Assembly: GCA_025024175.1 (NCBI GenBank)
Contig: QCXZ01000064.1
Coordinates: 16,988,001-17,052,000, forward strand
DNA length: 64,000 nucleotides
Source: Rhyzopertha dominica
Lineage: Eukaryota > Arthropoda > Insecta > Coleoptera > Bostrichidae
Direction: 5' to 3'
Shown: positions 1 through 64,000 of the stretch, piece after piece
Position numbering within the stretch: the first letter of the stretch is position 1
How the letters are laid out: every line of letters begins with the position of its first letter
The notes under the pieces: model-generated
Database searches by the model: none
Told to the model about the DNA's origin: nothing
What the model saw: the letters and a program-made list of their open reading frames with translations, nothing else
Program-made: the position numbers and the translations under genes

Positions 1-71
1 TACCCCACAAACAATAGGTCGCTTTGGGTAGTTGAGATTTATACGTTTGCCAAATTTCAAGTTCATATATT

Positions 72-231
72 AAGTCTTTCGAAACTTATCGTGTCCACAA
101 ACAAAACCACAGACACAGACACACAAGACAAATTGTTTTTGCTCAAATTTTGTTTTTTTGGGTTTTCGACGATTTTAAAGCTAATTTTTTTCGCGATACA
201 ATACTTCCCATACGTTGGATGTGGAAGTAAT
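72..231 (+). repeat. Dispersed repeat copy A (inverted partner at 2452-2619)
   Basis: A stretch of about 160 bp reappears in reverse complement at 2452-2619. Shared landmarks in order are AAGTCTTTCGAAA, a TTATCG-GTCCACA block, GCTCAAATTTTGTTTTT, CATTTTAAAGC (ATTTTAAAGC here), and CGTTGGATGTGGAAGTAA at the far end. The two copies differ by several substitutions and small indels, so they are old. I cannot tell whether they are ends of one 2.5-kb element or two independent insertions. No coding sequence is recognised in the repeat. Confidence 0.7.
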
Positions 232-2451
232 AAAGGTATTTGCAGTGAAAATTTAAAACATCAAGAGACAAAAAATATTTTTTTGACAATTTTTTATGTT
301 CCTATTCGGAGTGCTCTTTATAACAGCAAAAAGCCGATAGCTCTCTACTTTCTAATTTATTGGCGATTATTGATGTCGTCATCTTTTTCACAAAATTTCT
401 AATTGTTGTGTGTAGTGTTGAGTAAATAGAGTGGCACTAAATATTCGCCAAAAATGTTAATGTATAATGGAAAATACGGTATTCTTATAAAAAAGTGTGC
501 CTTTCCAGTGCAAACGTATGTGACACATCTTTAAAAATAATTTTATCGATGGTACTCAAAAATAAAAAAAAATACCTTTTTATCTAACAGTTTTCCCAAT
601 TTTCAACGAAAATGGAGTTCCTGGAAAATTACGTTCGTCAGATCGATTATTTTTGTGTTTAGAGCATAGCGATAGCGTATTTCCGAAAACACAATAGGAA
701 ATGTTTGCGGTATTTTGATAAAATACGGTATGGCTTAAAATCACGTATCCAGTCAAACGATATTCCAAAAACTCCAATAAAAAGTTACAACACTGCATAT
801 TATTGGCACAAGTAATGTACATATGATTTTTAAGTTCTGCCACGATATTCCACTTTTGTGTTATACAATTTCTGCATCCCGCCGAAAGGCATTGCTTGTG
901 GATAGATCGATTACGCCCTACGCCCTTTCCACCCGATTGGAAATTTCATACAAATACACCACTGTCACTCACACGCGTACTTGGAAATAGGATTTCAGGA
1001 CCGATACGGGTCATAACAAAAGCGCCATTTCATCTCAACGTAGCTCCAGGAGCCCGTTTAAAACAAAGAAAGGTGCGAGTGGCGTCACATGCCCACCTAA
1101 TTTAATATTTTACTCCTTATTTGCAGTAAATCCACGTCCGCATCCCCCCTTCAGAATAAATACTTAATAACTTAATCAAATATTTGCCGTTAAACAACAC
1201 CGCGTGAATAAATTGGCTTTCAGCGTAATTACATAAATTTTCCATGAATTAAACCAGTACCTAACGTAAAACAATAACTGAAAACGCCATGACTCCGTAA
1301 ACTGTTTTCAATAATGCAGTTACGTGTGTGTGCACTGGAATCGTAATCGAGTTGGTAATGGAGTTACACGGCAGCGGACGAAGCTTAAATGTATACAATG
1401 GTGCAAATAGGTGCAAGCGACGTACAAACGCGTTGAATACAACAATCCACAGTACCCATAATAAATTATTTACAACGCTGTGCGCTATATACAACACTGC
1501 AGAAGTATAGCATTACAAAGTAAGAACACCACTCAACCTTGACGTTAGTTATTTACAAGTTTAGGTAGTAGATAATTAATAGGTCGATTGATTCTCCTAT
1601 TATATTATATTCAAGAGAATTAATGTTCTAATTATTTTGTTGATTATGGATTAACTACACATGTTTACAAAACTTTGGCTAATGAAATCTATTTCGTGTC
1701 CACACCTACTATAGATGCATATATTTGAACCACGGAAGTAGATAGAGAGGTATACGCACGATCGTATATGGTAACTGTATGCAACTGCGGCCCAGATGCC
1801 TAGTCAGTGTGGAAGAGAGAGTAAGAGATGCAGTATAGTGGTAAAAGCGCTCGCCAGTGGCATGCATAACCATTCATTCGGCGTTGTATTTGTATGAAGT
1901 TTTCTGAAATAACACAAATGGGAAAGTATTGCGTGGTGCCGAACTGTAACAGTAANTCTTCCGATAAAGCTTTATATGCAAAAACATTTTTAGGGATCAT
2001 CTTTACCGAACAAATGTTTCTGATACAACTGGTCCTTCATCTACACTTACTATTTCAAAATCCAGAAGGCGACTAAATCATCCAAATCAGATCATTTCAC
2101 AGTTTAAAAAAAATAAAAAATATTTTAACCAAACGTATTCACAGTGTTGTTTTTGACAATGTAGTGGATTAATTGTTTTCAAACACATATTCTATTTCGT
2201 TTCCTTGTAAAGAACACGAAGCAGAAATACTTTCAAAATTTTGTTTATTGTTATATTATAATGAGAATTAAATAGTACTATAAGAACAATGACAGCGATA
2301 CTGATATATCAGTGCAAGAAAGAAGAAGGAATCTAAGTAACTTTTTATTTCCTAACACTCTTATTTCATATACTTCTGAAATTTAGTGTGAAATAACATT
2401 ACCCTCATAATATAAGAAATATATAGAATAGTCGTATTTCTGTACTTAATT
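232..2451. other. No recognised feature between the inverted repeats
   Basis: This 2.2-kb interval lies between the two inverted repeat copies. It holds only short ORFs that overlap on both strands. I see no transposase, reverse transcriptase or splice-like gene structure. If the flanking repeats are ends of one transposon, this would be a non-autonomous interior. Confidence 0.5.
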
Positions 2452-2619
2452 TTACTTCCACATCCAACGGATGCGAAGTACTTTATCGCTAAAGAAATTT
2501 TCAAAATTTTTTTCTCAATTGCTTTAAAATGCTCGAAAACGTCCAAAAACAAAATTTGAGCTAAAATTTCGTGTTTGTATGTCTGTCTGTGTGTGGACGC
2601 GATAACTTTCGAAAGACTT
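2452..2619 (-). repeat. Dispersed repeat copy B (inverted partner of 72-231)
   Basis: The reverse complement follows the 72-231 copy from AAGTCTTTCGAAAG through GCTCAAATTTTGTTTTT to CGTTGGATGTGGAAGTAA. The similarity is interrupted by small indels in the A/T-rich middle. No coding content is seen. Confidence 0.7.
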
Positions 2620-4834
2620 ATTAGTATAATTGCGAGTATTATTAGTCTCTATAAATTTTCGGTGCAGCAAACTGTTTAGAAGAAAACAGTGTCATTAAAA
2701 AAACGGGTTTTGCCAAATATCTCAGAAAATACTTAATTTATTCAAATATGAAAATACCATCCGATAGGAAATAACATTTCTCACAAAAAGTATTTAGAAA
2801 ATGTTTCTAAAATTTTGACATTTTCGAAATATTTCCAAAAAAATGAATATCGGAACCTGCCCACACAACTTTTTTTTAAATTTTGCTGTTATATAGAAAA
2901 TTAAATTTTTGATCGAAAAGCACTCTTGCAATTGTTTTGTTTAGTTAATAATTTTCGAGTTATTTACAAAAACAGATTTTACAAATTTATGGATTATTGC
3001 TATCACGAGAACCGTTTGTCGTAGAAAAAAATGTCTAGAGATAAAAAATGTTCAAAACCTTATTATTGATGGCATAATATAAGAAATAAAAGCGTAAATA
3101 TCATTTTGACAACTTGATCTGGAAGTATTGATTCAAATTGCAGCGGATTCTCATTATCTGACGCAAATCTGTTTTAAAATTATTGCACAAGTAACAACAG
3201 AATCTTACCATTTCCACACTTTTTGACTTGAACTATTCAAACAATAGTTTTATAATTTTACATCACCAACCTTAATTTTCCTTGTTCTGCTCGGGAGAGC
3301 TCCCAATACACGTTTCTAACTTTTAGTTGTCTGTAAAGCATATAACCACCGAAATAGTTCATTAAAGTTTTCAGTAAGAAGTTGCAAAAACAATTTGCAT
3401 TCCAAAATATCCTGTTTGTGGGTCTTCCTTATGTAACGTAAGAAGAAAAGTTACTGAAAGCTGTTCTTCCGCTTGAGGAAGTTACACTCCTAATAGCCAG
3501 TACATTGTGCATTGAAACGACTTCTGCTCCTACATCTATAGTTGAGTGTCGCATCTATTAAGGATATTACCTTGAGAAGAACCTGAATGTATCTTAAGAT
3601 GGTATTTGCTTGTGAATAGTTCTGCTACTCATCGCTTGTACCTGATGCACACATATCTACAGGACAAATACAGTGTAAGTACCTGAGAGGCAATTTCTCT
3701 TAAAATGCATTCTACAAAAATAAGTTGAGCGCAACCAAAGCTTGATCAACTCCAGGCGGTCGGAAAGGTATTAGGGCACCCCACGAAATAGAAAGGGCAG
3801 CGATTTTTAAACCCCGGGGTTGCCGTAGTTATATCTTTCGAGTCAGGCGAAAAAATGAATGTACGTTGGGCAATAATCAAGATTAAGTTTGGGGGCTAAC
3901 GCACCTACGCTTTGGGACGGATAAATTCGGAATGTAAGCCCAGCAGCTCGTAAATTCCCAGACCCCTCTATTTGGATCTAAATCCACTTCCTTAGCTCCC
4001 AAGGAAACCCGCATATCGTCGGTCCCGCCTTAAGATGGAGATGAGGACATATTATTACGACTAGACGAGAAAATTGATAGTGATGAAAGAGCTTGTTCCC
4101 TGCAAAAGTCATTTGGATGAAAATAAGCGGTTTGTGTCGATGATTAGAGCCCATCAGTGACTGTGACTGTAGACTGTAAGTTATATTACAATACATTTCC
4201 ATTTCAGCTCAACTTCCACCTTAAAATGATTACAACATAAAATTGAATTAAAATTATTAACAATGATAAAAATTGAATAATTTAGTACTAAGGTAACTAA
4301 GTCTCCCATTACTCCTTGATCTTTGCTTCAACGACAACTCTGCACATACATTTAGACAAGATCGGTGTAGGTTTCCGTGGTCTCTTAAAACGGCAAGATA
4401 CATCATCTATGAAAATCTATTTAAGCTTAAATTGCAATTTCAGGCTTTGATATGTATGCAAATATTTCTTAGGAGTGGGTATCTAGCTTGCCCAACTTCG
4501 AAACATCTTTTGGGTTTATATACTTATATTCCAATTGCTGGCAAGTACAACAAGAGTTCGCTAAGAACGTTAGAATATTTGAAAATTAAGGAAGGAAAGA
4601 CAATTGTTTCTGATAGAAGAGTTTTCTCCACGTTGCTTTGTAATGGAGGAGTGTGATGTACTGTCGCTGTTTGATATGAATTTTATACCGCTGAAAAATA
4701 AGATTAAAACCTGGGACTAAGACTAAATACCTAACCTCATCTGGAGGAAGTTGCAACAAAAGTAACAACAGTTCTATGGGACTGCAGATGCCGGGCAGGA
4801 GGAACGTGAGTTTATAACAAAGTTAGAATTTAGG
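2620..4834. other. No recognised feature
   Basis: AT-rich sequence with no ORF that resembles a known protein. A patch at about 3755-3990 is richer in G and C than its surroundings but has no readable coding sequence on either strand. Confidence 0.5.
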
Positions 4835-5110
4835 ATGGCAATGCCATCTGTCGGCATGTTGTCTACACTAGACCTAAACTGCACTGATGAGCTGTAATGA
4901 CAGCGAAATAGTACTATCTGCAGTTGGTTGAGGTGTAGACAGCACAGCATAGACATGCATTTTATANCAAAGTTGTTTAGTTACATACGCGTCCTTGGTA
5001 TCGTAGNGTAAATGCATCACGANAAGCGTAAAAGATAGGATGATCAAGCTACAAAGACCTGCTTGCCTGAAAAATACGGAGGCAATGCATACAACGCGGC
5101 CATGGAAATG
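4835..5110 (+). mobile_element. Hammerhead-ribozyme element, copy 1 (retrozyme/SINE-like)
   Basis: This copy starts with the palindromic block GGATGGCAATGCCATC followed by TGTCGGCAT, then runs into a complete hammerhead (4861-4940), then GCATAGACATGCATTTTA (4949-4966) and a CTGCTTGCCTGAAAAAT block near 5060. The same blocks occur in the same relative order on the minus strand at 32011-32390, and partly at 22598-22834 (minus) and 43019-43265 (plus). This shows a dispersed family. It has no ORF of its own. Ends are approximate because no target duplication was found for this copy. An inserted or diverged stretch separates the ribozyme from the 5060 block. Confidence 0.65.
4861..4940 (+). ncRNA. 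Type I hammerhead ribozyme, complete by inspection
   Basis: The outer part of helix I pairs GTCTACAC (4861-4868) with GTGTAGAC (4933-4940). An internal loop follows (4869-4876 against 4926-4932). The inner part of helix I pairs AACTGCA (4877-4883) with TGCAGTT (4919-4925). The core CTGATGA is at 4884-4890. Helix II is GCTGT/ACAGC (4891-4895, 4900-4904) with loop AATG. GAA is at 4905-4907. Helix III is the self-complementary ATAGTACTAT (4908-4917), and the predicted cleavage nucleotide is C4918. Every conserved core position of the hammerhead (CUGANGA, GAA, A15.1-U16.1, H17) is present. In known type I hammerheads the internal loop in helix I contacts loop II for full activity. The very short helix III is typical of retrozyme and PLE hammerheads, which often work as dimers. 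Confidence 0.88.
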
Positions 5111-5389
5111 TTGCTGTTGAAAATCGCGGGTTATGAAGATACACCCGTTAGGAGACGAAACCATGTCGAAACGGTAGGAAGGTGTTGTAATAGCTACATG
5201 TTTACTGAAGCAGCGTGCGGTTTGACCAAAAAGTATTAATCGCTGAAGGGGTAACAACATGCTAGCGAGATCGGGGGACATATGGTATACCCATATTTCT
5301 AAAACAAACGATAGAACATCAAGTCTCAGAGCAATGACGCGGGGGGCATATAATAATAACAGATAAGCGGAAGCTAGAAGACTTTGTGT

Positions 5390-5791
5390 CCTGGCAGCAC
5401 ATCACGTGAAGGAGGGCAGTGAGACAGTAGACCTACTAGCAAAATGGGGAGCTAAANGACCCTGCTGAGCCTTAGCCTACCAGTGGAGTGGCATATTAGT
5501 CTGCAAGATAAGGAGTCAGAAAAGAACATATACTTTATTAGATGGATGACAGTATGCATATAAGGAATTCATCGCAAGTAGAAGTTACAGAACTAAGTCT
5601 AAAAACAGTATAATTGGACTTATTACGGGACAATGCTGTTTAAAAAACATATAATTAGAATAGCAAATAATGATGTATATCGAAACTACATGGAGCAGGA
5701 GCAGTAACATAAACCCTTAGGAGGTACTGGGGGTACAATGAGCTCAATCATCAGCGCAGTGGGCTCTCAACATCACGCTCTGTACATATTG
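5390..5791 (+). pseudogene. 3' end of a decayed LINE (RNase H tail region and C terminus)
   Basis: Conceptual translation with frameshifts gives HHVKEGSETVDLLAKWGA near 5400-5460, which resembles the end of a LINE RNase H domain (GHxGxxGNExADxLAxxGA). About 150 bp downstream comes SIIGLITGQCCLKNI, matching the LLTGHCPLNxHL block common near the C terminus of I, R1 and LOA-type LINEs. In-frame stops and an N at 5457 show that it is broken. It runs directly into the (TAA)n tract at 5792, as expected for I-type LINEs, whose 3' ends carry TAA repeats. The reverse transcriptase itself is missing, consistent with 5' truncation. The clade call is tentative. Confidence 0.5.
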
Positions 5792-5907
<116 letters not shown>

Positions 5908-8639
5908 CGGGTTTGCCAAGAGGATAACCAAATATCGCAGTCCGGCTAAGTTCATCCAGTAAAGACTACATATTCCTTTTTGAGTAGTTTTCTGACTTCA
6001 AAACGCGCAAACTAATTTTCCACACGTATGCTCACTATTTAGATCCGTTTTAGCTAGCTCATTGCCCTCTATCTGTCCTCCAATTCACTCAAGGTACAGA
6101 ATGCATGAAGGCACATATTTGGCGACTTGGAGAATATAATTGTGCTTTCCGTAACTACTGTGGTAACGGATTCACTTAAATATGTATTTAACTGTATTAT
6201 TCTCCTAACACATGCCGTGATTTCCACGACTTTAGTTTGGAAAACTATTGCAAATTAAATCATCTACTCTTGAAACAACTGTACACTGATGTCATCGGCT
6301 TTTCCCGGCGTGTTGTTACAACCAGTTTCTGTCTCCTCAGTAACAGACACTAATCGGAATTGGTAAGAACACACATAGATTATGATTATGTGTAAAGAGC
6401 AATCACTCATTTATTTTAACTGTGGCAATATATACCTAATAAGGCTGAAAAGAACCATTGATTGCTTTACACTGGAGGACAAAAACACTTGCAATATATT
6501 TACTACTACAAGTGTATAATTGGCACTATTTAGTCACACCCAATTCGTATATAATATTTTTGGAAATTTTAAATGCCATCCCCAGTAAGTAGATTGCGTA
6601 TTAGGCAAAGCAATTACTTTTGTCGAAATTAGTATATTACATTCAATTGCATCCAACAAAACGAATTTTAACGTTTAGCACATCCTGAAAATAGATCTGT
6701 AACATAATACGGGACCAATAAAATTTACAATAATCTTTTGACAATGTGTATAAATCGAACGTGCATAGCGTTCTTCTGCTATTCTAGTTACTACCATTTA
6801 ACTGCCACTGTAAGTATTCCAAATAAACCTGTAGGCGGTATAACGAAAGGGTTGTTTCAATAATTCGAAATAGGAATACCTAAATATTTCATAACACATA
6901 CCGGCATGTACCCAATATTGACATGACATATTGACATGAAAGCGTCCGTATTCATTAGCGGCAGGAGAATGGCTTACTTTATAGACAAATGAGGACGTCA
7001 ATTTTATGCACATTAACTTACGTGTAAGGTAATGTGTACATTTGGTAAGGTACTCCCAATTTCCATTTTATTTCGTGATAGTGTCATAAATAATGCAGTA
7101 AAGGGGTTTGGTAAGAGCGAGTTTGCATGGAAATGAGGCACAGAATATTAAGGTGCTATATTTCCTACATACGTTCGCTTACTTATATATATTTCACTGA
7201 TAGCAGCGTAGGCAGGTACAGCCACTACCGCATCGAGCAAGACAATCTACCAAATGTTTAAATTTATGGTAATTGAACTATTAAGGAAGTTCCAAAATTA
7301 CAATCCCTCGAGAAGCAGTTTCAGTGTGTTACTGGTCTATAGTACACTGTACATACAATGCTACTCTTCCAGTTAAAGGGATCGCTCTATTAATTATGAG
7401 ATACGTAAGAACTTTACAATTTTTTCTCGTAATTAAGATACCAAGCGGTATTAAAATAATCCCAAAAATATGAAGCTTATAAACAGCCTGCTTCATATCT
7501 CTAGGCATCTTCAGTTTACTGTCTTTAATCGAAGAGTTTCAACTGGCGGTTCGAATGACACCGGTATCGATGCTTGAGCGGGGCCTGTGATTTAGGATGG
7601 ACAGCACTCTCAACATTGATTGGATCCTTCTGACGCTTGATTTTAGTGTGATTTAATAGTGTTGGCCACATTCTATTTCTATGTTAGTAATTTTATATTA
7701 TCTAATAGTGTTAAAAGTTCCATACCCTCAAATAAAATACTGTGATCGTCATAAAGCAGTGTGTGTTGACACGGCAGTACTTTCACTTTCCGTTATAACA
7801 ACAAGCCGTTAACTTGATTATTTTACCATTCATTAATAAATTTCGTAACCATTTTGTATAAAAATATTTTTGCGGTTCCTATTGGTTCCAAATATAGTTC
7901 ACGGATATTAGCAATAAAAACGTAACATCGGAACATCTACACTTAACGCGCTATTAGCATACTTATAGGTAATCTAATTTTCGACAACGTTAGAATTTTT
8001 GTCAAAAAGTACACCAAGTGTATACTTATTTACAATTTACTAAATTTCAATAGGTAGGAATTGTTTTATTAAAAATATAATGACCTATTTTTATTTTTAC
8101 TATACTATAGAAACTTTAGTTTTGATTCGGCTGATATAAGGTTGCCGTTAGCTAAAATCAGCAGTTTTGAAAGAATAAAGAGCTTTCTAAAAATTTGTAT
8201 CCATCAACAGTTTATAATACTTATATCAAAACCGTTTCACCTAAAAGGATTGACATAAGACGCTGTACAGGATTTTCTAATGATGATTTTTAAATTTACG
8301 CGGGAAGTGTCAAAAAGCACGCGGAACGTGTTTGAAAAAAAAAGATATTCTATAGGAACAAGACCAACCATAGATATTGTAAAACTAAGGGCAATTTAGA
8401 CCCAAGAGAAAGGACGCTCAGATAACACAATGGCGTTCTTTAACGCACGCCCTTCAGCCGAAGGGAATTTGCGGACATCGCGCTGATCTGTCAGTAACCT
8501 TTTAAGCAATCATAAATGGAAACCTTTTCCTTACCTCCAGGTTCATCACTTACATCAAGAATACTCCAAAAGAACAGTAGATTATTGTGAATTTGTTATT
8601 TAGCGAACTCAAGATTTTTTCGATACTATATGGATAGAC
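5908..8639. other. No recognised feature
   Basis: AT-rich sequence with no ORF over about 70 codons, and none of the short ORFs resembles a known domain. I see no repeats shared with the rest of the window. Confidence 0.5.
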
Positions 8640-9260
8640 GGAATGAATCTTAAACAAAACGGTTTATTCGATTCAGAAAACCCGCATTTAAACCCTGCAT
8701 TAAAACAAATATACCTCATTTGTAACACCAAACACAAAGTCATTGTTTTTTTATACATGGCCTTATCTTTATCTCCTGCTGAACATATCCGTTGGTGCTG
8801 TGCTCGCAAATTTTAGCTGCCATATCGACTACGGTTTTAACCGTTTTTTAGCCAGGATTATGATTAGGATTTTCTGTAAATGCCGATTTGCGTGTGTGGC
8901 TTTGCTCGTGTCCAATGGTAGTATCGGTAGTTCCACTTACTAAGAGGTTTAGAAAATCAAGTTGTTTGTTCTGTTTTTTCCCCAGAATTTTGGAATAGAC
9001 GATGCTAAAGCGATTAAAACATATGTCCAGTAGTATAGCCCATGTCTCTAAATTACAAATGCGTCATCCACATATCTTAGCCATAATTAAAGATGCGTAT
9101 AGGTTGATAGAAAGTTCTTCATGTAGATACCTGTAATGAGTGGGTTTAGTGAGCTTCGCATGGCCTCTACGTTTTCTAGTTTATAAAATTTAATATTCCA
9201 TTGAAAACAAGTGGAAGAAGGTATGGCTCTGAACAAAATATGACGTTCAATATCAAATTA
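8640..9260 (-). pseudogene. Penelope-like element reverse transcriptase remnant
   Basis: Reading the minus strand from about 9230 downwards with frame changes gives KFYKLENVEAMRSSLNPLI and then TGIYMKNF. This is the PLE motif that in other PLEs reads roughly GVAMGSxLSPxxAxxYMExF. After a stop comes LWLRYVDDAFVI, the RT active site, with YVDD at 9063-9074. Further on, FLNLLVSGTTDTTIG and a KTVKTVVDMAAKIC block match the PLE thumb region. Stops and frameshifts are frequent, so this is an old copy. The GIY-YIG endonuclease that should follow is not recognisable below 8640, and the N-terminal RT is also missing. Confidence 0.68.
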
Positions 9261-9424
9261 CACCGCATAAATCAATTCGCCCATGGACTTAGTTGCAACG
9301 TTTAATCTGCTGTCCACGTAAATAATTCAAAATCAACCAAAGTCAATGTAGCCAATACAAGTATTAGTGTTAGTATGGCTGTTATTTGAACTTCCAGTTT
9401 GTATCCTTCGATCAAGCTTAGTCA

Positions 9425-9456
9425 CTGAAAATGACTACCGCAGCTGTAGCCGAAAC
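9425..9456 (+). ncRNA. Degenerate hammerhead-like motif near PLE remnant
   Basis: CTGAAAA (9425-9431) is followed by a hairpin whose arms are GACTAC and GTAGCC, and then by GAAAC (9452-9456). This follows the CUGANGA / helix II / GAAAC layout of PLE-associated hammerheads. The core G8 is changed to A and helix II has a mismatch, so activity is unlikely. It lies on the strand opposite to the neighbouring PLE reverse transcriptase. Confidence 0.35.
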
Positions 9457-10566
9457 ATTTCAATCACGACCTATATCAACTAGAGCATAAGCAATTTTAA
9501 TTACAATGGTCGTGACGTATAGATTTATTAACAATCCTGCCCCTATTCACCTTTCAAACGACCTAAATAGTCCTTAACCCTAATACTCTATATAGTGGCA
9601 GGTTTTAAGATGCTGAATTTGAAGTTAGCGAAATAGGATTACCAAGACGTGTTCAGCCGTCTCGCATATTTCGTCGTATGCAACACTGCCGCTACAATGT
9701 GCTTTACTGCACCACGAAAATATATATTTCCTTTAAAATTTTATTTGTCAGGTGCNTGNAAAGTTCTCCATACGTTATTAATATTCAGCACATTTATCGA
9801 ACGAGCTGAAAAATTCAATTTGTAGAGCCACGTACTCCTCCCTAACACGCTTTACGAGCATGGCTAGAAATTCTCCCGTAACAGTTTTGTGAAAACATGT
9901 TTTGCAGCACAGAATTTATACAGCTAAAATGGTTCAAATTGAAAACAAATTTAATCAGTTTACATTGCTAGTTTACCTGCAAATATAAGGCAAAAGTAGT
10001 CGTCAACACCGCAGAGCATGTGATGTGCATTAGTTAAAAACAAGGTTGAACTCAATGTACCCCAATGCATCAAAAGGTTTCGGGAAAAGAAATATCTATT
10101 AACAGAATAACAATTCTTTTAAATAACGAAAATAACTTTACAACTTAATTGTTTAAGTAAAACAAAACCAGAAGTGTGAATTTCATTTAGCAAAGCCGAA
10201 TTGTTTGGAGAGAGCAGTACTTATGTCGAAAACACTAACGTCAGATTTTGAAAACTGCCAACAATATATTAGATATTCTAGAAGACGCTAGAGGAAAACA
10301 TGATAAGCAGTTATTAATATGCTTATTATTTTGTGACGACATATATCTATAAAACCAATTAATTTGGGCAATTTAAAGAACTGTAACTGTTAACCTCAAA
10401 AGTTCCATGTGAACTAAATATCACCATATTGAATAGCTTTTAAACAAGCTGGTTTATGTTTGTACTTTGTTTCATACTATTTTTTGAATAATTCGATATA
10501 GTGAGTTCATCATGTTTCGCAAAGAGTGTATTTTCGAAATTATTTAGTTTAATACTTATATGTTAA
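9457..10566. other. No recognised feature
   Basis: AT-rich, with short ORFs only. Two Ns lie near 9757-9761. No motif is recognised. Confidence 0.5.
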
Positions 10567-12284
10567 TACACTCGTGGCCAAACTTATTTCATATTATCAA
10601 AATTCGTAAAACTTTAACAATGAATATTTTAGCAACCACTGGTCGGATTGGAATGTTTTCTTTTTAACTGAAGCTCTTTTATGGGTGAATATGAGAGGAG
10701 AGGAGATGTCCAGAAAATATAATCTTTATATTGTACAGGGCGAATAAATAATGTCATGTTTTCTTCATCAAATTTTACCGCCTTCTGTGGTCAATACCAG
10801 TTGGCAGAGGTCAACTATTCAGCAAAGTTAGCCTAGTGTTTCCCGAGTATTTTGTTTTTTTTTAAATCAATTTATCTTGACTACTTCCCTAGATATTCAA
10901 TTTTAGGTATAGCAATTTGATTCCAATTGGCGTTATCGTGATTAAATAAAAACAGTTTTTAAACGGAAAGACAAATTTAATTATCAAAGGCAACAAGGTT
11001 TTGTACTGACTGGCAGTCTTCAATGAAACAATAAACTTCTGTAAACGTGAATTTAATATCGGGTGTTACCCCCTCGAGCATCTAATACGGCTTGCATACG
11101 CCTTCTAATTCCCAAAATCAAATTTCACAGGTAAGGTTGTGGAATGTTTTCCCACTCTTCCTAAGCTGCGTTACGTAATTCTCTTAGGGTTCTTGGAAGC
11201 TTAGTTCGATTTTTCTCCTCCAAAGGCTACATTTCCCACCAGAATGCAGGGCGCAAAACGCTCATTTCTGCATCTATATACGAAATTACGCCCATCTGGA
11301 AATAACACTTGAATGCGCGTTTCATCACAAAAAAAAGCACATTACTCCATTGCGCTTCATTCCACTATAAATCTGCCTAGGCGAAGTTTCTTCTCTCTAT
11401 TCTGTGATGATTAAGCAATGTTGGGACCTTTGCAGATCGTCTCGCTTTTAACCCAGTTTCCTTAAGCCTCTTATAGATTGTAAATCGGCTTACGTTCATC
11501 ATAGTAGCTTCCTGAAGATGCCCACGAAGCTCAGATGCCGTTGCAGCACGATTTCTTAGAGCACTAATTTGTACTAAACGGTCTTCTCTAGCCATTGTGC
11601 TCCTCGGACGGCCTTGGACTGGTCTTTTGCCAAATCTTTCGGTTTCCCTGAATCGTTTTATAACACGGAAAACAGTGGATTGATGCATATCCAAGTGTTC
11701 GAAAATTTCCCTCTATGTCAAACCCACTTCAGTCAGAGCAATGGCTTCGCCAGCCACCGTCTCGTTGTAAGGATGAATTTTAGTAATCAGTACTCAATAA
11801 ACTTCTGTCAGTACACTTTCTAACTATCACTGTATGTAATGTACATCTGCCAAATATAATTGTCATTATCATAATTGTTTGTTGCTAAGTGATGGTTACA
11901 GAGGGTGTTGATAGAATGGTCAACGATAAAATGTAAGAATTGTTAAAAAGTTGAATATCTATCGACGGATTCTAGTTAAATTGATAAAAAAAAACCGTAA
12001 TATGCGGGAGACACCAGGCTACTTCAGTGAATAGTTGGAGCCTCAGTCACCTGGTATTGCCCACAGAAGACGTTAAACTTTGATGAAGAAAACATGACAC
12101 TATTTATTTGCCCTGTACTATATGAATATGTTATTTTCTGGGCATCTCCTCATTACATCATATTCACGCATAAAAGAGCTTCAATTCATAAAAAGGCATT
12201 CCAATCCGACCAGTGGTTGCTGAAATATACATTGTCAAATTTTACGAATTTAGAAAGTATGCAATACTTTTGCTCATGAGTGTA
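10567..12284 (-). mobile_element. Tc1-like transposon with 234-bp inverted repeats, defective
   Basis: Left end 10567-10800 and right end 12051-12284 are long imperfect inverted repeats of equal length. Both begin with TACACTC-TG and share GCAACCACTGGTCGGATTGG and TGTCATGTTTTCTTCATCAAA. The terminal TA on each side fits the TA target duplication of the Tc1/mariner superfamily. Long repeats of this size are known in Tc1 relatives such as S, Minos and Quetzal. The total length of 1718 bp is close to full size for such elements. The interior carries a broken transposase on the minus strand, so this copy cannot encode its own movement. Confidence 0.88.
11053..11800 (-). pseudogene. Tc1-like transposase, frameshifted and internally deleted
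   Basis: The N-terminal part reads VALTEVGLT-like, then HLDMHQSTVFRVIKRFRET and a GRPRST hook between the two helix-turn-helix DNA-binding motifs. It continues open from 11694 to 11377. A catalytic-domain start follows with FCDETRIQVLFPDGRN, giving the first catalytic aspartate. The sequence then jumps from NVAFGGE-like residues straight to LPRTLRELRNAA and the C terminus QAVLDARGGNTRY (stop at 11053). The middle of the DDE domain, including the second and third catalytic acids, is therefore missing. There are also in-frame stops, one just upstream of 11694. It lies inside the 10567-12284 element and is non-functional. Confidence 0.82.
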
Positions 12285-12360
12285 TTAGGATTTCTCCGAT
12301 TTTCTGGCGTTCAAGGCAATATCAGTATTGAATTCTTGTACCGAAATAAAAACTACGGAA

Positions 12361-12810
12361 TGAATCTCTAGCATGTTCCATTACACCACCAAGGTGTTGG
12401 TTCGAGTTGGAACCCAAACGTTGCGAGTGTTATTACGAGTAATAATATTTATTCAACCAACAACCTTTCCCATTTAAATTAGCCTGCTTACGCAATATTT
12501 TAGTAACTACATGATAATCATCATTCAGGTGATAAATCACCTAATTTAGTTATAATAATTGCGTACCCTCGATGACTGATGGTCGATTGTCTGCATGAAT
12601 ATTGGGATTCATATAATACTGAGTAGGTGTGGGCTCTAACTTTAACGCCTCGGTGGTGTAATGTAAGATAATAGAGATGCGTTCTTGATGGGATTCAAGT
12701 TAGATTTTCAATTAAATTAATTAGCCTGCATACCTAAAATATTAGTATACTATAACTACAATCAGACGATAAGTTACATAATTTAATCGACTACGGGTGA
12801 CTGGAACGGT
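12361..12810 (+). repeat. Two adjacent tRNA-related SINE-like copies
   Basis: The second copy (from about 12650) has a box-A-like TGGTGTAATGT at 12654-12664 and a box-B-like GGATTCAAGTT at 12691-12701, at tRNA-like spacing. The first copy has the box B version GGTTCGAGTT at 12399-12408, but its box A region appears inverted (ATTACACCACC). Both continue into a shared 3' body starting TTAGCCTGC (12479 and 12721, 242 bp apart) and ending near GACTGATGG or GGGTGACTGG. The source tRNA cannot be named. The copies are diverged and the call is tentative. Confidence 0.4.
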
Positions 12811-15800
12811 GTATGGTGTTGCGGCGCCTAACTCTTGAAAAGTGGTGGTGCCTATTTAAGTGGATGCTGCTATGATTGTCCAGATCCCGAGGTCATCTTT
12901 TGCTTCTCTATAGTATTGGCTCCTAGACTGTTAGTAAACGTAAACTATCATCCATCTCATTTGTTAGATATTCCGTCAGCTTTTTCTTTCAATCGCATTT
13001 TTCCTTAATATACACGGAAAGTAGTTGACGCCATTTGCTTTGCTGTTCAAAGTTGACTTTGTGACGTGTTGTCAGTTTATACTGGAATAAGGCGGATGTT
13101 TGATTAGAGTTTTTGTGAATACATATATTTACATATTATAACCATTCATATTTTCAGCATTTAAATTAAGCGTACTGCTTTTTTTACTGGAAAATTTTCA
13201 CATTCAACATCTACATACCTGGTTTAACGATCTAAGTTTTAAGTATAGCGAGACGTGCCTTTTTTACCCAAATTTCCCGAATTTCGCGCAATAGGTAGGT
13301 GCATCATTTCAGGAAATGTTGAAAACAAGCAAATAGCTCTACAAAAACGTTGTTTTTGTTCAGTACAACTGTTTCTGCCAATCAGGACCAGCTACATAGG
13401 TCCGAATTTGCTCACTTTGCTATATAACCTCACAAGGGATTTAATATAGCGATCGCCCATTAATTGGCCTAATACTTTGCTACAACGTTCCAAGCAATCT
13501 GACATAAAGTCGATAGTTAGGCGATCCTCTGGATAATTTCTTAAAGCAGCATTGACTCGTCCGCACGCTCGGAAGAGTTTGCACCGCAGTCTATGAAACA
13601 TTCATAGACATGTTCATCTGCTTCGATATCGGAAATACGACAGGATATTGAAACCTGTCAGTCAGGAATGCGGACGGGCGCAATCCGACAGGAAAATTTA
13701 TTCCGTTACATCTATATTTCAAGATTAGACGGCCTGGGTGCTAGCAAATGTGGCTACCCTTTCGCTATGTTAGCAATATCTAGTCTCTCCGTCTCTCAGA
13801 CGGCGGCTAGGCGTTTTCCCATTTAGATAAAAAGAGAGAGCGAATTAAAATTATGTGGACAAATTTCAGGTGCCGGATATTCATGTAACGTTAAAATTGG
13901 TAAACAGATCAATGCAGACAACACACTTTAAGAGAAGAAATATATTACGGAATCGTATTTATTTGTGTGATACAAAAATGTAATAGATAAACAGTAGAAT
14001 TATAAGCAATGGTCAAATTACAAAACCTTTTGAGACAGAGATATTTCAAACCACGAGGTTTTAGGAAACCTTTAAATACTATTACAATTTATTTGTTCAA
14101 TTGAAATTAATGCCTTACATATTTGAAGTGTCAACCAAATAATTGGGCAACATATTTTAAGAATACATCAAGTTGGTTTTACAAGTTTAAACTAACAAAC
14201 TCTCATAACTGAAATAGAAGTTAAATAGTACGAATGAATTCTTCTTCCATAAGAAATGTACAATGAGTTGTATTCGTATTCTTATTTTAGGTTCGAACAA
14301 GAATTCCAGTTTACCTAAGATAAATAGTCGTATTTACATTATGTAGTGAATCATAAAATAGATGCATTTAAAAGGTACACTGAACTTTGTGTTGAATAAA
14401 AAGTAAAACGTTGTTTGATATTATTGCTATCGATAATATTGATCAAGTCGATCCAGTTTGGTCCAGAAACTTACAAGATAATTTTATAAAGCTTTCCAAT
14501 AAAGGACCCTCTTGAACTGAAGATATAAACAAAAATTATACAGCGATATTTACTTTAGGTTGGAAATGCTGATACAAGGTTCGTGTGTATTAAGTAGTTG
14601 TATGGAAACAAATGTGATTGCTTACACTTGCTTGCTGGACAGGTCATGTTGACACTAGTCCTCACATAGGCCCACAATTACTTGTACACCTACTCAGGCG
14701 CCTAATAAAAATCAAAATAAATACACATGATTAAAGTAAACACTTCAGCGATCCCAGCAGTTCACGATAAAAATTAGAAAAATCGTCACTTGAATGTCTA
14801 AAACAAGCATTAATACTCGTATGTTTGCAGACTTTGTTATCAGATATAACATCTTTAAATCATGAAATACCGTTTAAAAAAAAAACCTCAAACATCAGTA
14901 ATAGTATCACCCCAACATAATACAATGTGCCCATTGCATAATTCAATTTAAATGCGAAATTTGAAAGCGGGTCGATACATATGTACAGGCACTAATGTTA
15001 TTATAATCTACTCGTCAGATGTCAATTATTAAAAGTTAAAACATCTGCGACTCAAAGAATTAGCTTTATGTTCCATACATTATATTAACCAGATATGTTT
15101 AATGATGAAAAAATCCATACCAAAATAGACAAAATATTACAAATCTTTCGTACGTAATTTAATTTTTTTAATTTAATTTACACGGTTTCAGATAAAGAAA
15201 CGCTAAAAGGAGTAGTGGAACAATTCTTAAAAATTGGAGCATTTTATTACCGGTAGTGGTTTTAGGCATATTCGCCTCACCCAAATAGAAAATTGAAAGA
15301 AATAGTCAGACATTCCAAGGGATAGTCGCTTACGTATTTACGTTAAAAGAGTTATATAAAGATGTACGACAATGTAGCAGTTCCTAATGCATCTGCGCAG
15401 ACAAGTTGCAACAGTAGTACAATAAATATACAAGATTGTTTACTTAAAACTATTTATTTAGAACTATGCACATTCAACTAGTTTATTGAATATAGCTTTC
15501 ATTCAAATGTTTTAACAGTAGCTACAAATTATTGCTTTGTCCTGCTTGCAAAATTTTAAAATAATATGTTGACTTCTTTGGAAGTCTGATTTTGCTGTCA
15601 TAAATGCATTTGCTTTTTTCTGTATTCTCGATTCGTTTGCATTTCGAATTGATAACACTATTTTATCTCATTATATATAGGTACACAAAAGATCTGATTG
15701 AAGTACTTTTTCCTGTAGCAAATGTTAAACTATTTCTTTATAAACCCTTTCGAATAGATAAAGTAGTACTTTAGCAGCAAGGATAGATGAAATGTCTTAA

Positions 15801-16174
15801 CATACAGAGTAATCCATATATACTAACGGAGCAACCCAATTGGGATTTTTGTGCCAAAAATTGTAATTTCTTTGAATTTATATTTTTTCTCTTAAACTTG
15901 ACAACTGGTTATAGAAGAAAATATTGTATCATACAAGATTGTTTATCTACTCCTGAAATAAGCCCACTCGTAAATTCAACCTTTTAATTCGTAAATAAAC
16001 AATCTCTTTATCGTCTTGTATAATAAATGACCATAAATCCTCTTTTACATTAAAATTTTTAAACAAACTGCCATTTTGTTATTTTTGTTCCTATTTATAT
16101 ATATTATACAGGGTTTCTATAAATTAATAATTCATGCATCCAGGACGCTTAAGGAAATTATCGATTGAATCAGT
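12811..16174. other. No recognised feature
   Basis: A long AT-rich interval. The only ORF with a non-repetitive, balanced composition is 13601-13392 on the minus strand (69 codons, ATG start, rich in charged residues and cysteine), but I do not recognise it and see no splice or promoter context. It could be an exon fragment or chance. Confidence 0.45.
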
Positions 16175-16715
16175 TTGCCGCCTCTCAGGAAAGTGAATAC
16201 AACTATTGCTTTGGCGTATAGTTGTCATCTGTCGATTGTTGAATTATTTGATATATTTTGTAGAATTATCAAATTTAAGGTTGCAGAAAGCTGCTCACAT
16301 TTCGAAACTGTGGAGTGTCACGACCTCGTATAACTTTGATGTTATGTAGCGTATTTGTGAGGTTGTTGCTACAGTATGCCTGATAAATAATTGCACTACG
16401 ATGGACTGAAAGATGCTTTTAGCTTGCAGCAATAATAAAATTCACAAACTAAGTCGTAATAACGTTAGCTGCACTACACAACGCTTCAACTGTGCCAGGG
16501 TGTAGTCTGTAGAGGTTATCACAAGCCTACTACACCAATAATTATTGTTATTTCTTAGCCTTGGAAGAAAAATAGAACCGCAAATTGTTAGAAAATCTTT
16601 ATAGAACCACCAATTTCGTGACTGTAACTGATCTGTAACCTTCAGTACTATCGTGCTCATTGATGTTGAGTGCTCGCCGTGCTTATTGTAGCTTTGCAGC
16701 AATTCATAATGATGC
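16175..16715 (+). repeat. Dispersed repeat, partner at 44480-44690
   Basis: The block 16175-16259 (TTGCC-CTC-AAGTGAA ... TTGATATAT) matches 44480-44561, and a second block near 16670-16715 (TGCTTATT-TAGCTT then GCAATTCA) matches 44639-44690. Order and strand are the same but the spacing differs by about 330 bp, so one copy has an insertion or the other a deletion. Identity is roughly three quarters by eye. No coding content is seen. Confidence 0.5.
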
Positions 16716-19159
16716 AAGGTTTTCATATCACTGGCGTTTACCTAAATGAAGTTAAAAGTTTTATTATTAGCACATTAATACCCTGTGACATATAATAATG
16801 TCTTATTGCAAACTTTAAACGACCTCTAATTAGTTTAATCTTTTGCTCAACAATTTCGGATAAATTTTCTATTGTATGCCATACACTCCCATAATGGATC
16901 CACTGTATTAGGTTTGAGCTTAGTTCGCCTGAGCGTATACTGCAAATTAGACCAAAGTTTCGTCTGACTCTGCACGAAATACAGAGTAATACTGTAATGT
17001 GTCCGCCAGCTAGTGGTTACAGAAGCCAGCATGGCTATGCGTTAATATTATTTCTCCCTCAACTGACCGCAATTAAGGTAATAATAGGCCGGGGGCACAG
17101 GGTAGGAGCCGAACAATGGAAAACCCCTCCGCCCATCTACCGCAGTAAAACACATACGCAAGACAATGAGTAAGGTAAATTATACGGGAATACCTATCCT
17201 AAGTGGTGGAAAGCCAGAGGAGCTTGTGGTATTAATGGTTGTAACTTTGCTTCAGGATGATGGAATAAATGCATATTGTAGCAACGGTATGCATATTCCG
17301 GACTTCGGGAATGTTTCGGGAGGAAGAGCAGCAGAACTGAATTGATAATGAAACCAATTTAAAATTCCATGTAATGCATCCTCGCTTCAGTGTACGATGT
17401 GGCATACATGCCGGGTTTAAATTAAAACAGGCAAGCGGGTACGAATGAATGGGACGCGTTTTTATTTTGATATAGCAAAGAGCACAAAGATGATTTTTGA
17501 GCTATTCAGTAATTTTGCTGTATACATCTGCTAATACTTGATCTCAGGATCGACCAAAAAACTTACTGATAAGTCAGGGAACTGCTTTCGGATTCACTTA
17601 GATCTTATATGTGCTGCAGGTAGTTAGAAGTTTGGATAAACTCAGAATTATCCAAATAGAACATGGTTTATAATCAAGCGCTCTTAGATAAGGTATATAA
17701 TAATTATTATAAACATGCAACTCTGATAAGTAGGCGCTGGTGCTAATAAAACAGTCAGTACTAAACTGTATTAGTTAATATTATTTATTTGTTACACAAC
17801 AAATTGCGATACATAGGTATAATAACTTTTTCTAGTTTGCCAACGGTATCCCAACAAGAAGGTAGAGTTTTACGTTCCGTGTAATCAAAAACTGTAAATG
17901 AAGTAACCAAAAATGTTACCAATTTTTTTTAATGTCTCTACGGTTGTGAAAACAATTTACTCTCCTGGAGAGAAGCTTTATCCGGCTAGACCAATAATTT
18001 AAAAGAAAACAATGAAAAAACAACCTACCTGTTTATTTAAGGGAATACCACTACATCAAACTGCAGCTGTTACGTAAAGAATTTCACTTCACATTATTAA
18101 AATAAATTGTCTACATGAAACAAGTACCTACGTCAAGTTTGCACCTCCACATAGTTTAAAGCCTTTCAAGTGGATGCGGGTGCGGAGATCAGAGAGGCGT
18201 AGATGAAAAGAGCGCGTATTTTGGAGATACAGGGGAGCGCGATGCATCTCCCGTAGAACAGCAGCCCTCCGGCAGACTGCTGTTTTATAATGCCGGTGTG
18301 AATCCGACACCCATATCCGAGCCCTCGTGTAGGGCTGCTTCACTTTTTTTTATTGTTGCGAGCGATATTATTCTGAAACGTTGACGGTGGTGCTGGTTTT
18401 ACATAACGCATGAGTATTGCTTCGAGCTAAATTTTGTATGATAGACAGATGCTAGCGGATAGTATTCACAATGCGTTGCTGTATAACAACAGCGAAGTAA
18501 TGCAACGCCAATAAGCTAAAGTTGCAATCCAGCGATGGTCCAACAAGATCAAAATTGTTGTAGGTTATTTTACTGCATGCTATGCATTCTTCCTATAAAG
18601 GCTAGAATCTACAGTACTTCATCCTCCAATCTTTGATCAACTTATCCATATGCCTTGCAGTCGACTGTATACTCGCAAACGTTGAAGTAATGAATCTTTT
18701 AGCTTATGTTCTAAAAGAAAGCGCAATAAAATGAGGGAATCATAAGGTCTTTTCTCCCAGAAGACAAGTGAGAAAAATCAGCAAAGCGGGTAAATAATTA
18801 AGTTAAAAAAAATGAGTGTTCTAATGTGATGTGTATAAGCAACCAAGAAAACGTAAGAACTATCATATCATCATATCACATATCATATAAAACCGCATCT
18901 GAAATATTATCAAGATAAGATTGGACCCTACAGAAAGTGGGAGACCGTACTAGTACAACTGGGTAGAAATATTAATCTATTGCTGATGAGCTGGACTCTG
19001 GAGGTCACAAAAATACTAAATATGAGTCATTTGGTTGGAAGAAGCTAAGGCAACGTTATGCTTAAGGCACAACAAAACTCATACACTTAGACTAAAGTTT
19101 TCCGCCAAGTCAATTTACACACTTTTCCTTTAAAAAAACTAGTTGATAAGTACCTTACA
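16716..19159. other. No recognised feature
   Basis: AT-rich apart from a GC-richer patch at about 18128-18343. That patch contains an AACAGCAG/CTGCTGTT hairpin near 18258-18290 but no recognisable protein. Nothing else is seen. Confidence 0.45.
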
Positions 19160-19911
19160 AGCTTGCTTCAGAACCCCTTTGCATCGAAACTAGTTTACTC
19201 AACATATACCGACGAAAACAAGTGCACTGACTATAATGGTAGATACTTCCGTCAGCGAAGAGAAAATCGCCACGTCCACGGCCAAACGGGCCGGAAGTAT
19301 CTATCGGTACGGACTTTGACCGTGAACGCCTTAATCACTATATCAAACACACTGACTAACAGAACTGAAAAAGTCTACAGGCAGCTAGGAATTAAAATTT
19401 TTTTATACTGAGAAAGCTTTTGACAGCACCTCAATTAAACCAATTAAGAGAACTGTAGGGAGGTGCGAAATGGACTTACTTGACAGGGAATTCCCCAGTG
19501 CATGTAACCAGATAAATAACAGTAATTAAGGGTTGTCCTCGGGGAGGTATCTTGTCACCCCTGCCGTTGAGCCTTGTAGTAGATGATGTCTTGTGGGAAC
19601 CAAACTAAGAAGTTGTTTACGTCCCAGAACATGCAAACCATATTGCCACTTTAGAGTGTCTGTCTGTCTGTCGACTTTACAAAAATCTTATTGATAGCGT
19701 TTACCAGAAGAAGTTAAATTACCAGGGAGGAATGAGATTACACCCTAGACTGACTTTCAAGCCTCATTTGCTTGCCAAAAAAGCAGCAACAGCTCTGAGG
19801 CCTGCAGTACATTACGGCGTTTACGGAGTTTTTATCAAATATCTAATAAGCATCTCGTACAAGTCCTACCGCGACTATGAAAATGCTGCAAGATCCGCCT
19901 TCGTTATAGGT
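19160..19911 (+). pseudogene. Decayed non-LTR retrotransposon reverse transcriptase
   Basis: Two RT motifs are clear on the plus strand. TEKAFDSTSIKPIKR near 19410-19450 corresponds to motif A (F-LDxExAFDNTSF in LINE RTs). KGCPRGGILSPLPLSLVVDDV near 19528-19590 corresponds to the RGCPQGGVLSPLLWSLVVDDLL region. Near 19732, RLHPRLTFKPHL resembles the KYLGVxLDxxLxWKxHL block of the RT C-terminal part. Stops and frameshifts separate the blocks and the YADD region is not intact. The element belongs to the I/Jockey group in a broad sense. It ends at the hAT insertion at 19920. Confidence 0.65.
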
Positions 19912-19919
19912 GTGATTAG
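19912..19919 (+). other. Left 8-bp target site of hAT-like element
   Basis: GTGATTAG lies directly left of the element end at 19920 and matches GTGATTAC (22294-22301) on the other side in seven of eight positions. hAT elements make 8-bp duplications. The mismatch at the last base would be a later mutation. Confidence 0.65.
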
Positions 19920-20270
19920 TAGAGTTGGGAATAATCGGATGATTGAAAGAATCGGAATGCTCCGATTCCGAAGACGTTAATAATCGGAATAATATTCGGA
20001 ATCGGAATAAAGTGGGCGAAGCGTCAGTCAGAATAGAAACGACACACGCGTCGCCTTAGCTCGGCGTCTTTCGCTTCCCATGCGATCGAGTTGCAGTTGG
20101 TGTTTATGATTTTCAAATTTAGATTAGATTTCGTGGTTATACCCTTCAACCTAAAGGATTGTTTTGCGTTGCCCTGTGCAGAAAGATTACCATGTACAAT
20201 ATTGCAATACCAATGATGGCTTAGTTATAGGTACATGAATGTTGCGTAAAACTATACTTAGAATTTTCTA

Positions 20271-21555
20271 ACGTATGTCTCAAAAGTTTTGGCACAACAT
20301 TCACTGGCGTTAAAACTGGCGATAATGAGAACACATCGAAATGGCTTTGGAAACAAAAATTCTTCAATCGATTCTCTTTATTGTGACAGCTCAGTTTTAA
20401 GTAATATTTGCATAGAAATGTCTTATAAATTAGATCTTCGGAAAAGTATATACTCTTTGGTTGGGCAGTTGCCAAAACCAGAGATAGTACGCTTGTTCGA
20501 AGATCAAAATATCGCTCGCCGTACTATTTATCGTACAATAGCTGAGTGTGAGCAAGGTATACCATGCCTAAATTTACCAAAAAGTGGAAGACCAAGAATT
20601 TTTACTCAAGAGAGAGCAGAAAGATTGGTGAGAAGGGCTAAAAATAGAGTTGGAGTGTCTCTCAGGAATATCGCACTTCTAAGGACACAGTTTCGAGGGA
20701 ATTGGTCAGAAATGCTGTAGAATATCGAAAACGAAGAAAATGTCCAAAATATACGGAAAATCAGTTGGCACGGATACCACGATGTTGTCGGGCATTAAGG
20801 CGGATCCATTTTGCAAACGACAGAATCATCGTTATGGACGACGAAAAATATTTTACACTGGGCAATTCGGAGATGAAGGAAAATGATGGGTTTTATACCG
20901 ACAACATAGAAAACTGTCCAGACAATGTAAAATATAAAGAAAAGGCGAAATTCGCCGACAAAATTTTAGTTTGGTGTGCCATTTCCACTGCGGGAATATC
21001 CAGGCCTTATGTCGGACGTGTAAAGGGCGAAGCAATAAACAGTCAGCGCTATATTCAAAACTGTCTGACCAAATTGGCTGACTTTATTCACGAGTATCAT
21101 GCTGAAGACAACATAATGTTTTGGCCAGATTTAGCTTCTTGCCATTACGCACGCGAATCTCAAAATTGGCTTAACGCTCATAACATCCCATTTGTACCCA
21201 GAAACGATAATCCCCCTAACCTACCCCAGGCTCGTCCAATTGAAGATTTTTGGGCACTTTTATCTAGAAAGGTCTACGATGGAGGATGGCAAGCTGCAAA
21301 TGAAGAGCAGTTAAGGAGTAGAATCTATAGAAAAATAAGAGAGGTAGATGGCGAGGTAGTCCAAAACCTAATGCGCGATGTCCGCAGAAAGTTGCGCCTT
21401 GTTGAGGAGCACGGGCCGCTTCATTTGATTTGAATTGTTAATTTTGTTGTTTGTAATATTGTTAATCCTTGCATATAATTAAAATTTAAGTAAAATTATC
21501 TTTGCGTGTTAAAATTGAATAAAGTAATTTGTGCCAAAACTTTTGAGACATACGT
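20271..21555 (+). mobile_element. DD37E Tc1/mariner-superfamily transposon, full length
   Basis: Perfect 27-bp terminal inverted repeats (20271-20297 and 21529-21555) begin ACGTATGTCTCAAAAG and are flanked by TA on both sides (20269-20270, 21556-21557), the standard target duplication. At 1285 bp the element is of normal full length. It contains one transposase gene with a single evident frameshift. The perfect repeats and light damage suggest a fairly recent insertion, younger than the hAT-like element that contains it. Confidence 0.93.
20418..21433 (+). pseudogene. DD37E transposase with one frameshift
   Basis: I take the ATG at 20418 as start because the conserved N-terminal domain begins there; an in-frame ATG at 20325 exists upstream. 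The N-terminal half (to about 20672) carries the paired-type DNA-binding region with a GRPR hook. Near 20672-20678 the frame changes through a short indel, after which a second frame is open to the stop at 21433. The DDE acids are D (20840-20842, in MDDEKYF), D (21128-21130, in FWPDLASCHYA) and E (21242-21244, in PIEDFW). There are 37 residues between the last two, hence DD37E, a family first noted in mosquitoes (ITmD37E) and found in other animals. All three catalytic residues are kept; the frameshift should abolish function. Confidence 0.9.
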
Positions 21556-22293
21556 TACTTACCAAAACTTGCATAGGTACGGCGTGATTATGTCATTTCT
21601 GTATTCTGTATAAATTTTCAATGAGATCTTGTTATCGGTGTTCAATTTTATTCTCATATTATTTGCCATAAACATTATTGAAGTTAAAAGCTAAAGTCAT
21701 GGTTAATAACGATAATAATTTTAATAATTAAGAAACTCACTGCTTCAGTCAGACAGAAACGTAGTGAAGTTTACACCAATCCGTTTTGGCATTTGGAAAT
21801 AATATTACGGAGAGTAGCGCGTGAAAAACACGCATCAATACCGAGCAAGCGTAGGCGATCATGTATTTCGACAGGTTTCTAAGTTTTGATATTATAACTT
21901 GCCTATGTTTTTGTATTGCATTTTACTTGTTTTTGAATTTGTATTTTGTATTTGAACGAATATTCCAACAAACAGTCATAGCCAGCGGAATGAGCTTATT
22001 GTCNGTATCGAACAAGCGCGAGCGATTGGGTAATTCGGTAAGTCTCTAAGATTCGATACATAACCCACCTTCCTTGCGCAAATTGTTTCCTATTCCGATT
22101 CTAGTTCATATTCTGATTCCAGCAAAAAGTTTCCTTCGCATCGTGTGGTGGTTATCATCGGTATGACAGTAAACGCGAACCGTGTGCGGGGTGAAAATAA
22201 TCGTATTCCGAATATTCTGAAATAATCGGAATCATCCGAATATTTGAATAATCGTAAACATTCCGAATATTAATTCGGGTAGTCCCAACTCTA

Positions 22294-22301
22294 GTGATTA
22301 C
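22294..22301 (+). other. Right 8-bp target site of hAT-like element
   Basis: GTGATTAC follows the right terminal repeat and matches the left flank GTGATTAG in seven of eight positions. Confidence 0.65.
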
Positions 22302-22583
22302 TTTGTTCTTGATGTTTTTTCGAAGCTGTATAATTGTTATTTTTGAGTTTTAGTATTTTTATGTTGCTGTATGTTGTTTTTAAGTATTGTTCCGTTTGTC
22401 CTATATACTGTTTGTTACACTGTTTGCCATTGTATACTGTACATTGAACGTGATCTTTATTCTTGTGGTGGTTGTATTTTTAAGGGTGTGTAGAACTGTT
22501 TAAAACGTATTAATTCGTCTATATGTAGTTTGCATTTGATATGGTTTTAGCATTTCTTAATTTTTTGTGTAAGGGGTGGTATG

Positions 22584-22597
22584 GTAGGGTTAAGTAT
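22584..22597 (+). other. Left 14-bp target duplication of HHR element
   Basis: GTAGGGTTAAGTAT here is repeated exactly at 22835-22848. The PLE reading frame is contiguous if one copy and the intervening 237 bp are removed, which supports a true insertion. Confidence 0.88.
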
Positions 22598-22834
22598 AAT
22601 AATTACGTCTATGTCATGTCGCCTGCTTCAAGACAATCTGTGGACAGCTGTTTCGGCTTATAAAGCCTCCTCAGCACAGCTATAGTACCCAATGCAGACA
22701 ACACGGCATAGATCTGGCTTCCCTTATATACGACAAGGTAGGCGATGTGTATGCGAGATTAGTTCTCCACAGAGACAAGTGGATGATGCCGTATTGCCAC
22801 TAGATGGCACGGTGTCATCCACACTGTAATTCTT
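22598..22834 (-). mobile_element. Hammerhead-ribozyme element, copy 2, with 14-bp target duplication
   Basis: This 237-bp insert in a PLE is flanked by perfect 14-bp direct repeats. On the minus strand it runs through an imperfect hairpin (GGATGATGCCGT against ACGGTGTCATCC on the plus strand, 22781-22820), then GTATATA ... CTATGCCGTGTTGTCTGC, the hammerhead, and GCATAGAC-like sequence ending GTAATTATT. The upstream block matches the minus-strand sequence at about 32288-32330. Its ends are weakly inverted (AATAATTAC against AAGAATTAC). The long duplication suggests retroposition by a nicking endonuclease rather than a cut-and-paste transposase. It has no ORF. Confidence 0.75.
22638..22679 (-). 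ncRNA. Hammerhead ribozyme, core complete by inspection
   Basis: Minus strand, 5' to 3': helix I strand CTGTG (22679-22675), core CTGAGGA (22674-22668), helix II GGCT/AGCC (22667-22664, 22658-22655) with loop TTATA, GAA (22654-22652), self-complementary helix III ACAGCTGT (22651-22644), cleavage nucleotide C (22643), and helix I return strand CACAG (22642-22638). A weaker outer helix may pair TGTCTGC (22700-22694) with GCA and GACA (22626-22617). Helices are shorter than in the 4861-4940 copy and of different sequence, yet all pair, which is what conservation of structure predicts. N7 is G, which the core allows. Confidence 0.8.
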
Positions 22835-22848
22835 GTAGGGTTAAGTAT
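22835..22848 (+). other. Right 14-bp target duplication of HHR element
   Basis: GTAGGGTTAAGTAT, identical to 22584-22597. Confidence 0.88.
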
Positions 22849-23220
22849 GTCATGTTCGTGCTTTCTCTTATTTATCGGTTTTAAACTATTATACAGTTTT
22901 TCTCTTTGTTGCTTTGTCGTGTTGCTTATTACCTTAGTTGGGTAATTGTTACTGTTTAGTACTTCAGTTATTGTGAATAAGGTTTCATTTATAATTTCTG
23001 GAATAGTGAATTTTATTAGTCGTTGTATTGTATTGTTCAGAATAGATATTTTTTGTTTGTGTGGGTGGTTAGAATGATAATTTAAGATTCTTCCCGTTTC
23101 CGTTGGTTTTGAGTACCATTTTGTTATACTTTTGTTACTCTTTTTAATCAATGTAAGGTCAATATAGTTAATTGTGTTGTTCTTTTCTGTCTCTATAGTT
23201 ACTGTAACCTCAGAGGCACT

Positions 23221-26200
23221 GACAGAACATCGGCATATTTTTTTGTCTTATTAATCACAGAATTATTTACCAATTATTTATTTACTTAAAATAATTTTTG
23301 AGTACACCAACCTCCATTATTTGTAAATACCAAGAGATGTTGCTGGAAGTACATATGTAAATAAAAGTTTTGATATGCAACTAAACACTGAATACCGCTA
23401 AAAGTGGGAATGCTTTAAATATGAACGCAACATTGCAAGACATATAAGCTGTCAAATAAGGTATTGCACAAATGATTAGTTGTGCATAACCACTCTTTCG
23501 AGTAAATTGTGTACTTAAGTATTTTATTTAAACAGTAAGTTAAGCTAATATTGTGCGAAGTGTTTTAACCTTAATTTCACAGCATATGTGTTAGGTGGTT
23601 AGCGATTTGGAAAAGGAGGCGTTGAGACCTGGAACTTCAACTAACCGGGGATGCATATCAGTCTCTTCATAGCACACAGTTTCCGTCATACTGATTTTGC
23701 TAAGCCGCCAATTAAAGAAAAATTACACATATCTACTTCATGGCGGAAATGTTTTACTCTTATCTAAATATGTAAATTATAAAAGGTTCTTAAACAGTCT
23801 TCAACTATACGTACCCCTGTATTAAAAAGAGAATTCATGTTATAATTTTTTTTCAAAGAATGTGTGGAGCTTACATTCACAGCCCTCCGTTCTAATTTTT
23901 AACAAGACTATCTATCTCGTGACGTATTGTAAAGCAAATTTAGGTCAATGAGAGCTTTTTTACACTTACCCACACCGTGACAAATTACTTATACCATTCT
24001 AGTACAACGGCGTGCTCATATACCTCAAGCGACTCTATTGGAGTTCTTACCTGAAACAAAAGAGAGGTCGATTTTAATTTAATTAGTTCATAATGAGGTG
24101 GTGAGAACAAGAATTAGGGAGCGGGCATTGTGTTACGAACGTCCTAGCAATGAGCGGACTATCGAGGAAAGCTAAGGAGCGAAATCGNTTGTGGAGTGAA
24201 TGGGAAACACAAAGGGGGCGTCAAATTGAAAGACAGAATCAGGAGAAAACGCAGTCCTACTGTTCGTAACAACCGATAAATTGAAAACTGGGGAAACATT
24301 AGCACGTGTTGAACGGAAGCACGGCGAGGGTTGCAAACGAAGGTCTTTTCTGGACGCAGCAGTAAAGGCGCGGAAATCAGACGTAGGCCGGCCACGCGGT
24401 ATTATACTTTGGACGCTTGAAGCATTTTCTGAAGGGGACCAGGAGCCGTAGGTAGGACGGAATGGGATTTATTCACAATACTATTTCAGGCAGGCTTCAA
24501 AAAATATTTGATTTGACCTTCGCAGTGAAAAGGGTAATTTTAGATCGATACAACAGTCAGTACAGTCCGCTGGTTCACAAGTAGAAAGTAGGTTCTTACT
24601 AATACTGCCACTAATATAATAATAAAAATTGTGGTGGGAGAGTACAGTACAATAGGCTGACAGGCAAAAATAGTAAAAGGCAAGTCAGATGATTTTTTTC
24701 TGCACAGAAAAGGTCCATCTACTGAATCTTGTGTAACATTGCAAACTGAATTGAGGAAAAATATTATGTTGCTGTCTTTGAAAGTAACCTGTTTACAATT
24801 AGATATCACAATGGGGTTGTAGCCCTTGATAGGAAATCGTTATACAACACATATGTGACTGAACCTAATGCAGTTAGAAGCAACAGAAAAAATATTTGTA
24901 ATGTTTTAATATCTTATATATCCGCTAAATTCAAATATTGTGTGATACGTCAGCGTTCCCTCAAGCGCAATTCGCTATTGCGCCGATGCGCTGAAAGCCC
25001 TGTTGCACGCTTGACGCCTTTGTCGCTGTTGAGCATTCTTAACATTTGTTTACCTTTTGGTTTTATGAACAGAGAACGTGTTAGTTTTGTTTTTATTTCC
25101 TTGGTATTTATACAAAGCATTTTTTTACCAAGAAAAGGACAAACATTTAACAAAAAAGTATCTAGAACAAGAACAGTTACATTATTTACGTTATATGACC
25201 TTGACAGTTGACAAAATAAGCAAATAAGCCTGCAAAGAAAACTCTTGTGGCCAGATCGTTCGATTTCACGCAAATTAGGCGATTTTGGGTTTCGACTTAA
25301 TAAACTGATATAATGGCAGCTACATAGACTGTAGCTCAAGTTTAAACGAGTTCACCTAATAAATAGTTGTTCCGCTTTTAATATCACTTAAAATATGTAC
25401 TTATTCTGCGGCTGCCATAAATTGAATTCTGTTTGCGATATATCCTCTACGAGTTAATATTTTAATTTAATACCTAACTATATTTTACATTTTAATATTT
25501 ACAGTGAAAACGACTAGCGTATCGCATTTAACACATCCATTCGCGTACAGTTGTTATAATTAATAATTACGGTTGCTAGTTTGGGAAATAAAATGGCAAC
25601 GCTGCTGCGACTTCGGTTTTAGAAACCTCATCACGGCCACAGAAATCGTATATTTATATATATTTTATTTTAATAAATAAGATTTCTGTGATCACGGCCG
25701 ACCGCACTGACTGGTATGATCACAACGGCGCGTAGCAACATNACACAATTACATCGCAGTAAACGCGCCAGGGAGCGGTGACGTCAGATATTCAAACTTT
25801 AAGCATAAACAATTATTTTTAAGCATTAGGTAAGAGCTTTGCGAAAAATGAAAAACACGGGTCTACTTTTTCATGTAGATTCATATTCTTCAATAAAAAA
25901 AATGGGGGCTACAGGCCCATTATATAGCGTATGTCAAACAGTAGTGCATATACCCTTTTATTATGAAATAATCCTTGGGAAAGAAAATAATATTACTTAA
26001 CAAAAAAAGGTATCATATCAGAGGGCCGATTATTAGAAGTTGTTGACCATTTTGATGTAGACACGTCTTACACCGCACTTCGAGGTACAATTTTGTAATT
26101 TCGAACTATGAGATATTACGGTTTATAAGTGTGGCAACAACCTAGCGAGTCCAGTGAAATAACACTATTTTAAATGACTAATATTTGTCACATACATTTT

Positions 26201-27854
26201 AACTTTACCACGTACTTGAAATTCATCAAATATACATCCACCCAGAACTTTTTTGCAAAAAATGTCTGTTTTAAACGTCTATCATGAATAATTACAAATT
26301 CATTATAGCCTTACTATAATTATTAATTATAATGGTATTTTACAATTTTTTATGTATTATCCGAACTGTCTATGTGTATGAAAGCACTTTTAAGTACGAA
26401 CCCTTCATCATTTTTCACAACCTAAGCCATATAGAGTGCCACTCGTTTCTTGTTTGTTTTGTTTGTTTCTGTGACATTATTCTTTTGCAGAATGTATCAG
26501 ATATTGCATATCTTGCACACTTCGATTAACCACGACAATATTCCCATAAACCTTGTTGCACGATCATAATCAGTAGATCTTACACCCACTACCGACCCCG
26601 TTTCATTAAATGTTTTAAATTGTTCGTTGACGCATTCGGTCAAAAATTATGCTCTATTTTATTCAAGGCGACCGGTAATTATATTAAATATTAATCTTGC
26701 TTTCAACTGAGACTATCTTGTATACTTTATGTCAAAGCAAGCAAACGCTGGTTTACGGCACTGCCATAAACTTCAGCAGTGTATATCACGGATATCTAGA
26801 AATTATTGCCAAACATGTTCATAAACTACAATTCGATACAAATCAATAAATTACGAGACAGCAACTGAAGCCTTGGAAACCCGAAGTTTCGGAATAATGG
26901 TGTTGTAGATATATAGTGCAATTAACTAACTCCAGAACAAACACGGATACGGTCAAGAATATATGGCGCTAAACCGAGGACTTAAAGTAACAATTTGCGA
27001 GACAATTATACGTCGTTTAGCTATTGTGGGTGTAAAAAAGTAAGTACCGAATGCAACTACGCCAAATAAAACGACAGTGATTACAAACAACCGTTTTATA
27101 GTTGTCTTTAAATATAAGAATTGTAACAAATCATACGTTAAATATGTTTTGATAGAACGTAGCGGAAATATATACACTTCTAATCGACACAAAAATAATA
27201 TTGATAAAGTTTAAATGCCTTCAAGCTGTTACCTAAGTCTAAGGTGCAGGAACATTATAAATACCTAGTTTCCTTCGCCTACTGGAAGACAGGTTAACAA
27301 AACTTCAGAAACTGTTGGGAACGTTTCGCTTATACAAGCTGATAACATTCATCATTGCAACTCTGAAGAAAAATCAGGTTAGTTGAGAATATACGGCGAA
27401 AAGGTTTGCTTACTTTTGAAGAGATGAACCTGTACTGTCACTGTTCGCAGCTCGTTTAACCTGAATTTTTATTCCCTCTGTGGAGTTCGAACTTTCGCAG
27501 CAGCTTTCTGAATAAATGGAATCCCTTTCCTGATTTTAAATCTGAGAGGTTTCAGTCTGATCCAGCTTACAATGACTGAATCCAGCTAAAGAAACCCTCC
27601 AACACCAGCTATAACGTTTACCGAATAGCCAGCGGGGTCAAGCCCCCGGATATCGAGATCTCTGGATATCATTAATTTCCGATATTACGTGGTGGAAACT
27701 ATTAGTGGGAGAAGCGAAAATGACGGGGGCCTAAAGGACAAAATCGACTGAACAGCAGTTGGTTACATATAAGGAAAAAAGCGCCAGCTCCAGTATATAC
27801 ACCGCATCGCAAATCCGTTCTTTCAAAATAGTAGTTATCGTATAAAATGTTTTG
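23221..27854. other. No confidently recognised feature
   Basis: AT-rich sequence. A tRNA-like stretch around 23590-23650 (GGTGGTTAGCG, then GTTGAGACCTGGAACTTCAACT) resembles the 44815-44905 SINE-like head but is too diverged to call. A CACAGAAATC/GATTTCTGTG hairpin lies at about 25638-25692. ORFs at 24855-25211 (plus) and 25339-24950 (minus) overlap on opposite strands and match nothing known to me. An N lies at 25742. Confidence 0.45.
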
Positions 27855-29019
27855 TACGAGGGCATATTGATATCTAGTTGGCCTAGACACTGTCCAGTGA
27901 ACAAAATTTAATTTAGTTGCTGTGTTAACAACTATACTATTTTATAAACAAGCTGTCAAAGTTTGGCACCCAAAAGTTCAACTGTGACAAAACTGTGAAT
28001 TTGAGAAAACGGCATGCTTGAGAGAAAGATAAATTTTGGTAAAAACGGGTTTCGGTCAGTTATTAAGTGTATATTTTTGAAAGGGTTACTAGGGTTACTG
28101 GCAATGAACTTTTTGCTGATATGGTGGAAACGTTAGGTGATCAGTGTCCTACATATACCGCTATTAAAAACTGCGTTGCGGAATTTACAACAGGAAGATC
28201 AGATATCAAAGGTAAGCACCAGGAAGACCATTGCGGAAAATATATATTCTATCCACGATACGAATTTACAAGATCGACGAATTGTGCTCACACTAATAGC
28301 AGAAACATTGGGCACATCCCGCAAACGTGTGTTTCATATTGTTCATCACGATTTGGGAATGAGAAAGGATTTTACCAAACGCATTGCGATATGCTTCAAC
28401 GCTGAAGCGTGTACGGTCGAAAAACTTCTTATATCGCATTGTCACTATAGAGGAAATATTATAATCCATCACTACGACTCAGAGACTAAACAACAATCTA
28501 AATAGTGCAAGCATTCCGGATCTCGACGACCCAAAATTTCCGTGCGCAAAAGTTGGCTGGCAAGAACCTCGCTTCAGTTTTTTCGGACAAACATGGGATA
28601 ATTCTGTTAGATTAATAGCAACGAGATGAAACTTGTCACGGGAGCATATTATGGTGAGTTGCTAACAAAATCACGCGAAAGGATTGTGGAAAAAAGACTT
28701 GCCAAAGATGTGCTCTACTTCCAAGATAATGATCCTGCCCACAAGTAGTTGATTGCTTTGCAAAATAATGATAAATTTGTTTTGGAATGGGTTGACTACC
28801 CACCTTATTCTCTCGATTTCAAACTGTCCCAAAGCTCAAATAATATTTTAAAGATAAAAGATTTTCGACATATAACAAAGTCATATGTGCCGCCTAGTAG
28901 TGGTTGGCAGGCCAAGTTAAGAATTTTGCAAGGGTTTAGGATTACTTTATGAACGTTTTGCTATACGTCTTAAATTTTGTTTTAAAATATTGTGCCGTTT
29001 TATATGGTAGGCCCTCATA
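27855..29019 (+). mobile_element. Decayed mariner-family element
   Basis: The left end TACGAGGGC (27855-27863) and right end GCCCTCATA (29011-29019) are inverted in eight of nine bases and start or end with TA. TACGAGGG is a common mariner terminus. The interior holds a mariner transposase remnant. The length of 1165 bp is a little under the usual 1.3 kb. Inverted repeat similarity fades quickly inward, indicating age. Confidence 0.65.
28050..28980 (+). pseudogene. Mariner transposase pseudogene
   Basis: The N-terminal part reads RVTGNELFADMVETLGDQ, then TIKNxVAEFxTGRSDIKG-like residues, matching the mariner DNA-binding domain. About 28265-28380 gives RIVLTLIAETLGTSRKRVF and HIVHHDLGMRK, the second helix-turn-helix. 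Near the 3' end, VDYPPYSLDF recalls the (H)PPYSPDL motif that contains the third catalytic residue, and FSTYNKVICA with WLAGQ follows as in mariner C termini. Many stops and frameshifts interrupt it. The middle of the catalytic domain is hard to follow. It is certainly non-functional. Confidence 0.75.
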
Positions 29020-32010
29020 TGTTGTGCTATTATTCAGTAGAACAAGCTGAACGTAATGAGTCATATATGTTTGACAATTGTCCGAGGTAATTAGCGGCAA
29101 TTGACACGTTGATCTTTAACTCCGCGCAACAGGAAAGTTGGAGTTGTATTATTCATTCAATTAGTTGCGAGCTCTAGGTTATCCCGTAATCAATTAGCTC
29201 ATACGATGGGACGGTGACCTGTGCTAACAAGCTTGTCGTTGACCAATATATTATCTAAAAAATGACATGATCAATACTTCCCAATGCCTGTATCGCAAGA
29301 AGAGCCGCAGTTCCCACCCTTTAAGTTGATTAGCTATATATTAAGTTTTTGTCAATTCAGTATAACCAAACACATAACAAAATATTGTAGCTGATAACGA
29401 TTCAGGAGCAAGATTGGTCCTTCTTCTAAGCACCCAAAATAATTAAAGGTAAACTACGATAACCAAAACAATCTGCCTCAGTAGTTCTGGTTGAAACACA
29501 CTTCAAACGGCAGCATGTTAAAGTAAAAGCATGCCCCATTCACTTGGTGGAAACAGCAGCAGTACAGAAAACATAGTCGTAAAGATTGAAGTTTGAAAGG
29601 AAAAAGTGCGAGATTATACTACTGCCATCAATAAAAGAAGACACTTTCACGTCATGGTTAAAGTTAGGGTTGAGGTAATAGCAGAAACTATTGATGACCC
29701 CCTTCCGTAATCAGATATCCTGATAGCGTTGTACGTAAGAAGAGAACAATTATTCAAGTTCTTGAGTTCTAATCCAGTTATAGTGACTTATCCATATACT
29801 GGAAACAGTTGTTGTCACAAATGTTAGAGCAATAAAGTTGGAAGATTTTGTAAACACAAAAAAGACAACAAAAACGAGATTAGAATATTGAGGAATTCTA
29901 GGTGGATTGTGTAAGGCATTAAAAACAATGAATGGCATCCAAGTTTGCATCGAACTGTAAGTTACAAAGACCAGGGTATGTAAAGAAGGTTTATTAGAAA
30001 CGCGTATTAGTGGCAAATACACTTGACAAAGGTAATAATTCATTATGATTGTTCCAGTAATTTTTGAAACTGTACGTCATTTTGATTAAAACGCAACCTG
30101 AAACCATACCTATTTATAGACCGCAGAGTCCGTACCTCTAAGTAAATAAGTATCTAATCATTTATACTGCCAGTTTAAGTATAATATCCAGAAAGAAAAA
30201 ATACACCTTCCGCCCTATAATAACATTCTACCCTTGCATTTGGCTATTTTTACCGTTTTGGTGCTGATTTCGGCACCCCTGGTCCTGAAAAGGAGATGCA
30301 CTAAGCAACTAGTCATGAAGCTCTGATCATTGCAACCCCATCTACAAAATTAGTTACTCGTGAAACGGTTTCCCCGCATTTATTTATGCGCTATAATATA
30401 ATATGTTACATGAGGTTAAACACCCGATATACAGCTATGTACAGTGCAGCCACAGACTCCATTTGTAGAATTATCTGCAAATTAATTTCCGGTAATGGAT
30501 AGACCAACTTGCAAACAGTATTATGTTTATATACTTCATGTACGCTATTCCACGTTTTGAAAGAGGACTAAATTTGAGCTGATCTACAGTTCGTATAAAC
30601 TAAAGATGCGTGCCAGTAAAATTATTAATTATGCAATAAGCAGGTTTTTTAACAACGATGTTAATGCTTTATATGACAGTATCAGGTAAAGTATGTTACC
30701 AAAAATTTTTTAACTGGGTTTTATGACTGGATTGTGTATATTAATTTTTTAATATATATTTTCTGTAGCTATATATGTAAAATAACCGCTGATAAAAAAA
30801 AGTAATTCGCTAAGCCTATTCTTAGTATCTAATTTACGAACACATTATGCACCTGTTTTGGTCAACACACTATGTATATGACAAAAAGTCGTGAGGTCGT
30901 CACTTGCCCAAGATTTGACTGATTTTGATATCTCACTTCCTTTTGTTATTGACCTATTTCCATCAGAGTTTGTAGACATATTTCTGGACCGAAAACTTTT
31001 GCAACCTACAGCTACAGGTACTACTTAAGACGAATTGAAATAAACATTTATCAAGTACGCCGAATTTCAAGACGGTGGTAGGTTGAAAGAAGCGCTCCAA
31101 AGCAAAGGGCACAAAAGTCGCAAATCATTGCTCAAAGGCACTTTTGTGGAGGGCCCCTAAACGTACACGCAATACCACAAAATCCGTTTAAAGCACGAAT
31201 TGAATTTTACATTGAGTGCAGGATGAAATGGTACGTCTCTGTGCTGCCTGGCGTGTTCGTCATTCTGACTGACGGTATTACATTTAGTTCCTGTGATAAC
31301 ATAAAATATACATCGAGAATCGGTAAGGATGCCGCATGGGGGAAGATATCGGGGAGATGCACATATGAATTTGTGTGAAGGAAATATACGGCATAAAAAA
31401 GCTCCATTTTCAAAGATACCAAAGTTAAGGAATACTCACACTAATACAGAACTAGGGTACAAAATGCATTTTACATAAAATTATATGGTGATTATTGATT
31501 TTGACACTATAAGTGTTCAATAATATTAATACTTTAATTGACATTCATCTAATGCTGTTCGTTTATCTTTCGTTTGAAGTCCAACTCCAGGCAGTCTTTT
31601 TTATCAAAACTGAAGCCTAAGCCAAACTATTGACTGTACTGTTATTTTCGCCCGAAGTCACAGCAAAAAACGATCCAATGCTTTTTACCAGTAAACATGA
31701 GATTTGTAATAGCTTTTTAGCATTTTATCCATGCAAATTAGGTTTGGTCACGCTATATTTACACTACACTACACAGTAAATGCTTTTACCACTTAAAATT
31801 ATACTACAAGAGCTTGAACCACGAAAAATTTAAGCAATACATATAGTCTGTACTGTTATTTCATGGTGTTACACTCTTAATTTTTATACAATTTTGACTA
31901 ACATCAAATAATTTGGTGAAGTCGTATTTTCTGATAATAATAATATGAAAATTATATACGTCGCAACCGTTGTCCCTACCTTTCAAGATACGTGACCTTA
32001 TATAAAAATA
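29020..32010. other. No recognised feature
   Basis: AT-rich sequence without recognisable protein motifs. The hydrophobic minus-strand ORF 30043-29750 has no recognisable domain and probably arises by chance. Confidence 0.5.
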
Positions 32011-32390
32011 GATAGCAATGCCATCTGTCAGCATTACACAGACATGATGACAAGGCCACCTAGTTGCCTTAATAAGAACTACTTCCTAAATGAAGTGAGC
32101 TGTGTTCTATCAAGTTGGCATGCACCTGCATACATCAACTTCATAACAGGCCGCCACGGCACATTTTTCAGGCAGGCAGGATCCAACATACATTAAAATA
32201 CATGTCTATGCTATTCTGTCTGCATCACAACCAACTAGACAGATTCGTTTCGCTGTTGATACAGTGTAGTTAGGCCAAGCGCAGACAGTGTGGCATAAAA
32301 CTGGTTTTGGCTATATACCAAAGGTTTGGTATAATCTAAGTAGAAAATTAGATGACAATGCCATCTGTCAGCATTACAGTGACATGACGT
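32011..32390 (-). mobile_element. Hammerhead-ribozyme element, copy 3, with 340-bp direct repeat
   Basis: The block GAT-(A/G)(G/A)-CAATGCCATCTGTCAGCATTACA occurs at 32011 and again at 32351, a 340-bp period, so the copy holds one full unit plus the start of the next. Between them on the minus strand are a decayed hammerhead (32288-32216), AGCATAGACATGTATTTT, a CTGCCTGCCTGAAAAATGTG block and CTAGGTGGCCTTGTCA. These match copies 1 and 4 in order. The tandem-unit layout is what animal retrozymes show. No ORF and no clear target duplication were found. Confidence 0.65.
32216..32288 (-). ncRNA. Decayed hammerhead ribozyme
   Basis: The outer helix pairs CTGTCTGC (32288-32281, minus strand) with GCAGACAG (32223-32216) over 8 bp. 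It is in the same place as, but different in sequence from, the GTCTACAC/GTGTAGAC helix at 4861-4940. Between them GGCCTAA and GTTGGTTG loops and ACAGCGAAAC are recognisable, but CUGANGA plus most of helix II is reduced to CTGTATCA, so it should be inactive. Confidence 0.6.
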
Positions 32391-35300
32391 TTCGAAAGAT
32401 CCCTACTCAGTTGACATTTTGGACGCGTATTGCTCTTTTCTTTAAAATGACAGTTAAAAGGAGTGTTATTGTGTGCTGAGCGGCATCTTTTTGTTATTTC
32501 TTCTTCTATTTCTATTATTTACTTTTAATGAAGAATATACTTTTCTCAGGAATGCGTAGCAGCATTTTACTATGTAAGCGCATGACAATGATTTGTATCT
32601 AATTATATTCAAGTAGGTATATAGCATACGCACTGTATTAATAAAATAAAAACATTAATGTAGCGAACCCCCTAACAAAAAAAATTAAAGACAAATAAAC
32701 ACTATAATGGCTGACACACTAATTTTATTTCTGCGTTTGTAAGTTACAGACAAAGAATATTATTATGTGAGACACATATATCTGGTAAAACCTGCAGGTG
32801 GTCAAATCGTGAACAGAAACAGAACAGAAATAAGTGTGGGCAATGACAATGAAGTAAAATTATATAGTTCTTAATGAAACTTGTAAAAAATGTGATGGTC
32901 AAAACAAGCAAGTTTTATAATCATTATCATGCCATACCTAGATATGACATTTAATATTGCCTACACACACCATGGATGATTAAAAATTAGGTGAACAATA
33001 CAATTTTGGGTTACGTATTTTTCTAATCAATTTTTTAAAATACAAATCTTTGATATTTACAATAATAAGGTACTTTATTCTTAGGCAAAGGTCATATTGT
33101 TGGCAAAGCCCGTATGTGGTTTAAAATTTTTTGTTTGATCGTTGTAGTTTGCATCTGAGATCGTGCAGAATTTTTTATAAAGAAATTTTTTTTTCTAGAA
33201 AAATTAAAAATAAGGAAGTTTTCCATATGTTGCCAACTTGCTTAGACACATTTTGTGTAATAATACATAATCAGTTTATATAAAAAATTGACAAATATAG
33301 TACAACAATATCTGGTGTATCTTTTGTATTTGCTTATCTATTTAAAAAACAAGAAGATCAAGGTTTTATGAAAGTTCTTCCTGAAATTGATTTGAATTAA
33401 AAAGGCAAACTACCCTCAAAGGCGACGACGGCACATCGCATCCTTCGTGGCCTGCGGCTCACTCCCAAGTTGTAAACTAAGTTGTAAATCCTCTTCTCCG
33501 GAAGTCCTCAGGCTTTTTGGACAGTTTGATCTCAGGACACTGTCGTCTGCGGTCTCAGCTAAACTATGTCATGAGAATAAATGGAATCTTCAATTTGCTC
33601 CAGCGGCAGCTAATTCAATCACATCAAAGCGATGTCGGATTTACATAACAAAAGTATGGGCGGCGCAATTCGCTTACAAATAAAGCCTTCGTATCAAACT
33701 TCACTCGCGATGCGTAGAGGAATATTTAACTTTAAACGGCACACGAGGTAACAAACTGGAGCCCCTGTCTCGCATAACTCAATTTTCGTTAAGGGAAGTT
33801 GGCTGAAATTATGTCTTTGTTGGCGTTCACATCCCGTGCAAGTTTAGGATTCTTGGTTTAGTTCTATTCGGAGAAACGCAAAGTGGGCTTGCCTCAATAT
33901 TTGCTAATTATTGCCAGTATTCGCGCTGAATATATCTTTTAAACCAATGCATTATCAATTAAGCTCCATGCCGTTCTCCAATTACAAAAAAGCTGCAATT
34001 GCTGATACATTGTAAAATCACTTTTCTTCACCCTGCATTTTTATTACAAAAACAGTTTCCTGCAATGCGTAAAGATTACCGTCTGCATGTTAACAGGTCG
34101 GCTGATTTTTTTGTACTACGCGACAACTGAAACAAAGTGCAGTGGTAATAAAAGCAAAAAAACTTTAGATGTTCCCCGCGTTCCCCATTAAGGCGATAAG
34201 TAACACATTTGATTATAATATTCAATATCCGAATCCATTCGATCCAAAAGTTAATTATTCACATTCATCAGGATATTTTCACTAACACTTCGAAATGCGT
34301 TGCGTATTGGTCCTTATTGGACACGGCTTGGGACCTCTTCCAATCCATCTATATGGAAACACTTCATTTACTTACATTTCTACCATAATGGTCAGGCGCC
34401 TTGTCATGCTGTTACCACGTTAGTTGCATAACAGCAAGCGCAAGATATAACAATTGTGCGCGGCTATCACAGTCCGCAACATCCTATTCTTGTACCCGTT
34501 GAACGTGGTACGGATGATATCTACTTCTGCGCAGTACCTATTCGTGATATAGAGGCATGACCCACTTCTAAATCCTGGCTTATTTGTTGCGTACTTAGAT
34601 GTGGATTTTGAATAACTGCAGCAGTTACTAAAACTTGATTTTAGTCTTGTGTTTTTGATTTTTCGTGTTCACATCCTCATATCCATCAAAGCCAGTTCTA
34701 TCATATCTGCTTCCAAATGCTCAAATGCCGTTGCGTTAGACCGAATAATGATATAAAGATTGAAAGGGAAGAAATTCTAACTATATTAGAAGTACTACTA
34801 ATGAAACGTTTAAGAATAGGTATAAGAGCGCTCTCCAGAAAACGCGACGTGTATATTAAACTGCAGAAATATCGAATTCCATTTTTCGTAAGCGGTTTTA
34901 AGGACACAACTGTATTTTGATTTCTAGTTCAAGGGAATGGAGTTGTACAATTTACAGGTATTGTAAAAGAAAGAATTTTGGAAGAAGCTGTGTTTGTGAA
35001 AGTGCATCCCTTCTGCAACTCCCAGATGTTTTCCGCTTTACTAATTTACTAATTCAATGACAAAAAAAGTCTCTGCGAGTGATTGCCTATTATTTTTGGA
35101 AATGAAGCGAGGATATTCCAATGGCGTAACGCTGTAAACGCTAAAATTATAAAAGAGTCAAATACTGAATATAATTCTGGGCGGCCGTAATGCCTCTGAT
35201 AAAGGTCAAAGGTCTATATGCCTATATATTTAAAAAGCATTAGAAGTTTAAGTATTAAAATTACATTTTGAAACATCTTTATCACAATGAAATTAATAAA

Positions 35301-36449
35301 TTGCTACAATCTGAGTAGTTTCTGAGATCCCGAACCTAACATGAATCGCACTGCTCTAAAGCTCAAAAAGACTCATCCAATTGTCGATAAATCAACAACT
35401 TCAGTCCAAGCTGGCCATTAATTTGCTATTGGAATCATTATAGCCGCCACATCAGCATGATAAATGGTACAAACAACTGCATAATGTCAAGCTATTAACC
35501 GAATGCACACCGTTTTGTTGCTCCTAATTCATCGACATGCCTTCGACACCTTGTTACGCTCGAGGCCCCAGCTACTAGTTAGCGACCTAACCAGAGGTGC
35601 GCTTTGAAAGCGGGATGAAGTGGCCTATTATTATTTACAGGTAAACGTACTCTTGTCAACACTGATTACTTAATGCAGTTTCTCCGCGATCTAAGATTAG
35701 GATTAACGATATCACCTGTCACTTGGCTGGGTTAAATTAGGTAACGGAGAACGTAATACGGAGCTAACTAACCTTGATGAAGTTTAATAAAGCACGCTAA
35801 CGACATGAGCTGAACGCCAAGAAAGCTCGATATTTGAAAGGGACGGAGAGCTGCAACGAGCGTTAGCCAAATTACGTTAGCCTTAAGTTACTTAGGGCAT
35901 GATGTAGGTGCATTTTAGCTCAAGCCAACTATATTAATATAATGCATTGCATCATGAGAGGCGTCTTTCAGTGGAGCATTAGCACCACACTATAACGAGG
36001 TGCACTCATTTGTTTAACTATCGGACCTATTATCATCATTCGCGTGCTCGATAGGAGTTTCTATTATTACATGAAGCACCTGTAGATCTCAAAAGCTAAT
36101 TAAAAGTGTATTAGCTATAATGTTACGGAAAAGTTTAGAACAACTTTTGGTTACTGCAAACATAATATAATGTAAAAAGGTTCAAAAGATGCAGATTTCT
36201 AGTGTAATTTCCTTTATCTGTGCAGAAGTACCGAAATACATTGAATTCAAAAACACCAGGTGGTCAGTATTAACATGTTCTTTACAACGTCACCCCTCAC
36301 ACCATCAATAAAATTTCTAGTTTCTCCAGAAATTGGTCGGAGCTGTTGGATATACCATGCGCATGTCTCACCTCGTCACCTGCAAATGTCCATGGTATTG
36401 AAGAAGTAATTTTAGGGAACAGAAAAATAGACGTCCGAAGTGTTACATA
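32391..36449. other. No recognised feature
   Basis: AT-rich, with a GC-richer patch at 33420-33690 that has an open plus-strand frame (33447-33683) of unknown character, and an ORF at 34717-34920 (plus, 67 codons, basic) that overlaps an antisense ORF of equal length. I recognise neither. Confidence 0.45.
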
Positions 36450-36625
36450 TTATATATGGCTCACCCTCCATACAGTCCGACTTAGCTCAGAGTGCTTGTA
36501 ATCTGTTTGGAACACAAACGATGGACAGTTGACTCACAATGTCGGTACCGTGCTTACGAACTAGAAATAAAACCCTTTTACGGTGCGGACATAAATGCTT
36601 TGGTGATCGCGATAAAATAAATTTA
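36450..36625 (+). pseudogene. Mariner-type transposase scrap
   Basis: With one frame change the plus strand gives HPPYSP, then DLAQSACNLFG, closely resembling the HPPYSPDLAPxDxHLFGPLK block around the last catalytic aspartate of mariner transposases. About 90 bp on, a KPFYGADINALV-like stretch resembles the FYxxGIxxLVxRWxKC C-terminal block. No inverted repeats could be found. It is a separate insertion from the 27855-29019 element because the sequence differs throughout. Confidence 0.55.
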
Positions 36626-38479
36626 TTTAGGTTAAAGTGAAAACTATAAAATTTTAACAAATTTTCCTGTCAGAAGATAAAGATCGCCATTGAAATCTCC
36701 ATCGCATATATGTGTTTTGATTTCGGAAAACGTCTATTGAAGGTTGATGCATCTAGGGAATAGTGATCATTGCAAGCAGTCTGGTTGTTCCTAATGAGCC
36801 AAGTTTCGCACCTACTGGACATTTACATAATATAAAAACAGAGATGATTAATACCTAATTCGTGAGCAATATAGCGAGTAACGGTAATAGTAAAACATTT
36901 GTTTATAATCCTACTTCCAAATTTTTATTTTTGCCAAAATTCTTTTACTGTTATTTTATTTTATTTTATTTAATAACTTCCAAAGATATCTTCTATTCAT
37001 TATTAGATATAACGGTGCTCTTAGTATTACAATCGAAGTTGCTTGTTTGATGCAAATGAGAAGTCTTAAAGACGCCGATAATTTCTCAGAAGCAACGTTG
37101 AAACGGCTCCAACGCAAATACATCCTACAACGTAACTGAGATATCTTACGAGGTGGCGAAATGCGAAACGTTGTAGTTGGATTAGCCCCACAAGTTCCGA
37201 GGGCGTTTATGTGTGGTAAATTCCCACCATTTAAGGCAGAACTGCATATAGTAAACGTGAATATGGCATCACATACAAACTCGTCTAGGAAGTACGGTAT
37301 AAGCTGCATTTACGTGGTGAAATACGTTAATAAATAAAATGCCCGCAAAGATCTACTTACAAGTCGCTACATAAACTTATTTAAAGTCTTGCCAGTCTGA
37401 TTTTCCTTCTCATATTGAATTAGTATAAAAAAGAAACGATGGTAAGTCTAATTTGGATTGTTGGTCCAAAAGTACAACGCAATCTGAATGAAAAGAATGA
37501 TATGTTCTCTGCCTACATATTTTAAACATCAATTTGCCACCAAAATGTTTGAGTATTGTGTTTACTAATTAACAATAAGGAATTAAGAACGCACATAAGC
37601 AATAAATCCGAACGAGATACTCTGAGGTTGTAGCCGAGGCATAGTTTAAGTTATAAGTTACCTATAAATTATAACGTGCTGCATTTAAAATTCTAGGGTA
37701 CCGATCCGATCTGTTTCATTTTTGAAACATTTTATCTAGCATCAAAGTAATTTTTGATAAATATCAGCTAACTTGTCATCTTTTTTTTTACTTCTAAGGC
37801 GTGTCACATTTCTGCCTGTACTATAGTGACTTTATGTCATAAAAATCAAATCCTCGTCGAGTTGTGCCGTGATGTATGGATATAACCTTGTTTGACAGTA
37901 TATCGTTGCAGACTGATGGCGATTATGATAAGATTTGTTTATGTTATTGTGGATTAAAATATATACCTACACTAATTACATATTTATAAAGACATTGTAT
38001 TAGAAGATGCTCACTCCAAGTAGACATGTTGAATCCTGAGCAGGCACTACCATATTATGATCACGTGGTCGTCATTCTTTCACAATTGTCTTTTACTTGT
38101 ATTGTATTATAGTCAACTTACTCGGTCTACTTTTTTGGTATCGGTCGACTGAAAAACTAATTCAATTAGCATATATCATAACAGAGATAATCTATGGATG
38201 ACTATGTCTATAAAATTGAATTAAAAATCGCTGAAAACTATATATGCCAAACGTCAAAATGCACTGTTTTGTCCATGTTTACTAGTAGTACATTAAATAA
38301 AAATATTTCAGGACATATTGTAACGTTTATTTTTCTTTTCAAAATACACATCACTGTAATACCAAATTGTCTCGCTGTCAGAAAATAATTCACACAGGAA
38401 TATTTAAGGAATGGCGTGATAGAGCGATACGGTGTAAACCACAAGAGTATTCATTCAGTATTGAAGAATAAAAAAAAAT
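36626..38479. other. No recognised feature
   Basis: AT-rich. The minus-strand ORF 37309-36956 (117 codons) has no recognisable domain. Confidence 0.45.
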
Positions 38480-39870
38480 AATAAAGAAGCTCCTGGATTG
38501 GATGGCATGCAGGCCTCTGTGAAGGCATTGCGATGTACTTGTATAGTATTTACATCCAGTGTATAAGAACGGTTTTCGACGATTTGGAAAAGAGCGGACT
38601 TAATACACAAGGGGAAAGTGACCTTGTCTGAAAAAACTGTACTGAAATGCAGACAGGAGAAGGGCTACTTAACCCAAACCAATATGGTTTCAAGAGTGGG
38701 CGGTCGACAAAGATGCGATAAACAAAGTGATGAAAGAATCAAAACCACTCAAGATAAATACGTAATAGTGACATTTGTGAACATTGCGGGAGCCTTTGAC
38801 AACGCGTAGTGGCCGTCCCTATTCAATGAACTGGTGGAAATGGTGTAAAGGAGTAACTAAACACTTAATCAAAAATGGCCTCAGGGATCGATCTGCAGAC
38901 CGGTCTTCTGGGGCATCATCATGGACAAACTGTTAAAATGTTTAAATAATAGTGAAAATGTGACATCAGCGATGGCATACGCAGACAAACTAGCGATAAT
39001 GGTAAGAGGAAGCTCAAGAAACGACTTGGAGCGGAAGTTGAATGAAACACCGATACAACTTAAAAATGAGTGCAAAGAAAACGTGGCGAAAAAACAAGAT
39101 ACACGCTAATGAAAGGATCACTCTTGAGATACCGAATAATAAAACTGAGAATAAATGGTTGCGAGGAAACAAATCAACTAATACCTAAGACTAGAAGTTA
39201 ATGAGAAGTTGAATTTTCTGAGCTAGGATGAGCAAGTCAGCGGTAGGGCAGCAATCATGCTGAAAATTGCGAGTATGGCATAGAGAGAATACCGAATACC
39301 ACCACGGACGGTAAAAATATACATGGAAGTAAGTGTATAGGCTCATAGACTGCTGTCCAACCAATGGGTACGGTAGGGAGAGTCCAAAGGGGAGTTTTGG
39401 TCCGGCTGTCTGGCGCCTTGTCGACGACGTCTTTCAAGGTGCTGGCAGTGTTCAATGATATCACCCTCCTGGATTTAACAACAAGAAAAAGGGGCAGCAA
39501 ACTACTGGCTACATGAACCAGACAAGGTACATGAAATCCTAGGCGAAGTAGAAAGTAACAAAAGAGAGATATAAGCAGCGACAGAAAACAAACGGCAGAG
39601 AGAATGGCAGATGTGTGGTAAAGGGGAGGGTGACCCACATATTTCTAACGATAGCGGAAAGGAGGAATATGGATTACTTCATGTCATCCAGAGGGCTAAT
39701 ACACTTCCTGACTGGCCATGGACCGTATCCCACAAATCTATACAGATTTAGAGGACGTGCACTTCTGCTAATGTGCGGAATCCGCACTGCGGATGACAAC
39801 ATCAAAAGTCTAAGAGAACAGTTAGGAGGATTTAACACCCAGGAAATATTCGTGGTCCAATAAGAACAAA
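38480..39870 (+). pseudogene. Decayed R1-like LINE (reverse transcriptase to C terminus)
   Basis: Plus strand, with many frame changes: KEAPGLDGMQ (RT domain start), FSTIWKRADLI, NPNQYGFKSGRST-like at about 38675-38705, then VIVTFVNIAGAFDNA at 38762-38806, which is RT motif A as found in R1-clade elements, and WPSLFNELVEM. Downstream come a PVFWGIIMDKL-like block, SAMAYADKLAIMVRGSSRNDLE (motif C, YADD changed to YADK) at 38965-39030, and a C-terminal stretch HFLTGHGPYPTNLYRF near 39705-39750. The 5' endonuclease half is missing. Stops throughout make it non-functional. No RNase H domain is apparent, consistent with R1. Confidence 0.78.
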
Positions 39871-41035
39871 AACACTAGAAAAATTGTGAAATATAGCATC
39901 AGCGAATAAATATAGGAGATGTGTGTTTAAATCTAGGTAACAGGTCTATATAAAGAGAACAAATGAAAAAGAATGTCAGAAAACAAATGCCAAATATCCA
40001 TAACCAATAACACAGTGAAATTAGTTGTACTACGCCTAATTTAACATTTAACATTAACGTAAGATGTGTGAACTGTTCACCTTAACTATTTAAACGAAGG
40101 TTAATACATTTCTCAGTTCCCCTATTCGCAGGAAACTTATCATTGCTATCAAGCATGCACCATATCCCGCAGTTAATATAGGAATGCCCAGTTCCTTCGA
40201 ATATTATTCCCCAAAACGAAATTAAACATAAATTTTATTTAATGATGACATAACCAACAATCATACTACTTAACCCATTCAAAACGCCAGCGATACTGTA
40301 GCGTATGCGACACCTTCAAGTGTCCGTAAATGAAAAACAACTTAATCAGCAATAAATTTACTCGTTTTTCAAGATGTGCGGGTATGCCAGCCAAGATGAT
40401 ATCACACTTGTGGGAGTGTAAATTGAACGCCATACTCGGCTAGTTGCAGCGGGGAGCGTGCTGAATGGGTTTTCTGTTTTATAACAACGTCAAAGTATCC
40501 GATTACTACCTGCCAGATGAAAGCAATTTCTGTATAACTCGAAACAGTTTACGAGTAGGCAGTTAGCCACCTGCGTTGGGAAGATGTTCGCCGCCGGACC
40601 CGCGATTTTCAGCTTCTTTATGGACCAATAAACACAACATGTTCATAGGTATTACGATTCATAGCTACCGAGTAATTTAGACGCTAGACGCAGTACAGGT
40701 ATAGGAGGTGTGTGTTAGATTTGTAGCTTCCCATTTATACAGACACTTCGATAAATACCTCCGCATCCAATGATCACACCCTAAATGCCAATTAAGTTGC
40801 AGAGGTCAAGATTTAAACGCGATTTACTGTCACTGTCAGGCATAAAAATTCCGTAAGTATACGCGTACTGTTCAGCCTATGAAATATCTGTGTACTGACT
40901 TGGTACTACTTGTTATTTACAGGCTGTTTAAACAGCCCGTAGAAGTATTGTAAATTGTGTTGTAAACAAAAATATTTGCAAGATAGGGACGCATCCGGTT
41001 AAAGAGGGTATCAACTTTGCTATTATAAACAAAAC
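39871..41035. other. No recognised feature
   Basis: Probably begins with the 3' untranslated part of the R1-like LINE, but no A-rich tail or target duplication could be fixed. Nothing else is recognised. Confidence 0.45.
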
Positions 41036-41342
41036 CTACATGTGTAAGAACGTAGGCTTTCGCGGTCAGTTTTATTGAAATCTTAGTCTTTTGGAGTTAG
41101 GCCGCGTCTGATTTAGAAATATGGTCGACGTTTCGCCCGCACTTAAGGGGCATCATCATTCCTTTCTTCCTTGGGATTTGGTTCAGTTTGGACGTGTTTC
41201 TAGCGTTAGGTTTGCACCATATTTCATACACCTTATTCCTGTCATGATGATGCCCCTTACAAGTGCGGGCGAAACGTTGAACCTCAAAAGACTAAGCATT
41301 CAATAAAACTGGCCGCGAAAGCCTACGTTCTTACACATGTAG
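41036..41342. mobile_element. 307-bp foldback element with GAAACG-type motifs
   Basis: The ends are CTACATGTGTAAGAACGTAG and its exact inverse, and the inverted similarity continues inward through TTTCGCGG-CAGTTTTATTGAA, CTTAGTCTTTT, and AACGTTTCGCCCGCACTT to GGGGCATCATCAT. The left arm has an extra stretch around 41093-41116. Each arm, read towards its end, gives ATGATGA, a GCCC/GGGC hairpin, then GAAACG, a hammerhead-like order seen near PLEs. The spacer is about 85 bp. It has no ORF and is either a foldback MITE or the inverted terminal part of a PLE. Confidence 0.65.
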
Positions 41343-43018
41343 CTTCACCATTTATTCACTTGATGGTAAAGTGACCTTTGGTTTATTTCCTTTCTTGTGC
41401 CAGTTCAAAGCATCTTTTAGTAGGTTAAAATGTTAATTTAATAACATTTGCAAACATGGTAAAACTCAGTTGAAGTAAACGATTTGAAATCCTAGCGTTG
41501 CCATGGTTGGCTGAGGAGGTAAACAATGTTCAACAAAAAATGTGATTCATTTAATAACGTTCGTCCAAAAAGAAAGAATATTGTCCACTCCACGGCGTCC
41601 AAATTAGTTAAAAATATTAAAGAAATTCAACAGATAAAGGTTGTCCTAATGTCCCAACATCCATAATTAGCTGCAAGTGAAGTTCAAGGTCTTAGTGTAT
41701 TAGCGCCATTGATACCTCATATACGTCAACCATGCATCTTGCTATGAACAAATGAATTAGTCAGTCGTAGGTTCAAATATTAAAAAAGAACAAATAATAT
41801 AAACCCTGCAAAGTACGGCTTCTCTGTGAGCTAAAAGAAGATCCTAATAAAAAAATGCTTATTCTGTGCGATATTGACGGACATGTTCAATAATAGGCCA
41901 AATTGTGCATACGACATTTAATTTTCCGACGTAGCCACTTTTAACTAAATGGCATAATTNCTATTCGTCTAGTGTATATCTTCACTANATAGTGGAATAA
42001 GCATCCACACTATCGTGTGTGCGCTGGTATTAATTGACAAAACATTATAGGTCAAACGTACATATGAGCCTACTACGTGAAAAATTGTACCTGATACTGT
42101 ACATTTATTTCCTGATGAATATCGACAAAGAATGCCTTACTCCTAGGTCTGGTTTCAAGGAGACGGCGCTCCGTCACATATGGATTTAAAGTTCTTCTTT
42201 TGCATCGAGAATCTCGATCTCGAAACTAGTTCAATGAATGACAAAAGATATAAATAATTTGTTCATTACTGATATTCAACAAATGCTTATATAAAGTTTT
42301 TATGGATCTTTTTGCGAAAGTACATTTAAGGGTTTATGGTGCAGTAATAATAAACTACATTATTTATATAGTAATATGAAGGATATTATTAAGCAGTATG
42401 AGAATCAAGGAATAATTAGCAAACAGGCAGTCTACACATTTAGTACCTACAGGAATCAAAATCTTTGTTTTCGTTGACCTATTTGTGAATAGAGAAAAGC
42501 AAAGGTCAGAGGTACATATCTCAGTTTCAAAATAATTCATTCATTATACCGTACAAGCAATGTGTATGAAGATTGTGTTAAGATAAGAGAGTCAAGTTAG
42601 TTTCACTGAAGATAATATGGTCTAACCATTTTCATTTTTATGGTTAAAAATTGGTACTCCTGGGGATTCTGTACTGGCCGTGGATATATTATGTTATCAA
42701 GAAATACCATAGAAACAATATCAATAACAATGTGGTGACAAACAGTAGGAGTAATTGACACGGACAACTGATATCGCCGATTAAACAGACTCGCGCATGC
42801 GTCACTTTACCGGCTAGATTCGAAATAACTTTGAAAAGCGCGGCGCGCTTTTTTTAAGGTCAGCTCTGTTTGCATTATTAGTTGTAAATGTGACTCCGCT
42901 TTCAATTTTTTGAATGCGAACACAGAGAGTGAAACCATGTCAACAAAGTCATAGATGCTATTTAAAATTTTGTGAAAAGCATCGCTCTTAGAACGCAGTA
43001 TCAGTTTTCAACAATCTG
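41343..43018. other. No recognised feature
   Basis: AT-rich, with Ns at 41960 and 41987. No coding motifs or shared repeats are seen. Confidence 0.5.
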
Positions 43019-43265
43019 CCAAGTTCGCATGCACCTGCATACATCAACCCGACAGCAGCCCCCCGCGGCGCTTTTGCTGACGGGCAAGAACCGAAATACA
43101 TGTCCGTCCGCAAAAAGTGCCGTGGGGGCTGCTGTCAGGTTGACACAGGTCACTTCCATTAGAAAGTAGTAACCATTAAGGCAGCTAGGTGGCTTTGTCA
43201 CCGTGACATGACACATGGCATTGCCATGTGATGAGCTGTAATGACAGCTGTCTGTACAGTGCGCA
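43019..43265 (+). mobile_element. Hammerhead-family element, copy 4, with a 33-bp stem
   Basis: It shares AAGTT-GCATGCACCTGCATAC and CTAGGTGGC-TTGTCA with the 32-kb copy and ends with TGATGAGCTGTAATGACAGC, the core and helix II of the 4861-4940 ribozyme. However, C3 is changed, the GAA triplet is lost and helix I is absent, so the ribozyme is dead. A GC-rich inverted repeat (43045-43077 against 43110-43142, 33 bp with a few mismatches) frames a 32-nt loop. The long minus-strand ORF over this region is a by-product of the GC-rich palindrome. Confidence 0.6.
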
Positions 43266-44479
43266 CCAGGAAGGAGGAAGCCACACCTTAGGAATCGTCC
43301 ACAATTTGAACAAAGCGAACCGCATGGGTGGGTCGAGCTATTAAATTTATACGCGGTACTAGCCTGAAATAGTGACCACCAAAAATGGCGGGCACGCCAA
43401 TGATTTAAATGTATCGAAACAATTTCCATCCCCACCNCATCTGCCTTCTTTCCTGGGGAGCACATTAAAACACCATTCGACTAATCTCAAAAAAAGCATT
43501 TATCACCGTCAACCTCTCATAAATATCAATACCAAGTATTAATTCTGCGAATTTTACAGAATGAAAATGATGGCTCCTCATATTAATGTATAATGAATGT
43601 TATGTAAGCGTTGTTACCGGCATACATCGTATATTATTGATTAGCTTTCCAGCTACCAGTCGAGTGCTCCAAGAGTCCGAATGGATTTATCGGAAAGGGT
43701 TGGGTCATGGGTTCTTTCAGAGAATCGTCGCACTAAGGGATGGATCGCCCCATCGACGTTTAAGCCAGCATAAAACCTCCCAGGATATGTGTTCGAGTGT
43801 GTAAAGGGAAACCCCTGAGACAGTGAACCTGAAAGAGCGGCCTTTTCACGGCGTGATGTCTCTTTTCCGGTTGTAATCTGTTGGCGCGAAGATAGATTGC
43901 TATACCATTGAGTGAACTAATCCCCGGTCTGCAGCCGCAGATACGAAACGAAAATTACTGGTAATGTCTTTTAGTGTTCCACTAAAACGCCATGTCGCTC
44001 CCCGGCTCTTTTACGGGACGATTCAATCATCGTCGACGACGTCGACCGCGGCAAACTGCGATAAGTTTGTAATTAATAACTACGCAACAGTTCTAATGAA
44101 ACTTAATCGAATTAGAAGTCCGGGAGTACGCCCAAGATAAAGCTGGGGCGTAAGGGAAGACAATTTCTAAACAGATTAAGGCTGTATAGATACCACGATT
44201 AATTTTATTGCCCGACTTTCTATGGAATTACTTCGGGGCCCTCGCAGCCCACACTTCACCGTCTACCTCTGCAGAAATATAACTTTGTATCGCGAAAGGC
44301 TGATTTTCGATGTAATACGTAATTTGCAATACCCATGGAAGCTTTAATTCAATGAAATCGCTTCTGAATTTGTTGTGCTTAGATGGATTAAGTTGTAAGC
44401 GTATAGTGTTCTCTAAAAACAAGGTTTTGCTTCAGGTATCATCCAAGTGTTTATGGATATTATTAGTAAAACAATTTTT
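43266..44479. other. No recognised feature
   Basis: The part 43640-44140 is richer in G and C than its surroundings and has an open plus frame to 43804, but nothing in it is recognisable. An N lies at 43437. Confidence 0.4.
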
Positions 44480-44690
44480 TTGCCTCTTAAGAAAGTGAAC
44501 ATAACTATTTCTTTGACAGATAATTGTTATTTGTCAACTGTTGAACTACTTGATATATATTATCATTCCTATTTGAGCATTTTCAACAAATATTGTGGTC
44601 TGTAGCGTCTTGTTGGATAATTAAATGTAATTGTGAGGACAGATGCTTATTATAGCTTAGCCGCAATTCACAAAAAAGCAGTTCAACTTC
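44480..44690 (+). repeat. Dispersed repeat, partner at 16175-16715
   Basis: Two blocks match the 16-kb copy in the same order and strand, but without the extra ~330 bp found there. No ORF is seen. Confidence 0.5.
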
Positions 44691-44814
44691 CGCTCTAGTA
44701 AAGAACTTATTTAATAATTAGTTTTATATTAAGTTATTAATTATTTAATAACAATTACTAATAAAAGACTGAATGGATAACAGAAAGTGTTTTTCACTGC
44801 TATATTGGAATGGA

Positions 44815-44905
44815 CGGAAGTTGAACCTGGAACTTCATCTTCATCATCTTACCACAATTGCCTATTTACTGCGTTACCAAGCGTGGCTGTCTGAGTTTTC
44901 AAAAC
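44815..44905 (-). repeat. tRNA-like SINE head (tentative)
   Basis: On the minus strand, TTGGTAACGCAG (44880-44869) resembles an RNA polymerase III box A with two mismatches, and GGTTCAACTTC (44827-44817) resembles box B, at tRNA-like spacing. No intact tRNA fold is evident. Confidence 0.33.
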
Positions 44906-46499
44906 TAGGTAATTAACTAAATTAATGCTAAACACATTTTTTTTATAATATTTCAAACTGTTTTTGTTGCTTCCTAAAGAAGGGGTATATTTTGGCAGAA
45001 GAAAAACACAGCCGATAACCCTGTGGCTTTATCTCGAAATGCCTATGACAGATAATTTTCGCTAACATTTGATTTCATTTGTCATTCAGAATGGCTCACA
45101 TTCCATGCGACACTCGGTACCTATGTTTTGATAATGGCTTTCCTCCGTCGTTTATCTTTAACACAAATTCTGTTTTGTTTCAAAGGGTGAATGAATAATA
45201 TTCATTATAGTATCTCGAAGAAACAGCAGTAACTAATATCATTATAAGATCAGAAAAAAAATCTTTTTAGCCTAAAATTGCCGCTGATAATGCTCCCTGT
45301 GAATCTTAATTGCTTTTTTGAAAAGCTCTTTTTCAACTGATTATAAGTTGCTACAACTGTTATGGCCTGTATGTCAAACGGTGGTTACTAAACAACATTA
45401 CTACGTGCAAATAACGTTGCAGCAAAGTAAATAATAATTATTGCTGCATCCGATATTCCGCAAGGATGGAATCTGGAGTCACGACCTTTGCTACAAGCAT
45501 TAGATCAATTATCGTTATTATGATTAAAATCTCAATGTTTATATCATCATATTAGTTATTTCAAAATCAGTTAAAAGGAAAAAATATATTATTCATTATT
45601 GTATTTTACTTATCTTGTTGGGTGTTCTTTGATCATAGGAGTATATATAAACGCTACTGATATCACGAAATTAATCATTTACCTGCAAACACTAAACAGT
45701 GTTGTCCTATATATGTCAGGATATCTTTTGTACGCCAGCTAATCTTTAATAAATTAGCAGATACATCACTTAACCTGTCAAGTTATTATTCGGTGTAATT
45801 AGTCTTATCAACCACAAACAACCAAAATTTAGTGAGCGCGGTTTTATTATTGCTAATACTAGGTTACGGCGGTGATAATTCAACTAGTAATTATATCGTA
45901 ACATCATAAATACTTAGTTAAAGGGAGAAATATGAATAATAGGGGCTCCTTTCGTGACGTTCATTACTGCTTTGACTCATAAACTAGTTACAACCATAAC
46001 ATCGGCCATAGCAAAGGTTTTCCATTAGTTATTCCACGACTTATCTCTGCACACTAACGAATACGTGATGCGGTAACAACTTCTTAGTAAAAGTAGAGCA
46101 GTGCAAGCACCTAAAGAAAATGAATAAGGATTACGATATAAGTTACTTTCAATTTATATTAGCACGAAATTCATTATTTCGTCTTTTTTGGAATTGGGAG
46201 GGCAACAGGTTACCACAGCAATAGGACGAATGCTGCCATCCAGTTTGCATATATTATTTAGGTATATCAATTTGCAGAACATTTTCTCATATTCCAACTA
46301 TGGGGAGTCTGCTAAGGTTCCGTTATGAAGCACTAAGTAGGCAAAATATAAATATGCTGAACTAAAGCCATGTTGTCAAGTTAACTTTTTCATTAAACCA
46401 ATATCCAGCTACTGTAATTTTAAATAAAAATAACTGGTCTTTTTCAGAGTATGTAAAAAAATGTAAACGTGGTTTGCCGTACAATAATGAATACATCTG
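44906..46499. other. No recognised feature
   Basis: AT-rich with only short ORFs. Confidence 0.5.
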
Positions 46500-47530
46500 T
46501 TCAGAAAGCAAATTACCGTCCATGGTTTACTACTGAAATTATGAGATGCATAAAAATAAAACACAAAATGTACAAAAACTACAAACATTGTTGATCGGAG
46601 TAGAATTATAAGAATTTGAAGAAGTATCGCTAAAGCTAAAGCGTCTTATTTTCGATGCGCACAAAGCGTATTTGACTGGTATAGAACCACACATTCCAAA
46701 AGAGCCAAAAATTATAGGCATTTGTGGAATATAAGAAGGGAAAAATGTGCACTCCAGGTGTTCTGGAGTGTAATGGAGTAGTGTTGTCGAGACCAGAAGA
46801 TGTAATTGGCTGAGTTTTTTAAAAGTGTATATACTACGTCCCCTATTTCATCATTGTATATGGCGGATGTTTTACAGATGACACAACCCGCATGTCTCAT
46901 ATGTTAGAAAAAAAAACAATAATCTCCGCGCTTGAATATTCCAAGGATAGTTTTAGGATGAGGTTGGATAGAATTTCTAGTTCCATACTGAAAGGTTGTG
47001 GCAATGTTTTTGTCATACAGTTGTATTATATATACATAATCTAATACTAAGGACCTCTACATTCCCCAAGATATGGAAAAAACTAATATAGAACTATTGC
47101 CTAATAGCACTGCTATGCAATTTTGAAAAAAAAATTGAAGCAATACTGTATTATGTTGTATGCTGTTAGCTGTGCAATCTCTGATTTTCAACATGGATAT
47201 GTATTGAAGCATTTGGCTTGCTTCTCACAACACATCCACGCTGGGTGCCAAGCGGATGTTCTATATCTACACGGATTTTCATAAGGCCTGTGATACACTT
47301 GGCCATTCTACGCTTTTCTTCAAAGTTTTCCTTCTTACTTGTTGGTGTTATTTGCGGTCTATTTAAGTGACAGAACCGTTGTTGTTTGTTCTTTTTATAA
47401 GCGATATAATTAAAAGTAATTCGCTGTGATAAACTACCTTTACAGGCGACGTTTTATTTATATGATTGAGAGTTGATATTCTACTCAGGGCTTGAGCACG
47501 ATTTGCTAGTACCGTTTGTAGCGGCTCACT
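46500..47530 (+). pseudogene. Decayed Jockey-like LINE (linker and reverse transcriptase)
   Basis: Plus strand with frame changes: PWFTTEIMRCIKIKHKMYKNYK near 46523 is the block between the endonuclease and RT domains (PWxxxxLxxLxxxKxxxYKxYK). Next come DSFRMRLDRISSSILKGCG, where LINE RTs have a PDGIPxxxLKxCxxxL-type block, and ISDFQHGYV (QHGFxxxRS, RT motif). YTDFHKACDTLGHSTLLF (about 47266-47320) is RT motif A (xxDFSKAFDTVDHxxLL). A YLRS-LSDRTVVV block near 47350-47385 follows. Stops and frameshifts occur throughout and the YADD box is only vaguely visible. Confidence 0.75.
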
Positions 47531-50307
47531 CGCTAAAAAAAAAGATGTAACCAAAGTGCAGTGGGGACGCGAGACCACAGTAGCTCAGCGTAGGGGGTCG
47601 GGGTTGATAAAAAGATAAAAGAAATAAAAGAGGAGCGCCACAGATTTGATTGTTCCCCACTGTACGACTCCAAATCCGAAAAGTCAACAACGATGGCCGA
47701 AATAAAAGACCGGCGAATGCTTAACAAAGTGTTCGTTTAATTCCCAATCAATTATACCCATTAACAACGAACATATAAAAAAATCAAGATAAATAAAAGA
47801 AATAAGCTTATAATTATTAATTTATAATTCAATTGAGCTGACAAATAATTATTACTATACAAATAAGTAAACACCAAAGCAATTTGGCGATTGCGGGCCA
47901 CCAAAACAAGAATTACGCAAAAACTGAATGCAAAAAATATATATACTGAACGCCGTCGACCAAACGTGGACCGTAGCGCTACGCTCAACTCGGTTTGACG
48001 CGATTCGCGAAAACGTAAAGACCAAACTAAATATTTTAGAAAACCCTGCCGCAAAAAGCCAATGTCGATTGATACTCAATAAACGTATGCAAGAAAACAA
48101 ACTAAGGTAAGTATATCGAATTCACAAAAAGAAATAGTTACTATTACACTAGCTATGACAATTCAAGGGTTAACAGGACACAACAACAATTTTAATTAAT
48201 CAAAGTTCGCTAGTTCTATTACTTAAGTTTTAAAAATTAATGATATCAAGAACATTCAAACGGTGAGTATATGATGATTATAAAGAATTATTTTCAAAGA
48301 AACTTCACATGGATTGTACTCATCACTAGTGTTGCAGGTACGCTGACTCTTCGTGGATGACGACGTCTAAACGTGGATGGCTCTATGTGGTCTATGTATC
48401 GATGGCCTATGGTGCTGCTTACGGTCTTACGTAACCCACAGGTGGATGGAACTTTGACGACAATTAAGAAAAGGGGTAAACAAAAGCCTGAGATATAAAA
48501 GAAACGGATACGTAAGTATAAATATACGGGGTAATAAATGCTGAAAAACCTCTGATGTTATGCGGCTGCAGGTAGGTGCACTGAAAATTGCTTGGGCATC
48601 CGGCACACGGCCGATACTGCTTCGATGACGACTACTACGCATGTTCACGAAACAGATCCCCAAATTGGTGCTCGAAGAGAAATCCGGCACAAAACAACAA
48701 GCCGATTTGGTATTAATTATATTACAACAAATTAATACACGAAAAACTCGCAGCAACCAATTTGCTAAATCGCAATGACAATTTTTATTTGCACATCGAC
48801 TTCAACGAATCACGTTCGATCGATCAGTGTCTCGAATATATTCAACGGTACAACCCGTATAGCGATAGCGACAACAAGGGAAACAAAAAAACGACTAAAG
48901 AAGATCAAGGTTGTAAACAGCCGTTCCAGTCGGGAATAATAATAAGGAAATACGATGTTTCGAATTAATGTTTTTAAATAAATCCATAAAGATACTTGTA
49001 TTATAAATTTTTGCAAAAAAAGTGTTACACGTTCCCTGCTCAGGCGCATATTTTGTGTAGCACAACTGGATTGCCCATGGCTCTTATCTAGACCTTTTTT
49101 GGTTCTGGTTCCTTGACCAAGTACGAGACAGAGAACAGAGAACGGTGTTTTATTATGTATATGTTAGCCAGGTATATACGTACTGTGTAACCAGTTCAGT
49201 TTAATAGCAGATTGTTGCGAAATAAACATAATCAAGTATCTAGTATGAGAATTCTGTTTTTGCAGAAAAATAACCGGTGCAATTTAAGCGCTGCATAAAG
49301 ATATAAAGTTAAAGTGCGGTTACAACGACTCAAAATAATACGCTATTGATATATCTACGACGAACAATTATGGAGCAGCTTCCAGTCCTTGATATATCAT
49401 TAGAGCTAAACGGTGTGTATTTTCGTATTCAAGCGCAGACACGCTAAACAAGTATTTTCTACAGATACCAGAGAGGATGTTTAGAGGTATCCTTAAGGGA
49501 ATAGCCTGCATCGTGCATCGTTGCTACAACGCGCACAATCGATTGCACTAAAAAAGCGGGCACGAAAAAGAAGTTTTCCGCCAGCGCACCTGGAAGAAGA
49601 AGTAATGTTTCCGACTGAAATCAATACCGGCTAAATCTTGAAAAAGTCTATCGTCTTGGGGCATATATTTTTATTATTCACGCCCCACAACTTATACGAG
49701 ATTGAAATACATGTACTGACTTTTCGCACAATCTCACGGGAGCTAAATATTTCCGTAAAGAATAGGAAACGTTCTCCGGAAAAAGGGGGCAAAGCGCACG
49801 AGCTAAGAAAAGCGGAATGACAAATGCCGGGTTGAGGAAATCCTGAGGCGTTGTGATGAGGAAGGTGATAGGGCGGGGGGTTTATTCCAGACAGCTAAAT
49901 AAGAGCGCTATGTGTTTCCTCACTTGTGTTTAACAAAACAGAACGTGAAAGAGTTTTTACCGTTGATATCTTGAGATGCTACAAGGTCATGGAATGACCC
50001 AGTTTATTTTACGTTTGCTCGAATCGCACTGAACGGAATAGACTGATGCATATGGTTCAAATAGGTACTTCATTTTGTACATAAATACGCATCTGTATTG
50101 CAAAGAACATTCAAGGCGAGAAATGTTTATTCAATTAAACTTTAATATTATCGTCAAGAGTGAGTGAACATATAACGTATAACAGCTGGTAAGTAAATGA
50201 GATGTGAACAACTAGAGAAGAGAAAAAACTTCAGCCGACAAGCTTTTTTACGGACCACAACAGTTCTAGCATCGTTAATTTCTCGGGATAAAATAAGTTT
50301 TAATATA
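47531..50307. other. Unassigned; possible decayed retroelement sequence
   Basis: Around 47928-48110 a 60-codon plus-strand ORF has balanced composition and ends in AAGGTAAGT, which fits a splice donor, but I do not recognise it. Around 48640-48770, LVLEEKSGTKQQADLVLIILQQ is open in one frame and looks coding-like, without a known match. Nothing firm is seen in the remainder. Confidence 0.35.
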
Positions 50308-50391
50308 ACGTTGCTTATTTGACCTTGATGTTTCGACACTAATGTCGGTGTCTTCCTCAGACGTAGTTCTAAAACTGAAGTGTCCTAGTCT
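50308..50391 (-). repeat. PLE terminal segment with hammerhead-like motif (left arm)
   Basis: This 84-bp arm is the inverse of 50668-50751 with a few mismatches. On the minus strand it contains CTGAGGA (50360-50354), one extra A, a GACAC/GTGTC hairpin, and GAAAC (50334-50330). It lies just downstream of a PLE endonuclease remnant on the same strand, where PLEs carry their hammerhead-bearing terminal repeats. Confidence 0.6.
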
Positions 50392-50419
50392 GCTCCGGTA
50401 TTTATACTCGTCCGGTTCA

Positions 50420-50640
50420 CTGATGCGTGGACGTTGTTACGCATGACCGGTTTCCAGATTTCAGGTAGTTCGATGCCTTGGTCTCAGTTATAATTGTGCT
50501 GATTCTTCTGGATTTCGATGGCTTCCCTGTACAGTCTCGGCCAGAATCTCGCTTCCCTTGACAGCATCTGTGCCCCCTCGAATTTGGTGATGTGGCCAGT
50601 CTCCATTTGGTGTCCTGCTGCAGCCGAGGAGGCACAAATG
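50420..50640 (-). pseudogene. Penelope-like GIY-YIG endonuclease C-terminal fragment
   Basis: The minus strand reads AAAGHQMETGHITKFEGAQ, then a WPRLYREAIEIQKNQHNYN block, a stop, and QGIELPEIWKP. This matches the end of PLE endonucleases (AEHxxxTGHxIxFxxTxVL, xRxxxEAIEIxKxxxNFNRDxGxxLSxxW). The YIG motif is missing. An internal inverted duplication (CTCGGCCAGAATCTCG at about 50539 against its inverse near 50656-50672) has rearranged the upstream part. It sits between the two inverted arms 50308-50391 and 50668-50751. Confidence 0.75.
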
Positions 50641-50667
50641 CTGTCAAGGGAACCGAGATTCTGGCCG

Positions 50668-50751
50668 AGACTAAGACACTTCAGTTTCAGAGCTACTTCT
50701 GAGGAAGACACCGACATGAGTGTCGAAACGTCAAGGTCGAATAAGCAACGT
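50668..50751 (+). repeat. PLE terminal segment with hammerhead-like motif (right arm)
   Basis: Inverse of 50308-50391. The plus strand gives CTGAGGA (50699-50705), an extra A, GACAC, an 8-nt loop, GTGTC, and GAAACGTC (50725-50732). Confidence 0.6.
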
Positions 50752-53239
50752 GGGAACTAGCCCGGAAAACAACATGTCATCGACAACAACCACGGAAGCC
50801 TTTAAACCAAAAGTTTTAATATACTTGTGTTTTGCAAATTAATACCAAACGCACATATTACATGTATTATGTAGTTTTCTCTCTTACGATAATAGTTCGC
50901 GAAACCGCGGTTATTAAAAACAGTGTATCAGGATCTTTAAAAAATATTATTTTAAGACATGGGTGTTTCTCTGTATAAAATGGGTTAAAATACCACGGAA
51001 TTAGACCAATGAAGAGCTACTTTTCATTCTATTACTAATTTCTGTTTAAGCTAAATTTGTAGAAGTTGTGGGATAAAACTGCACACACAGNAATTTAAGA
51101 ATGNAAAGGATTGATTGGTGATACCGTTCACGGNAACAACAAAGGGTGTAGAAATCTAATTACGTTATCAAACGAGCGGACAACAATATATTTCAGCATN
51201 CCAGCGAACTAAGGAAGGTTAGCTCATTGATCATTTTCTGACGTTTCATCCCACCTGTGTACCTTGTAGACAATCAACACACTATTATACTGGAAATAAG
51301 CACAAGAGCTTATTATCACTATAATAATTTGTATAATAGTACTTTGTTTTTATTGATTGACAAAGCAGTTTTGTCAAATCTCATGTTTTCCATTATTTGT
51401 GCAAAAGAATGCGAAAAGATTGACGAAATCAATGGTAAAATGAAGGCTGTAAAAGATTAAAAAATAATCTATTGATTATTAGGCGAGAATGACAATAAAA
51501 ATAATTCTCCAGGACACCCACTCGAGCCTACGTCTCTCGACATTGTTGCCATTTGGCAATACACATTCGAGCTTACAACTATCGTGGCTATTGCTAAGCA
51601 ACAGTTCTCGAAGTTCTGTCGAATTATTTTCAATTTATTCTCACTCTATTGTGGTATTATAACTGAAAATAGCTAAGTTTTTAAACCTATTTTGTTAGTT
51701 CATTTGTAATTTAAGTATTAATTATTTAATTAATTAAATGATTTGTTAAAATTGTCCAACAAGGTTGTACTCATACCCACAAGAGTTCTCAGAGTTTACC
51801 TTCTTTCTTATACAGGGAAAATAATACTAAATAATTTCCTTCTTCTTCTGCAACCAGTTATTCTGAAAGAAAAGAGTGTTACAGATACATAATGATACGC
51901 AACAATTTTCTTAAAGAAGAATTAATTAGTTATAATTCCACGTTGAGAATATGGATCAGTTTTCAATTTTTAATGTATAATCGGTTACCAAATTCATGAA
52001 ATGTCTGCATTCAAGGTTGAGACACTATTGCAGACTCAACAATAAATTTCTTATTTTTTTTTAATAAACTACTCATGTATAAGATCAATAGTTACTGGGC
52101 ATCTAGTTATAAATTTTAATATATTTATCTTTTCATTAACTTTGCAACTGAATGTGTATTCAAAAATATGCACGCTCTTGAACCGTTATATACTTGCAGC
52201 GTAAGTGTGTATGTCGTGAAGTTAAGTAGAATGGGAAAAAAGAAAATTTTAATTTAAATTTTAAAATCAGGCGTCTCTAGAATGTGATCGCAAATTATTA
52301 TATGTTTTCTTCCGGCATATTTTAGATGAACTTTGCGCAATAATCCTGAATTACAAGATAAAATTCTACCACAGCGGAATTCACTCTTTAGAGACCGCTC
52401 TACACAATAGAAACATGTTCATTTCCAATAATGTGAAACCATTAATTTTTAACTCAACTGCTGGGTAGAGCAAACCTATTGCTAATGCTGTTTGCAGCGC
52501 GCAAGGTGCTTTTAAAGCGTTTGTATTCTCCTGCTTGTGTATTTAGAGGAAGACCGTATTGAACGGGCGAACCAGTAATGAAAGTGCAGGACACAAAGGG
52601 CACAGCGCACAAAAGTCGTTTGGGAAGCGTCTAAAACAAAGTCGATAACCCAGCAGTTCCTGGTGGAATAAATCTGCAGGCCTACGATAACGAGACGTCA
52701 CTGGGGCTATAACGATGGCTAAATCTCGTAGAACAACGTCTTAAAGTCTCGCTAAACATGTAATGCTTTCTTTGACGGGATGAAGCGCTGTTTGTTCGTT
52801 GCCATACAGAGCGAGGTAGTACATCGCGCAAGTTTTTCAATTACGTGCCTGCTTGCTGATGTCAAATATTTAACGGAATCAACTTGGTTACTAAATACTG
52901 TCTCACGAATTGGTTAAAGCTGAAACTATAGTTCTTAGTATATAGTTTTCAGCTTTTCTACTGCCAAGAAATTCAGCTACATCTTCTTAACACATTTTTA
53001 TGCAAATGTTTCAACACCATCCAAACTTTCCTCAATCATTGTCGTTTTCATAAGCTCCCTTGTCTGTGGGTCTGTATCTTTTTTTTTATTTTAGCCCCAC
53101 TGAACCTAGGGATTTATTATTTAAGTAAATGAGACCTGGACCATTTTTATCCATCACCTAAACAACATTTTTCGTTAATCCGGATGTGATGTGCTAGGAA
53201 GAAAGATATATAGGTTCTGAATATATGAGTGATTTAGTT
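50752..53239. other. No recognised feature
   Basis: AT-rich with Ns at 51092, 51104, 51134 and 51200. Only short ORFs without recognisable domains are present. Confidence 0.5.
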
Positions 53240-54240
53240 ACTTACTTTTTGTCTAGGTACCAAATTTCCTTTAAGCCATTGCTCTTTGAGAAAAATATTT
53301 TTGCGATCTCTGCGATCCGACTCGCAAGAAAACAAAAAACGAGTATTATAATTTTCAAAACGTTATATATATTCCAAGTATGTTGTTGGTATTGCACTTG
53401 ATATTTGGTATTTGATGATAGGTTCTGTACGTTACTATACATCTCTTTCATATGAGCTGCAGATGCAAGAGAAGTCGAAGGTTTCTCATTTCCAATATGA
53501 AGAAGCGTGGATTTTAAGCTGCTGAGTTTGGGTGTCCTATAAACAACTTTCATTCCTAAAAATCATGACGGTTTCGTAACTTAATAAGTAATAAGTCAGT
53601 ATCAGAACAATAACTGTATTACCTACTGAGAAGAGCAACTATTGAGGTCTTTTTCTCATCGACAATAACAAATCTGTTCCTTCTCAAGTAAATTCTAACC
53701 CTTTAATCGGGACGCCCACGATCCTACCTGATATCTTGACAAGTTTAAATAACAGCTAGATCAATGAGTTCAAACATATTTACTTTTTATAGGTCATGTA
53801 GACTTTCTACTGAATGTTAGTCTTTTATGTAGTCTTTCTATTTACTTAATTGTTAATATCCATCACCAGAGTTTCTGAATCTAAACTCATTTTTTGTGCT
53901 GGCCTTACGATTGGAAGCTTGTCGTTGTAAGAAACAGGCCTGATGGCTGAGGGGGGTTGAAATACTTAACAGTCTTTTGATTTTCTAGTACTTTTTCTAA
54001 TGCGCAAATACCGATTTGCTTTGGTTCCTTCCATACCATTGGGGCTGCAGGTGTCATATGTTCAACCAAACCAGTAAATGCGAGGGCCCAAGACATTTGG
54101 CAGCCAACATAAAATTTATAAGCCTTTCTTGTCAAGGAAGCAATACTTCTTCTTTTGGAATTCAAACTTATTTCACAATGCGAAAGACAGAAATTGTTTG
54201 GATAGTTTCTCCAATTTTGCGGTATTATAAGGACTTGTAG
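53240..54240 (-). pseudogene. Pseudogene of a multicopy arthropod gene family of unknown function
   Basis: Minus strand with frame changes. About 54165-53990 gives RKAYKFYVGC and MTPAAPMVWKEPKQ, recalling an N-terminal block RKxYxLYFxCKxGDQDKxWAPHxxCxxC...MPxxxPMVWREP, although the WAPHxxC part is destroyed here. Then PPQPSAIRPVSYNDKLPI resembles the YPNLPSAIRPVPH block that follows it. From 53553 to 53242 an open frame includes LKSTLLHIGNEKPSTSLAS, then HMKEMYSN and a QQHTWNI block, like SLKAVLLHNGN...VHMKExYxN...HxWxIC in the same family. I know this family only as repeated, unnamed arthropod genes, probably carried by a transposon. Function is unknown. The comparison rests on memory of the pattern. 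Confidence 0.55.
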
Positions 54241-56004
54241 AAAAACATGTTCTAACTTCAGGAAAGCCGAATTACTTATACTATTCTTCTATCACACAGA
54301 TAACAGCATCAAAACGTTAACGTTGTAATATTAACATGTTTAATATTCCTATATTATACTTGTAAATAAGAGGGCTGTGTTGTGCATATCTTTCTTGGAA
54401 GATCGCCTTATAAATTTAGGGCCTTATAGGTTAACTACCTGCTTTCCTATTGTTTTAAACAATATATCATTATTATTATTATCGTCATTATTATTATTTT
54501 TAAGTATATTTCAAAATATATCAAAGATGTTCCAAAGATGCATAGCGTCTCAAAAACATACGCAATTTGAAGCTCTGCCTAACCAAGTATTTCGTAAAGT
54601 GTTACATTATCGGAGTTTAGCATCAAGTGAATGACTTATTTTTAGGTAACGTGCAGCTAGTTAGTTAACTAGCATTAAATTTGCCCTATTTACCATCTCC
54701 TATATTAATACAATATACCCAGCACCAAATGCAAATCTGGCCTCTTAGCGTGCCCATTTTCAATTATTAAGCTGCTTATAAACGTCCGACGCCACGACAT
54801 CCTGGATTTTTAGGGTTCCTCCAAAAGCAGTTTTTCCTCAAATGCGCACTTAGGAGAAACATAATTTATAATTACGCCGGGGTCGGATCGTAAAAGTATA
54901 TTGCTTTGTTAATAATTTTACTAAGGCTCTGAGCTATATAATGATTATCGTAAATTCAAGCAAAATCTCTACGATTTCTGAAGTTCGCTGGAGGGCTGCG
55001 GAATATTGATCATGTTATTTGACACTAGGTTAATTCTCGATTATTTATACAAATTGTTATATTATATGTATTTATATTTCCTTAAGAGTTGTTGGTTGAA
55101 CTTGTTACACTGTTGCGCTTTTTATTGGCATATCTCCTTTGTTTTTGCACATCGAATATATCGTATACTGTAAGAATTTCCATATGGTGCATAATTAGTC
55201 AGTTGACTTATGCGAAGGAAGGCTGATTATTTTGTGCTCTAAAAGCTATCAACTATGGGTGTCGTCAGTGTATAATGAATTATAGCTTTTAGAAAATTGT
55301 ATTTGTACCAAGAATAGCTGATAGCAATAGGCGAATCACAAAGTTGTTAAGATAAGAAAATCGTGATTCTAGAAACGCCTTATGCTTTTTTTTAGTTTTA
55401 CCAATCCTGATTCACACCTCTGATACCCTAATTAATCGTCTACTAACATGACGGTAAGTTCGAACAAAACGGGAACCCCGGAGTTCCGGGCGTTCCGGTA
55501 GCGCTTGTATTAGTAGATAAATGTCGCAGCACAAAAGGCAATGATAATTTATACCGCTGACACAGATTACGAGACGAGAACTATGTATATTACGTCTTTG
55601 TGCCTTAACCGCGTTTTAGTCAGTCTTCGCGCTTTTGAATTTAATGTAGCAGCATGAATTGGATTTAAAGTTTTGCAACTAGTCGTAGTTTATGTGTACC
55701 TCACTAGTTCCACAGGAAAGTTACTGTCAGTCCCCGCACCTGAACAAAGTCCGCTTTAATCAGTTGACGTTATTCCTCTCCTCCGGCAGTTGAGCGAATT
55801 TTAGCTTCGACGTTGTTTATTTTCTGTTTACATATTAATGACTCCTTTTGAGGGGTTTCCTTGGAAATTTTGAAGTTGGACTTTATAAAATACCCTGCCT
55901 CCCTCCAAAAAAAAACGGCGTAATATAATATTTTGAAGCGTTCTCGACGTTTATTATTTAATTGAAAACGAAAAAGCAAATAGAAAGGGCAAAGATGGAA
56001 AATG
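54241..56004. other. No recognised feature
   Basis: Holds a short interrupted ATT-rich tract at about 54468-54510 and the left flank of the Gypsy element. No coding motifs are seen. AATG (56001-56004) would be part of the target site if a matching copy lies beyond the window. Confidence 0.5.
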
Positions 56005-56940
56005 TGTTACCTTCCTAAATTTGGTAGCCAACAAATTATGAAAAGAAACTACAAAACAAAATTCAAAGTAATTCAGAAATTCACAAACGCACTTCAAACA
56101 CTAGCACCGAGGACACTGGTATTACCACGTTCTTAAATTGCCTCTACTTGAGAGGACCAAGAAAAAAACTTATTAGTGTAGGGGGGATCCAGGTTGCGCG
56201 GTTTGCCGAGCTTACCCAGGGTTGAACGGGGCGTGGTTCTATCTCGTAGTAACAACGTTAATAATTATCGATATTCGAAGAGCGCCACCCGAATCGCGGA
56301 CCGCACGAAGATTTGGCAACCCCGACACCCTCACCTAACTTCACGTCAATCAATTCGGGAAACTGACAAATATGTGGTCACCGAGGTCAACAATAACGAT
56401 GATGAGACAATACAAGAACAACCATAAAGTCCAGTGCAACACAAGATGTACTTTATTACGTAAGTGTATAGTTGGTACAGGCAAACATGCCCACCCACGA
56501 AAGTATATACACCAGGTACAACTAAAGTGAATCAAAAAGGTAAGTAACTGCTGTGGAAACTACAGAATTTCAAGGTAAGTAAAGTTAGATAATTTAAAAT
56601 TCTCTTATGGAACACCAAAAAAAAACAGTTAATAATAATCACAACTATACTTTCCGCTAAAGTCAACAAAAGAAATATACTATCAAAATTTTAATATTCC
56701 AAAGCTTAACTTAATTTAATGTACTTAAATTGTAGCCAGACTTTATGGCATACACAAGAATGAAAAGCTACACAAAAAAAAAAAATGTGATACAACAAAG
56801 ATGAAACCCTATTGGGTCACCCGCTACAGCTGTACTGGGCTCACACGCTTCGCTTACACAACTATTAAGAAAATATTTGCTGCAAAGGCCTGCAGCAACA
56901 ACACAAAAACAATCAAAATTGTAAGCAAGAAAAAAAAGGA

Positions 56941-57180
56941 ATTACACTGCAATTATTGAAAACGCGGTAAAATTGCTCAACAATGTCTAATCATTATTTT
57001 TAGAATGTTACCAAAAAGGAAACGCGAAAATACAAAGCAATTAGTATAAATGCGGTGAAATTACTCGATAATGTCCAATCACTAATCTTAAAATGTACAC
57101 GAAGGAAAAGAGAAAATACGAAGCAGTTATTGTAAATGCGGTGAAATTACTCAACAGTGTCTAATCACTAATCTTATCTG
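56941..57180 (-). repeat. LTR-internal tandem array, three ~87-bp units
   Basis: GCGGT-AAATT-CTC is found at 56964, 57052 and 57138, each followed by AATGTC-AATCA or similar, giving periods of 88 and 86 bp. The third unit is partial. Arrays in an LTR commonly act as promoter or enhancer elements; no such role is shown here. Confidence 0.75.
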
Positions 57181-57236
57181 TTTCCCCTATGGTGGAGATC
57201 TGATTCCTGGTCACTCCGGGATTTCCACTGGCTTCC

Positions 57237-57395
57237 TGGAGGTTACTAATCCACAGTCAGATGAAGAGGAATGGTCCTGAATGGTTACAGCCGAAGTATA
57301 CAGATGGAACACTGGCTGGAGGTTACTAATCCACGGTCAGATTAAGAAAAATGGGCCTGAATGGTTACAGCCAACGTGATTCAGATGAAACACTG
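57237..57395 (-). repeat. LTR-internal tandem duplication, two 80-bp units
   Basis: TGGAGGTTACTAATCCAC occurs at 57237 and 57317, and CCTGAATGGTTACAGCC at 57276 and 57356, an 80-bp period. The two units differ at a few positions. Confidence 0.85.
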
Positions 57396-58127
57396 TCAGG
57401 TAAGATTTGTGAACCCAGAAAAACTGGCCTAAAAATACATTTGCCATTGTGAATTACTCTTATCAGAAATTCAATTTATACAGGAAGAAAAGTTGGATGA
57501 CTATCGATGAGGTACATACCTGGTGTTCGACCAGACCATGTGCTCTGATGGAAAAAACAGCAAGTATTCTGGCTTTTATTCCCCGAAAGCTCAGGAAAAG
57601 TTTATTCTAACGGCACTAAATGATCCCACTAAGGCCTTCCAACATTAAAAATTTTCTGTTCGGAAACACAACTGTATAGTGCCCGTTATCCACAGGTAAA
57701 ACCAAAAATGTGGCAAACTTTTACACCAGCCAAAATCAGAATGAATCACTGTTTTAGATAAGTCATCAGATAGAGGTCGACAGCCTAGGGTCCTTCAGAT
57801 TTTACCAACCGGATGATAAGACCAACCTTGACTCTAAGAACCGACCGACAGATTGTAAACAATAACCTGCAAAGCATTCTAGAGCAGATTTACACGGAAA
57901 GACAATTAGAGTAAAATACCGCTTCTAACAAAATGTCCACATCATAAGGATCAATACACATCTTAAAATAATTTCACGGTAGACAATGCTATAAAAGGAA
58001 AAATATTGGATTCTCCAACCCGGAAAGATAGGCAACCAACTCAACCATATCAATTGTAAACATCCAGAGAAATAAAGAAGACGGATAATTTCTGTGTAAA
58101 ACCCTTCTGAAAAATCAAACTGTAACA

Positions 58128-58141
58128 CTCCCCCCCTCCTT
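58128..58141 (-). other. Polypurine tract of the Gypsy element
   Basis: Minus strand AAGGAGGGGGGGAG directly abuts the 3' LTR start (TGTTAC in sense). It is the expected primer for plus-strand DNA synthesis. Confidence 0.9.
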
Positions 58142-58720
58142 GGAAGCAAGTAAATTTCATAAAGAAATTTACTGCTCAGGACAGCCAAAAGAAAAAAAGG
58201 ACATTCACCTTTGAATTAGGAATTCTCAACCAAGAAATACCTTAAATCTCCACAGATACACTGCCAAACTGAAGACCCCACAAAACACCTAACTTACCAA
58301 TCCGATTACGGGAAAAAAAAATAGGAGAAGAATACATACACAGTGCAATGAGAATCCTTCAGTTATAGAGGAAAACAACTTAAGGGTATTCAATAAAAAA
58401 AAAATAAAAATCCTAATTTATTGACGCTGGGACCTCTCTACCACTACAAATCCGTACTAGACGAAATCATCCGAACCACATATTCCGAGAATGGTCAAGA
58501 TCGAAGACTTTATGCAAGCAAACCTTAATCCGCGAGAGCGACAGGCACAAACTACACAACCAAGAACTGATTGCCTACATAGACGGCAGGAGGAAAGGAA
58601 AAAAAATATTGCCAGCCATCAAAAAGTGGGAGCAAGATGACATACTCCGACATCCTCTAATATAAAAAAAAAACGAAATAAAGAAAGAGAACAACAAATA
58701 GATTTATTCCGTGAACTATA
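58142..58720 (-). other. 3' untranslated region of the Gypsy element
   Basis: 579 bp between the pol stop and the polypurine tract. No ORF that could be env or an accessory gene is present on either strand. Confidence 0.8.
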
Positions 58721-61700
58721 TTAAGCCATATCGGGAGGGTGAGCTTTTAGATCTTTAACGTGCCACACGCCAATGCTTTTATCTGGCCGTTCGCAAGAGG
58801 CCAATTCGTACGTGACGGCGGATAATTTACGTTTGATTAAGTATGGACCGACATAACGTGGCGCTAATTTGGCGGCAAAGTCGTTGATAGCGTTTGAAAG
58901 TGCATAATTCTTACGTAAGACCCGTGCTCCAACTTCATATTGGACCGGTCGATGACGGAGGTCGTATCTTGTTTTCGCTTTCTCGTGGGCCTGTACCAGC
59001 CTTCGTTTTATGTCCTCAAATAGTTGGTTAAATTGCCGCTCAGTTAGACCAGATCTTGCAATCAGCTCTCCTCCACCATCCCCGAAAGGTTGTTTCTCAT
59101 GAGTTTCTCCCAGTAACACGTGTTCGCGGCCGAAATTTATAAAATAGGGCGTCTGTAGAGTAACTTCGTGTTTATTGGTTCTCAGGGCGCAACCGACCTT
59201 AGGGAGTAAAGTGTCCCAAAGCTTATGGTTATCCGTTACGTAAGAAGCCAGCATACGTTTCACCTCTCGGTTGACACGTTCCACCGGATTCGCTTGCGGG
59301 TGATACACCGGAGTATAGGAGAGTTTCACCTTATACTCTGAACATAGGTGTGTGAACTGCCGACTGCGGAACTGAACTCCATTGTCACAGATGAGATATT
59401 GCGGCGTACCAAATAGTAAATATATATTTTCTTCGATCGCTTTAGAGACAGCACTAGCAGTTGCGGTACGCAGTGGAAACAGTAGAGAAAATTTACTAAA
59501 ACAGTCCGTTACTACCAATATGAACTTGTTTCCTCGCGCGGTACGGGGTAGTGGGCCACATAAATCTGCTGCAATTATTTGCCACGGACGGGAGGGTTGT
59601 ATACGATTTCCCATTAAACCGGGAGGTTGGGCTTGCTCCGGTTTGTGAGCCAGGCACACAGGACAGTGTTTGATGTATTTAGTGATATCTGACCGCATCT
59701 TAGGCCAATAATACCTTTGCTTTAGTCGCTCGTAGGTCTTGTATACGCCACAATGACCTGCTGTCGGCAAGTCGTGGTTTTCCTTAATAACATGTATTCG
59801 TTGGTGCTTAGGAACGACTGTTTTCCAATTGTCAACGTCATCTCCCAAGTAGGGAAGAGCACTTTTGATACTTTTGAACAATACATTATTTTCTATGCGC
59901 CACTGGGGAAAACGCAATGGATTTTGCTGAACGTTTTCAATCATACGTTGATACCACTTGTCTTTACCCTCCACCTGATTCGCCACTTCGTTAACTACGG
60001 CTTCTTTATCAGGAATTGCTCGAGACAGTAAATCAGGCACAACATGTTCTTTACCTCGACGGTGTACTATCTTGAAGTCAAATTCTTGCAGTCTTAATGT
60101 CCATCGAGCAAGGCGTCCGGTTGGCTCCTTCAAATTGTGTAGCCAAATCAGCGAATGGTGATCTGTAATCACTGTGAAGTGGTACCCTTCAAGATAAGCC
60201 CGTAGTTTATGCACCGCCCAAATAACGCTCAAACACTCTCGTTCAGTTACTGTATAGTTACGTTCAGGTTTGCTCAGTGATCGGCTTATGTAACATATAA
60301 CGCGCTCCTCTCGGTCGATGATTTGCGACAATACCGCACCCAAACCATAGGCAGACGCATCCGTTTGTAGGATAAATGGTTCCGAAAAGTTAGGGCAACT
60401 CAGTATTGGAGCTGATATTAAAGTGTTTTTAATGCCTCGCAGAGACTTTTCACATTCTTCAGTCCAGCAAAATTTTTGTGATTTACGTAATAAGCGAGTC
60501 ATGGGTGCTACTAAGGTGGAAAACGAAGGAATAAAACGCCTATACCAGGAGGCTACTCCCAGTATCCGACGCACTTCAGTCACGTTTCTTGGAGACGGAA
60601 TGTCCAAGATAGCTTGCACCTTTTCCGGGTCTACATGCACACCCTTCGCATTTACCACATAACCGAGATACTTTAATTCCGGACGGCAGAACTTACACTT
60701 TTCTCGAGCCAGGGTCAGGTTTGCCTTCTTCAGTCGAGAAAAGATCTCCTGCAACACTTCCAAATGTTTTTCGAACGTCTCGGTCACCACAATAATATCA
60801 TCCAGGTACACAAAGACATTTGGTTCCAGTTCTGGACCCAATAGCCTATCCATTAACCTCTGGAAAGTGCAGGGACTATTTGTAAGACCAAAAGGCATGC
60901 GTTTAAACTGATAAATGCCGCGTCCCGGAATAGCAAAAGCCGTGTACTCGCGGGATTCCTTCTCCACTGCCACTTGCCAATAGGCAGACTTAATGTCCAT
61001 TGAACTTAAATATTTGGCATGACCAAGTTTGTCCAGTATTGTGGATATAAAAGGTATCGGGTATGCGTCTTTTTTAGTAACACTGTTCAACTTCCTATAA
61101 TCAACGCAGAATCTATAGGATCCGTCCTTCTTCGGAACCAGGACCACGGGAGACGACCAAGCAGAACTGGATGGCTCGATTACGTCGTTACGAAGCATCT
61201 TCTGTATCTCGCAGTCCATGTGTTCCTGCATGGCAGGAGAAACCCGATATGCCCTTTGCTTGATGGGTTCAGAGCTCGTTACAATTTTATGTTCCACCAG
61301 GGGTGTACAACCCAGCGTTTCCGAACAGACAGTGACAAAGTATGCGTCAATCACTTTATTTAACCGAGAGAGCTGCTCGCTAGACAAGAGGTCTGAAGCC
61401 ATGAGAGAGTTTACCTTAAAGTTCTCACTGGGACTCTGCGAGAAATTCCAACAACCACTCGATAGATCCGGAATTATCTGCATTGATAGCCAAAAATCCA
61501 TGCCTAAAACCAACGTAGATGATATGTCTGGAACGACAAGCACTGAGATAACCTTTATTTTATTTTCCAGGCGCATTGGCAACTCGATACTTCCCAACAC
61601 TTTACAGGATTGGTCATTTGCCACACGACACGATCCTGTGTCTGCGGGCTGAAGTTTTAAGCCAAGGTGTTGGATTGCTTTCCATCCTTCATCGCCGAGA

Positions 61701-61921
61701 ACAGTACGGGTAGCTCCCGAGTCCAATAACCCGCGTAATTTGACGCCAAATATGTCTAGGATTAAGTGAGGTCTGTTGTCTCCATTTCCTTGGGCAAAGA
61801 GAAACGCAAGTATAGGACGTAAGTTAGTTTCGAAGGTATTTGTTTCGTTGGTGGTCGCGATATGGTAACCTGAGCTCATGGTGCGACCCTTCCATGGCCC
61901 GAAGCGCCGTTTCCCGAACAT
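58721..61921 (-). CDS. pol: Pol polyprotein: protease, reverse transcriptase, RNase H, integrase
   Basis: The frame is 1066 codons from an ATG at 61921, preceded directly by a stop in the same frame. It is more likely made as a Gag-Pol fusion by -1 frameshifting. The protease has DSGAT (67-71). RT has D309 (MDIKSAY) and YLDD (372-375). RNase H has D521, E562, D587 and D630. The integrase zinc-binding set is H716, H723, C753 and C756, and the catalytic acids are D786, D846 and E881 with 34 residues between the last two. A GPY/F-type module (VGPYLI, about 1024-1029) lies near the C terminus. All catalytic residues are present with no stop or frameshift. The product should process Gag, copy the RNA in the particle and insert the DNA. 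No dUTPase or chromodomain is seen. Confidence 0.96.
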   Translation of the reverse strand: MFGKRRFGPWKGRTMSSGYHIATTNETNTFETNLRPILAFLFAQGNGDNRPHLILDIFGVKLRGLLDSGATRTVLGDEGWKAIQHLGLKLQPADTGSCRVANDQSCKVLGSIELPMRLENKIKVISVLVVPDISSTLVLGMDFWLSMQIIPDLSSGCWNFSQSPSENFKVNSLMASDLLSSEQLSRLNKVIDAYFVTVCSETLGCTPLVEHKIVTSSEPIKQRAYRVSPAMQEHMDCEIQKMLRNDVIEPSSSAWSSPVVLVPKKDGSYRFCVDYRKLNSVTKKDAYPIPFISTILDKLGHAKYLSSMDIKSAYWQVAVEKESREYTAFAIPGRGIYQFKRMPFGLTNSPCTFQRLMDRLLGPELEPNVFVYLDDIIVVTETFEKHLEVLQEIFSRLKKANLTLAREKCKFCRPELKYLGYVVNAKGVHVDPEKVQAILDIPSPRNVTEVRRILGVASWYRRFIPSFSTLVAPMTRLLRKSQKFCWTEECEKSLRGIKNTLISAPILSCPNFSEPFILQTDASAYGLGAVLSQIIDREERVICYISRSLSKPERNYTVTERECLSVIWAVHKLRAYLEGYHFTVITDHHSLIWLHNLKEPTGRLARWTLRLQEFDFKIVHRRGKEHVVPDLLSRAIPDKEAVVNEVANQVEGKDKWYQRMIENVQQNPLRFPQWRIENNVLFKSIKSALPYLGDDVDNWKTVVPKHQRIHVIKENHDLPTAGHCGVYKTYERLKQRYYWPKMRSDITKYIKHCPVCLAHKPEQAQPPGLMGNRIQPSRPWQIIAADLCGPLPRTARGNKFILVVTDCFSKFSLLFPLRTATASAVSKAIEENIYLLFGTPQYLICDNGVQFRSRQFTHLCSEYKVKLSYTPVYHPQANPVERVNREVKRMLASYVTDNHKLWDTLLPKVGCALRTNKHEVTLQTPYFINFGREHVLLGETHEKQPFGDGGGELIARSGLTERQFNQLFEDIKRRLVQAHEKAKTRYDLRHRPVQYEVGARVLRKNYALSNAINDFAAKLAPRYVGPYLIKRKLSAVTYELASCERPDKSIGVWHVKDLKAHPPDMA

Positions 61922-63468
61922 TTAGGGCAGGTACGTACTGTCACCTGAGATAATCCGCATCGATAACAAAACTTTTGTTTAGGTTGGACACAAGCTTTAT
62001 GGAGATGTCCCTGAGATCTGCAATTCCAGCAGTTTACCTCAGCCACAATCGGTTTTAAAGTTGTTATCATTCTTGGTTCCGTGTATGGAGCCTGAGGAGT
62101 ATCGTTTCCGCGAACTTGCTGAGCCTCTGAAATTTCATGCACAGACGATGTTCGGCCACGTGCTCTTGTAGCCGATAATTCAGGCTCAACTAAATTGGCT
62201 CCGCTTGTCGGAGGTAGTCTATATCGTGAAGCAACTATCTTGGCCTCTTCCAGCCTGTGACACACGTCCACTAATTTTTCCATTGATGAAATCGGCTGCA
62301 AGGCTAAGTGAGTTAGATAGTCGGGTTGCAAATTTCTTTTAACAATCGCTATCCTGCTCTCCTCTGACGGTTGAACAGGTAGGCGATTAAAAAGATTCTC
62401 CATGATAGCGACATATACTACTACTTTCTCCGATGGATGTTGCGTTCGGTTTCTAATTTCGCTCCATAAACTCTCTTCGTAATCATGTGGCAAGAATGAA
62501 GCTTTTAAACGTCTAACTAAGTCATCCCAATCACTCACTCGATGTCTGATCGATCTGAACCAGGTCAAAGCGTCGCCACTAAAGAGTTCAGCTGCACCGC
62601 GAAGCAATTGATCTTTTGTTACTCCTCGCGACTGCCGCATTTCTTCTACTCGTTCTAGAAATGAAAATACGCTTGATGTCCCATCAAATGCCACCTTCCA
62701 CTTGCTCAGTACAACAGAACTATGAGGTTGACTGTATCCTATTTGTGTATTTCCCCATGCATTAGAAAAATTGAGGCCTCGCAATTTTGCTGTGAATGAA
62801 TTCGCCTCAGTGTGATTGTATTTATCCTGAGTACCAGAGGGTTCTTGATGCAATGAACCAGCCCATGCCACCTGGCGAGCTGAGTTTTGTTCACGAGTGC
62901 GATGGATAGGTGTGGACTCTTTGGTTGGAGCATTGTTGTTTCCCCTTGCTGGTATAGTGGGATTAACTTGGGCATTTGTTACTTCCGGGAGCAGAGTTAT
63001 CGGCTCATCTATTAATGACTGATGCAACGGTTCGTTCCTCTGATCCATTATAGAGCCACCTGATTCACAATTTCTATAGACTTGCTCAAGGCGATTCCTA
63101 AGTTGTTCTTGAATTTTTAACAGTTCTGTTACCCTTTCCAGAGCGTTTATACATGCGGCCGTATCGATTCGATGCAATCTTTGACGCACGTGTTCTAAAC
63201 GCGTAGAAATACGTCTATAGTCGTTCTCCTTATTCGAGATATCGAAATCTTCTATATGGCCTGACAATTCGTCAAGCTTAATTGTACAAATCGTACATTC
63301 CTGTTTGGGGTCCATTCGTACCGTTGTTAATTCATGTTCTTGCGAATCGTCACGACGCAACGCGGCGCGAAGCAAATTTCTTTTTTCTTCCACCGTACGA
63401 CCCTCGCTACAATCGCGAATTACTAATTCGTAACTTAATTCGTCACTTAATAATCTGTTCACGTCCAT
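61876..63468 (-). CDS. gag: Gag polyprotein with CCHC zinc knuckle
   Basis: I start at the ATG at 63468 (530 aa); the frame is open six codons further upstream, but those begin with TTG. A leucine- and arginine-rich, probably coiled-coil, segment lies at about 80-130. A capsid-like retrotransposon Gag domain lies at about 245-405 (WKVAFDG ... FLERVEEM ... LFSGDALTWFR ... FLPHDYEESL). The nucleocapsid end has a canonical knuckle CWNCRSQGHLHKAC (C470, C473, H478, C483) and a second CYRCGLSQVTVRTC in which the histidine is valine (C491, C494, V499, C504). Gag forms the particle and binds RNA. The last 46 nt overlap pol in the -1 frame. No disruption is seen. Confidence 0.94.
   Translation of the reverse strand: MDVNRLLSDELSYELVIRDCSEGRTVEEKRNLLRAALRRDDSQEHELTTVRMDPKQECTICTIKLDELSGHIEDFDISNKENDYRRISTRLEHVRQRLHRIDTAACINALERVTELLKIQEQLRNRLEQVYRNCESGGSIMDQRNEPLHQSLIDEPITLLPEVTNAQVNPTIPARGNNNAPTKESTPIHRTREQNSARQVAWAGSLHQEPSGTQDKYNHTEANSFTAKLRGLNFSNAWGNTQIGYSQPHSSVVLSKWKVAFDGTSSVFSFLERVEEMRQSRGVTKDQLLRGAAELFSGDALTWFRSIRHRVSDWDDLVRRLKASFLPHDYEESLWSEIRNRTQHPSEKVVVYVAIMENLFNRLPVQPSEESRIAIVKRNLQPDYLTHLALQPISSMEKLVDVCHRLEEAKIVASRYRLPPTSGANLVEPELSATRARGRTSSVHEISEAQQVRGNDTPQAPYTEPRMITTLKPIVAEVNCWNCRSQGHLHKACVQPKQKFCYRCGLSQVTVRTCPKCSGNGASGHGRVAP
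61909..61915 (-). promoter_or_regulatory. -1 ribosomal frameshift slippery heptamer GGGAAAC
   Basis: In the gag frame the sequence reads G-GGA-AAC, a classic X-XXY-YYZ site, 31 nt before the gag stop codon. pol lies in the -1 frame and is already open there. A small hairpin, CATGG (61896-61892) with CCATG (61881-61877) in sense order, begins 12 nt downstream and could help stall ribosomes; a larger structure was not searched for. Confidence 0.85.
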
Positions 63469-63600
63469 ACTGTAATTAGTTACCAAAGAAAGAAATGAAT
63501 AAATGTAAGACGTTTATACACATAAAAAGTGCAACTATTTATTTTCTCCCCCCCTCCCTGGAGAAGAAAAAACAAAAAAAAGAAGAACACAACAACAAAG
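63469..63600 (-). other. 5' leader of the Gypsy element
   Basis: Untranslated leader between the primer site and gag. It contains a purine tract (63546-63561) that copies the polypurine tract almost exactly. Confidence 0.8.
63546..63561 (-). other. Second polypurine-tract-like sequence
   Basis: Sense strand CCAGGGAGGGGGGGAG, differing at one base of 16 from CCAAGGAGGGGGGGAG at the 3' LTR junction (58143-58128). It lies about 54 nt inside the 5' LTR boundary. Confidence 0.6.
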
Positions 63601-63610
63601 TTGGGCGCCA
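63600..63610 (-). other. Primer binding site, tRNA-Lys type
   Basis: Sense strand TGGCGCCCAAC lies four bases after the 5' LTR and complements the 3' end (GTTGGGCGCCA) of insect and vertebrate tRNA-Lys(CUU). The match stops after 11 bases. Confidence 0.82.
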
Positions 63611-63614
63611 ATTT

Positions 63615-64000
63615 TGTTACCTTCCTAAATTTGGTAGCCAACAAATTATGAAAAGAAACTACAAAACAAAATTCAAAGTAATTCAGAAATTCACAAACGC
63701 ACTTCAAACACTAGCACCGAGGACACTGGTATTACCACGTTCTTAAATTGCCTCTACTTGAGAGGACCAAGAAAAAAACTTATTAGTGTAGGGGGGATCC
63801 AGGTTGCGCGGTTTGCCGAGCTTACCCAGGGTTGAACGGGGCGTGGTTCTATCTCGTAGTAACAACGTTAATAATTATCGATATTCGAAGAGCGCCACCC
63901 GAATCGCGGACCGCACGAAGATTTGGCAACCCCGACACCCTCACCTAACTTCACGTCAATCAATTCGGGAAACTGACAAATATGTGGTCACCGAGGTCAA
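63615..64000 (-). repeat. 5' LTR of the Gypsy element (partial)
   Basis: It begins TGTTAC on the plus strand and equals 56005-56390 at every one of 386 positions until the window ends. About 1.7 kb of this LTR lies outside the window. Confidence 0.95.

Follow-up and report, generated by a model that had tools for sequence, protein, structure and literature searches.

Introduction

Metazoan non-LTR retrozymes, as described in the excerpted part of PMC7229834, are short non-coding units of ~170-400 nt with a type I hammerhead ribozyme and a GC content below 45%, which occur in tandem copies and, when target-site duplications (TSDs) are present, have more than 4 bp of them. In that excerpt the mover of animal retrozymes is unsettled, Penelope-like elements (PLEs) being a strong candidate on account of shared features and co-occurrence. 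According to the passages of PMC11167929 cited here, a purified Anolis PLE both cuts and extends each strand of the target, and on its own hammerhead-carrying RNA it has two internal start sites. The bdelloid PLEs, in the cited portion of PMC3846280, show an inverted pseudo-LTR with a tail confined to one end, and their TSDs measure 8-10 bp. Hammerhead-bearing repeats are also represented by the pDo500 satellites of cave crickets, for which a double-hammerhead model was put forward (excerpt of PMC2837043), and by the Schistosoma W elements, one of which has a reported presumptive TSD (excerpt of PMC8490949).

The window analysed here is a 64,000-nt stretch of the genome of the beetle Rhyzopertha dominica (contig QCXZ01000064.1, positions 16,988,001 to 17,052,000). 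Its hammerhead-bearing insertion A belongs to a family that resembles the metazoan retrozymes, as excerpted, in the type I hammerhead, the short non-coding unit (351 nt), the low GC content, the tandem copies and the TSDs, and for which PLEs are likewise the suspected enzyme source. Unlike the retrozymes of that excerpt, many of its examined copies are single or head-to-head inverted insertions whose ends are fixed, and same-strand tandems are confined to 6 of 36 loci. With PLEs it shares inverted insertions with one end longer, TSDs, and two internal start sites near the hammerhead, presumably with both target strands used; as far as the cited parts of PMC11167929 and PMC3846280 go, it differs from them in being non-coding, in having these sites ~198 nt rather than 30-40 nt apart and in a ribozyme with a full core and helix III. 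The pDo500 and W repeats share the presence of a hammerhead and are set apart by their descriptions, in the excerpts cited, as satellite or tandem families. A is best read as a member of a non-coding family of retroelements that has been active recently and is of the animal retrozyme kind. That PLE machinery integrates such a family, with internal priming from two sides, is in our estimate true with a probability of roughly 0.7.

Results and discussion

Insertions of the window and their reference unit

The features are collected in Table 1. The reference unit of 351 nt (GC 0.442) was taken from the tandem locus L040, and u1 denotes its first base past the cleavage site. The longest stop-free runs of the unit are 49 and 67 codons, so that it contains no long ORF; with its hammerhead, low GC content and length it lies within the range of the metazoan retrozymes. 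No ORF with RT and GIY-YIG parts is present in the unit, which is consequently not classed as a PLE.

Table 1. Hammerhead-bearing insertions, their relatives and associated features in the window
Feature	Position	Strand	Remarks
TSD of insertion A, left copy	4811-4824	+	TTTATAACAAAGTT
Insertion A	4825-4960	+	136 nt; 5' inverted piece, ribozyme, 42-nt tail past the cleavage site
TSD of insertion A, right copy	4961-4974	+	TTTATAACAAAGTT, one N
Type I hammerhead ribozyme A	4858-4943	+	predicted cleavage after C4918
A, outer helix I	4858-4868/4933-4943	+	11 bp, one G.U
A, inner helix I	4877-4883/4919-4925	+	7 bp
A, CTGATGA box	4884-4890	+	
A, helix II	4891-4895/4900-4904	+	5 bp, loop AATG
A, GAA	4905-4907	+	
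A, A15.1-U16.1 and C17	4908-4917; 4918	+	
A, helix III and loop	4908-4917	+	ATAGTACTAT, perfect palindrome, possible dimer contact
PLE gene remnant split by D	22291-23247	-	part of RT and GIY-YIG-like part
TSD of D, copy after insert	22584-22597	-	ATACTTAACCCTAC, exact 14 nt
Insertion D, inside PLE gene remnant	22598-22834	-	237 nt
Second complete type I hammerhead, D	22618-22702	-	GUC triplet, predicted cleavage after C22643
TSD of D, copy before insert	22835-22848	-	ATACTTAACCCTAC
Decayed relative B	32001-32387	-	direct repeat of 47 nt with copies 340 nt apart; remnant of a ribozyme, core box deleted
Scrambled relative C	43016-43248	+	pieces in both orientations; 20-nt fragment of helix II identical to A

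Insertion A is monomeric and 5'-inverted and is flanked by a 14-nt TSD; these features, like the second complete ribozyme D and the PLE-like insertion geometry, go beyond what the earlier note on this DNA had described. Positions 4819-4857 correspond to u244-u206 on the other strand, and 4857-4965 to u290-u47 in direct orientation. The TSD words of A and D are unlike each other and thus derive from the targets. For comparison, 2000 random anchors were scanned at comparable places, and 14 of them had a repeat of at least 14, a number that includes real repeats.

The gene remnant interrupted by D has a 69% identical stretch in common with P0121, which carries RVT_1 and GIY-YIG, and P0121 aligns on either side of D, scoring 195 bits when the empty site is joined and 156 bits when the locus is left interrupted. 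This PLE identity was obtained with a 319-aa read-through, and no identification came from short pieces in Pfam, from a 134-aa piece in a homologue search or from a PDB sequence search.

The sequences of A, B and D were combined in a model, which in the window finds each of them again at E below 1e-18, together with two weak antisense overlaps (0.047 and 0.12) and nothing further up to E 10. A TATATAAG-like word lies ~20-30 nt 5' of the ribozyme in D (22720-22731, minus strand) and B (~32308-32320, minus strand) and also occurs in many genome copies; it may be a promoter. Adjoining B, a 14-nt direct repeat with arms ~200 nt apart (31634-31861) could bound another insertion.

Genome-wide copies, their ends and target-site duplications

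A search of the genome with A (479,159,283 bases in 138 contigs), in which 40 of 393 candidates were scored, gave 60 matching stretches, and the number of candidates means that the family is larger than the sampled set. The 36 loci fetched with their flanks, being the best matches to A, contain 50 ribozyme copies when up to 3 substitutions are allowed. Over 107 nt, 42 of the 50 copies in these loci do not differ from A, and 48 have the fixed core letters intact, proportions that overstate the family at large because the loci were chosen as best matches to A. Same-strand tandems like those of the metazoan retrozymes occur at six of the 36 loci (L018, L035, L037, L039, L040 and L043; A itself is a monomer) and reach four units in L040, with a spacing of 351 nt and no ORF. 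Opposite-strand pairs are found at six loci as well (L013, L015, L018, L031, L037 and L043).

The ends were mapped on the unit for 37 insertions (the 36 loci and A). Right, sense ends fall at u46-52 in 32 insertions, 24 of them at u46-48, and at u240-251 in five; values above u46-48 include extension by chance or microhomology. The left ends comprise 18 inverted ones at u240-251, five inverted ones at u46 and 13 direct ones, which are plain 5' truncations, while one lies off the fetched stretch (L040). The five insertions with a left end at u46 are the same five whose right end is at u240-251, that is, one arrangement seen from the opposite strand. One end of each class is present in all 23 complete inverted insertions. 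The family thus shows the two internal start sites with unequal inverted ends and TSDs that are known from PLEs, with a different spacing of the sites. The query spans u290-u47, and copies stopping before u47 would therefore have been chosen less often; the sharp stop past u47 is not accounted for by this span. Moreover, D, which is 64% identical and stands outside the genome-search selection, also ends at u47. A limited literature search found no earlier report of fixed retrozyme ends. In the inserts, the sequences on both flanks of the cleavage site follow each other as in uncut RNA, which means that the template was either uncut or religated.

A TSD score of 11 or more was reached by 27 of the 37 insertions, compared with 2 of 291 swapped flanks, in keeping with the TSDs of more than 4 bp of metazoan retrozymes, and 22 of these 27 TSDs are 13-16 nt long. 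The other ten score 10 or less (L010, L012, L019, L022, L024, L025, L027, L035, L039 and L040); for L012 and L025 an earlier scan gave longer repeats, so the figure of 27 may be low.

Penelope-like elements of the same genome

P0121 has 106 matches in the genome, with places up to 99% identical. The open frames among these matches reach 864 aa, and in a lineage ~60% identical to P0121 several measure 826-828 aa. L065 and L066 each contain two PLE units in tandem that are 99.9% identical, plus head-to-head inverted copies, and in all four loci of the 826-aa lineage (L065-L068) the left inverted outer end is ~40 nt longer than the right one. The P0121 lineage was represented by 21 loci (L045-L064 and L069, with L049 and L069 being one place), of which 11 extended past the fetched sequence and were excluded, leaving 10 bounded on both sides. 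Six of the latter (L050, L052, L053, L055, L062 and L069) join a CCACAAAATAAACACCAACA-type end to a TACTATAAGAAAAA-type end, and in L045, L046, L057 and L058 one end or both are of another type. Both lineages together, unequal inverted ends are present in 10 of 14 bounded insertions, and a TSD score of 10 or more in 12 of 14 against 1 of 182 swaps, the exceptions being L057 (score 9) and L058 (score 3).

No complete hammerhead was matched by the descriptor in 20 PLE loci, and Rfam, applied to four of them, gave zero hammerhead matches. The PLEs in L065 (4212-4280), L067, L045 and L049/L069 have kept stem II and the GAAACGTC of a hammerhead, with TTGAAAAA or CGACAAA at the site of the CTGANGA box. 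By analogy with the known PLE motif, we read this relic as a probable former hammerhead. If the pattern holds, the PLE would be an enzyme source without an active ribozyme, while its parasite retains one. A comparison of the retrozyme unit with the 20 PLE loci gave one significant match, 49 nt at 76% (u173-221 with L051:134-182), which is unexplained.

Mobilization of the retrozyme

The insertion geometry of the examined copies closely resembles that of the genome's own PLEs. Because the retrozyme ends fit the scheme of the Anolis and bdelloid PLEs, a PLE enzyme is proposed as the agent; ribozyme cleavage, RNA circles and the order of priming are likewise inferred steps. The ribozyme would cut multimeric transcripts, either singly or as a dimer formed at the palindromic helix III, and the products would be religated into circles. 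An autonomous PLE of the same genome would then supply the protein that cuts the target with a stagger of ~11-16 nt, whereby both target ends would prime reverse transcription at fixed internal sites of the RNA, ~u46/47 and ~u244. Joining of the two cDNAs would produce the head-to-head inverted insertions with unequal ends, and one-sided priming the 5'-truncated monomers. PLEs thus probably move the retrozyme, and the position of D within a PLE gene, with an exact TSD, supports this reading. The start sites are ~198 nt apart in the retrozyme and 39-43 nt apart in the 826-aa PLE lineage, so the two match in kind and not in detail; their end letters differ too.

The same copies could also have been moved by a LINE-type enzyme, with the inversions arising by twin priming and the main 3' end serving as a LINE-type recognition site. 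LINEs produce TSDs of comparable size and twin-priming inversions, and the 13 plain 5' truncations among the 37 insertions would suit them. However, the inverted part ends at a fixed place (the 18 left ends at u240-251), which random twin priming would not produce, and the PLEs of this genome pair unequal ends in a similar way, in a comparison that covers PLEs only. We regard the LINE-type origin as unlikely. Less probable still is an origin of the copies as pseudo-LTRs, the short and 5'-truncated ends of an autonomous ribozyme-bearing PLE, in place of a separate non-coding element. PLE pseudo-LTRs can carry hammerheads, according to the cited part of PMC11167929, and the geometry is as in the PLEs of this genome; yet the copies of L040 follow each other every 351 nt as a run of units without coding sequence, with stop-free runs as short as those given above, and the examined PLE loci have no complete hammerhead, which leaves the pseudo-LTR origin disfavoured and quite improbable.

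Returning to integration by PLE machinery, a more specific version of it would combine two parts: the PLE enzyme integrates retrozymes from circular or multimeric RNA, primed internally from both sides at the fixed sites ~u46/47 and ~u244, and the autonomous PLEs have lost their own ribozyme core while that of the parasite is intact. This combination is tentative and somewhat more likely to fail than to hold. If true, the ribozyme would now serve the template supply of the parasite and not that of the enzyme. In any case, one genome gives nucleotide-level insertion ends for both a retrozyme family and PLEs; the TSDs of the two agree in length, and both pair two unequal ends. This agreement makes the PLE idea testable with a defined RNA, start sites and PLE proteins.

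Structure of the hammerhead ribozymes

The hammerhead of A is confirmed. A letter-by-letter check found every core letter that the earlier note had listed (CTGATGA, GAA, A15.1-U16.1 and C17), along with the inner helix I and helix II at the lengths claimed, and its description of the motif, a type I hammerhead whose helix III is tiny and which lies in a short dispersed element, is supported by the near-identical genome copies and by the palindromic helix III with its loop. The lengths of the other two helices are to be corrected. The 8 bp claimed for the outer helix I are the perfect inner part of the full helix of 11 bp with one G.U pair, and the ~5 bp of helix III are possible only between two molecules, because 4908-4917 is a perfect palindrome; within one molecule the helix has 3 bp (ATA/TAT, loop GTAC). 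The computed two-molecule duplex of the palindrome has 10 bp and -9.6 kcal/mol.

D has the core box CTGAGGA and a helix III that is again a palindrome, ACAGCTGT. Both ribozymes have the three helices, open at helix I, of a type I hammerhead and its core letters CTGANGA, GAA, A15.1-U16.1 and H17, and the internal loop of helix I stands opposite a loop II of 4 nt in A and 3 nt in D. A more diverged retrozyme copy with a complete ribozyme, 90% identical, lies beside the PLE tandem of L065 (8335-8428); both partners of one helix II pair are changed there (G-C to A-T), and helix III and its loop form the palindrome ATAGATCTAT. From their letters, A and D are predicted to cleave at the sites given in Table 1, alone or as dimers. 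Dimer action through helix III has been described for other type I motifs (excerpts of PMC3088659 and PMC7229834), and by analogy the palindromes in A, D and the L065 copy would fit it.

The loose type I descriptor has two matches in the window, A and D, compared with one match in 400 dinucleotide shuffles, and the strict descriptor had none in 400 shuffled windows. The core-only pattern is not unusual by itself in the window (1 match against 1.23 expected). Descriptors of type II, type III and minimal hammerheads added no further ribozyme in the window; the one 'type III' match was an alternative reading of D. Two exact ribozyme patterns had 0 matches each in viral contigs. The segment 4861-4940 is more stable than expected (z -4.85; none of 200 shuffles equally stable), albeit the free minimum fold of A is not the hammerhead, which when forced lies 3.7 kcal/mol above it (-32.7 versus -36.4). 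For D, the forced hammerhead is 5.9 kcal/mol above the free minimum. It is in the core that the free minimum fold differs.

The covariance-model search suggested in the earlier note did give matches, all of them sub-threshold, with zero across the window at the Rfam gathering cut-offs. Over its whole length A matches best RF02275 (Hammerhead_HH9; 4868-4938, 28.0 bits, window-wide E 0.0081), which is below the 52 bits of the gathering score, so that A is not classed in that family. The match of D to Hammerhead_3 (26.6 bits, window-wide E 0.21) is such that Rfam alone would not establish this ribozyme. Of the 26 pairs in an alignment of A, B and D, 8 are changed on both sides and still paired, a number reached by 2 of 500 shuffles. 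Slid structures gave at most 2 such changes, in a comparison biased against them by a structure that had been derived from A. The unmatched Rfam cut-off notwithstanding, a chance hammerhead-like sequence within decayed repeats is refuted by the shuffle controls for descriptor and fold, the both-side pair changes and the near-identical copies across the genome.

Other repeats of the window

The window also contains a Ty3/gypsy-like LTR element (56005-64000) with identical 386-nt LTRs (56005-56390 and 63615-64000) and, on the minus strand, frames for gag and pol. A Tc1/mariner-like transposase in two overlapping frames (20262-21557), with a best relative 98% identical, belongs to an element with perfect 29-nt terminal inverted repeats (20269-20297/21529-21557). 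Among the named relatives of a window transposase, beetles are the most frequent, and midge, fly, rotifer and one bacterial-bin record also occur. Three foldback pairs (10564-12287, 41033-41345 and 50308-50751), with arms 81-93% identical, are of the small-DNA-transposon kind, and a perfect (ATA)38 microsatellite occupies 5792-5906.
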